From assembly GCA_960531495.1 (NCBI GenBank), contig CAUIJY010000068.1:558001-622000 (forward strand): 64,000 bases of DNA, read 5' to 3'. Below, in pieces: positions 1 through 64,000 of this stretch; the first letter of the stretch is position 1, and the number at the start of each line of letters is the position of its first letter. The position numbers and the translations under genes are program-made. Below the pieces are notes generated by a model that saw only the letters and a program-made list of their open reading frames with translations, was not told the DNA's origin and did no database searches. The stretch is from Zeus faber (lineage: Eukaryota; Chordata; Actinopteri; Zeiformes; Zeidae).

Positions 1-208
1 TACTGTTATGAACTGATTTGTAATGGGAAAGTACTGTTTGCAAAAGAGTTTTTGGCACATCTAACAAGTTTTTCTGAAATTACGAGCAGTTTCATAAAAA
101 CCTGCATGGGTGGCAAACATGGCATTTTCAGGCAATTTAAAGACTGAAAGGATGTTTTGAGTAAAGGTTTCTGTCATAACTCTGTAGGAACTGCTCAGAT
201 AGTGTAAA
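1..208 (+). repeat. Reference monomer (phase 1 = first T of TACTG)
   Basis: This monomer sets the phase used in this annotation. It has GAACTGATTT at 11-20, CAAAAGAG at 41-48, the decaying CpG at 83-84, GGGTGGCAAACATGG at about 108-122, and the TTTCAG/CTGAAA inverted pair at 126-131 and 144-149. Length is 208 bp and GC is 36%. Monomers differ from it by a few substitutions in most variants and by about 15 positions in variant D. Confidence 0.97.
126..149 (+). other. Second inverted pair in the monomer (phase 126-149)
   Basis: TTTCAG and CTGAAA flank a 12-bp AT-rich centre. The pair is unchanged in almost all monomers, although the centre varies (CAATTTAAAG, CCATTTAAAG, CAATTTGAAG, CCATTAAAAG). 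Short inverted pairs of this size can arise by chance, and no function is claimed. Confidence 0.5.
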
Positions 209-416
209 TACTGTTATGAACTCATTTGTAATGGGAAAGTACTGTTTGCAGAACAGTTTTTGGCATATCTAACAAGTTTTTCTGAAATTACAAGCATTTT
301 CATAAAAACCTGCATGGATGGCAAACAAGGCATTTTCAGGCAATTTAAAGACTGAAAGGATGTTTTGAGTAAAGGTTTCTGTCATAACTCTGTAGGAACT
401 GCTCAGATAAAGTAAA

Positions 417-625
417 TACTGTTATGAACTCATTTGTAATGGGAAAGTACTGTTTGCAGAACAGTTTTGGCACATCTAACAATTTTTTTTCTGAAATTAC
501 GAGCATTTTCATAAAAAACTGCATGGATGGCAAACAAGGCATTTTCAGGCCATTTAAAGACTGAAAGGATGTTTTGAGTAAAGATTTCTGTAATGACTCA
601 GTTGGAACTGCTCAGATAGTGTAAA
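417..625 (+). repeat. Variant E monomer (shortened and lengthened T-runs)
   Basis: Diagnostics: preceded by GATAAAG instead of GATAGTG, then GCAGAACAG with a four-T instead of five-T run, AACAA followed by seven or eight T, and CATAAAAAACTGC. The T lost in the first run is offset by the T gained in the second, so length is 208 or 209. In the 49-63 kb region most copies also carry GGCCATTAAAAG at the following junction. Confidence 0.9.
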
Positions 626-865
626 TACTGTTATGAACTGATTTGTAATGGGAAAGTACTGTTTGCAAAAGAGTTTTTGGCACATCTAACAAGTTTTTCT
701 GAAATTACAAGCACTTTCATAAAAACCTGCATGGATGGCAAACAAGGCATTTTCAGGCAATTTGAAGACTGAAAGGATGTTTTGAGTAAAGATTTATGTC
801 ATGACTCTGTAGGAACTGCTCAAATAGTGTAAATACTGTTATGAACTCATTTGTAATGGGAAAGT

Positions 866-882
866 ACTGTTTGCAAAACAGT
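866..882 (+). other. 17-bp dyad in the monomer (phase 33-49)
   Basis: ACTGTTTGCAAAACAGT has perfect 7-bp arms around GCA. It is present in this form in GCAAAACAG-type monomers. In D (GTA loop) the arms are intact. It is weakened in GCAGAACAG types (6-bp arms) and in CAAAAGAG types (one mismatch), so it is not conserved in all monomers. A protein-binding role is possible but not shown. Confidence 0.7.
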
Positions 883-1458
883 TTTTGGCACATCTAACAA
901 GTTTTTCTGAAATTACAAGCATTTTCATAAAAACCAGCATGGATGGCAAACAAGGCATTTTCAGGCAATTTAAAGACTGAAAGGATGTTTTGAGTAAAGG
1001 TTTCTGTCATGAATCTCTAGGACCGGCTCAGATAGTGTAAATACTGTTATGAACTGATTTGTAATGGGAAAGTACTGTTTGCAAAAGAGTTTTTGGCACA
1101 TCTAACAAGTTTTTCTGAAATTACGAGCAGTTTCATAAAAACCTGCATGGGTGGCAAACATGGCATTTTCAGGCAATTTAAAGACTGAAAGGATGTTTTG
1201 AGTAAAGGTTTCTGTCATGACTCTGTAGGACCTGCTCAGATAGTGTAAATACTGTTATGAACTCATTTGTAATGGGAAAGTACTGTTTGCAGAACAGTTT
1301 TTGGCACATCTAACACATTTTTTCTGAAATTACAAGCATTTTCATAAAAACCTGCATGGATGGCAAACAAGGCATTTTCAGGCAATTTAAAGACTGGAAG
1401 GATGTTTTGAGTAAAGGTTTCTGTCATGACTGTGTAGGAACTGCTCAGATAGTGTGAA

Positions 1459-1666
1459 TACTGTTTTGAACTCATTTGTAATTGGGAATGTACTGTTTGT
1501 AAAACAGTTTTTGGCACATCTAACAAGTATTTCTGAAATAATAAGCATTTTCATGAAACCTGCATGGATGGCAAACAAGGCATTTTCAGGCCATTTAAAG
1601 ACTGAAAGGATGTTTTGAGTAAAGATTTCTGTCATGACTCAGTAGGAACTGCTCAGATAGTGTAAA
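1459..1666 (+). repeat. Variant D monomer (most divergent type)
   Basis: Diagnostics: preceded by GTGTGAA, then TACTGTTTTGAACT, TAATTGGGAATG, TTTGTAAAACAG, AAGTATTTCTG, AAATAATAAGC, TCATGAAACC and GGCCATTTAAAG. Small gains and losses (AATTGGGAATG for AATGGGAAAG, and CATGAAACC for CATAAAAACC) nearly cancel, so the length stays at 207-208 bp. It recurs every 3 to 7 monomers across the window. A sub-type with CTCTTTGTAAAACAG follows F monomers (for example from 4,583). Another with CAGTTTGTGGC lies at 49.4 kb and in the 52-63 kb region. Confidence 0.92.
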
Positions 1667-4372
1667 TACTGTTATGAACTCATTTGTAATGGGAAAGTAC
1701 TGTTTGCAAAAGAGTTTTTGGCACATCTAACAAGTTTTTCTGAAATTACAAGCACTTTCATAAAAACCTGCATGGATGGCAAACAAGGCATTTTCAGGCA
1801 ATTTGAAGACTGAAAGGATGTTTTGAGTAAAGGTTTCTGTCATAACTCTGTAGGAACTGCTCAGATAGTGTAAATACTGTTATGAACTCATTTGTAGTGG
1901 GAAAGTACTGTTTGCAAAACAGTTTTTGGCACATCTAACAAGTTTTTCTGAAATTACGAGCAGTTTCATAAAAACCTGCATGGGTGGCAAACAAGGCATT
2001 TTCAGGCAATTTAAAGACTGAAAGGATGTTTTGAGTAAAGGTTTCTGTCATGACTCTCTAGGACCTGCTCAGATAGTGTAAATACTGTTATGAACTGATT
2101 TGTAATGGGAAAGTACTGTTTGCAAAAGAGTTTTTGGCACATCTAACAAGTTTTTCTGAAATTATGATCATTTTCATAAAAACCTGCATGGATGGCAAAC
2201 AAGGCATTTTCAGGCAATTTGAAGACTGAAAGGATGTTTTGAGTAAAGGTTTCCGTCATGACTCTCTAGGACCTGCTCAGATAGTGTAAATACTGTTTTG
2301 AACTCATTTGTAATTGGGAATGTACTGTTTGTAAAACAGTTTTTGGCACATCTAACAAGTATTTCTGAAATAATAAGCATTTTCATGAAACCTGCATGGA
2401 TGGCAAACAAGGCATTTTCAGGCCATTTAAAGACTGAAAGGATGTTTTGAGTAAAGATTTCTGTCATGACTCAGTAGGAACTGCTCAGATAGTGTAAATA
2501 CTGTTATGAACTCATTTGTAATGGGAAAGTACTGTTTGCAAAAGAGTTTATGGCACATCTAACAAGTTTTTCTGAAATTACAAGCATTTTCATAAAAACC
2601 AGCATGGATGGCAAACAAGGCATTTTCAGGCAATTTAAAGACTGAAAGGATGTTTTGAGTAAAGGTTTCTGTCATGAATCTCTAGGACCTGCTCAGATAG
2701 TGTAAATACTGTTATGAACTGATTTGTAATGGGAAAGTACTGTTTGCAAAAGAGTTTTTGGCACATCTAACAAGTTTTTCTGAAATTACGAGCAGTTTCA
2801 TAAAAACCTGCATGGGTGGCAAACATGGCATTTTCAGGCAATTTAAAGACTGAAAGGATGTTTTGAGTAAAGGTTTCTGTCATGACTCTGTAGGACCTGC
2901 TCAGATAGTGTAAATACTGTTATGAACTCATTTGTAATGGGAAAGTACTGTTTGCAGAACAGTTTTTGGCACATCTAACACATTTTTTCTGAAATTACAA
3001 GCATTTTCATAAAAACCTGCATGGATGGCAAACAAGGCATTTTCAGGCAATTTAAAGACTGGAAGGATGTTTTGAGTAAAGGTTTCTGTCATGACTGTGT
3101 AGGAACTGCTCAGATAGTGTGAATACTGTTTTGAACTCATTTGTAATTGGGAATGTACTGTTTGTAAAACAGTTTTTGGCACATCTAACAAGTATTTCTG
3201 AAAATAATAAGCATTTTCATGAAACCTGCATGGATGGCAAACAAGGCATTTTCAGGCCATTTAAAGACTGAAAGGATGTTTTGAGTAAAGATTTCTGTCA
3301 TGACTCAGTAGGAACTGCTCAGATAGTGTAAATACTGTTATGAACTCATTTGTAATGGGAAAGTACTGTTTGCAAAAGAGTTTTTGGCACATCTAACAAG
3401 TTTTTCTGAAATTACAAGCACTTTCATAAAAACCTGCATGGATGGCAAACAAGGCATTTTCAGGCAATTTGAAGACTGAAAGGATGTTTTGAGTAAAGGT
3501 TTCTGACATAACTCTGTAGGAACTGCTCAGATAGTGTAAATACTGTTATGAACTCATTTGTAGTGGGAAAGTACTGTTTGCAAAACAGTTTTTGACACAT
3601 CTAACAAGTTTTTCTGAAATTACGAGCAGTTTCATAAAAACCTGCATGGGTTGCAAACAAGGCATTTTCAGGCAATTTAAAGACTGAAAGGATGTTTTGA
3701 GTAAAGGTTTCTGTCATGACTCTCTAGGACCTGCTCAGATAGTGTAAATACTGTTATGAACTGATTTGTAATGGGAAAGTACTGTTTGCAAAAGAGTTTT
3801 TGGCACATCTAACAAGTTTTTCTGAAATTATGAGCATTTTCATAAAAACCTGCATGGATGGCAAACAAGGCATTTTCAGGCAATTTAAAGACTGAAAGGA
3901 TGTTTTGAGTAAAGGTTTCTGTCATAACTCTGTAGGAACTGCTCAGATAAAGTAAATACTGTTATGAACTCATTTGTAATGGGAAAGTACTGTTTGCAGA
4001 ACAGTTTTGGCACATCTAACAATTTTTTTCTGAAATTACGAGCATTTTCATAAAAAACTGCATGGATGGCAAACAAGGCATTTTCAGGCAATTTAAAGAC
4101 TGAAAGGATGTTTTGAGTAAAGGTTTCTGTCATGACTCTGTAGGACCTGCTCAGATAGTGTAAATACTGTTATGAACTCATTTGTAATGGGAAAGTACTG
4201 TTTGCAGAACAGTTTTTGGCACATCTAACAAGTTTTTCTGAAATTACGAGCAGTTTCATAAAAACCTGCATGGGTGGCAAACAAGGCATTTTCAGGCAAT
4301 TTAAAGACTGAAAGGATGTTTTGAGTAAAGGTTTCTGTCATAACTCTGTAGGAACTGCTCAGATAGTGTTAA

Positions 4373-4582
4373 TACTGTTATGAACTCATTTGTAATGGGA
4401 AAGTACTGTTTGCAGAACAGTTTTTGGCACATCTAACACATTTTTTTCTGAAATTACGAGCATTTTCATAAATACCTGCATGGATGGCAAACAATGCATT
4501 TTCAGGCAATTTAAAGACTGAAAGGATGTTTTGAGTAAAGGTTTCTGTCATGACTGTGTAGGAACTGCTCAGATAGTGTGAA
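4373..4582 (+). repeat. Variant F monomer
   Basis: Diagnostics: preceded by GTGTTAA (GTGTTTA in some copies), then GCAGAACAG, AACACA with a long T-run, CATAAATACCTGC and AACAATGCATT. Length is 210 bp, the longest type measured. It is always followed by the CTCTTTG sub-type of D where checked (4.6, 9.2, 15.2, 19.8, 28.7, 39.8, 46.2, 51.4, 53.5, 55.8 and 62.0 kb), except at the chimeric junction near 23,770. Confidence 0.88.
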
Positions 4583-4996
4583 TACTGTTTTGAACTCATT
4601 TGTAATTGGGAATGTACTCTTTGTAAAACAGTTTTTGGCACATCTAACAAGTATTTCTGAAATAATAAGCATTTTCATGAAACCTGCATGGATGGCAAAC
4701 AAGGCATTTTCAGGCCATTTAAAGACTGAAAGGATGTTTTGAGTAAAGATTTCTGTCATGACTGTAGGAACTGCTCAGATAGTGTAAATACTGTTATGAA
4801 CTGATTTGTAATGGGAAAGTACTGTTTGCAAAAGAGTTTTTGGCACATCTAACAAGTTTTTCTGAAATTATGAGCATTTTCATAAAAACCTGCGTGGATG
4901 GCAAACAAGGCATTTTCAGGCAATTTAAAGACTGAAAGGATGTTTTGAGTAAAGGTTTCTGCCATAACTCTGTAGGAACTGCTCAGATAGTGTAAA

Positions 4997-5204
4997 TACT
5001 GTTATGAACTCATTTGTAATGGGAAAGTACTGTTTGCAAAACAGTTTTTCGCACATCTAACAAGTTTTTCTGAAATTACGAGCAGTTTCATAAAAACCTG
5101 CATGGGTGGCAAACATGGCATTTTCAGGCAATTTAAAGACTGAAAGGATGTTTTGAGTAAAGGTTTCTGTCATGACTGTGTAGGAACTGCTCAGATAGTG
5201 TGAA
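4997..5204 (+). repeat. Variant C monomer (CpG-gain type)
   Basis: Diagnostic: the usual TTTTTGGCAC reads TTTTTCGCAC, a G-to-C change that creates a CpG. It is linked to CGAGCAG, GGGTGG and AACATGG in most copies. Related copies carry CTGCGTGG (for example near 33,633, 37,380 and 40,294) or CTGCAGGG (near 51,746, 53,830, 56,121 and 62,368). A D monomer normally follows at once, so C-D behaves as a linked pair through the window. Confidence 0.9.
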
Positions 5205-8200
5205 TACTGTTTTGAACTCATTTGTAATTGGGAATGTACTGTTTGTAAAACAGTTTTTGGCACATCTAACAAGTATTTCTGAAATAATAAGCATTTTCAT
5301 GAAACCTGCATGGATGGCAAACAAGGCATTTTCAGGCCATTTAAAGACTGAAAGGATGTTTTGAGTAAAGGTTTCTGTCATCACTCTCTAGGACCTGCTC
5401 AGATAGTGTAAATACTGTTATGAACTCATTTGTAATGGGAAAGTACTGTTTGCAGAACAGTTTTGGCACATCTAACAATTTTTTTTCTGAAATTACGAGC
5501 ATTTTCATAAAAAACTGCATGGATGGCAAACAAGGCATTTTCAGGCAATTTAAAGACTGAAAGGATGTTTTGAGTAAAGATTTCTGTCATGACTCTGTAG
5601 GAACTGCTCAGATAGTGTAAATACTGTTATGAACTCATTTGTAATGGGAAAGTACTGTTTGCAAAACAGTTTTTGGCACATCTAACAAGTTTTTCTGAAA
5701 TTACAAGCATTTTCATAAAAACCTGCATGGATGGCAAACAAGGCATTTTCAGGCAATTTAAAGACTGAAACAATGTTTTGAGTAAAGGTTTCTGTCATGA
5801 CTCTCTAGGACCTGCTCAGATAGTGTAAATACTGTTATGAACTGATTTGTAATGGGAAAGTACTGTTTGCAAAACAGTTTTTGGCACATCTAACAAGTTT
5901 TTCTGAAATTACGAGCAGTTTCATAAAAACCTGCATGGGTGGCAAACATGGCATTTTCAGGCAATTTAAAGACTGAAAGGATGTTTTGAGTAAAGGTTTC
6001 TGTCATGACTCTGTAGGACCTGCTCAGATAGGGTAAATACTGTTATGAACTCATTTGTAATGGGAAAGTACTGTTTGCAGAACAGTTTTTGGCACATCTA
6101 ACACATTTTTTCTGAAATTACGAGCATTTTCATAAAAACCTGCATGGATGGCAAACAAGGCATTTTCAGGCAATTTAAAGACTGGAAGGATGTTTTGAGT
6201 AAAGGTTTCTGTCATGACTGTGTAGGAACTGCTCAGATAGTGTGAATACTGTTTTGAACTCATTTGTAATTGGGAATGTACTGTTTGTAAAACAGTTTTT
6301 GGCACATCTAACAAGTATTTCTGAAATAATAAGCATTTTCATGAAACCTGCATGAATGGCAAACAAGGCATTTTCAGGCAATTTGAAGACTGAAAGGATG
6401 TTTTGAGTAAAGGTTTCTGTCATAACTCTGTAGGAACTGCTCAGATAGTGTAAATACTGTTATGAACTGATTTGTAATGGGAAAGTACTGTTTGCAAAAG
6501 AGTTTTTGGCACATCTAACAAGTTTTTCTGAAATTATGAGCATTTTCATAAAAACCTGCATGGATGGCAAACAAGGCATTTTCAGGCAATTTAAAGACTG
6601 AAAGGATGTTTTGAGTAAAGGTTTCTGTCATAACTCTGTAGGAACTGCTCAGATAAAGTAAATACTGTTATGAACTCATTTGTAATGGGAAAGTACTGTT
6701 TGCAGAACAGTTTTGGCACATCTAACAATTTTTTTCTGAAATTACGAGCATTTTCATAAAAAACTGCATGGATGGCAAACAAGGCATTTTCAGGCAATTT
6801 AAAGTCTGAAAGGATGTTTTGAGTAAAGGTTTCTGTCATAACTCTGTAGGAACTGCTCAGATAGTGTTTATACTGTTATGAACTCATTTGTAATGGGAAA
6901 GTACTGTTTGCAGAACAGTTTTTGGCACATCTAACACATTTTTTTCTGAAATTACGAGCATTTTCATAGGTACCTGCATGGATGGCAAACAATGCATTTT
7001 CAGGAAATTTAAAGACTGAAAGGATGTTTTGAGTAAAGGTTTCTGTCATGACTGTGTAGGAACTGCTCAGATAGTGTGAATACTGTTTTGAACTCCTTTG
7101 TAATGGGGAATGTACTCTTTGTAAAACAGTTTTTGGCACATCTAACAAGTATTTCTGAAATAATAAGCATTTTCATGAAACCTGCATGGATGGCAAACAA
7201 GGCATTTTCAGGCCATTTAAAGACTGAAAGGATGTTTTGAGTAAAGATTTCTGTCATGACTCTGTAGGAACTGCTCAGATAGTGTAAATACTGTTATGAA
7301 CTGATTTGTAATGGGAAAGTACTGTTTGCAAAAGAGTTTTTGGCACATCTAACAAGTTTTTCTGAAATTATGAGCATTTTCATAAAAACCTGCATGGATG
7401 GCAAACAAGGCATTTTCAGGCAATTTAAAGACTGAAAGGATGTTTTGAGTAAAGGTTTCTGCCATAACTCTGTAGGAACTGCTCAGATAGTGTAAATACT
7501 GTTATGAACTGATTTGTAATGGGAAAGTACTGTTTGCAAAACAGTTTTTCGCACATCTAACAAGTTTTTCTGAAATTACGAGCAGTTTCATAAAAACCTG
7601 CATGGGTGGCAAACATGGCATTTTCAGGCAATTTAAAGACTGAAAGGATGTTTTGAGTAAAGGTTTCTGTCATGACTGTGTAGGAACTGCTCAGATAGTG
7701 TGAATACTGTTTTGAACTCATTTGTAATTGGGAATGTACTGTTTGTAAAACAGTTTTTGGCACATCTAACAAGTATTTCTGAAATAATAAGCATTTTCAT
7801 GAAACCTGCATGGATGGCAAACAAGGCATTTTCAGGCCATTTAAAGACTGAAAGGATGTTTTGAGTAAAGGTTTCTGTCATAACTCTGTAGGAACTGCTC
7901 AGATAAAGTAAATACTGTTATGAACTCATTTGTAATGGGAAAGTACTGTTTGCAGAACAGTTTTGGCACATCTAACAATTTTTTTTCTGAAATTACGAGC
8001 ATTTTCATAAAAAACTGCATGGATGGCAAACAAGGCATTTTCAGGCAATTTAAAGACTGAAAGGATGTTTTGAGTAAAGATTTCTGTCATGACTCTGTAG
8101 GAACTGCTCAGATAGTGTAAATACTGTTATGAACTCATTTGTAATGGGAAAGTACTGTTTGCAAAACAGTTTTTGGCACATCTATCAAGTTTTTCTGAAA

Positions 8201-8329
8201 TTACAAGCATTTTCATAAAAACCTGCATGGATGGCAAACAAGGCATTTTCAGGCAATTTAAAGACTGAAAGTATGTTTTGAGGAAAGGTTTCTGTCATGA
8301 CTCTCTAGGACCTGCTCAGATAGTGTAAA

Positions 8330-8537
8330 TACTGTTATGAACTGATTTGTAATGGGAAAGTACTGGTTGCAAAAGAGTTTTTGGCACATCTAACAAGTTT
8401 TTCTGAAATTACGAGCAGTTTCATAAAAACCTGCATGGATGGCAAACAAGGCATTTTCAGGCAATTTAAAGACTGAAAGGATGTTTTGAGTAAAGGTTTC
8501 TGTCATAACTCTGTAGGAACTGCTCAGATAAAGTAAA
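8330..8537 (+). repeat. Variant G monomer (GGTTGC type)
   Basis: Diagnostics: preceded by TCTCTAGGACCTGCTCAG, then GAACTGATTT and TACTGGTTGCAAAAGAG in place of TACTGTTTGC. The 3' part varies (CGAGCAG, ATGAGCATT or CGAGCATT), which shows that 5' and 3' halves have been exchanged between types. It is frequent in 22.9-63.5 kb. Confidence 0.88.
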
Positions 8538-10965
8538 TACTGTTATGAACTCATTTGTAATGGGAAAGTACTGTTTGCAGAACAGTTTTGGCACATCAAA
8601 CAATTTTTTTCTGAAATTACGAGCATTTTCATAAAAAACTGCATGGATGGCAAACAAGGCATTTTCAGGCAATTTAAAGACTGAAAGGATATTTTGAGTA
8701 AAGGTTTCTGTCATGACTCTGTAGGACCTGCTCAGATAGTGTAAATACTGTTATGAACTCATTTGTAATGGGAAAGTACTGTTTGCAGAACAGTTTTTGG
8801 CACATCTAACAAGTTTTTCTGAAATTACGAGCAGTTTCATAAAAACCTGCATGGGTGGCAAACAAGGCATTTTCAGGCAATTTAAAGACTGAAAGGATGT
8901 TTTGAGTAAAGGTTTCTGTCATAACTCTGTAGGAACTGCTCAGATAGTGTTAATACTGTTATGAACTCATTTGTAATGGGAAAGTACTGTTTGCAGAACA
9001 GTTTTTGGCACATCTAACACATTTCTTTCTGAAATTACGAGCATTTTCATAAATACCTGCATGGATGGCAAACAATGCATTTTCAGGCAATTTAAAGACT
9101 GAAAGGATGTTTTGAGTAAAGGTTTCTGTCATGACTGTGTAGGAACTGCTCAGATAGTGTGAATACTGTTTTGAACTCATTTGTAATTGGGAATGTACTC
9201 TTTGTAAAACAGTTTTTGGCACATCTAACAAGTATTTCTGAAATAATAAGCATTTTCATGAAACCTGCATGGATGGCAAACAAGGCATTTTCAGGCCATT
9301 TAAAGACTGAAAGGATGTTTTGAGTAAAGATTTCTGTCATGACTCTGTAGGAACTGCTCAGATAGTGTAAATACTGTTATGAACTGATTTGTAATGGGAA
9401 AGTACTGTTTGCAAAAGAGTTTTTGGCACATCTAACAAGTTTTTCTGAAATTATGAGCATTTTCATAAAAACCTGCATGGATGGCAAACAAGGCATTTTC
9501 AGGCAATTTAAAGACTGAAAGGATGTTTTGAGTAAAGGTTTCTGTCATAACTCTGTAGGAACTGCTCAGATAAAGTAAATACTGTTATGAACTCATTTGT
9601 AATGGGAAAGTACTGTTTGCAGAACAGTTTTGGCACATCTAACAATTTTTTTCTGAAATTACGAGCATTTTCATAAAAAACTGCATGGATGGCAAACAAG
9701 GCATTTTCAGGCAATTTAAAGACTGAAAGGATGTTTTGAGTAAAGGTTTCTGTCATTACTCTGTAGGACCTGCTCAGATAGTGTAAATACTGTTATGAAC
9801 TCATTTGTAATGGGAAAGTACTGTTTGCAGAAAAGTTTTTGGCACATCTAACAAGTTTTTCTGAAATTACGAGCAGTTTCATAAAAACCTGCATGGGTGG
9901 CAAACAAGGCATTTTCAGGCAATTTAAAGACTGAAAGGATGTTTTGAGTAAAGGTTTCTGTCATAACTCTGTAGGAACTGCTCAGATAGTGTTTATACTG
10001 TTATGAACTCATTTGTAATGGGAAAGTACTGTTTGCAGAACAGTTTTTGGCACATCTAACACATTTTTTTCTGAAATTACGAGCATTTTCATAAATACCT
10101 GCATGGATGGCAAACAATGCATTTTCAGGAAATTTAAAGACTGAAAGGATGTTTTGAGTAAAGGTTTCTGTCATGACTGTGTAGGAACTGCTCAGATAGT
10201 GTGAATACTGTTTTGAACTCCTTTGTAATGGGGAATGTACTCTTTGTAAAACAGTTTTTGGCACATCTAACAAGTATTTCTGAAATAATAAGCATTTTCA
10301 TGAAACCTGCATGGATGGCAAACAAGGCATTTTCAGGCCATTTAAAGACTGAAAGGATGTTTTGAGTAAAGATTTCTGTCATGACTCTGTAGGAACTGCT
10401 CAGATAGTGTAAATACTGTTATGAACTGATTTGTAATGGGAAAGTACTGTTTACAAAAGAGTTTTTGGCACATCTAACAAGTTTTTCTGAAATTATGAGC
10501 ATTTTCATAAAAACCTGCATGGATGGCAAACAAGGCATTTTCAGGCAATTTAAAGACTGAAAGGATGTTTTGAGTAAAGGTTTCTGCCATAACTCTGTAG
10601 GAACTGCTCAGATAGTGTAAATACTGTTATGAACTGATTTGTAATGGGAAAGTACTGTTTGCAAAACAGTTTTTCGCACATCTAACAAGTTTTTCTGAAA
10701 TTACGAGCAGTTTCATAAAAACCTGCATGGGTGGCAAACATGGCATTTTCAGGCAATTTAAAGACTGAAAGGATGTTTTGAGTAAAGGTTTCTGTCATGA
10801 CTGTGTAGGAACTGCTCAGATAGTGTGAATACTGTTTTGAACTCATTTGTAATTGGGAATGTACTGTTTGTAAAACAGTTTTTGGCACATCTAACAAGTA
10901 TTTCTGAAATAATAAGCATTTTCATGAAACCTGCATGGATGGCAAACAAGGCATTTTCAGGCCAT

Positions 10966-13900
10966 TTAAAGACTGAAAGGATGTTTTGAGTAAAGGTTTC
11001 TGTCATAACTCTGTAGGAACTGCTCAGATAAAGTAAATACTGTTATGAACTCATTTGTAATGGGAAAGTACTGTTTGCAGAACAGTTTTGGCACATCTAA
11101 CAATTTTTTTTCTGAAATTACGAGCATTTTCATAAAAAACTGCATGGATGGCAAACAAGGCATTTTCAGGCAATTTAAAGACTGAAAGGATGTTTTGAGT
11201 AAAGATTTCTGTCATGACTCAGTTGGAACTGCTCAGATAGTGTAAATACTGTTATGAACTCATTTGTAATGGGAAAGTACTGTTTGCAAAAGAGTTTTTG
11301 GCACATCTAACAAGTTTTTCTGAAATTACAAGCACTTTCATAAAAACCTGCATGGATGGCAAACAAGGCATTTTCAGGCAATTTGAAGACTGAAAGGATG
11401 TTTTGAGTAAAGATTTATGTCATGACTCTGTAGGAACTGCTCAGATAGTGTAAATACTGTTATGAACTCATTTGTAATGGGAAAGTACTGTTTGCAAAAC
11501 AGTTTTTGGCACATCTAACAAGTTTTTCTGAAATTACAAGCATTTTCATAAAAACCAGCATGGATGGCAAACAAGGCATTTTCAGGCAATTTAAAGACTG
11601 AAAGGATGTTTTGAGTAAAGGTTTCTGTCATGAATCTCTAGGACCGGCTCAGATAGTGTAAATACTGTTATGAACTGATTTGTAATGGGAAAGTACTGTT
11701 TGCAAAAGAGTTTTTGGCACATCTAACAAGTTTTTCTGAAATTACGAGCAGTTTCATAAAAACCTGCATGGGTGGCAAACATGGCATTTTCAGGCAATTT
11801 AAAGACTGAAAGGATGTTTTGAGTAAAGGTTTCTGTCATGACTCTGTAGGACCTGCTCAGATAGTGTAAATACTGTTATGAACTCATTTGTAATGGGAAA
11901 GTACTGTTTGCAGAACAGTTTTTGGCACATCTAACACATTTTTTCTGAAATTACAAGCATTTTCATAAAAACCTGCATGGATGGCAAACAAGGCATTTTC
12001 AGGCAATTTAAAGACTGGAAGGATGTTTTGAGTAAAGGTTTCTGTCATGACTGTGTAGGAACTGCTCAGATAGTGTGAATACTGTTTTGAACTCATTTGT
12101 AATTGGGAATGTACTGTTTGTAAAACAGTTTTTGGCACATCTAACAAGTATTTCTGAAATAATAAGCATTTTCATGAAACCTGCATGGATGGCAAACAAG
12201 GCATTTTCAGGCCATTTAAAGACTGAAAGGATGTTTTGAGTAAAGATTTCTGTCATGACTCAGTAGGAACTGCTCAGATAGTGTAAATACTGTTATGAAC
12301 TCATTTGTAATGGGAAAGTACTGTTTGCAAAAGAGTTTTTGGCACATCTAACAAGTTTTTCTGAAATTACAAGCACTTTCATAAAAACCTGCATGGATGG
12401 CAAACAAGGCATTTTCAGGCAATTTGAAGACTGAAAGGATGTTTTGAGTAAAGGTTTCTGTCATAACTCTGTAGGAACTGCTCAGATAGTGTAAATACTG
12501 TTATGAACTCATTTGTAGTGGGAAAGTACTGTTTGCAAAACAGTTTTTGGCACATCTAACAAGTTTTTCTGAAATTACGAGCAGTTTCATAAAAACCTGC
12601 ATGGGTGGCAAACAAGGCATTTTCAGGCAATTTAAAGACTGAAAGGATGTTTTGAGTAAAGGTTTCTGTCATGACTCTCTAGGACCTGCTCAGATAGTGT
12701 AAATACTGTTATGAACTGATTTGTAATGGGAAAGTACTGTTTGCAAAAGAGTTTTTGGCACATCTAACAAGTTTTTCTGAAATTATGATCATTTTCATAA
12801 AAACCTGCATGGATGGCAAACAAGGCATTTTCAGGCAATTTGAAGACTGAAAGGATGTTTTGAGTAAAGGTTTCCGTCATGACTCTCTAGGACCTGCTCA
12901 GATAGTGTAAATACTGTTTTGAACTCATTTGTAATTGGGAATGTACTGTTTGTAAAACAGTTTTTGGCACATCTAACAAGTATTTCTGAAATAATAAGCA
13001 TTTTCATGAAACCTGCATGGATGGCAAACAAGGCATTTTCAGGCCATTTAAAGACTGAAAGGATGTTTTGAGTAAAGATTTCTGTCATGACTCAGTAGGA
13101 ACTGCTCAGATAGTGTAAATACTGTTATGAACTCATTTGTAATGGGAAAGTACTGTTTGCAAAAGAGTTTATGGCACATCTAACAAGTTTTTCTGAAATT
13201 ACAAGCATTTTCATAAAAACCAGCATGGATGGCAAACAAGGCATTTTCAGGCAATTTAAAGACTGAAAGGATGTTTTGAGTAAAGGTTTCTGTCATGAAT
13301 CTCTAGGACCTGCTCAGATAGTGTAAATACTGTTATGAACTGATTTGTAATGGGAAAGTACTGTTTGCAAAAGAGTTTTTGGCACATCTAACAAGTTTTT
13401 CTGAAATTACGAGCAGTTTCATAAAAACCTGCATGGGTGGCAAACATGGCATTTTCAGGCAATTTAAAGACTGAAAGGATGTTTTGAGTAAAGGTTTCTG
13501 TCATGACTCTGTAGGACCTGCTCAGATAGTGTAAATACTGTTATGAACTCATTTGTAATGGGAAAGTACTGTTTGCAGAACAGTTTTTGGCACATCTAAC
13601 ACATTTTTTCTGAAATTACAAGCATTTTCATAAAAACCTGCATGGATGGCAAACAAGGCATTTTCAGGCAATTTAAAGACTGGAAGGATGTTTTGAGTAA
13701 AGGTTTCTGTCATGACTGTGTAGGAACTGCTCAGATAGTGTGAATACTGTTTTGAACTCATTTGTAATTGGGAATGTACTGTTTGTAAAACAGTTTTTGG
13801 CACATCTAACAAGTATTTCTGAAAATAATAAGCATTTTCATGAAACCTGCATGGATGGCAAACAAGGCATTTTCAGGCCATTTAAAGACTGAAAGGATGT

Positions 13901-16900
13901 TTTGAGTAAAGATTTCTGTCATGACTCAGTAGGAACTGCTCAGATAGTGTAAATACTGTTATGAACTCATTTGTAATGGGAAAGTACTGTTTGCAAAAGA
14001 GTTTTTGGCACATCTAACAAGTTTTTCTGAAATTACAAGCACTTTCATAAAAACCTGCATGGATGGCAAACAAGGCATTTTCAGGCAATTTGAAGACTGA
14101 AAGGATGTTTTGAGTAAAGGTTTCTGACATAACTCTGTAGGAACTGCTCAGATAGTGTAAATACTGTTATGAACTCATTTGTAGTGGGAAAGTACTGTTT
14201 GCAAAACAGTTTTTGACACATCTAACAAGTTTTTCTGAAATTACGAGCAGTTTCATAAAAACCTGCATGGGTTGCAAACAAGGCATTTTCAGGCAATTTA
14301 AAGACTGAAAGGATGTTTTGAGTAAAGGTTTCTGTCATGACTCTCTAGGACCTGCTCAGATAGTGTAAATACTGTTATGAACTGATTTGTAATGGGAAAG
14401 TACTGTTTGCAAAAGAGTTTTTGGCACATCTAACAAGTTTTTCTGAAATTATGAGCATTTTCATAAAAACCTGCATGGATGGCAAACAAGGCATTTTCAG
14501 GCAATTTAAAGACTGAAAGGATGTTTTGAGTAAAGGTTTCTGTCATAACTCTGTAGGAACTGCTCAGATAAAGTAAATACTGTTATGAACTCATTTGTAA
14601 TGGGAAAGTACTGTTTGCAGAACAGTTTTGGCACATCTAACAATTTTTTTCTGAAATTACGAGCATTTTCATAAAAAACTGCATGGATGGCAAACAAGGC
14701 ATTTTCAGGCAATTTAAAGACTGAAAGGATGTTTTGAGTAAAGGTTTCTGTCATGACTCTGTAGGACCTGCTCAGATAGTGTAAATACTGTTATGAACTC
14801 ATTTGTAATGGGAAAGTACTGTTTGCAGAACAGTTTTTGGCACATCTAACAAGTTTTTCTGAAATTACGAGCAGTTTCATAAAAACCTGCATGGGTGGCA
14901 AACAAGGCATTTTCAGGCAATTTAAAGACTGAAAGGATGTTTTGAGTAAAGGTTTCTGTCATAACTCTGTAGGAACTGCTCAGATAGTGTTAATACTGTT
15001 ATGAACTCATTTGTAATGGGAAAGTACTGTTTGCAGAACAGTTTTTGGCACATCTAACACATTTTTTTCTGAAATTACGAGCATTTTCATAAATACCTGC
15101 ATGGATGGCAAACAATGCATTTTCAGGCAATTTAAAGACTGAAAGGATGTTTTGAGTAAAGGTTTCTGTCATGACTATGTAGGAACTGCTCAGATAGTGT
15201 GAATACTGTTTTGAACTCATTTGTAATTGGGAATGTACTCTTTGTAAAACAGTTTTTGGCACATCTAACAAGTATTTCTGAAATAATAAGCATTTTCATG
15301 AAACCTGCATGGATGGCAAACAAGGCATTTTCAGGCCATTTAAAGACTGAAAGGATGTTTTGAGTAAAGATTTCTGTCATGACTGTAGGAACTGCTCAGA
15401 TAGTGTAAATACTGTTATGAACTGATTTGTAATGGGAAAGTACTGTTTGCAAAAGAGTTTTTGGCACATCTAACAAGTTTTTCTGAAATTATGAGCATTT
15501 TCATAAAAACCTGCGTGGATGGCAAACAAGGCATTTTCAGGCAATTTAAAGACTGAAAGGATGTTTTGAGTAAAGGTTTCTGCCATAACTCTGTAGGAAC
15601 TGCTCAGATAGTGTAAATACTGTTATGAACTCATTTGTAATGGGAAAGTACTGTTTGCAAAACAGTTTTTCGCACATCTAACAAGTTTTTCTGAAATTAC
15701 GAGCAGTTTCATAAAAACCTGCATGGGTGGCAAACATGGCATTTTCAGGCAATTTAAAGACTGAAAGGATGTTTTGAGTAAAGGTTTCTGTCATGACTGT
15801 GTAGGAACTGCTCAGATAGTGTGAATACTGTTTTGAACTCATTTGTAATTGGGAATGTACTGTTTGTAAAACAGTTTTTGGCACATCTAACAAGTATTTC
15901 TGAAATAATAAGCATTTTCATGAAACCTGCATGGATGGCAAACAAGGCATTTTCAGGCCATTTAAAGACTGAAAGGATGTTTTGAGTAAAGGCTTCTGTC
16001 ATCACTCTCTAGGACCTGCTCAGATAGTGTAAATACTGTTATGAACTCATTTGTAATGGGAAAGTACTGTTTGCAGAACAGTTTTGGCACATCTAACAAT
16101 TTTTTTTCTGAAATTACGAGCATTTTCATAAAAAACTGCATGGATGGCAAACAAGGCATTTTCAGGCAATTTAAAGACTGAAAGGATGTTTTGAGTAAAG
16201 ATTTCTGTCATGACTCTGTAGGAACTGCTCAGATAGTGTAAATACTGTTATGAACTCATTTGTAATGGGAAAGTACTGTTTGCAAAACAGTTTTTGGCAC
16301 ATCTAACAAGTTTTTCTGAAATTACAAGCATTTTCATAAAAACCTGCATGGATGGCAAACAAGGCATTTTCAGGCAATTTAAAGACTGAAACAATGTTTT
16401 GAGTAAAGGTTTCTGTCATGACTCTCTAGGACCTGCTCAGATAGTGTAAATACTGTTATGAACTGATTTGTAATGGGAAAGTACTGTTTGCAAAACAGTT
16501 TTTGGCACATCTAACAAGTTTTTCTGAAATTACGAGCAGTTTCATAAAAACCTGCATGGGTGGCAAACATGGCATTTTCAGGCAATTTAAAGACTGAAAG
16601 GATGTTTTGAGTAAAGGTTTCTGTCATGACTCTGTAGGACCTGCTCAGATAGGGTAAATACTGTTATGAACTCATTTGTAATGGGAAAGTACTGTTTGCA
16701 GAACAGTTTTTGGCACATCTAACACATTTTTTCTGAAATTACGAGCATTTTCATAAAAACCTGCATGGATGGCAAACAAGGCATTTTCAGGCAATTTAAA
16801 GACTGGAAGGATGTTTTGAGTAAAGGTTTCTGTCATGACTGTGTAGGAACTGCTCAGATAGTGTGAATACTGTTTTGAACTCATTTGTAATTGGGAATGT

Positions 16901-19900
16901 ACTGTTTGTAAAACAGTTTTTGGCACATCTAACAAGTATTTCTGAAATAATAAGCATTTTCATGAAACCTGCATGGATGGCAAACAAGGCATTTTCAGGC
17001 AATTTGAAGACTGAAAGGATGTTTTGAGTAAAGGTTTCTGTCATAACTCTGTAGGAACTGCTCAGATAGTGTAAATACTGTTTTGAACTGATTTGTAATG
17101 GGAAAGTACTGTTTGCAAAAGAGTTTTTGGCACATCTAACAAGTTTTTCTGAAATTATGAGCATTTTCATAAAAACCTGCATGGATGGCAAACAAGGCAT
17201 TTTCAGGCAATTTAAAGACTGAAAGGATGTTTTGAGTAAAGGTTTCTGTCATAACTCTGTAGGAACTGCTCAGATAAAGTAAATACTGTTATGAACTCAT
17301 TTGTAATGGGAAAGTACTGTTTGCAGAACAGTTTTGGCACATCTAACAATTTTTTTCTGAAATTACGAGCATTTTCATAAAAAACTGCATGGATGGCAAA
17401 CAAGGCATTTTCAGGCAATTTAAAGACTGAAAGGATGTTTTGAGTAAAGGTTTCTGTCATAACTCTGTAGGAACTGCTCAGATAGTGTTTATACTGTTAT
17501 GAACTCATTTGTAATGGGAAAGTACTGTTTGCAGAACAGTTTTTGGCACATCTAACACATTTTTTTCTGAAATTACGAGCATTTTCATAAATACCTGCAT
17601 GGATGGCAAACAATGCATTTTCAGGAAATTTAAAGACTGAAAGGATGTTTTGAGTAAAGGTTTCTGTCATGACTGTGTAGGAACTGCTCAGATAGTGTGA
17701 ATACTGTTTTGAACTCCTTTGTAATGGGGAATGTACTCTTTGTAAAACAGTTTTTGGCACATCTAACAAGTATTTCTGAAATAATAAGCATTTTCATGAA
17801 ACCTGCATGGATGGCAAACAAGGCATTTTCAGGCCATTTAAAGACTGAAAGGATGTTTTGAGTAAAGATTTCTGTCATGACTCTGTAGGAACTGCTCAGA
17901 TAGTGTAAATACTGTTATGAACTGATTTGTAATGGGAAAGTACTGTTTGCAAAAGAGTTTTTGGCACATCTAACAAGTTTTTCTGAAATTATGAGCATTT
18001 TCATAAAAACCTGCATGGATGGCAAACAAGGCATTTTCAGGCAATTTAAAGACTGAAAGGATGTTTTGAGTAAAGGTTTCTGCCATAACTCTGTAGGAAC
18101 TGCTCAGATAGTGTAAATACTGTTATGAACTGATTTGTAATGGGAAAGTACTGTTTGCAAAACAGTTTTTCGCACATCTAACAAGTTTTTCTGAAATTAC
18201 GAGCAGTTTCATAAAAACCTGCATGGGTGGCAAACATGGCATTTTCAGGCAATTTAAAGACTGAAAGGATGTTTTGAGTAAAGGTTTCTGTCATGACTGT
18301 GTAGGAACTGCTCAGATAGTGTGAATACTGTTTTGAACTCATTTGTAATTGGGAATGTACTGTTTGTAAAACAGTTTTTGGCACATCTAACAAGTATTTC
18401 TGAAATAATAAGCATTTTCATGAAACCTGCATGGATGGCAAACAAGGCATTTTCAGGCCATTTAAAGACTGAAAGGATGTTTTGAGTAAAGGTTTCTGTC
18501 ATAACTCTGTAGGAACTGCTCAGATAAAGTAAATACTGTTATGAACTCATTTGTAATGGGAAAGTACTGTTTGCAGAACAGTTTTGGCACATCTAACAAT
18601 TTTTTTTCTGAAATTACGAGCATTTTCATAAAAAACTGCATGGATGGCAAACAAGGCATTTTCAGGCAATTTAAAGACTGAAAGGATGTTTTGAGTAAAG
18701 ATTTCTGTCATGACTCTGTAGGAACTGCTCAGATAGTGTAAATACTGTTATGAACTCATTTGTAATGGGAAAGTACTGTTTGCAAAACAGTTTTTGGCAC
18801 ATCTATCAAGTTTTTCTGAAATTACAAGCATTTTCATAAAAACCTGCATGGATGGCAAACAAGGCATTTTCAGGCAATTTAAAGACTGAAAGTATGTTTT
18901 GAGGAAAGGTTTCTGTCATGACTCTCTAGGACCTGCTCAGATAGTGTAAATACTGTTATGAACTGATTTGTAATGGGAAAGTACTGGTTGCAAAAGAGTT
19001 TTTGGCACATCTAACAAGTTTTTCTGAAATTACGAGCAGTTTCATAAAAACCTGCATGGATGGCAAACAAGGCATTTTCAGGCAATTTAAAGACTGAAAG
19101 GATGTTTTGAGTAAAGGTTTCTGTCATAACTCTGTAGGAACTGCTCAGATAAAGTAAATACTGTTATGAACTCATTTGTAATGGGAAAGTACTGTTTGCA
19201 GAACAGTTTTGGCACATCAAACAATTTTTTTCTGAAATTACGAGCATTTTCATAAAAAACTGCATGGATGGCAAACAAGGCATTTTCAGGCAATTTAAAG
19301 ACTGAAAGGATATTTTGAGTAAAGGTTTCTGTCATGACTCTGTAGGACCTGCTCAGATAGTGTAAATACTGTTATGAACTCATTTGTAATGGGAAAGTAC
19401 TGTTTGCAGAACAGTTTTTGGCACATCTAACAAGTTTTTCTGAAATTACGAGCAGTTTCATAAAAACCTGCATGGGTGGCAAACAAGGCATTTTCAGGCA
19501 ATTTAAAGACTGAAAGGATGTTTTGAGTAAAGGTTTCTGTCATAACTCTGTAGGAACTGCTCAGATAGTGTTAATACTGTTATGAACTCATTTGTAATGG
19601 GAAAGTACTGTTTGCAGAACAGTTTTTGGCACATCTAACACATTTCTTTCTGAAATTACGAGCATTTTCATAAATACCTGCATGGATGGCAAACAATGCA
19701 TTTTCAGGCAATTTAAAGACTGAAAGGATGTTTTGAGTAAAGGTTTCTGTCATGACTGTGTAGGAACTGCTCAGATAGTGTGAATACTGTTTTGAACTCA
19801 TTTGTAATTGGGAATGTACTCTTTGTAAAACAGTTTTTGGCACATCTAACAAGTATTTCTGAAATAATAAGCATTTTCATGAAACCTGCATGGATGGCAA

Positions 19901-21586
19901 ACAAGGCATTTTCAGGCCATTTAAAGACTGAAAGGATGTTTTGAGTAAAGATTTCTGTCATGACTCTGTAGGAACTGCTCAGATAGTGTAAATACTGTTA
20001 TGAACTGATTTGTAATGGGAAAGTACTGTTTGCAAAAGAGTTTTTGGCACATCTAACAAGTTTTTCTGAAATTATGAGCATTTTCATAAAAACCTGCATG
20101 GATGGCAAACAAGGCATTTTCAGGCAATTTAAAGACTGAAAGGATGTTTTGAGTAAAGGTTTCTGTCATAACTCTGTAGGAACTGCTCAGATAAAGTAAA
20201 TACTGTTATGAACTCATTTGTAATGGGAAAGTACTGTTTGCAGAACAGTTTTGGCACATCTAACAATTTTTTTCTGAAATTACGAGCATTTTCATAAAAA
20301 ACTGCATGGATGGCAAACAAGGCATTTTCAGGCAATTTAAAGACTGAAAGGATGTTTTGAGTAAAGGTTTCTGTCATGACTCTGTAGGACCTGCTCAGAT
20401 AGTGTAAATACTGTTATGAACTCATTTGTAATGGGAAAGTACTGTTTGCAGAAAAGTTTTTGGCACATCTAACAAGTTTTTCTGAAATTACGAGCAGTTT
20501 CATAAAAACCTGCATGGGTGGCAAACAAGGCATTTTCAGGCAATTTAAAGACTGAAAGGATGTTTTGAGTAAAGGTTTCTGTCATAACTCTGTAGGAACT
20601 GCTCAGATAGTGTTTATACTGTTATGAACTCATTTGTAATGGGAAAGTACTGTTTGCAGAACAGTTTTTGGCACATCTAACACATTTTTTTCTGAAATTA
20701 CGAGCATTTTCATAAATACCTGCATGGATGGCAAACAATGCATTTTCAGGAAATTTAAAGACTGAAAGGATGTTTTGAGTAAAGGTTTCTGTCATGACTG
20801 TGTAGGAACTGCTCAGATAGTGTGAATACTGTTTTGAACTCCTTTGTAATGGGGAATGTACTCTTTGTAAAACAGTTTTTGGCACATCTAACAAGTATTT
20901 CTGAAATAATAAGCATTTTCATGAAACCTGCATGGATGGCAAACAAGGCATTTTCAGGCCATTTAAAGACTGAAAGGATGTTTTGAGTAAAGATTTCTGT
21001 CATGACTCTGTAGGAACTGCTCAGATAGTGTAAATACTGTTATGAACTGATTTGTAATGGGAAAGTACTGTTTACAAAAGAGTTTTTGGCACATCTAACA
21101 AGTTTTTCTGAAATTATGAGCATTTTCATAAAAACCTGCATGGATGGCAAACAAGGCATTTTCAGGCAATTTAAAGACTGAAAGGATGTTTTGAGTAAAG
21201 GTTTCTGCCATAACTCTGTAGGAACTGCTCAGATAGTGTAAATACTGTTATGAACTGATTTGTAATGGGAAAGTACTGTTTGCAAAACAGTTTTTCGCAC
21301 ATCTAACAAGTTTTTCTGAAATTACGAGCAGTTTCATAAAAACCTGCATGGGTGGCAAACATGGCATTTTCAGGCAATTTAAAGACTGAAAGGATGTTTT
21401 GAGTAAAGGTTTCTGTCATGACTGTGTAGGAACTGCTCAGATAGTGTGAATACTGTTTTGAACTCATTTGTAATTGGGAATGTACTGTTTGTAAAACAGT
21501 TTTTGGCACATCTAACAAGTATTTCTGAAATAATAAGCATTTTCATGAAACCTGCATGGATGGCAAACAAGGCATTTTCAGGCCAT
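10966..21586 (+). repeat. 51-monomer higher-order unit, copy 2
   Basis: This is a tandem copy of 345-10,965 at an offset of 10,621 bp. Differences I noticed (copy 1/copy 2): 551 C/A, 592 A/C, 640 G/C, 823 A/G, 4556 G/A, 6462 A/T, 6969-6970 GG/AA and 9757 T/G, plus single changes near 5,362/15,983 and 6,805/17,426. This is about a dozen in 10.6 kb, so the copies are roughly 99.9% identical by eye. A base-by-base alignment was not run. The 3-monomer-scale variant order is the same in both. Confidence 0.92.
11247..11454 (+). repeat. Variant K monomer (ACAAGCACTTTC type)
   Basis: Diagnostics: ACAAGCACTTTC in place of ACGAGCATTTTC, linked to CAATTTGAAGAC. Some copies add TTTTCTGGC for TTTTCAGGC and AGAAAGTG for AGATAGTG (35.1, 38.6, 41.6, 45.3 and 48.0 kb). 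Those linked changes make it a good tag for the 17/18- and 31/32-monomer repeats. Confidence 0.85.
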
Positions 21587-22673
21587 TTAAAGACTGAAAG
21601 GATGTTTTGAGTAAAGGTTTCTGTCATAACTCTGTAGGAACTGCTCAGATAAAGTAAATACTGTTATGAACTCATTTGTAATGGGAAAGTACTGTTTGCA
21701 GAACAGTTTTGGCACATCTAACAATTTTTTTTCTGAAATTACGAGCATTTTCATAAAAAACTGCATGGATGGCAAACAAGGCATTTTCAGGCAATTTAAA
21801 GACTGAAAGGATGTTTTGAGTAAAGATTTCTGTCATGACTCTGTAGGAACTGCTCAGATAGTGTAAATACTGTTATGAACTGATTTGTAATGGGAAAGTA
21901 CTGTTTGCAAAAGAGTTTTTGGCACATCTAACAAGTTTTTCTGAAATTATGAGCATTTTCATAAAAACCTGCATGGATGGCAAACAAGGCATTTTCAGGC
22001 AAATTAAAGACTGAAAGGATGTTTTGAGTAAAGGTTTCTGCCATAACTCTGTAGGAACTGCTCAGATAGTGTAAATACTGTTATGAACTGATTTGTAATG
22101 GGAAAGTACTGTTTGCAAAACAGTTTTTCGCACATCTAACAAGTTTTTCTGAAATTACGAGCAGTTTCATAAAAACCTGCATGGGTGGCAAACATGGCAT
22201 TTTCAGGCAATTTAAAGACTGAAAGGATGTTTTGAGTAAAGGTTTCTGTCATGACTGTGTAGGAACTGCTCAGATAGTGTGAATACTGTTTTGAACTCAT
22301 TTGTAATTGGGAATGTACTGTTTGTAAAACAGTTTTTGGCACATCTAACAAGTATTTCTGAAATAATAAGCATTTTCATGAAACCTGCATGGATGGCAAA
22401 CAAGGCATTTTCAGGCCATTTAAAGACTGAAAGGATGTTTTGAGTAAAGGTTTCTGTCATAACTCTGTAGGAACTGCTCAGATAAAGTAAATACTGTTAT
22501 GAACTCATTTGTAATGGGAAAGTACTGTTTGCAGAACAGTTTTGGCACGTCTAACAATTTTTTTTCTGAAATTACGAGCATTTTCATAAAAAACTGCATG
22601 GATGGCAAACAAGGCATTTTCAGGCAATTTAAAGACTGAAAGGATGTTTTGAGTAAAGATTTCTGTCATGACT
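21008..22673 (+). repeat. Local tandem duplication of 4 monomers (833 bp)
   Basis: Positions 21,008-21,840 recur as 21,841-22,673. Landmarks at 21,303, 21,379 and 21,587 reappear at 22,136, 22,212 and 22,420. Differences include TTTACAAAAG near 21,071 against TTTGCAAAAG near 21,904, CAAATTAAAG near 22,000, and GGCACGTC near 22,545. The duplication straddles the right edge of the 51-mer copy, so it arose at or after that edge. Confidence 0.88.
21587..21840 (+). repeat. Start of a third 51-mer copy, broken off
   Basis: This matches the beginning of the unit (345 and 10,966 onwards) up to about 21,840. There GACTCTGTAGG replaces the GACTCAGTTGG found at 11,219, and the match stops. It shows that the array once had, or still has elsewhere, a longer 51-mer series. 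Confidence 0.78.
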
Positions 22674-23770
22674 CTGTAGGAACTGCTCAGATAGTGTAAA
22701 TACTGTTATGAACTCATTTGTAATGGGAAAGTACTGTTTGCAAAACAGTTTTTGGCACATCTAACAAGTTTTTCTGAAATTACAAGCATTTTCATAAAAA
22801 CCTGCATGGATGGCAAACAAGGCATTTTCAGGCAATTTAAAGACTGAAAGTATGTTTTGAGGAAAGGTTTCTGTCATGACTCTCTAGGACCTGCTCAGAT
22901 AGTGTAAATACTGTTATGAACTGATTTGTAATGGGAAAGTACTGGTTGCAAAAGAGTTTTTGGCACATCTAACAAGTTTTTCTGAAATTACGAGCAGTTT
23001 CATAAAAACCTGCATGGATGGCAAACAAGGCATTTTCAGGCAATTTAAAGACTGAAAGGATGTTTTGAGTAAAGGTTTCTGTCATAACTCTGTAGGAACT
23101 GCTCAGATAAAGTAAATACTGTTATGAACTCATTTGTAATGGGAAAGTACTGTTTGCAGAACAGTTTTGGCACATCAAACAATTTTTTTCTGAAATTACG
23201 AGCATTTTCATAAAAAACTGCATGGATGGCAAACAAGGCATTTTCAGGCAATTTAAAGACTGAAAGGATATTTTGAGTAAAGGTTTCTGTCATGACTCTG
23301 TAGGACCTGCTCAGATAGTGTAAATACTGTTATGAACTCATTTGTAATGGGAAAGTACTGTTTGCAGAACAGTTTTTGGCACATCTAACAAGTTTTTCTG
23401 AAATTACGAGCAGTTTCATAAAAACCTGCATGGGTGGCAAACAAGGCATTTTCAGGCAATTTAAAGACTGAAAGGATGTTTTGAGTAAAGGTTTCTGTCA
23501 TAACTCTGTAGGAACTGCTCAGATAGTGTTAATACTGTTATGAACTCATTTGTAATGGGAAAGTACTGTTTGCAGAACAGTTTTTGGCACATCTAACACA
23601 TTTCTTTCTGAAATTACGAGCATTTTCATAAATACCTGCATGGATGGCAAACAATGCATTTTCAGGCAATTTAAAGACTGAAAGGATGTTTTGAGTAAAG
23701 GTTTCTGTCATGACTGTGTAGGAACTGCTCAGATAGTGTGAATACTGTTTTGAACTCATTTGTAATTGGG
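22674..23770 (+). repeat. Re-used segment of the 51-mer (3,958-bp offset)
   Basis: This matches about 18,716-19,812 (offset 3,958, 19 monomers) and the equivalent place near 8.1-9.2 kb. Shared rare marks are GAAAGTATG with GAGGAAAGG, ACATCAAACA, GGATATTTTGAG and AACACATTTCTTTCTG. It ends at a chimeric monomer at 23,767-23,773. Confidence 0.85.
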
Positions 23771-25745
23771 AAAGTACTGTTTGCAAAAGAGTTTTTGGCA
23801 CATCTAACAAGTTTTTCTGAAATTATGAGCATTTTCATAAAAACCTGCATGGATGGCAAACAAGGCATTTTCAGGCAATTTAAAGACTGAAAGGATGTTT
23901 TGAGTAAAGGTTTCTGCCATAACTCTGTAGGAACTGCTCAGATAGTGTAAATACTGTTATGAACTCATTTGTAATGGGAAAGTACTGTTTGCAAAACAGT
24001 TTTTCGCACATCTAACAAGTTTTTCTGAAATTACGAGCAGTTTCATAAAAACCTGCATGGGTGGCAAACATGGCATTTTCAGGCAATTTAAAGACTGAAA
24101 GGATGTTTTGAGTAAAGGTTTCTGTCATGACTGTGTAGGAACTGCTCAGATAGTGTGAATACTGTTTTGAACTCATTTGTAATTGGGAATGTACTGTTTG
24201 TAAAACAGTTTTTGGCACATCTAACAAGTATTTCTGAAATAATAAGCATTTTCATGAAACCTGCATGGATGGCAAACAAGGCATTTTCAGGCCATTTAAA
24301 GACTGAAAGGATGTTTTGAGTAAAGGTTTCTGTCATCACTCTCTAGGACCTGCTCAGATAGTGTAAATACTGTTATGAACTCATTTGTAATGGGAAAGTA
24401 CTGTTTGCAGAACAGTTTTTGGCACATCTAACAAGTTTTTCTGAAATTACAAGCATTTTCATAAAAACCTGCATGGATGGCAAACAAGGCATTTTCAGGC
24501 AATTTAAAGACTGAAAGGATGTTTTGAGTAAAGGTTTCTGTCATAACTCTGTAGGAACTGCTCAGATAAAGTAAATACTGTTATGAACTCATTTGTAATG
24601 GGAAAGTACTGTTTGCAGAACAGTTTTGGCACATCTAACAATTTTTTTTCTGAAATTACGAGCATTTTCATAAAAAACTGCATGGATGGCAAACAAGGCA
24701 TTTTCAGGCAATTTAAAGACTGAAAGGATGTTTTGAGTAAAGATTTCTGTCATGACTCTGTAGGAACTGCTCAGATAGTGTAAATACTGTTATGAACTGA
24801 TTTGTAATGGGAAAGTACTGGTTGCAAAAGAGTTTTTGGCACATCTAACAAGTTTTTCTGAAATTACGAGCAGTTTCATAAAAACCTGCATGGGTGGCAA
24901 ACATGGCATTTTCAGGCAATTTAAAGACTGAAAGGATGTTTTGAGTAAAGGTTTCTGTCATGACTGTGTAGGAACTGCTCAGATAGTGTGAATACTGTTT
25001 TGAACTCATTTGTAATTGGGAATGTACTGTTTGTAAAACAGTTTTTGGCACATCTAACAAGTATTTCTGAAATAATAAGCATTTTCATGAAACCTGCAGG
25101 AATGGCAAACAAGGCATTTTCAGGCCATTTAAAGACTGAAAGGATGTTTTGAGTAAAGGTTTCTGTCATAACTCTGTAGGAACTGCTCAGATAAAGTAAA
25201 TACTGTTATGAACTCATTTGTAATGGGAAAGTACTGTTTGCAGAACAGTTTTGGCACATCTAACAATTTTTTTTCTGAAATTACGAGCATTTTCATAAAA
25301 AACTGCATGGATGGCAAACAAGGCATTTTCAGGCAATTTAAAGACTGAAAGGATGTTTTGAGTAAAGATTTCTGTCATGACTCTGTAGGAACTGCTCAGA
25401 TAGTGTAAATACTGTTATGAACTGATTTGTAATGGGAAAGTACTGGTTGCAAAAGAGTTTTTGGCACATCTAACAAGTTTTTCTGAAATTACGAGCAGTT
25501 TCATAAAAACCTGCATGGGTGGCAAACATGGCATTTTCAGGCAATTTAAAGACTGAAAGGATGTTTTGAGTAAAGGTTTCTGTCATAACTCTGTAGGAAC
25601 TGCTCAGATAGTGTAAATACTGTTATGAACTCATTTGTAATGGGAAAGTACTGTTTGCAGAACAGTTTTTGGCACATCTTACACATTTTTGCTGAAATTA
25701 CGAGCATTTTCATAAAAACCTGCATGGATGGCAAACAAGGCATTT
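23771..25745 (+). repeat. 9-to-10-monomer block, copy 1, with internal 3-monomer duplication
   Basis: Landmarks at 24,088 and 24,504 reappear at 29,294 and 29,710 (offset 5,206, 25 monomers). The later landmark at 25,546 reappears at 30,127 (offset 4,581). The 625-bp difference is a 3-monomer duplication here: 24,504-24,701 and 25,129-25,326 carry the same E-type sequence, 625 bp apart. The block ends in the first T-type monomer of the window. Confidence 0.87.
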
Positions 25746-25826
25746 TCAGGCAATTTGAAGACTGAAAGGATGTTTTGAGTAAAGGTTTCTGTCATAACTC
25801 TGTAGGAACTGCTCAGATAGTGTAAA
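25618..25826 (+). repeat. Variant T monomer (CATCTTACACA type)
   Basis: Diagnostic: ATCTAACA is changed to ATCTTACACA, with GCAGAACAG upstream. This first copy and the one near 30.25 kb also carry TTTTTGCTG. Later copies (34.6, 38.2, 40.9, 41.3, 44.8, 47.5, 48.6, 50.2, 60.9 and 63.8 kb) have TTTTTTCTG. The type is absent before 25.6 kb, so it marks the right two thirds of the window. Confidence 0.88.
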
Positions 25827-26520
25827 TACTGTTATGAACTCATTTGTAATGGGAAAGTACTGTTTGCAAAACAGTTTTTGGCACATCTAACAAGTTTTTC
25901 TGAAATTACGAGCAGTTTCATAAAAACCTGCATGGGTGGCAAACAAGGCATTTTCAGGCAATTTAAAGACTGAAAGGATGTTTTGAGTAAAGGTTTCTGT
26001 CATGACTCTCTAGGACCTGCTCAGATAGGGTAAATACTGTTATGAACTGATTTGTAATGGGAAAGTACTGTTTGCAAAAGAGTTTTTGGCACATCTAACA
26101 AGTTTTTCTGAAATTATGAGCATTTTCATAAAAACCTGCATGGATGGCAAACAAGGCATTTTCAGGCAATTTAAAGACTGAAAGGATGTTTTGAGTAAAG
26201 GTTTCTGTCATAACTCTGTAGGAACTGCTCAGATAAAGTAAATACTGTTATGAACTCATTTGTAATGGGAAAGTACTGTTTGCAGAACAGTTTTGGCACA
26301 TCTAACAATTTTTTTCTGAAATTACGAGCATTTTCATAAAAAACTGCATGGATGGCAAACAAGGCATTTTCAGGCAATTTAAAGACTGAAAGGATGTTTT
26401 GAGTAAAGGTTTCTGTCATGACTCTGTAGGACCTGCTCAGATAGTGTAAATACTGTTATGAACTCATTTGTAATGGGAAAGTACTGTTTGCAGAACAGTT
26501 TTTGGCACATCTAACAAGTT
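25746..26520 (+). repeat. Segment copied from the 3.5-4.2 kb part of the 51-mer
   Basis: Order and marks (CAATTTGAAGAC, then CGAGCAG with GGGTGG, TCTCTAGGACC, ATGAGCATT, then E) match 3,460-4,230 at an offset of 22,286 bp (107 monomers). The match ends where GCAGAACAG is followed by ATGAGCATT in one monomer near 26,492-26,532. Confidence 0.78.
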
Positions 26521-28976
26521 TTTCTGAAATTATGAGCATTTTCATAAAAACCTGCATGGATGGCAAACAAGGCATTTTCAGGCAATTTAAAGACTGAAAG
26601 GATGTTTTGAGTAAAGGTTTCTGTCATAACTCTGTAGGAACTGCTCAGATAGTGTGAATACTGTTTTGAACTCCTTTGTAATGGGGAATGTACTCTTTGT
26701 AAAACAGTTTTTGGCACATCTAACAAGTATTTCTGAAATAATAAGCATTTTCATGAAACCTGCATGGATGGCAAACAAGGCATTTTCAGGCCATTTAAAG
26801 ACTGAAAGGATGTTTTGAGTAAAGATTTCTGTCATGACTCTGTAGGAACTGCTCAGATAGTGTAAATACTGTTATGAACTGTTTTGTAATGGGAAAGTAC
26901 TGTTTGCAAAAGAGTTTTTGGCACATCTAACAAGTTTTTCTGAAATTATGAGCATTTTCATAAAAACCTGCATGGATGGCAAACAAGGCATTTTCAGGCA
27001 ATTTAAAGACTGAAAGGATGTTTTGAGTAAAGGTTTCTGCCATAACTCTGTAGGAACTGCTCAGATAGTGTAAATACTGTTATGAACTCATTTGTAATGG
27101 GAAAGTACTGTTTGCAAAACAGTTTTTCGCACATCTAACAAGTTTTTCTGAAATTACGAGCAGTTTCATAAAAACCTGCATGGGTGGCAAACATGGCATT
27201 TTCAGGCAATTTAAAGACTGAAAGGATGTTTTGAGTAAAGGTTTCTGTCATGACTGTGTAGGAACTGCTCAGATAGTGTGAATACTGTTTTGAACTCATT
27301 TGTAATTGGGAATGTACTGTTTGTAAAACAGTTTTTGGCACATCTAACAAGTATTTCTGAAATAATAAGCATTTTCATGAAACCTGCATGGATGGCAAAC
27401 AAGGCATTTTCAGGCCATTTAAAGACTGAAAGGATGTTTTGAGTAAAGGTTTCTGTCATAACTCTGTAGGAACTGCTCAGATAAAGTAAATACTGTTATG
27501 AACTCATTTGTAATGGGAAAGTACTGTTTGCAGAACAGTTTTGGCACATCTAACAATTTTTTCTCTGAAATTACGAGCATTTTCATAAAAAACTGCATGG
27601 ATGGCAAACAAGGCATTTTCAGGCAATTTAAAGACTGAAAGGATGTTTTGAGTAAAGATTTCTGTCATGACTCTGTAGGAACTGCTCAGATAGTGTAAAT
27701 ACTGTTATGAACTCATTTGTAATGGGAAAGTACTGTTTGCAAAACAGTTTTTGGCACATCTAACAAGTTTTTCTGAAATTACAAGCATTTTCATAAAAAC
27801 CTGCATGGATGGCAAACATGGCATTTTCAGGCAATTTAAAGACTGAAAGTATGTTTTGAGTAAAGGTTTCTGTCATGACTCTCTAGGACCTGCTCAGATA
27901 GTGTAAATACTGTTATGAACTGATTTGTAATGGGAAAGTACTGGTTGCAAAAGAGTTTTTGGCACATCTAACAAGTTTTTCTGAAATTACGAGCAGTTTC
28001 ATAAAAACCTGCATGGATGGCAAACAAGGCATTTTCAGGCAATTTAAAGACTGAAAGGATGTTTTGAGTAAAGGTTTCTGTCATAACTCTGTAGGAACTG
28101 CTCAGATAAAGTAAATACTGTTATGAACTCATTTGTAATGGGAAAGTACTGTTTGCAGAACAGTTTTGGCACATCAAACAATTTTTTTCTGAAATTACGA
28201 GCATTTTCATAAAAAACTGCATGGATGGCAAACAAGGCATTTTCAGGCAATTTAAAGACTGAAAGGATGTTTTGAGTAAAGGTTTCTGTCATGACTCTGT
28301 AGGACCTGCTCAGATAGTGTAAATACTGTTATGAACTCATTTGTAATGGGAAAGTACTGTTTGCAGAACAGTTTTTGGCACATCTAACAAGTTTTTCTGA
28401 AATTACGAGCAGTTTCATAAAAACCTGCATGGGTGGCAAACAAGGCATTTTCAGGCAATTTAAAGACTGAAAGGATGTTTTGAGTAAAGGTTTCTGTCAT
28501 AACTCTGTAGGAACTGCTCAGATAGTGTTAATACTGTTATGAACTCATTTGTAATGGGAAAGTACTGTTTGCAGAACAGTTTTTGGCACATCTAACACAT
28601 TTCTTTCTGAAATTACGAGCATTTTCATAAATACCTGCATGGATGGCAAACAATGCATTTTCAGGCAATTTAAAGACTGAAAGGATGTTTTGAGTAAAGG
28701 TTTCTGTCATGACTGTGTAGGAACTGCTCAGATAGTGTGAATACTGTTTTGAACTCATTTGTAATTGGGAATGTACTCTTTGTAAAACAGTTTTTGGCAC
28801 ATCTAACAAGTATTTCTGAAATAATAAGCATTTTCATGAAACCTGCATGGATGGCAAACAAGGCATTTTCAGGCCATTTAAAGACTGAAAGGATGTTTTG
28901 AGTAAAGATTTCTGTCATGACTCTGTAGGAACTGCTCAGATAGTGTAAATACTGTTATGAACTGATTTGTAATGGG
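26521..28976 (+). repeat. Segment copied from the 7.1-9.4 kb part of the 51-mer
   Basis: From about 26,650 the landmarks run at a constant offset of 19,578 bp (94 monomers) from 7,072 onward: 7,557 to 27,135, 7,841 to 27,419, 8,466 to 28,044 and 8,959 to 28,537. Rare marks such as ACATCAAACA and AACACATTTCTTTCTG are shared. The first about 130 bp are a junction monomer. Confidence 0.87.
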
Positions 28977-30330
28977 AAAGTACTGTTTGCACAAGAGTTT
29001 TTGGCACATCTAACAAGTTTTTCTGAAATGATGAGCATTTTCATAAAAACCTGCATGGATGGCAAACAAGGCATTTTCAGGCAATTTAAAGACTGAAAGG
29101 ATGTTTTGAGTAAAGGTTTCTGCCATAACTCTGTAGGAACTGCTCAGATAGTGTAAATACTGTTATGAACTCATTTGTAATGGGAAAGTACTGTTTGCAA
29201 AACAGTTTTTCGCACATCTAACAAGTTTTTCTGAAATTACGAGCAGTTTCATAAAAACCTGCATGGGTGGCAAACATGGCATTTTCAGGCAATTTAAAGA
29301 CTGAAAGGATGTTTTGAGTAAAGGTTTCTGTCATGACTGTGTAGGAACTGCTCAGATAGTGTGAATACTATTTTGAACTCATTTGTAATTGGGAATGTAC
29401 TGTTTGTAAAACAGTTTTTGGCACATCTAACAAGTATTTCTGAAATAATAAGCATTTTCATGAAACCTGCATGGATGGCAAACAAGGCATTTTCAGGCCA
29501 TTTAAAGACTGAAAGGATGTTTTGAGTAAAGGTTTCTGTCATCACTCTCTAGGACCTGCTCAGATAGTGTAAATACTGTTATGAACTCATTTGTAATGGG
29601 AAAGTACTGTTTGCAGAACAGTTTTTGGCACATCTAACAAGTTTTTCTGAAATTACAAGCATTTTCATAAAAACCTGCATGGATGGCAAACAAGGCATTT
29701 TCAGGCAATTTAAAGACTGAAAGGATGTTTTGAGTAAAGGTTTCTGTCATAACTCTGTAGGAACTGCTCAGATAAAGTAAATACTGTTATGAACTCATTT
29801 GTAATGGGAAAGTACTGTTTGCAGAACAGTTTTGGCACATCTAACAATTTTTTTTCTGAAATTACGAGCATTTTCATAAAAAACTGCATGGATGGCAAAC
29901 AAGGCATTTTCAGGCAATTTAAAGACTGAAAGGATGTTTTGAGTAAAGATTTCTGTCATGACTCTGTAGGAACTGCTCAGATAGTGTAAATACTGTTATG
30001 AACTGATTTGTAATGGGAAAGTACTGGTTGCAAAAGAGTTTTTGGCACATCTAACAAGTTTTTCTGAAATTACGAGCAGTTTCATAAAAACCTGCATGGG
30101 TGGCAAACATGGCATTTTCAGGCAATTTAAAGACTGAAAGGATGTTTTGAGTAAAGGTTTCTGTCATAACTCTGTAGGAACTGCTCAGATAGTGTAAATA
30201 CTGTTATGAACTCATTTGTAATGGGAAAGTACTGTTTGCAGAACAGTTTTTGGCACATCTTACACATTTTTGCTGAAATTACGAGCATTTTCATAAAAAC
30301 CTGCATGGATGGCAAACAAGGCATTTTCAG
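28977..30330 (+). repeat. 9-to-10-monomer block, copy 2
   Basis: This is the copy of 23,771-25,745 at offset 5,206, changing to 4,581 because it lacks the 3-monomer internal duplication. Private marks include GCACAAGAG near 28,989, AAATGATGAGC near 29,027 and ACTATTTTGAAC near 29,368. It ends with a T-type monomer carrying TTTTTGCTG, as in copy 1. Confidence 0.85.
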
Positions 30331-31059
30331 GCAATTTAAAGACTGAAAGGATGTTTTGAGTAAAGGTTTCTGTCATGACTCTGTAGGAACTGCTCAGATA
30401 GTGTGAATACTGTTTTGAACTCATTTGTAATTGGGAATGTACTGTTTGTAAAACAGTTTTTGGCACATCTAACAAGTATTTCTGAAATAATAAGCATTTT
30501 CATGAAACCTGCATGGATGGCAAACAAGGCATTTTCAGGCCATTTAAAGACTGAAAGGATGTTTTGAGTAAAGATTTCTGTCATGACTCAGTAGGAACTG
30601 CTCAGATAGTGTAATACTGTTATGAACTCATTTGAAATGGGAAAGTACTGTTTGCAAAAGAGTTTTTGGCACATCTAACAAGTTTTTCTGAAATTACAAG
30701 CACTTTCATAAAAACCTGCATGGATGGCAAACAAGGCATTTTCAGGCAATTTGAAGACTGAAAGGATGTTTTGAGTAAAGGTTTCTGTCATAACTCTGTA
30801 GGAACTGCTCAGATAGTGTAAATACTGTTATGAACTCATTTGTAATGGGAAAGTACTGTTTGCAAAAGAGTTTTTGGCACATCTAACAAGTTTTTCTGAA
30901 ATTATGATCATTTTCATAAAAACCTGCATGGATGGCAAACAAGGCATTTTCAGGCAATTTGAAGACTGAAAGGATGTTTTGAGTAAAGGTTTCCGTCATG
31001 ACTCTCTAGGACCTGCTCAGATAGTGTAAATACTGTTATGAACTGATTTGTAATGGGAA
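30331..31059 (+). repeat. Transition monomers (D, K, ATGATC type)
   Basis: This is a D monomer, a K monomer and an unusual monomer with ATTATGATCATT and TTTCCGTCATG. The last is otherwise seen only near 2.16-2.26 kb and its 51-mer copy near 12.78-12.88 kb. One monomer is a base short (GTGTAATACTG near 30,608), and TTTGAAATGG near 30,631 is private. Nothing else is present. Confidence 0.78.
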
Positions 31060-33309
31060 AGTACTGTTTGCAAAACAGTTTTTGGCACATCTAACAAGTT
31101 TTTCTGAAATTACGAGCAGTTTCATAAAAACCTGCATGGGTGGCAAACATGGCATTTTCAGGCAATTTAAAGACTGAAAGGATGTTTTGAGTAAAGGTTT
31201 CTGTCATGACTCTGTAGGACCTGCTCAGATAGTGTAAATACTGTTATGAACTCATTTGTAATGGGAAAGTACTGTTTGCAGAACAGTTTTTGGCACATCT
31301 AACACATTTTTTCTGAAATTACGAGCATTTTCATAAAAACCTGCATGGATGGCAAACAAGGCATTTTCAGGCAATTTAAAGACTGGAAGGATGTTTTGAG
31401 TAAAGGTTTCTGTCATGACTGTGTAGGAACTGCTCAGATAGTGTGAATAATGTTTTGAACTCATTTGTAATTGGGAATGTACTGTTTGTAAAACAGTTTT
31501 TGGCACATCTAACAAGTATTTCTGAAATAATAAGCATTTTCATGAAACCTGCATGGATGGCAAACAAGGCATTTTCAGGCCATTTAAAGACTGAAAGGAT
31601 GTTTTGAGTAAAGATTTCTGTCATGACTCAGTAGGAACTGCTCAGATAGTGTAAATACTGTTATGAACTCATTTGTAATGGGAAAGTACTGTTTGCAAAA
31701 GAGTTTTTGGCACATCTAACAAGTTTTTCTGAAATTACGAGCAGTTTCATAAAAACCTGCATGGGTGGCAAACAAGGCATTTTCAGGCAATTTAAAGACT
31801 GAAAGGATGTTTTGAGTAAAGGTTTCTGTCATGACTGTGTAGGAACTGCTCAGATAGTGTGAATACTGTTTTGAACTCATTTGTAATTGGGAATGTACTG
31901 TTTGTAAAACAGTTTTTGGCACATCTAACAAGTATTTCTGAAATAATAAGCATTTTCATGAAACCTGCATGGATGGCAAACAAGGCATTTTCAGGCCATT
32001 TAAAGACTGAAAGGATGTTTTGAGTAAAGATTTCTGTCATGACTCAGTAGGAACTGCTCAGATAGTGTAAATACTGTTATGAACTCATTTGTAATGGGAA
32101 AGTACCGTTTGCAAAAGAGTTTTTGGCACATCTAACAAGTTTTTCTGAAATTACAAGCACTTTCATAAAAACCTGCATGGATGGCAAACAAGGCATTTTC
32201 AGGCAATTTGAAGACTGAAAGGATGTTTTGAGTAAAGGTTTCTGTCATAACTCTGTAGGAACTGCTCAGATAGTGTAAATACTGTTATGAACTCATTTGT
32301 AATGGGAAAGTACTGTTTGCAAAACAGTTTTTGGCACATCTAACAAGTTTTTCTGAAATTACGAGCAGTTTCATAAAAACCTGCATGGGTGGCAAACATG
32401 GCATTTTCAGGCAATTTAAAGACTGAAAGGATGTTTTGAGTAAAGGTTTCTGTCATGACTCTGTAGGACCTGCTCAGATCGTGTAAATACTGTTATGAAC
32501 TCATTTGTAATGGGAAAGTACTGTTTGCAGAACAGTTTTTGGCACATCTAACACATTTTTTCTGAAATTACGAGCATTTTCATAAAAACCTGCATGGATG
32601 GCAAACAAGGCATTTTCAGGCAATTTAAAGACTGGAAGGATGTTTTGAGTAAAGGTTTCTGTCATGACTGTGTAGGAACTGCTCAGATAGTGTGAATACT
32701 GTTTTGAACTCATTTGTAATGGGGAATGTACTGTTTGTAAAACAGTTTTTGGCACATCTAACAAGTATTTCTGAAATAATAAGCATTTTCATGAAACCTG
32801 CATGGATGGCAAACAAGGCATTTTCAGGCCATTTAAAGACTGAAAGGATGTTTTGAGTAAAGATTTCTGTCATGACTCAGTAGGAACTGCTCAGATAGTG
32901 TAAATACTGTTATGAACTCATTTGTAATGGGAAAGTACTGTTTGCAAAAGAGTTTTTGGCACATCTAACAAGTTTTTCTGAAATTACGAGCAGTTTCATA
33001 AAAACCTGCATGGGTGGCAAACAAGGCATTTTCAGGCAATTTAAAGACTGAAAGGATGTTTTGAGTAAAGGTTTCTGTCATGACTGTGTAGGAACTGCTC
33101 AGATAGTGTGAATACTGTTTTGAACTCATTTGTAATTGGGAATGTACTGTTTGTAAAACAGTTTTTGGCACATCTAACAAGTATTTCTGAAATAATAAGC
33201 ATTTTCATGAAACCTGCATGGATGGCAAACAAGGCATTTTCAGGCCATTTAAAGACTGAAAGGATGTTTTGAGTAAAGATTTCTGTCATGACTCAGTTGG
33301 AACTGCTCA
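31060..33309 (+). repeat. 6-monomer higher-order repeat (1,249 bp), nearly two copies
   Basis: Landmarks at 31,252, 31,376, 31,716 and 31,792 recur at 32,501, 32,625, 32,965 and 33,041 (offset 1,249). Differences include GATAGTG against GATCGTG near 31,228/32,477 and GAATAATGTT against GAATACTGTT near 31,447/32,696. The content also resembles 1.0-1.7 kb of the 51-mer. Confidence 0.87.
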
Positions 33310-36300
33310 GATAGTGTAAATACTGTTATGAACTGATTTGTAATGGGAAAGTACTGTTTGCAAAAGAGTTTTTGGCACATCTAACAAGTTTTTCTGAAAT
33401 TATGAGCATTTTCATAAAAACCTGCATGGATGGCAAACAAGGCATTTTCAGGCAATTTAAAGACTGAAAGGATGTTTTGAGTAAAGGTTTCTGCCATAAC
33501 TCTGTAGGAACTGCTCAGATAGTGTAAATACTGTTATGAACTCATTTGTAATGGGAAAGTACTGTTTGCAAAACAGTTTTTCGCACATCTAACAAGTTTT
33601 TCTGAAATTACGAGCAGTTTCATAAAAACCTGCGTGGGTGGCAAACATGGCATTTTCAGGCAATTTAAAGACTGAAAGGATGTTTTGAGTAAAGGTTTCT
33701 GTCATGACTGTGTAGGAACTGCTCAGATAGTGTGAATACTGTTTTGAACTCATTTGTAATTGGGAATGTACTGTTTGTAAAACAGTTTTTGGCACATCTA
33801 ACAAGTATTTCTGAAATAATAAGCATTTTCATGAAACCTGCATGGATGGCAAACAAGGCATTTTCAGGCCATTTAAAGACTGAAAGGATGTTTTGAGTAA
33901 AGGTTTCTGTCATAACTCTGTAGGAACTGCTCAGATAAAGTAAATACTGTTATGAACTCATTTGTAATGGGAAAGTACTGTTTGCAGAACAGTTTTGGCA
34001 CATCTAACAAGTTTTTTTCTGAAATTACGAGCATTTTCATAAAAAACTGCATGGATGGCAAACAAGGCATTTTCAGGCAATTTAAAGACTGAAAGGATGT
34101 TTTGAGTAAAGATTTCTGTCATGACTCTGTAGGAACTGCTCAGATAGTGTAAATACTGTTATGAACTCATTTGTAATGGGAAAGTACTGTTTGCAAAACA
34201 GTTTTTGGCACATCTAACAAGTTTTTCTGAAATTACAAGCATTTTCATAAAAACCTGCATGGATGGCAAACAAGGCATTTTCAGGCAATTTAAAGACTGA
34301 AAGTATGTTTTGAGTAAAGGTTTCTGTCATGACTCTCTAGGACCTGCTCAGATAGTGTAAATACTGTTATGAACTGATTTGTAATGGGAAAGTACTGGTT
34401 GCAAAAGAGTTTTTGGCACATCTAACAAGTTTTTCTGAAATTACGAGCAGTTTCATAAAAACCTGCATGGGTGGCAAACATGGCATTTTCAGGCAATTTA
34501 AAGACTGAAAGGATGTTTTGAGTAAAGGTTTCTGTCATAACTCTGTAGGAACTGCTCAGATAGTGTAAATACTGTTATGAACTCATTTGTAATGGGAAAG
34601 TACTGTTTGCAGAACAGTTTTTGGCACATCTTACACATTTTTTCTGAAATTACGAGCATTTTCATAAAAACCTGCATGGATGGCAAACAAGGCATTTTCA
34701 GGCAATTTAAAGACTGAAAGGATGTTTTGAGTAAAGGTTTCTGTCATGACTCTGTAGGAACTGCTCAGATAGTGTGAATACTGTTTTGAACTCATTTGTA
34801 ATTGGGAATGTACTGTTTGTAAAACAGTTTTTGGCACATCTAACAAGTATTTCTGAAATAATAAGCATTTTCATGAAACCTGCATGGATGGCAAACAAGG
34901 CATTTTCAGGCCATTTAAAGACTGAAAGGATGTTTTGAGTAAAGATTTCTGTCATGACTCACTAGGAACTGCTCAGATAGTGTAAATACTGTTATGAACT
35001 CATTTGTAATGGGAAAGTACTGTTTGCAAAAGAGTTTTTGGCACATCTAACAAGTTTTTCTGAAATTACAAGCACTTTCATAAAAACCTGCATGGATGGC
35101 AAACAAGGCATTTTCTGGCAATTTGAAGACTGAAAGGATGTTTTGAGTAAAGATTTCTGTCATGACTCTGTAGGAACTGCTCAGAAAGTGTAAATACTGT
35201 TATGAACTCATTTGTAATGGGAAAGTACTGTTTGCAAAACAGTTTTTGGCACATCTAACAAGTTTTTCTGAAATTACAAGCATTTTCATAAAAACCTGCA
35301 TGGATGGCAAACAAGGCATTTTCAGGCAATTTAAAGACTGAAAGTATGTTTTGAGTAAAGGTTTCTGTCATGACTCTCTAGGACCTGCTCAGATAGTGTA
35401 AATACTGTTATGAACTGATTTGTAATGGGAAAGTACTGGTTGCAAAAGAGTTTTTGGCACATCTAACAAGTTTTTCTGAAATTATGAGCATTTTCATAAA
35501 AACCTGCATGGATGGCAAACAAGGCATTTTCAGGCAATTTAAAGACTGAAAGGATGTTTTGAGTAAAGGTTTCTGTCATAACTGTGTAGGAACTGCTCAG
35601 ATAGTGTGAATACTGTTTTGAACTCATTTGTAATTGGGAATGTACTGTTTGTAAAACAGTTTTTGGCACATCTAACAAGTATTTCTGAAATAATAAGCAT
35701 TTTCATGAAACCTGCATGGATGGCAAACAAGGCATTTTCAGGCCATTTAAAGACTGAAAGGATGTTTTGAGTAAAGATTTCTGTCATGACTCAGTAGGAA
35801 CTGCTCAGATAGTGTAAATACTGTTATGAACTCATTTGTAATGGGAAAGTACTGTTTGCAAAAGAGTTTTTGGCACATCTAACAAGTTTTTCTGAAATTA
35901 CAAGCACTTTCATAAAAACCTGCATGGATGGCAAACAAGGCATTTTCAGGCAATTTGAAGACTGAAAGGATGTTTTGAGTAAAGGTTTCTGTCATAACTC
36001 TGTAGGAACTGCTCAGATAGTGTAAATACTGTTATGAACTCATTTGTAATGGGAAAGTACTGTTTGCAAAACAGTTTTTGGCACATCTAACAAGTTTTTC
36101 TGAAATTACGAGCAGTTTCATAAAAACCTGCATGGGTGGCAAACATGGCATTTTCAGGCAATTTAAAGACTGAAAGGATGTTTTGAGTAAAGGTTTCTGT
36201 CATGACTCTGTAGGACCTGCTCAGATCGTGTAAATACTGTTATGAACTCATTTGTAATGGGAAAGTACTGTTTGCAGAACAGTTTTTGGCACATCTAACA

Positions 36301-39121
36301 CATTTTTTCTGAAATTACGAGCATTTTCATAAAAACCTGCATGGATGGCAAACAAGGCATTTTCAGGCAATTTAAAGACTGGAAGGATGTTTTGAGTAAA
36401 GGTTTCTGTCATGACTGTGTAGGAACTGCTCAGATAGTGTGAATACTGTTTTGAACTCATTTGTAATTGGGAATGTACTGTTTGTAAAACAGTTTTTGGC
36501 ACATCTAACAAGTATTTCTGAAATAATAAGCATTTTCATGAAACCTGCATGGATGGCAAACAAGGCATTTTCAGGCCATTTAAAGACTGAAAGGATGTTT
36601 TGAGTAAAGATTTCTGTCATGACTCAGTAGGAACTGCTCAGATAGTGTAAATACTGTTATGAACTCATTTGTAATGGGAAAGTACTGTTTGCAAAAGAGT
36701 TTTTGGCACATCTAACAAGTTTTTCTGAAATTACGAGCAGTTTCATAAAAACCTGCATGGGTGGCAAACAAGGCATTTTCAGGCAATTTAAAGACTGAAA
36801 GGATGTTTTGAGTAAAGGTTTCTGTCATGACTGTGTAGGAACTGCTCAGATAGTGTGAATACTGTTTTGAACTCATTTGTAATTGGGAATGTACTGTTTG
36901 TAAAACAGTTTTTGGCACATCTAACAAGTATTTCTGAAATAATAAGCATTTTCATGAAACCTGCATGGATGGCAAACAAGGCATTTTCAGGCCATTTAAA
37001 GACTGAAAGGATGTTTTGAGTAAAGATTTCTGTCATGACTCAGTAGGAACTGCTCAGATAGTGTAAATACTGTTATGAACTGATTTGTAATGGGAAAGTA
37101 CTGTTTGCAAAAGAGTTTTTGGCACATCTAACAAGTTTTTCTGAAATTATGAGCATTTTCATAAAAACCTGCATGGATGGCAAACAAGGCATTTTCAGGC
37201 AATTTAAAGACTGAAAGGATGTTTTGAGTAAAGGTTTCTGCCATAACTCTGTAGGAACTGCTCAGATAGTGTAAATACTGTTATGAACTCATTTGTAATG
37301 GGAAAGTACTGTTTGCAAAACAGTTTTTCGCACATCTAACAAGTTTTTCTGAAATTACGAGCAGTTTCATAAAAACCTGCGTGGGTGGCAAACATGGCAT
37401 TTTCAGGCAATTTAAAGACTGAAAGGATGTTTTGAGTAAAGGTTTCTGTCATGACTGTGTAGGAACTGCTCAGATAGTGTGAATACTGTTTTGAACTCAT
37501 TTGTAATTGGGAATGTACTGTTTGTAAAACAGTTTTTGGCACATCTAACAAGTATTTCTGAAATAATAAGCATTTTCATGAAACCTGCATGGATGGCAAA
37601 CAAGGCATTTTCAGGCCATTTAAAGACTGAAAGGATGTTTTGAGTAAAGGTTTCTGTCATAACTCTGTAGGAACTGCTCAGATAAAGTAAATACTGTTAT
37701 GAACTCATTTGTAATGGGAAAGTACTGTTTGCAAAACAGTTTTTGGCACATCTAACAAGTTTTTCTGAAATTACAAGCATTTTCATAAAAACCTGCATGG
37801 ATGGCAAACAAGGCATTTTCAGGCAATTTAAAGACTGAAAGTATGTTTTGAGTAAAGGTTTCTGTCATGACTCTCTAGGACCTGCTCAGATAGTGTAAAT
37901 ACTGTTATGAACTGATTTGTAATGGGAAAGTACTGGTTGCAAAAGAGTTTTTGGCACATCTAACAAGTTTTTCTGAAATTACGAGCAGTTTCATAAAAAC
38001 CTGCATGGGTGGCAAACATGGCATTTTCAGGCAATTTAAAGACTGAAAGGATGTTTTGAGTAAAGGTTTCTGTCATAACTCTGTAGGAACTGCTCAGATA
38101 GTGTAAATACTGTTATGAACTCATTTGTAATGGGAAAGTACTGTTTGCAGAACAGTTTTTGGCACATCTTACACATTTTTTCTGAAATTACGAGCATTTT
38201 CATAAAAACCTGCATGGATGGCAAACAAGGCATTTTCAGGCAATTTAAAGACTGAAAGGATGTTTTGAGTAAAGGTTTCTGTCATGACTCTGTAGGAACT
38301 GCTCAGATAGTGTGAATACTGTTTTGAACTCATTTGTAATTGGGAATGTACTGTTTGTAAAACAGTTTTTGGCACATCTAACAAGTATTTCTGAAATAAT
38401 AAGCATTTTCATGAAACCTGCATGGATGGCAAACAAGGCATTTTCAGGCCATTTAAAGACTGAAAGGATGTTTTGAGTAAAGATTTCTGTCATGACTCAC
38501 TAGGAACTGCTCAGATAGTGTAAATACTGTTATGAACTCATTTGTAATGGGAAAGTACTGTTTGCAAAAGAGTTTTTGGCACATCTAACAAGTTTTTCTG
38601 AAATTACAAGCACTTTCATAAAAACCTGCATGGATGGCAAACAAGGCATTTTCTGGCAATTTGAAGACTGAAAGGATGTTTTGAGTAAAGATTTCTGTCA
38701 TGACTCTGTAGGAACTGCTCAGAAAGTGTAAATACTGTTATGAACTCATTTGTAATGGGAAAGTACTGTTTGCAAAACAGTTTTTGGCACATCTAACAAG
38801 TTTTTCTGAAATTACAAGCATTTTCATAAAAACCTGCATGGATGGCAAACAAGGCATTTTCAGGCAATTTAAAGACTGAAAGTATGTTTTGAGTAAAGGT
38901 TTCTGTCATGACTCTCTAGGACCTGCTCAGATAGTGTAAATACTGTTATGAACTGATTTGTAATGGGAAAGTACTGGTTGCAAAAGAGTTTTTGGCACAT
39001 CTAACAAGTTTTTCTGAAATTATGAGCATTTTCATAAAAACCTGCATGGATGGCAAACAAGGCATTTTCAGGCAATTTAAAGACTGAAAGGATGTTTTGA
39101 GTAAAGGTTTCTGTCATAACT
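31792..39121 (+). repeat. 18/17-monomer higher-order repeat in tandem
   Basis: Unit 1 starts at 31,792 and unit 2 at 35,539. The offset is 3,747 bp (18 monomers) through 33,913/37,660, then 3,538 bp (17 monomers) for 34,140-35,583 against 37,680-39,121. The change is a one-monomer deletion in unit 2 at the chimeric monomer 37,692-37,733. Shared rare marks are CTGCGTGG, CACTAGGAAC, TTTTCTGGC and AGAAAGTG. Confidence 0.9.
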
Positions 39122-42100
39122 CTGTAGGAACTGCTCAGATAAAGTAAATACTGTTATGAACTCATTTGTAATGGGAAAGTACTGTTTGCAGAACAGTTTT
39201 GGCACATCTAACAAGTTTTTCTGAAATTATGAGCATTTTCATAAAAACCTGCATGGATGGCAAACAAGGCATTTTCAGGCAATTTAAAGACTGAAAGGAT
39301 GTTTTGAGTAAAGGTTTCTGTCATAACTCTGTAGGAACTGCTCAGATAAAGTAAATACTGTTATGAACTCATTTGTAATGGGAAAGTACTGTTTGCAGAA
39401 CAGTTTTGGCACATCTAACAATTTTTTTCTGAAATTACGAGCATTTTCATAAAAAACTGCATGGATGGCAAACAAGGCATTTTCAGGCAATTTAAAGACT
39501 GAAAGGATGTTTTGAGTAAAGGTTTCTGTCATGACTCTGTAGGACCTGCTCAGATAGTGTAAATACTGTTATGAACTCATTTGTAATGGGAAAGTACTGT
39601 TTGCAGAACAGTTTTTGGCACATCTAACACATTTTTTTCTGAAATTACGAGCATTTTCATAAATACCTGCATGGATGGCAAACAATGCATTTTCAGGCAA
39701 TTTAAAGACTGAAAGGATGTTTTGAGTAAAGGTTTCTGTCATGACTGTGTAGGAACTGCTCAGATAGTGTGAATACTGTTTTGAACTCATTTGTAATTCG
39801 GAATGTACTCTTTGTAAAACAGTTTTTGGCACATCTAACAAGTATTTCTGAAATAATAAGCATTTTCATGAAACCTGCATGGATGGCAAACAAGGCATTT
39901 TCAGGCCATTTAAAGACTGAAAGGATGTTTTGAGTAAAGATTTCTGTCATGACTCTGTAGGAACTGCTCAGATAGTGTAAATACTGTTATGAACTGATTT
40001 GTAATGGGAAAGTACTGTTTGCAAAAGAGTTTTTGGCACATCTAACAAGTTTTTCTGAAATTATGAGCATTTTCATAAAAACCTGCATGGATGGCAAACA
40101 AGGCATTTTCAGGCAATTTAAAGACTGAAAGGATGTTTTGAGTAAAGGTTTCTGCCATAACTCTGTAGGAACTGCTCAGATAGTGTAAATACTGTTATGA
40201 ACTCATCTGTAATGGGAAAGTACTGTTTGCAAAACAGTTTTTCGCACATCTAACAAGTTTTTCTGAAATTACGAGCAGTTTCATAAAAACCTGCGTGGGT
40301 GGCAAACATGGCATTTTCAGGCAATTTAAAGACTGAAAGGATGTTTTGAGTAAAGGTTTCTGTCATGACTGTGTAGGAACTGCTCAGATAGTGTGAATAC
40401 TGTTTTGAACTCATTTGTAATTGGGAATGTACTGTTTGTAAAACAGTTTTTGGCACATCTAACAAGTATTTCTGAAATAATAAGCATTTTCATGAAACCT
40501 GCATGGATGGCAAACAAGGCATTTTCAGGCCATTTAAAGACTGAAAGGATGTTTTGAGTAAAGGTTTCTGTCATAACTCTGTAGGAACTGCTCAGATAAA
40601 GTAAATACTGTTATGAACTCATTTGTAATGGGAAAGTACTGGTTGCAAAAGAGTTTTTGGCACATCTAACAAGTTTTTCTGAAATTACGAGCAGTTTCAT
40701 AAAAACCTGCATGGGTGGCAAACATGGCATTTTCAGGCAATTTAAAGACTGAAAGGATGTTTTGAGTAAAGGTTTCTGTCATAACTCTGTAGGAACTGCT
40801 CAGATAGTGTAAATACTGTTATGAACTCATTTGTAATGGGAAAGTACTGTTTGCAGAACAGTTTTTGGCACATCTTACACATTTTTTCTGAAATTACGAG
40901 CATTTTCATAAAAACCTGCATGGATGGCAAACAAGGCATTTTCAGGCAATTTAAAGACTGAAAGTATGTTTTGAGTAAAGGTTTCTGTCATGACTCTCTA
41001 GGACCTGCTCAGATAGTGTAAATACTGTTATGAACTGATTTGTAATGGGAAAGTACTGGTTGCAAAAGAGTTTTTGGCACATCTAACAAGTTTTTCTGAA
41101 ATTACGAGCAGTTTCATAAAAACCTGCATGGGTGGCAAACATGGCATTTTCAGGCAATTTAAAGACTGAAAGGATGTTTTGAGTAAAGGTTTCTGTCATA
41201 ACTCTGTAGGAACTGCTCAGATAGTGTAAATACTGTTATGAACTCATTTGTAATGGGAAAGTACTGTTTGCAGAACAGTTTTTGGCACATCTTACACATT
41301 TTTTCTGAAATTACGAGCATTTTCATAAAAACCTGCATGGATGGCAAACAAGGCATTTTCAGGCAATTTAAAGACTGAAAGGATGTTTTGAGTAAAGGTT
41401 TCTGTCATGACTCTGTAGGAACTGCTCAGATAGTGTGAATACTGTTTTGAACTCATTTGTAATTGGGAATGTACTGTTTGTAAAACAGTTTTTGGCACAT
41501 CTAACAAGTATTTCTGAAATAATAAGCACTTTCATAAAAACCTGCATGGATGGCAAACAAGGCATTTTCTGGCAATTTGAAGACTGAAAGGATGTTTTGA
41601 GTAAAGATTTCTGTCATGACTCTGTAGGAACTGCTCAGAAAGTGTAAATACTGTTATGAACTCATTTGTAATGGGAAAGTACTGTTTGCAAAACAGTTTT
41701 TGGCACATCTAACAAGTTTTTCTGAAATTACAAGCATTTTCATAAAAACCTGCATGGATGGCAAACAAGGCATTTTCAGGCAATTTAAAGACTGAAAGTA
41801 TGTTTTGAGTAAAGGTTTCTGTCATGACTCTCTAGGACCTGCTCAGATAGTGTAAATACTGTTATGAACTGATTTGTAATGGGAAAGTACTGGTTGCAAA
41901 AGAGTTTTTGGCACATCTAACAAGTTTTTCTGAAATTATGAGCATTTTCATAAAAACCTGCATGGATGGCAAACAAGGCATTTTCAGGCAATTTAAAGAC
42001 TGAAAGGATGTTTTGAGTAAAGGTTTCTGTCATGACTCTCTAGGACCTGCTCAGATAGTGTAAATACTGTTATGAACTGATTTGTAATGGGAAAGTACTG

Positions 42101-45100
42101 GTTGCAAAAGAGTTTTTGGCACATCTAACAAGTTTTTCTGAAATTATGAGCATTTTCATAAAAACCTGCATGGATGGCAAACAAGGCATTTTCAGGCAAT
42201 TTAAAGACTGAAAGGATGTTTTGAGTAAAGGTTTCTGTCATAACTGTGTAGGAACTGCTCAGATAGTGTGAATACTGTTTTGAACTCATTTGTAATTGGG
42301 AATGTACTGTTTGTAAAACAGTTTTTGGCACATCTAACAAGTATTTCTGAAATAATAAGCATTTTCATGAAACCTGCATGGATGGCAAACAAGGCATTTT
42401 CAGGCCATTTAAAGACTGAAAGGATGTTTTGAGTAAAGATTTCTGTCATGACTCAGTAGGAACTGCTCAGATAGTGTAAATACTGTTATGAACTCATTTG
42501 TAATGGGAAAGTACTGTTTGCAAAAGAGTTTTTGGCACATCTAACAAGTTTTTCTGAAATTACAAGCACTTTCATAAAAACCTGCATGGATGGCAAACAA
42601 GGCATTTTCAGGCAATTTGAAGACTGAAAGGATGTTTTGAGTAAAGGTTTCTGTCATAACTCTGTAGGAACTGCTCAGATAGTGTAAATACTGTTATGAA
42701 CTCATTTGTAATGGGAAAGTACTGTTTGCAAAACAGTTTTTGGCACATCTAACAAGTTTTTCTGAAATTACGAGCAGTTTCATAAAAACCTGCATGGGTG
42801 GCAAACATGGCATTTTCAGGCAATTTAAAGACTGAAAGGATGTTTTGAGTAAAGGTTTCTGTCATGACTCTGTAGGACCTGCTCAGATCGTGTAAATACT
42901 GTTATGAACTCATTTGTAATGGGAAAGTACTGTTTGCAGAACAGTTTTTGGCACATCTAACACATTTTTTCTGAAATTACGAGCATTTTCATAAAAACCT
43001 GCATGGATGGCAAACAAGGCATTTTCAGGCAATTTAAAGACTGGAAGGATGTTTTGAGTAAAGGTTTCTGTCATGACTGTGTAGGAACTGCTCAGATAGT
43101 GTGAATACTGTTTTGAACTCATTTGTAATTGGGAATGTACTGTTTGTAAAACAGTTTTTGGCACATCTAACAAGTATTTCTGAAATAATAAGCATTTTCA
43201 TGAAACCTGCATGGATGGCAAACAAGGCATTTTCAGGCCATTTAAAGACTGAAAGGATGTTTTGAGTAAAGATTTCTGTCATGACTCAGTAGGAACTGCT
43301 CAGATAGTGTAAATACTGTTATGAACTCATTTGTAATGGGAAAGTACTGTTTGCAAAAGAGTTTTTGGCACATCTAACAAGTTTTTCTGAAATTACGAGC
43401 AGTTTCATAAAAACCTGCATGGGTGGCAAACAAGGCATTTTCAGGCAATTTAAAGACTGAAAGGATGTTTTGAGTAAAGGTTTCTGTCATGACTGTGTAG
43501 GAACTGCTCAGATAGTGTGAATACTGTTTTGAACTCATTTGTAATTGGGAATGTACTGTTTGTAAAACAGTTTTTGGCACATCTAACAAGTATTTCTGAA
43601 ATAATAAGCATTTTCATGAAACCTGCATGGATGGCAAACAAGGCATTTTCAGGCCATTTAAAGACTGAAAGGATGTTTTGAGTAAAGATTTCTGTCATGA
43701 CTCAGTAGGAACTGCTCAGATAGTGTAAATACTGTTATGAACTGATTTGTAATGGGAAAGTACTGTTTGCAAAAGAGTTTTTGGCACATCTAACAAGTTT
43801 TTCTGAAATTATGAGCATTTTCATAAAAACCTGCATGGATGGCAAACAAGGCATTTTCAGGCAATTTAAAGACTGAAAGGATGTTTTGAGTAAAGGTTTC
43901 TGCCATAACTCTGTAGGAACTGCTCAGATAGTGTAAATACTGTTATGAACTCATTTGTAATGGGAAAGTACTGTTTGCAAAACAGTTTTTCGCACATCTA
44001 ACAAGTTTTTCTGAAATTACGAGCAGTTTCATAAAAACCTGCGTGGGTGGCAAACATGGCATTTTCAGGCAATTTAAAGACTGAAAGGATGTTTTGAGTA
44101 AAGGTTTCTGTCATGACTGTGTAGGAACTGCTCAGATAGTGTGAATACTGTTTTGAACTCATTTGTAATTGGGAATGTACTGTTTGTAAAACAGTTTTTG
44201 GCACATCTAACAAGTATTTCTGAAATAATAAGCATTTTCATGAAACCTGCATGGATGGCAAACAAGGCATTTTCAGGCCATTTAAAGACTGAAAGGATGT
44301 TTTGAGTAAAGGTTTCTGTCATAACTCTGTAGGAACTGCTCAGATAAAGTAAATACTGTTATGAACTCATTTGTAATGGGAAAGTACTGTTTGCAAAACA
44401 GTTTTTGGCACATCTAACAAGTTTTTCTGAAATTACAAGCATTTTCATAAAAACCTGCATGGATGGCAAACAAGGCATTTTCAGGCAATTTAAAGACTGA
44501 AAGTATGTTTTGAGTAAAGGTTTCTGTCATGACTCTCTAGGACCTGCTCAGATAGTGTAAATACTGTTATGAACTGATTTGTAATGGGAAAGTACTGGTT
44601 GCAAAAGAGTTTTTGGCACATCTAACAAGTTTTTCTGAAATTACGAGCAGTTTCATAAAAACCTGCATGGGTGGCAAACATGGCATTTTCAGGCAATTTA
44701 AAGACTGAAAGGATGTTTTGAGTAAAGGTTTCTGTCATAACTCTGTAGGAACTGCTCAGATAGTGTAAATACTGTTATGAACTCATTTGTAATGGGAAAG
44801 TACTGTTTGCAGAACAGTTTTTGGCACATCTTACACATTTTTTCTGAAATTACGAGCATTTTCATAAAAACCTGCATGGATGGCAAACAAGGCATTTTCA
44901 GGCAATTTAAAGACTGAAAGGATGTTTTGAGTAAAGGTTTCTGTCATGACTCTGTAGGAACTGCTCAGATAGTGTGAATACTGTTTTGAACTCATTTGTA
45001 ATTGGGAATGTACTGTTTGTAAAACAGTTTTTGGCACATCTAACAAGTATTTCTGAAATAATAAGCATTTTCATGAAACCTGCATGGATGGCAAACAAGG

Positions 45101-47055
45101 CATTTTCAGGCCATTTAAAGACTGAAAGGATGTTTTGAGTAAAGATTTCTGTCATGACTCACTAGGAACTGCTCAGATAGTGTAAATACTGTTATGAACT
45201 CATTTGTAATGGGAAAGTACTGTTTGCAAAAGAGTTTTTGGCACATCTAACAAGTTTTTCTGAAATTACAAGCACTTTCATAAAAACCTGCATGGATGGC
45301 AAACAAGGCATTTTCTGGCAATTTGAAGACTGAAAGGATGTTTTGAGTAAAGATTTCTGTCATGACTCTGTAGGAACTGCTCAGAAAGTGTAAATACTGT
45401 TATGAACTCATTTGTAATGGGAAAGTACTGTTTGCAAAACAGTTTTTGGCACATCTAACAAGTTTTTCTGAAATTACAAGCATTTTCATAAAAACCTGCA
45501 TGGATGGCAAACAAGGCATTTTCAGGCAATTTAAAGACTGAAAGTATGTTTTGAGTAAAGGTTTCTGTCATGACTCTCTAGGACCTGCTCAGATAGTGTA
45601 AATACTGTTATGAACTGATTTGTAATGGGAAAGTACTGGTTGCAAAAGAGTTTTTGGCACATCTAACAAGTTTTTCTGAAATTATGAGCATTTTCATAAA
45701 AACCTGCATGGATGGCAAACAAGGCATTTTCAGGCAATTTAAAGACTGAAAGGATGTTTTGAGTAAAGGTTTCTGTCATAACTCTGTAGGAACTGCTCAG
45801 ATAAAGTAAATACTGTTATGAACTCATTTGTAATGGGAAAGTACTGTTTGCAGAACAGTTTTGGCACATCTAACAATTTTTTTCTGAAATTACGAGCATT
45901 TTCATAAAAAACTGCATGGATGGCAAACAAGGCATTTTCAGGCAATTTAAAGACTGAAAGGATGTTTTGAGTAAAGGTTTCTGTCATGACTCTGTAGGAC
46001 CTGCTCAGATAGTGTAAATACTGTTATGAACTCATTTGTAATGGGAAAGTACTGTTTGCAGAACAGTTTTTGGCACATCTAACACATTTTTTTCTGAAAT
46101 TACGAGCATTTTCATAAATACCTGCATGGATGGCAAACAATGCATTTTCAGGCAATTTAAAGACTGAAAGGATGTTTTGAGTAAAGGTTTCTGTCATGAC
46201 TGTGTAGGAACTGCTCAGATAGTGTGAATACTGTTTTGAACTCATTTGTAATTCGGAATGTACTCTTTGTAAAACAGTTTTTGGCACATCTAACAAGTAT
46301 TTCTGAAATAATAAGCATTTTCATGAAACCTGCATGGATGGCAAACAAGGCATTTTCAGGCCATTTAAAGACTGAAAGGATGTTTTGAGTAAAGATTTCT
46401 GTCATGACTCTGTAGGAACTGCTCAGATAGTGTAAATACTGTTATGAACTGATTTGTAATGGGAAAGTACTGTTTGCAAAAGAGTTTTTGGCACATCTAA
46501 CAAGTTTTTCTGAAATTATGAGCATTTTCATAAAAACCTGCATGGATGGCAAACAAGGCATTTTCAGGCAATTTAAAGACTGAAAGGATGTTTTGAGTAA
46601 AGGTTTCTGCCATAACTCTGTAGGAACTGCTCAGATAGTGTAAATACTGTTATGAACTCATCTGTAATGGGAAAGTACTGTTTGCAAAACAGTTTTTCGC
46701 ACATCTAACAAGTTTTTCTGAAATTACGAGCAGTTTCATAAAAACCTGCGTGGGTGGCAAACATGGCATTTTCAGGCAATTTAAAGACTGAAAGGATGTT
46801 TTGAGTAAAGGTTTCTGTCATGACTGTGTAGGAACTGCTCAGATAGTGTGAATACTGTTTTGAACTCATTTGTAATTGGGAATGTACTGTTTGTAAAACA
46901 GTTTTTGGCACATCTAACAAGTATTTCTGAAATAATAAGCATTTTCATGAAACCTGCATGGATGGCAAACAAGGCATTTTCAGGCCATTTAAAGACTGAA
47001 AGGATGTTTTGAGTAAAGGTTTCTGTCATAACTCTGTAGGAACTGCTCAGATAAA
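35463..47055 (+). repeat. 32/31-monomer higher-order repeat in tandem (6,662/6,455 bp)
   Basis: Landmarks at 35,463, 36,248, 37,336, 38,036 and 38,169 recur at 42,125, 42,910, 43,998, 44,698 and 44,831 (offset 6,662). Landmarks at 39,284, 39,569 and 40,250 recur at 45,739, 46,024 and 46,705 (offset 6,455). The step is an extra monomer at about 39,121-39,284 in the first unit. The second copy includes the same 37.7-kb-type deletion, so this duplication came after that deletion. The match stops near 40,600/47,055. Confidence 0.9.
40630..42124 (+). repeat. Mosaic stretch closing the first 32-mer unit
   Basis: It contains a 2-monomer duplication (G-T pairs, landmarks at 40,742 and 41,159, 417 bp apart). 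A D/K chimeric monomer follows near 41,526, then a repeated G monomer with ATGAGCATT (about 41,9xx and 42,1xx). The stretch is also 15 monomers (3,123 bp) after the matching 38.0-38.4 kb stretch. Confidence 0.8.
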
Positions 47056-49019
47056 GTAAATACTGTTATGAACTCATTTGTAATGGGAAAGTACTGTTTG
47101 CAGAACAGTTTTGGCACATCTAACAATTTTTTTTCTGAAATTACGAGCATTTTCATAAAAAACTGCATGGATGGCAAACAAGGCATTTTCAGGCAATTTA
47201 AAGACTGAAAGGATGTTTTGAGTAAAGATTTCTGTCATGACTCTGTAGGAACTGCTCAGATAGTGTAAATACTGTTATGAACTCATTTGTAATGGGAAAG
47301 TACTGTTTGCAAAACAGTTTTTGGCACATCTAACAAGTTTTTCTGAAATTACAAGCATTTTCATAAAAACCTGCATGGATGGCAAACAAGGCATTTTCAG
47401 GCAATTTAAAGACTGAAAGTATGTTTTGAGTAAAGGTTTCTGTCATGACTCTCTAGGACCTGCTCAGATAGTGTAAATACTGTTATGAACTCATTTGTAA
47501 TGGGAAAGTACTGTTTGCAGAACAGTTTTTGGCACATCTTACACATTTTTTCTGAAATTACGAGCATTTTCATAAAAACCTGCATGGATGGCAAACAAGG
47601 CATTTTCAGGCAATTTAAAGACTGAAAGGATGTTTTGAGTAAAGGTTTCTGTCATGACTCTGTAGGAACTGCTCAGATAGTGTGAATACTGTTTTGAACT
47701 CATTTGTAATTGGGAATGTACTGTTTGTTAAACAGTTTTTGGCACATCTAACAAGTATTTCTGAAATAATAAGCATTTTCATGAAACCTGCATGGATGGC
47801 AAACAAGGCATTTTCAGGCCATTTAAAGACTGAAAGGATGTTTTGAGTAAAGATTTCTGTCATGACTCACTAGGAACTGCTCAGATAGTGTAAATACTGT
47901 TATGAACTCATTTGTAATGGGAAAGTACTGTTTGCAAAAGAGTTTTTGGCACATCTAACAAGTTTTTCTGAAATTACAAGCACTTTCATAAAAACCTGCA
48001 TGGATGGCAAACAAGGCCTTTTCTGGCAATTTGAAGACTGAAAGGATGTTTTGAGTAAAGATTTCTGTCATGACTCTGTAGGAACTGCTCAGAAAGTGTA
48101 AATACTGTTATGAACTCATTTGTAATGGGAAAGTACTGTTTGCAAAACAGTTTTTGGCACATCTAACAAGTTTTTCTGAAATTACAAGCATTTTCATAAA
48201 AACCTGCATGGATGGCAAACAAGGCATTTTCAGGCAATTTAAAGACTGAAAGTATGTTTTGAGTAAAGGTTTCTGTCATGACTCTCTAGGACCTGCTCAG
48301 ATAGTGTAAATACTGTTATGAACTGATTTGTAATGGGAAAGTACTGGTTGCAAAATAGTTTTTGGCACATCTAACAAGTTTTTCTGAAATTACGAGCAGT
48401 TTCATAAAAACCTGCATGGGTGGCAAACATGTCATTTTCAGGCAATTTAAAGACTGAAAGGATGTTTTGAGTAAAGGTTTCTGTCATAACTCTGTAGGAA
48501 CTGCTCAGATAGTGTAAATACTGTTATGAACTCATTTGTAATGGGAAAGTACTGTTTGCAGAACAGTTTTTGGCACATCTTACACATTTTTTCTGAAATT
48601 ACGAGCATTTTCATAAAAACCTGCAGGGATGGCAAACAAGGCATTTTCAGGCAATTTAAAGACTGAAAGGATGTTTTGAGTAAAGGTTTCTGTCATGACT
48701 CTGTAGGAACTGCTCAGATAGTGTGAATACTGTTTTGAACTCATTTGTAATTGGGAATGTACTGTTTGTAAAACAGTTTTTGGCACATCTAACAAGTATT
48801 TCTGAAATAATAAGCATTTTCATGAAACCTGCATGGATGGCAAACAAGGCATTTTCAGGCCATTTAAAGACTGAAAGGATGTTTTGAGTAAAGATTTCTG
48901 TCATGACTCAGTAGGAACTGCTCAGATAGTGTAAATACTGTTATGAACTCATTTGTAATGGGAAAGTACTGTTTGCAAAATAGTTTTTGGCACATCTAAC
49001 AAGTTTTTCTGAAATTATG
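47056..49019 (+). repeat. Mosaic of pieces from the 32-mer region
   Basis: From 47,478 to about 48,350 the order T, D, K, AGAAAGTG, GTATG matches 44,770-45,640 at an offset of 2,708 bp (13 monomers). After that, 48,447-48,904 matches 50,113-50,570 at 1,666 bp (8 monomers). Private marks are TTTGTTAAACAG near 47,726, AAGGCCTTTTC near 48,014, and the first GCAAAATAG monomers (48.35 and 48.97 kb). Confidence 0.8.
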
Positions 49020-51920
49020 AGCATTTTCATAAAAACCTGCATGGATGGCAAACAGGGCATTTTCAGGCAATTTAAAGACTGAAAGGATGTTTTGAGTAAA
49101 GGTTTCTGCCATAACTCTGTAGGAACTGCTCAGATAGTGTAAATACTGTTATGAACTCATTTGTAATGGGAAAGTACTGTTTGCAAAACAGTTTTTCGCA
49201 CATCTAACAAGTTTTTCTGAAATTACGAGCAGTTTCATAAAAACCTGCATGGGTGGCAAACATGGCATTTTCAGGCAATTTAAAGACTGAAAGGATGTTT
49301 TGAGTAAAGGTTTCTGTCATGACTGTGTAGGAACTGCTCAGATAGTGTGAATACTGTTTTGAACTCATTTGTAATTGGGAATGTACTGTTTGTAAAACAG
49401 TTTGTGGCACATCTAACAAGTATTTCTGAAATAATAAGCATTTTCATGAAACCTGCATGGATGGCAAACAAGGCATTTTCAGGCCATTTAAAGACTGAAA
49501 GGATGTTTTGAGTAAAGGTTTCTGTCATAACTCTGTAGGAACTGCTCAGATAAAGTAAATACTGTTATGAACTCATTTGTAATGGGAAAGTACTGTTTGC
49601 AGAACAGTTTTGGCACATCTAACAATTTTTTTTCTGAAATTACGAGCATTTTCATAAAAAACTGCATGGATGGCAAACAAGGCATTTTCAGGCCATTAAA
49701 AGACTGAAAGGATGTTTTGAGTAAAGATTTCTGTCATGACTCTGTAGGAACTGCTCAGATAGTGTAAATACTGTTATGAACTCATTTGTAATGGGAAAGT
49801 ACTGTTTGCAAAACAGTTTTTGGCACATCTAACAAGTTTTTCTGAAATTACAAGCATTTTCATAAAAACCTGCATGGATGGCAAACAAGGCATTTTCAGG
49901 CAATTTAAAGACTGAAAGTATGTTTTGAGTAAAGGTTTCTGTCATGACTCTCTAGGACCTGCTCAGATAGTGTAAATACTGTTATGAACTGATTTGTAAT
50001 GGGAAAGTACTGGTTGCAAAAGAGTTTTTGGCACATCTAACAAGTTTTTCTGAAATTACGAGCAGTTTCATAAAGACCTGCATGGGTGGCAAACATGGCA
50101 TTTTCAGGCAATTTAAAGACTGAAAGGATGTTTTGAGTAAAGGTTTCTGTCATAACTCTGTAGGAACTGCTCAGATAGTGTAAATACTGTTATGAACTCA
50201 TTTGTAATGGGAAAGTACTGTTTGCAGAACAGTTTTTGGCACATCTTACACATTTTTTCTGAAATTACGAGCATTTTCATAAAAACCTGCATGGATGGCA
50301 AACAAGGCATTTTCAGGCAATTTAAAGACTGAAAGGATGTTTTGAGTAAAGGTTTCTGTCATGACTCTGTAGGAACTGCTCAGATAGTGTGAATACTGTT
50401 TTGAACTCATTTGTAATTGGGAATGTACTGTTTGTAAAACAGTTTTTGGCACATCTAACAAGTATTTCTGAAATAATAAGCATTTTCATGAAACCTGCAT
50501 GGATGGCAAACAAGGCATTTTCAGGCCATTTAAAGACTGAAAGGATGTTTTGAGTAAAGATTTCTGTCATGACTCAGTAGGAACTGCTCAGATAGTGTAA
50601 ATACTGTTATGAACTCATTTGTAATGGGAAAGTACTGTTTGCAAAAGAGTTTTTGGCACATCTAACAAGTTTTTCTGAAATTACAAGCACTTTCATAAAA
50701 ACCTGCATGGATGGCAAACAAGGCATTTTCAGGCAATTTGAAGACTGAAAGGATGTTTTGAGTAAAGATTTCTGTCATGACTCTGTAGGAACTGCTCAGA
50801 AAGTGTAAATACTGTTATGAACTCATTTGTAATGGGAAAGTACTGTTTGCAAAACAGATTTTGGCACATCTAACAAGTTTTTCTGAAATTACGAGCAGTT
50901 TCATAAAAACCTGCATGGGTGGCAAACAAGGCATTTTCAGGCAATTTAAAGACTGAAAGGATGTTTTGAGTAAAGGTTTCTGTCATGACTCTCTAGGACC
51001 TGCTCAGATAGTGTAAATACTGTTATGAACTGATTTGTAATGGGAAAGTACTGTTTGCAAAAGAGTTTTTGGCACATCTAACAAGTTTTTCTGAAATTAC
51101 GAGCAGTTTCATAAAAACCTGCATGGGTGGCAAACAAGGCATTTTCAGGCAATTTAAAGACTGAAAGGACTTTTTGAGTAAAGGTTTCTGTCATAACTCT
51201 GTAGGAACTGCTCAGATAGTGTTAATACTGTTATGAACTCATTTGTAATGGGAAAGTACTGTTTGCAGAACAGTTTTTGGCACATCTAACACATTTTTTT
51301 CTGAAATTACGAGCATTTTCATAAATACCTGCATGGATGGCAAACAATGCATTTTCAGGCAATTTAAAGACTGAAAGGATGTTTTGAGTAAAGGTTTCTG
51401 TCATGACTGTGTAGGAACTGCTCAGATAGTGTGAATACTGTTTTGAACTCATTTGTAATTGGGAATGTACTCTTTGTAAAACAGTTTTTGGCACATCTAA
51501 CAAGTATTTCTGAAATAATAAGCATTTTCATGAAACCTGCATGGATGGCAAACAAGGCATTTTCAGGCCATTTAAAGACTGAAAGGATGTTTTGAGTAAA
51601 GATTTCTGTCATGACTCTGTAGGAACTGCTCAGATAGTGTAAATACTGTTATGAACTCATTTGTAATGGGAAAGTACTGTTTGCAAAACAGTTTTTCGCA
51701 CATCTAACAAGTTTTTCTGAAATTACGAGCAGTTTCATAAAAACCTGCAGGGATGGCAAACAAGGCATTTTCAGGCAATTTAAAGACTGAAAGGATGTTT
51801 TGAGTAAAGGTTTCTGTCATGACTCTGTAGGAACTGCTCAGATAGTGTGAATACTGTTTTGAACTCATTTGTAATTGGGAATGTACTGTTTGTAAAACAG
51901 TTTTTGGCACATCTAACAAG
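49020..51920 (+). repeat. Long-range copy of 59.6-62.5 kb
   Basis: Landmarks at 49,204, 49,488, 50,113, 50,246, 51,231 and 51,704 recur at 59,826, 60,110, 60,735, 60,868, 61,853 and 62,326 (offset 10,622). Shared rare marks are AAACAGGGC, GGCCATTAAAAG, AAACAGATTTTGGC and GGACTTTTTGAG. Beyond about 51,900 each copy has its own deletion, and the offset becomes 10,621. Confidence 0.88.
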
Positions 51921-54900
51921 TTTTTCTGAAATTATGAGCATTTTCATAAAAACCTGCATGGATGGCAAACAGGGCATTTTCAGGCAATTTAAAGACTGAA
52001 AGGATGTTTTGAGTAAAGGTTTCTGCCATAACTCTGTAGGAACTGCTCAGATAGTGTAAATACTGTTATGAACTCATTTGTAATGGGAAAGTACTGTTTG
52101 CAAAACAGTTTTTCGCACATCTAACAAGTTTTTCTGAAATTACGAGCAGTTTCATAAAAACCTGCATGGGTGGCAAACATGGCATTTTCAGGCAATTTAA
52201 AGACTGAAAGGATGTTTTGAGTAAAGGTTTCTGTCATGACTGTGTAGGAACTGCTCAGATAGTGTGAATACTGTTTTGAACTCATTTGTAATTGGGAATG
52301 TACTGTTTGTAAAACAGTTTGTGGCACATCTAACAAGTATTTCTGAAATAATAAGCATTTTCATGAAACCTGCATGGATGGCAAACAAGGCATTTTCAGG
52401 CCATTTAAAGACTGAAAGGATGTTTTGAGTAAAGGTTTCTGTCATAACTCTGTAGGAACTGCTCAGATAAAGTAAATACTGTTATGAACTCATTTGTAAT
52501 GGGAAAGTACTGTTTGCAGAACAGTTTTGGCACATCTAACAATTTTTTTTCTGAAATTACGAGCATTTTCATAAAAAACTGCATGGATGGCAAACAAGGC
52601 ATTTTCAGGCCATTAAAAGACTGAAAGGATGTTTTGAGTAAAGATTTCTGTCATGACTCAGTAGGAACTGCTCAGATAGTGTAAATACTGTTATGAACTC
52701 ATTTGTAATGGGAAAGTACTGTTTGCAAAACAGTTTTTGGCACATCTAACAAGTTTTTCTGAAATTACAAGCATTTTCATAAAAACCTGCATGGATGGCA
52801 AACAAGGCATTTTCAGGCAATTTAAAGACTGAAAGTATGTTTTGAGTAAAGGTTTCTGTCATGACTCTCTAGGACCTGCTCAGATAGTGTAAATACTGTT
52901 ATGAACTGATTTGTAATGGGAAAGTACTGGTTGCAAAAGAGTTTTTGGCACATCTAACAAGTTTTTCTGAAATTACGAGCAGTTTCATAAAAACCTGCAT
53001 GGGTGGCAAACATGGCATTTTCAGGCAATTTAAAGACTGAAAGGATGTTTTGAGTAAAGGTTTCTGTCATAACTCTGTAGGAACTGCTCAGATAGTGTAA
53101 ATACTGTTATGAACTCATTTGTAATGGGAAAGTACTGTTTGCAAAACAGTTTTTGGGACATCTAACAAGTTTTTCTGAAATTACAAGCACTTTCATAAAA
53201 ACCTGCATGGATGGCAAACAAGGCATTTTCAGACAAATTGAAGACTGAAAGGACTTTTTGAGTAAAGGTTTCTGTCATAACTCTGTAGGAACTGCTCAGA
53301 TAGTGTTAATACTGTTATGAACTCATTTGTAATGGGAAAGTACTGTTTGCAGAACAGTTTTTGGCACATCTAACACATTTTTTTCTGAAATTACGAGCAT
53401 TTTCATAAATACCTGCATGGATGGCAAACAATGCATTTTCAGGCAATTTAAAGACTGAAAGGATGTTTTGAGTAAAGGTTTCTGTCATGACTGTGTAGGA
53501 ACTGCTCAGATAGTGTGAATACTGTTTTGAACTCATTTGTAATTGGGAATGTACTCTTTGTAAAACAGTTTTTGGCACATCTAACAAGTATTTCTGAAAT
53601 AATAAGCATTTTCATGAAACCTGCATGGATGGCAAACAAGGCATTTTCAGGCCATTTAAAGACTGAAAGGATGTTTTGAGTAAAGATTTCTGTCATGACT
53701 CTGTAGGAACTGCTCAGATAGTGTAAATACTGTTATGAACTCATTTGTAATGGGAAAGTACTGTTTGCAAAACAGTTTTTCGCACATCTAACAAGTTTTT
53801 CTGAAATTACGAGCAGTTTCATAAAAACCTGCAGGGATGGCAAACAAGGCATTTTCAGGCAATTTAAAGACTGAAAGGATGTTTTGAGTAAAGGTTTCTG
53901 TCATGACTCTGTAGGAACTGCTCAGATAGTGTGAATACTGTTTTGAACTCATTTGTAATTGGGAATGTACTGTTTGTAAAACAGTTTTTGGCACATCTAA
54001 CAAGTATTTCTGAAATAATAAGCATTTTCATGAAACCTGCATGGATGGCAAACAAGGCATTTTCAGGCCATTTAAAGACTGAAAGGATGTTTTGAGTAAA
54101 GATTTCTGTCATGACTCAGTAGGAACTGCTCAGATAGTGTAAATACTGTTATGAACTCATTTGTAATGGGAAAGTACTGTTTGCAAAATAGTTTTTGGCA
54201 CATCTAACAAGTTTTTCTGAAATTATGAGCATTTTCATAAAAACCTGCATGGATGGCAAACAGGGCATTTTCAGGCAATTTAAAGACTGAAAGGATGTTT
54301 TGAGTAAAGGTTTCTGCCATAACTCTGTAGGAACTGCTCAGATAGTGTAAATACTGTTATGAACTCATTTGTAATGGGAAAGTACTGTTTGCAAAACAGT
54401 TTTTCGCACATCTAACAAGTTTTTCTGAAATTACGAGCAGTTTCATAAAAACCTGCATGGGTGGCAAACATGGCATTTTCAGGCAATTTAAAGACTGAAA
54501 GGATGTTTTGAGTAAAGGTTTCTGTCATGACTGTGTAGGAACTGCTCAGATAGTGTGAATACTGTTTTGAACTCATTTGTAATTGGGAATGTACTGTTTG
54601 TAAAACAGTTTGTGGCACATCTAACAAGTATTTCTGAAATAATAAGCATTTTCATGAAACCTGCATGGATGGCAAACAAGGCATTTTCAGGCCATTTAAA
54701 GACTGAAAGGATGTTTTGAGTAAAGGTTTCTGTCATAACTCTGTAGGAACTGCTCAGATAAAGTAAATACTGTTATGAACTCATTTGTAATGGGAAAGTA
54801 CTGTTTGCAGAACAGTTTTGGCACATCTAACAATTTTTTTTCTGAAATTACGAGCATTTTCATAAAAAACTGCATGGATGGCAAACAAGGCATTTTCAGG

Positions 54901-57238
54901 CCATTAAAAGACTGAAAGGATGTTTTGAGTAAAGATTTCTGTCATGACTCAGTAGGAACTGCTCAGATAGTGTAAATACTGTTATGAACTCATTTGTAAT
55001 GGGAAAGTACTGTTTGCAAAACAGTTTTTGGCACATCTAACAAGTTTTTCTGAAATTACAAGCATTTTCATAAAAACCTGCATGGATGGCAAACAAGGCA
55101 TTTTCAGGCAATTTAAAGACTGAAAGTATGTTTTGAGTAAAGGTTTCTGTCATGACTCTCTAGGACCTGCTCAGATAGTGTAAATACTGTTATGAACTGA
55201 TTTGTAATGGGAAAGTACTGGTTGCAAAAGAGTTTTTGGCACATCTAACAAGTTTTTCTGAAATTACGAGCAGTTTCATAAAAACCTGCATGGGTGGCAA
55301 ACATGGCATTTTCAGGCAATTTAAAGACTGAAAGGATGTTTTGAGTAAAGGTTTCTGTCATAACTCTGTAGGAACTGCTCAGATAGTGTAAATACTGTTA
55401 TGAACTCATTTGTAATGGGAAAGTACTGTTTGCAAAACAGTTTTTGGGACATCTAACAAGTTTTTCTGAAATTACAAGCACTTTCATAAAAACCTGCATG
55501 GATGGCAAACAAGGCATTTTCAGACAAATTGAAGACTGAAAGGACTTTTTGAGTAAAGGTTTCTGTCATAACTCTGTAGGAACTGCTCAGATAGTGTTAA
55601 TACTGTTATGAACTCATTTGTAATGGGAAAGTACTGTTTGCAGAACAGTTTTTGGCACATCTAACACATTTTTTTCTGAAATTACGAGCATTTTCATAAA
55701 TACCTGCATGGATGGCAAACAATGCATTTTCAGGCAATTTAAAGACTGAAAGGATGTTTTGAGTAAAGGTTTCTGTCATGACTGTGTAGGAACTGCTCAG
55801 ATAGTGTGAATACTGTTTTGAACTCATTTGTAATTGGGAATGTACTCTTTGTAAAACAGTTTTTGGCACATCTAACAAGTATTTCTGAAATAATAAGCAT
55901 TTTCATGAAACCTGCATGGATGGCAAACAAGGCATTTTCAGGCCATTTAAAGACTGAAAGGATGTTTTGAGTAAAGATTTCTGTCATGACTCTGTAGGAA
56001 CTGCTCAGATAGTGTAAATACTGTTATGAACTCATTTGTAATGGGAAAGTACTGTTTGCAAAACAGTTTTTCGCACATCTAACAAGTTTTTCTGAAATTA
56101 CGAGCAGTTTCATAAAAACCTGCAGGGATGGCAAACAAGGCATTTTCAGGCAATTTAAAGACTGAAAGGATGTTTTGAGTAAAGGTTTCTGTCATGACTC
56201 TGTAGGAACTGCTCAGATAGTGTGAATACTGTTTTGAACTCATTTGTAATTGGGAATGTACTGTTTGTAAAACAGTTTTTGGCACATCTAACAAGTATTT
56301 CTGAAATAATAAGCATTTTCATGAAACCTGCATGGATGGCAAACAAGGCATTTTCAGGCCATTTAAAGACTGAAAGGATGTTTTGAGTAAAGATTTCTGT
56401 CATGACTCAGTAGGAACTGCTCAGATAGTGTAAATACTGTTATGAACTCATTTGTAATGGGAAAGTACTGTTTGCAAAATAGTTTTTGGCACATCTAACA
56501 AGTTTTTCTGAAATTATGAGCATTTTCATAAAAACCTGCATGGATGGCAAACAGGGCATTTTCAGGCAATTTAAAGACTGAAAGGATGTTTTGAGTAAAG
56601 GTTTCTGCCATAACTCTGTAGGAACTGCTCAGATAGTGTAAATACTGTTATGAACTCATTTGTAATGGGAAAGTACTGTTTGCAAAACAGTTTTTCGCAC
56701 ATCTAACAAGTTTTTCTGAAATTACGAGCAGTTTCATAAAAACCTGCATGGGTGGCAAACATGGCATTTTCAGGCAATTTAAAGACTGAAAGGATGTTTT
56801 GAGTAAAGGTTTCTGTCATGACTGTGTAGGAACTGCTCAGATAGTGTGAATACTGTTTTGAACTCATTTGTAATTGGGAATGTACTGTTTGTAAAACAGT
56901 TTGTGGCACATCTAACAAGTATTTCTGAAATAATAAGCATTTTCATGAAACCTGCATGGATGGCAAACAAGGCATTTTCAGGCCATTTAAAGACTGAAAG
57001 GATGTTTTGAGTAAAGGTTTCTGTCATAACTCTGTAGGAACTGCTCAGATAAAGTAAATACTGTTATGAACTCATTTGTAATGGGAAAGTACTGTTTGCA
57101 GAACAGTTTTGGCACATCTAACAATTTTTTTTCTGAAATTACGAGCATTTTCATAAAAAACTGCATGGATGGCAAACAAGGCATTTTCAGGCCATTAAAA
57201 GACTGAAAGGATGTTTTGAGTAAAGATTTCTGTCATGA
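51905..57238 (+). repeat. 11-monomer higher-order repeat (2,291 bp), about 2.3 copies
   Basis: Landmarks at 52,121, 54,412 and 56,703, and at 52,405, 54,696 and 56,987, are each 2,291 bp apart. The same holds for 53,315/55,606, 53,448/55,739 and 53,788/56,079. Marks confined to this unit include TTTTTGGGACATC (53.15 and 55.45 kb) and TTTTCAGACAAATTG (53.23 and 55.52 kb). No difference between copies was noticed in the parts compared, so this looks very recent. The match ends at 57,241, where CTGTAGG replaces CAGTAGG. Confidence 0.92.
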
Positions 57239-60200
57239 CTCTGTAGGAACTGCTCAGATAGTGTGAATACTGTTTTGAACTCATTTGTAATTGGGAATGT
57301 ACTGTTTGTAAAACAGTTTTTGGCACATCTAACAAGTATTTCTGAAATAATAAGCATTTTCATGAAACCTGCATGGATGGCAAACAAGGCATTTTCAGGC
57401 CATTTAAAGACTGAAAGGATGTTTTGAGTAAAGATTTCTGTCATGACTCAGTAGGAACTGCTCAGATAGTGTAAATACTGTTATGAACTCATTTGTAATG
57501 GGAAAGTACTGTTTGCAAAATAGTTTTTGGCACATCTAACAAGTTTTTCTGAAATTATGAGCATTTTCATAAAAACCTGCATGGATGGCAAACAGGGCAT
57601 TTTCAGGCAATTTAAAGACTGAAAGGATGTTTTGAGTAAAGGTTTCTGCCATAACTCTGTAGGAACTGCTCAGATAGTGTAAATACTGTTATGAACTCAT
57701 TTGTAATGGGAAAGTACTGTTTGCAAAACAGTTTTTCGCACATCTAACAAGTTTTTCTGAAATTACGAGCAGTTTCATAAAAACCTGCATGGGTGGCAAA
57801 CATGGCATTTTCAGGCAATTTAAAGACTGAAAGGATGTTTTGAGTAAAGGTTTCTGTCATGACTGTGTAGGAACTGCTCAGATAGTGTGAATACTGTTTT
57901 GAACTCACTTGTAATTGGGAATGTACTGTTTGTAAAACAGTTTGTGGCACATCTAACAAGTATTTCTGAAATAATAAGCATTTTCATGAAACCTGCATGG
58001 ATGGCAAACAAGGCATTTTCAGGCCATTTAAAGACTGAAAGGATGTTTTGAGTAAAGGTTTCTGTCATAACTCTGTAGGAACTGCTCAGATAAAGTAAAT
58101 ACTGTTATGAACTCATTTGTAATGGGAAAGTACTGTTTGCAGAACAGTTTTGGCACATCTAACAATTTTTTTTCTGAAATTACGAGCATTTTCATAAAAA
58201 ACTGCATGGATGGCAAACAAGGCATTTTCAGGCCATTAAAAGACTGAAAGGATGTTTTGAGTAAAGATTTCTGTCATGACTCTGTAGGAACTGCTCAGAT
58301 AGTGTAAATACTGTTATGAACTCATTTGTAATGGGAAAGTACTGTTTGCAAAACAGTTTTTGGCACATCTAACAAGTTTTTCTGAAATTACAAGCATTTT
58401 CATAAAAACCTGCATGGATGGCAAACAAGGCATTTTCAGGCAATTTAAAGACTGAAAGTATGTTTTGAGTAAAGGTTTCTGTCATGACTCTCTAGGACCT
58501 GCTCAGATAGTGTAAATACTGTTATGAACTGATTTGTAATGGGAAAGTACTGGTTGCAAAAGAGTTTTTGGCACATCTAACAAGTTTTTCTGAAATTACG
58601 AGCATTTTCATAAAAACCTGCATGGATGGCAAACAGGGCATTTTCAGGCAATTTAAAGACTGAAAGGATGTTTTGAGTAAAGGTTTCTGCCATAACTCTG
58701 TAGGAACTGCTCAGATAGTGTAAATACTGTTATGAACTCATTTGTAATGGGAAAGTACTGTTTGCAAAACAGTTTTTCGCACATCTAACAAGTTTTTCTG
58801 AAATTACGAGCAGTTTCATAAAAACCTGCATGGGTGGCAAACATGGCATTTTCAGGCAATTTAAAGACTGAAAGGATGTTTTGAGTAAAGGTTTCTGTCA
58901 TGACTGTGTAGGAACTGCTCAGATAGTGTGAATACTGTTTTGAACTCATTTGTAATTGGGAATGTACTGTTTGTAAAACAGTTTGTGGCACATCTAACAA
59001 GTATTTCTGAAATAATAAGCATTTTCATGAAACCTGCATGGATGGCAAACAAGGCATTTTCAGGCCATTTAAAGACTGAAAGGATGTTTTGAGTAAAGGT
59101 TTCTGTCATAACTCTGTAGGAACTGCTCAGATAAAGTAAATACTGTTATGAACTCATTTGTAATGGGAAAGTACTGTTTGCAGAACAGTTTTGGCACATC
59201 TAACAATTTTTTTTCTGAAATTACGAGCATTTTCATAAAAAACTGCATGGATGGCAAACAAGGCATTTTCAGGCCATTAAAAGACTGAAAGGATGTTTTG
59301 AGTAAAGATTTCTGTCATGACTCTGTAGGAACTGCTCAGATAGTGTAAATACTGTTATGAACTCATTTGTAATGGGAAAGTACTGTTTGCAAAACAGTTT
59401 TTGGCACATCTAACAAGTTTTTCTGAAATTACAAGCATTTTCATAAAAACCTGCATGGATGGCAAACAAGGCATTTTCAGGCAATTTAAAGACTGAAAGT
59501 ATGTTTTGAGTAAAGGTTTCTGTCATGACTCTCTAGGACCTGCTCAGATAGTGTAAATACTGTTATGAACTGATTTGTAATGGGAAAGTACTGGTTGCAA
59601 AAGAGTTTTTGGCACATCTAACAAGTTTTTCTGAAATTACGAGCATTTTCATAAAAACCTGCATGGATGGCAAACAGGGCATTTTCAGGCAATTTAAAGA
59701 CTGAAAGGATGTTTTGAGTAAAGGTTTCTGCCATAACTCTGTAGGAACTGCTCAGATAGTGTAAATACTGTTATGAACTCATTTGTAATGGGAAAGTACT
59801 GTTTGCAAAACAGTTTTTCGCACATCTAACAAGTTTTTCTGAAATTACGAGCAGTTTCATAAAAACCTGCATGGGTGGCAAACATGGCATTTTCAGGCAA
59901 TTTAAAGACTGAAAGGATGTTTTGAGTAAAGGTTTCTGTCATGACTGTGTAGGAACTGCTCAGATAGTGTGAATACTGTTTTGAACTCATTTGTAATTGG
60001 GAATGTACTGTTTGTAAAACAGTTTGTGGCACATCTAACAAGTATTTCTGAAATAATAAGCATTTTCATGAAACCTGCATGGATGGCAAACAAGGCATTT
60101 TCAGGCCATTTAAAGACTGAAAGGATGTTTTGAGTAAAGGTTTCTGTCATAACTCTGTAGGAACTGCTCAGATAAAGTAAATACTGTTATGAACTCATTT

Positions 60201-60381
60201 GTAATGGGAAAGTACTGTTTGCAGAACAGTTTTGGCACATCTAACAATTTTTTTTCTGAAATTACGAGCATTTTCATAAAAAACTGCATGGATGGCAAAC
60301 AAGGCATTTTCAGGCCATTAAAAGACTGAAAGGATGTTTTGAGTAAAGATTTCTGTCATGACTCTGTAGGAACTGCTCAGA
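56217..60381 (+). repeat. 5-monomer higher-order repeat (1,041 bp), four copies of two sub-types
   Basis: Landmarks at 56,703, 57,744, 58,785 and 59,826, and at 56,987, 58,028, 59,069 and 60,110, are 1,041 bp apart. The first two units run D, N (GCAAAATAG, AAACAGGGC, TCTGCCATAAC), C, D, E. The last two replace the leading D and N by a GTATG monomer and a hybrid G/N monomer. A private GAACTCACTTG lies near 57,904. Almost no other difference is visible between units. Confidence 0.92.
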
Positions 60382-62649
60382 TAGTGTAAATACTGTTATG
60401 AACTCATTTGTAATGGGAAAGTACTGTTTGCAAAACAGTTTTTGGCACATCTAACAAGTTTTTCTGAAATTACAAGCATTTTCATAAAAACCTGCATGGA
60501 TGGCAAACAAGGCATTTTCAGGCAATTTAAAGACTGAAAGTATGTTTTGAGTAAAGGTTTCTGTCATGACTCTCTAGGACCTGCTCAGATAGTGTAAATA
60601 CTGTTATGAACTGATTTGTAATGGGAAAGTACTGGTTGCAAAAGAGTTTTTGGCACATCTAACAAGTTTTTCTGAAATTACGAGCAGTTTCATAAAAACC
60701 TGCATGGGTGGCAAACATGGCATTTTCAGGCAATTTAAAGACTGAAAGGATGTTTTGAGTAAAGGTTTCTGTCATAACTCTGTAGGAACTGCTCAGATAG
60801 TGTAAATACTGTTATGAACTCATTTGTAATGGGAAAGTACTGTTTGCAGAACAGTTTTTGGCACATCTTACACATTTTTTCTGAAATTACGAGCATTTTC
60901 ATAAAAACCTGCATGGATGGCAAACAAGGCATTTTCAGGCAATTTAAAGACTGAAAGGATGTTTTGAGTAAAGGTTTCTGTCATGACTCTGTAGGAACTG
61001 CTCAGATTGTGTGAATACTGTTTTGAACTCATTTGTAATTGGGAATGTACTGTTTGTAAAACAGTTTTTGGCACATCTAACAAGTATTTCTGAAATAATA
61101 AGCATTTTCATGAAACCTGCATGGATGGCAAACAAGGCATTTTCAGGCCATTTAAAGACTGAAAGGATGTTTTGAGTAAAGATTTCTGTCATGACTCAGT
61201 AGGAACTGCTCAGATAGTGTAAATACTGTTATGAACTCATTTGTAATGGGAAAGTACTGTTTGCAAAAGAGTTTTTGGCACATCTAACAAGTTTTTCTGA
61301 AATTACAAGCACTTTCATAAAGACCTGCATGGATGGCAAACAAGGCATTTTCAGGCAATTTGAAGACTGAAAGGATGTTTTGAGTAAAGATTTCTGTCAT
61401 GACTCTGTAGGAACTGCTCAGAAAGTGTAAATACTGTTATGAACTCATTTGTAATGGGAAAGTACTGTTTGCAAAACAGATTTTGGCACATCTAACAAGT
61501 TTTTCTGAAATTACGAGCAGTTTCATAAAAACCTGCATGGGTGGCAAACAAGGCATTTTCAGGCAATTTAAAGACTGAAAGGATGTTTTGAGTAAAGGTT
61601 TCTGTCATGACTCTCTAGGACCTGCTCAGATAGTGTAAATACTGTTATGAACTGATTTGTAATGGGAAAGTACTGTTTGCAAAAGAGTTTTTGGCACATC
61701 TAACAAGTTTTTCTGAAATTACGAGCAGTTTCATAAAAACCTGCATGGGTGGCAAACAAGGCATTTTCAGGCAATTTAAAGACTGAAAGGACTTTTTGAG
61801 TAAAGGTTTCTGTCATAACTCTGTAGGAACTGCTCAGATAGTGTTAATACTGTTATGAACTCATTTGTAATGGGAAAGTACTGTTTGCAGAACAGTTTTT
61901 GGCACATCTAACACATTTTTTTCTGAAATTACGAGCATTTTCATAAATACCTGCATGGATGGCAAACAATGCATTTTCAGGCAATTTAAAGACTGAAAGG
62001 ATGTTTTGAGTAAAGGTTTCTGTCATGACTGTGTAGGAACTGCTCAGATAGTGTGAATACTGTTTTGAACTCATTTGTAATTGGGAATGTACTCTTTGTA
62101 AAACAGTTTTTGGCACATCTAACAAGTATTTCTGAAATAATAAGCATTTTCATGAAACCTGCATGGATGGCAAACAAGGCATTTTCAGGCCATTTAAAGA
62201 CTGAAAGGATGTTTTGAGTAAAGATTTCTGTCATGACTCTGTAGGAACTGCTCAGATAGTGTAAATACTGTTATGAACTCATTTGTAATGGGAAAGTACT
62301 GTTTGCAAAACAGTTTTTCGCACATCTAACAAGTTTTTCTGAAATTACGAGCAGTTTCATAAAAACCTGCAGGGATGGCAAACAAGGCATTTTCAGGCAA
62401 TTTAAAGACTGAAAAGATGTTTTGAGTAAAGGTTTCTGTCATGACTCTGTAGGAACTGCTCAGATAGTGTGAATACTGTTTTGAACTCATTTGTAATTGG
62501 GAATGTACTGTTTGTAAAACAGTTTTTGGCACATCTAACAAGTATTTCTGAAATAATAAGCATTTTCATGAAACCTGCATGGATGGCAAACAAGGCATTT
62601 TCAGGCCATTTAAAGACTGAAAGGATGTTTTGAGTAAAGATTTCTGTCA
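60382..62649 (+). repeat. Right partner of the 49.8-52.0 kb segment
   Basis: GTATG, G, T, D, K, AGAAAGTG/CAGATTTT, GGACTTTT, F, D, CTGCAGGG-type C and D monomers follow in the same order as 49.76-51.9 kb. Private marks: GATTGTGTG near 61,007, CATAAAGACC near 61,317, GAAAAGATG near 62,411, and CTCATTTGTAA retained throughout. No non-satellite sequence is present. Confidence 0.84.
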
Positions 62650-64000
62650 TGACTCAGTAGGAACTGCTCAGATAGTGTAAATACTGTTATGAACTCATTT
62701 GTAATGGGAAAGTACTGTTTGCAAAACAGTTTTTCGCACATCTAACAAGTTTTTCTGAAATTACGAGCAGTTTCATAAAAACCTGCATGGGTGGCAAACA
62801 TGGCATTTTCAGGCAATTTAAAGACTGAAAGGATGTTTTGAGTAAAGGTTTCTGTCATGACTGTGTAGGAACTGCTCAGATAGTGTGAATACTGTTTTGA
62901 ACTCATTTGTAATTGGGAATGTACTGTTTGTAAAACAGTTTGTGGCACATCTAACAAGTATTTCTGAAATAATAAGCATTTTCATGAAACCTGCATGGAT
63001 GGCAAACAAGGCATTTTCAGGCCATTTAAAGACTGAAAGGATGTTTTGAGTAAAGGTTTCTGTCATAACTCTGTAGGAACTGCTCAGATAAAGTAAATAC
63101 TGTTATGAACTCATTTGTAATGGGAAAGTACTGTTTGCAGAACAGTTTTGGCACATCTAACAATTCTTTTTCTGAAATTACGAGCATTTTCATAAAAAAC
63201 TGCATGGATGGCAAACAAGGCATTTTCAGGCCATTAAAAGACTGAAAGGATGTTTTGAGTAAAGATTTCTGTCATGACTCTGTAGGAACTGCTCAGATAG
63301 TGTAAATACTGTTATGAACTCATTTGTAATGGGAAAGTACTGTTTGCAAAACAGTTTTTGGCACATCTAACAAGTTTTTCTGAAATTACAAGCATTTTCA
63401 TAAAAACCTGCATGGATGGCAAACAAGGCATTTTCAGGCAATTTAAAGACTGAAAGTATGTTTTGAGTAAAGGTTTCTGTCATGACTCTCTAGGACCTGC
63501 TCAGATAGTGTAAATACTGTTATGAACTGATTTGTAATGGGAAAGTACTGGTTGCAAAAGAGTTTTTGGCACATCTAACAAGTTTTTCTGAAATTACGAG
63601 CAGTTTCATAAAAACCTGCATGGGTGGCAAACATGGCATTTTCAGGCAATTTAAAGACTGAAAGGATGTTTTGAGTAAAGGTTTCTGTCATAACTCTGTA
63701 GGAACTGCTCAGATAGTGTAAATACTGTTATGAACTCATTTGTAATGGGAAAGTACTGTTTGCAGAACAGTTTTTGGCACATCTTACACATTTTTTCTGA
63801 AATTACGAGCATTTTCATAAAAACCTGCATGGATGGCAAACAAGGCATTTTCAGGCAATTTAAAGACTGAAAGGATGTTTTGAGTAAAGGTTTCTGTCAT
63901 GACTCTGTAGGAACTGCTCAGATAGTGTGAATACTGTTTTGAACTCATTTGTAATTGGGAATGTACTGTTTGTAAAACAGTTTTTGGCACATCTAACAAG
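62650..64000 (+). repeat. Start of a 14-monomer (2,916 bp) repeat, cut by the window end
   Basis: Landmarks at 59,826, 60,110, 60,735 and 60,868 recur at 62,742, 63,026, 63,651 and 63,784 (offset 2,916). Order is C, D, E, GTATG, G, T, D. A private AACAATTCTTTTTCTG occurs near 63,161. The repeat is still matching at base 64,000, so a further HOR probably continues outside the window. Confidence 0.87.

What the first reader, a model, noticed from the sequence alone, without database searches (positions are those of the whole stretch)
345..21840. Nearly perfect 51-monomer (10,621-bp) tandem duplication of satellite
Seen: every variant landmark recurs at exactly 10,621 bp with no net indel over more than 10 kb, and only about a dozen differences were noticed. 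Known: HOR units of most satellites contain far fewer monomers (a few to a few tens). Inference: one very large, recent unequal exchange or segmental amplification, or an assembly artefact.
Basis: partly seen in the sequence, partly recalled or inferred. Interest (0 to 1): 0.7.

Follow-up and report, generated by a model that had tools for sequence, protein, structure and literature searches.

The report
Recent 10.6-kb duplication inside satellite array
A stretch of 51 satellite repeat units in a very long repeat array appears to have been copied once, end to end, quite recently; the sequence really shows this, but the surrounding array is full of similar copies, one nearly four times larger, so it looks like ordinary satellite turnover rather than something exceptional.

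Summary
The 64-kb window is one 208-bp satellite array. Positions 343-11,220 match 10,964-21,841 at a lag of exactly 10,621 bp (51 monomers), with 12 substitutions and no indel. 41 of 51 monomer pairs are identical. Shuffled monomer order gives runs of at most 5 similar monomers; 52 are observed. It is a two-copy, in-register tandem segmental duplication, not a repeating 51-monomer higher-order unit.

The window is C77:558,001-622,000, in a 2.63-Mb contig of an 803-Mb genome. All 8 samples of C77 from base 1 to 1.70 Mb are this satellite; beyond that come 69-74% relatives and other DNA. In the 264 kb read without a break, 1,064 of 1,268 monomers lie in near-identical blocks of 8 or more monomers. 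A 38.7-kb block to the left is duplicated at the same ~0.10% divergence. So the 51-mer is the longest unbroken tandem copy there, but not the largest duplication.

Best explanation: one out-of-register homologous exchange or break-induced replication event. An assembly error cannot be excluded without reads. Interest is low.

The parts
1..64000 (+). 208-bp satellite array filling the window (TRF: 307.3 copies, 92% matches)
   Evidence: TRF; monomer decomposition (mean 96.4% identity to consensus); no Rfam match at gathering score, no ORF of 150 aa or more
343..10963 (+). first copy of the 51-monomer unit (one choice of register; the exchange point lies within 342-599)
   Evidence: shift comparison
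10964..21584 (+). second copy of the 51-monomer unit; the match continues to 21,841
   Evidence: shift comparison; 41 of 51 monomer pairs identical
10964..11220 (+). junction zone: 257 bp alike (2 differences) to the start of copy 1 and identical to the end of the match after copy 2, in phase with the monomers; the exchange is placed here
   Evidence: the match is 257 bp longer than the lag; monomer lengths unchanged across the junction
6355..6970 (+). cluster of 5 of the differences between the copies (P=0.009; P=0.07 if 6969/6970 count as one event)
49085..53042 (+). a second, separate lag-51 similarity: 13 monomers (49,085-51,792) recur 10,622 bp further on with 3 differences, then two unlike monomers, then 4 more (52,210-53,042) with 2 differences; content unrelated to the main unit
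   Evidence: content test
35344..39296 (+). 19-monomer block duplicated at 42,006 (lag 32 monomers, 6,662 bp)
   Evidence: 19 monomers, 99.9%; 18 monomers, 1 difference
52002..54292 (+). 11-monomer tandem duplication (14-monomer match at lag 2,291, no substitution)

Best explanation
A single recent tandem segmental duplication inside a large, homogenised 208-bp satellite array, probably centromeric or pericentromeric. Shown: two head-to-tail copies of 51 monomers, in register, with no indel, the junction within 257 bp of shared homology, then substitutions that differ between the copies. Inferred: two sister chromatids or homologues paired out of register by 51 monomers, or a collapsed replication fork restarted 51 monomers behind itself (break-induced replication), so the product holds the segment twice. 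Inferred: the array has no fixed higher-order unit, and repeated events of this kind, from about 5 to about 190 monomers, built it.
For: Exact lag, 12 substitutions, 0 indels. The match exceeds the lag by 257 bp, as expected when exchange happens inside a homologous stretch, and monomer phase is kept. Just outside the match the same lag gives 5-21 differences per monomer (18 monomer pairs examined), against 11.5 for random pairs. 13 of the 51 monomer sequences of copy 1 occur exactly twice in 264 kb, once in each copy, so the event came after they had arisen. 8 of 12 differences involve a base seen in at most 4 of 1,268 monomers, as expected of new mutations. Same style of duplication throughout the neighbourhood: 171 collinear block pairs of 8 or more monomers; 13 tandem pairs with lags 5-51; a 38.7-kb block duplicated with 36 differences over 169 aligned monomers. 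Unequal exchange and BIR are the published models for such structure (PMC8997354, passages).
Against: No reads, so the assembly is taken on trust. Difference 640 lies just inside every allowed exchange point and joins two common array variants; this needs a later conversion or a repeat mutation. Five differences cluster at 6355-6970, which a uniform clock does not predict. Within the window alone, lag 51 is the best of all lags and recurs at a second place, which a single event does not explain. Unequal exchange and BIR cannot be told apart here.
Confidence: 0.82

Rival explanations
1. Assembly artefact: the two copies are the two haplotypes (or an assembly-graph loop walked twice) wrongly laid end to end.
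For: 0.09-0.11% divergence is in the range of ordinary heterozygosity (recalled); the ~39-kb duplication to the left has about the same 0.10%. C77 starts inside the array, so the assembler did break in this satellite.
Against: Markers lie at most 3,733 bp apart, which long accurate reads would bridge (inference; the read type is unknown). Duplicated blocks of 10 or more monomers in the same array range from 0 to 0.53% divergence (84 pairs), not one heterozygosity value. Joining two haplotypes in register with a hybrid junction, without gap or indel, would need coincidence.
Confidence: 0.15
2. A true 51-monomer higher-order repeat unit, of which two copies fall in the window.
For: Within the window lag 51 is the best monomer lag, and it recurs at 49,085-53,042 (13 + 4 monomers).
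Against: Only two full copies in 264 kb. Over 264 kb lag 51 ranks 18th of 399 lags, with 11.01 differences per monomer against a median of 11.36. The second lag-51 pair has unrelated content.
Confidence: 0.03

Closest known systems
Arabidopsis CEN178 arrays, where HORs are called as pairs of duplicated monomer blocks (TRASH definition, PMC10199239, passages read)
   Same: Long array of one short monomer; overlapping pairwise block duplications rather than one fixed unit (for Arabidopsis partly recalled).
   Different: Monomer length 208 against 178 bp; sequences not compared. I have no block-length distribution from a paper to say where 51 or ~186 monomers would rank there.
Human alpha-satellite higher-order repeats
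   Same: Multi-monomer units attributed to unequal exchange or BIR (PMC8997354, passages); most identical sequence at the centre and divergent copies at the periphery (PMC11062924, passages).
   Different: Human HORs recur with a fixed period; the longest is 34 monomers, on the Y (PMC8997354, passages). Here the unit occurs twice in 264 kb. No CENP-B box in the window, allowing one mismatch (motif recalled).
Cichlid SATA centromeric satellite of about 209 bp (monomer length recalled)
   Same: Similar monomer length; associated with cichlid centromeres (PMC6447674, passages).
   Different: No SATA sequence was available to compare; identity untested.

Membership tests
Higher-order repeat, block-pair definition (TRASH) | A pair of blocks with the same number of monomers (3 or more) and at most 5 differences between monomers in the same place (TRASH defaults) | tested here: met
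   52 consecutive monomer pairs with 0-2 differences each; definition from PMC10199239
Classical higher-order repeat (alpha-satellite type) | The multi-monomer unit recurs many times with a fixed period | tested here: not met
   Two full copies in the 264 kb read; no dominant monomer lag there. The rest of C77 was not read.
Tandem segmental duplication by out-of-register homologous exchange | Head-to-tail copies, junction inside homologous sequence, monomer phase kept | tested here: met
   257-bp overlap at the junction, equal monomer lengths
Tandem segmental duplication by out-of-register homologous exchange | Present on single DNA molecules | not testable with these tools
   no reads held
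Centromeric satellite | Very long homogeneous array with older divergent copies at the edge | tested here: met
   95.8-97.3% identity to consensus in 8 of 8 C77 samples from 0 to 1.70 Mb; 69-74% relatives in 9 of 19 samples from 1.75 Mb on
Centromeric satellite | Binds CENP-A/CenH3 | not testable with these tools
   no ChIP data
Cichlid SATA satellite | Sequence identity to SATA | not tested
   no SATA sequence at hand

The most novel reading that the evidence does not exclude
This array turns over mainly by very large tandem copying steps (10 to about 40 kb, 50 to about 190 monomers), rather than by the few-monomer steps usually pictured; the 10.6-kb and 38.7-kb duplications, both about 0.1% diverged, would then be two of the latest such steps.
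Probability: 0.2. Interest if true: 0.45.

Novelty: new member of a known kind. Interest (0 to 1): 0.22.

Why it matters
It is a clean, datable example of a single large duplication in a satellite array, with junction and later mutations both readable. Together with the nested blocks around it, it could help estimate how large the copying steps are that build such arrays. On its own it fits published models.

Tried and rejected
Rejected: chance similarity; a regular 51-monomer HOR over the 264 kb read; long open frames and known structural RNA in the window; CENP-B box. The second lag-51 match at 49,085/59,707 is not a copy of the same unit.

Led nowhere: naming the organism or satellite. An exact scan of viral contigs with a 27-base satellite piece found 0. 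Paper searches: '208 bp satellite' (0 papers); '208-bp' with satellite, centromer and monomer (1 paper, on a characiform-fish satellite, listing only); 'ONSATA' (2 papers, of which passages of one were read); '208 bp' with satellite, centromer and higher-order repeat (1 paper, on hemp, listing only); a 21-base piece of the satellite (0 papers). Broader searches on satellite duplication gave 2, 1, 102 (15 listed) and 2 papers; I read passages of four, and used three of these. Inverted repeats in one monomer stretch were listed and not used. A search by family for a vertebrate marker gene and a whole-genome search for further copies of the unit did not complete. A long gapped chain over the whole 264 kb joins many unrelated blocks and was not used as such; only its part from monomer 490 to 675 was, with limits that I chose by eye. 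Because that chain may skip unlike monomers (17 of 186 in one block, 45 of 214 in the other), its 0.10% is a lower estimate.

Full report
The observation. Comparing the window with itself shifted by 10,621 bases shows a near-perfect match from 343 to 11,220, i.e. against 10,964 to 21,841. There are 12 mismatches, at 551, 592, 640, 823, 4556, 5372, 6355, 6462, 6805, 6969, 6970 and 9757, and no indel: the 52 monomer pairs have equal lengths. The whole window is one array of a 208-bp satellite, with monomers 96.4% identical to their consensus on average. Random monomers in the surrounding 264 kb differ by 11.5 of 208 bases on average. Shuffling the order of the 1,268 monomers 100 times never gave a run of similar pairs (2 differences or fewer) longer than 5; the duplication gives 52.

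Setting. The window is C77:558,001-622,000 of an 803-Mb genome in 153 contigs; C77 is 2.63 Mb long. All 8 samples of C77 between base 1 and 1.70 Mb (seven of 3 kb, one of 10 kb) are filled with the same satellite at 95.8-97.3% identity, in one orientation. Of 19 samples from 1.75 Mb to the end (3, 16), 9 hold diverged relatives (69-74%, either strand), 3 are GA-rich repeats, and 7 show no match to the satellite consensus. That is the usual picture of a homogenised core with an older edge, so a centromeric or pericentromeric array is likely, but nothing here tests kinetochore binding. The array was sampled, not read, outside 358,001-632,000. A zinc-knuckle (PF00098) frame lies in the edge at 2.20 Mb, by recall like ORF1 of a LINE found in fish; this is weak evidence on the host.

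Anatomy of the event. If an exchange joins position c+10,621 to c, exactly 10,621 bases match at that lag. The match is 257 bases longer, so c lies between 342 and 599, within a stretch where the two partners were already alike. Monomer phase is unbroken there. Placing c just after 592 leaves 10 differences in 10,621 bases, 0.094% (95% range 0.045-0.173%); counting all 12 over 10,878 bases gives 0.110%. Eight of the 12 involve a base that occurs in at most 4 of 1,268 monomers, as expected of new mutations; the other four (551, 640, 6462, 6969) swap bases that are each common in the array and could be gene conversion. 551 and 592 lie in the zone where the partners may simply have differed. Five differences cluster at 6355-6970 (P = 0.009 for uniform scatter, 0.07 if the adjacent pair is one event). 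41 of 51 monomer pairs are identical, and 13 of the unit's monomer sequences occur nowhere else in the 264 kb than once in each copy.

Is it exceptional? Within the 264 kb read without a break (358,001-622,000), 171 collinear pairs of blocks of 8 or more monomers were found, covering 1,064 of 1,268 monomers, or 981 if this duplication is left out. Thirteen pairs are tandem, with lags from 5 to 51 monomers; this is the longest. But a 48-monomer block recurs 12.9 kb away with 3 differences, and a 38.7-kb block (459,871-498,600) is followed 2.1 kb later by a second version (500,681-545,236): 169 aligned monomers, 36 differences (0.102%, a lower estimate because unlike monomers may be skipped), with 12 gaps of 1-14 monomers. 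Block pairs of 10 or more monomers range from 0 to 0.53% divergence (84 pairs). Within the window lag 51 is the best lag, but over 264 kb it ranks 18th of 399. A second lag-51 similarity (49,085-53,042; 13 and then 4 monomers) has unrelated content. So the duplication is the longest unbroken tandem copy in this stretch but one member of a broad range.

Mechanism. Unequal exchange between out-of-register repeats, and break-induced replication restarting behind the fork, are the published models (PMC8997354; passages read). Both predict what is seen: direct orientation, kept register, junction in homology. The data do not separate them. That the step was 51 monomers long is inferred from the lag, with no sign of later gains or losses of monomers inside either copy.

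Artefact. Without reads a false duplication cannot be excluded. Against it: phase markers lie at most 3,733 bp apart, so accurate reads of ordinary long-read length would link them; and duplications of many sizes and divergences occur throughout. For it: the shared 0.1% of two of the largest duplications would also fit heterozygosity between two haplotypes.

Verdict. By the block-pair definition of TRASH (PMC10199239, passages) it is a HOR pair; by the classical definition, as far as the 264 kb show, it is not a HOR.

Noticed in passing
G000:C77:459,871-545,236 (loci L019-L027), left of the window: A 38.7-kb satellite block is followed by a second version of 44.6 kb, about 0.10% diverged over 169 aligned monomers with 12 whole-monomer gaps: a larger near-tandem duplication than the one reported.
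   Followed up: partly
window 6355-6970: Five of the differences between the two copies fall within 616 bp; possible conversion patch or multi-base mutation (6969/6970 adjacent).
   Followed up: partly
G000:C77:389,243 and 392,925: Two shortened monomers of 150 bp, 3,682 bp apart, inside a tandem duplication of 18 monomers.
   Followed up: no
G000:C77 about 1.75-2.63 Mb (L038, L039, L041, L044-L047, L053, L054): Divergent (69-74%) relatives of the satellite on both strands, near GA-rich repeats and other DNA: an older edge of the array.
   Followed up: partly
L049 (C77:2,200,001-2,201,000): 333-codon open frame with zinc knuckles (PF00098), probably from a retrotransposon.
   Followed up: partly
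L040 (contig C95, 88 kb): A second contig whose 3-kb sample is wholly the same satellite at 96.5% identity; it could be part of the same or another array.
   Followed up: no
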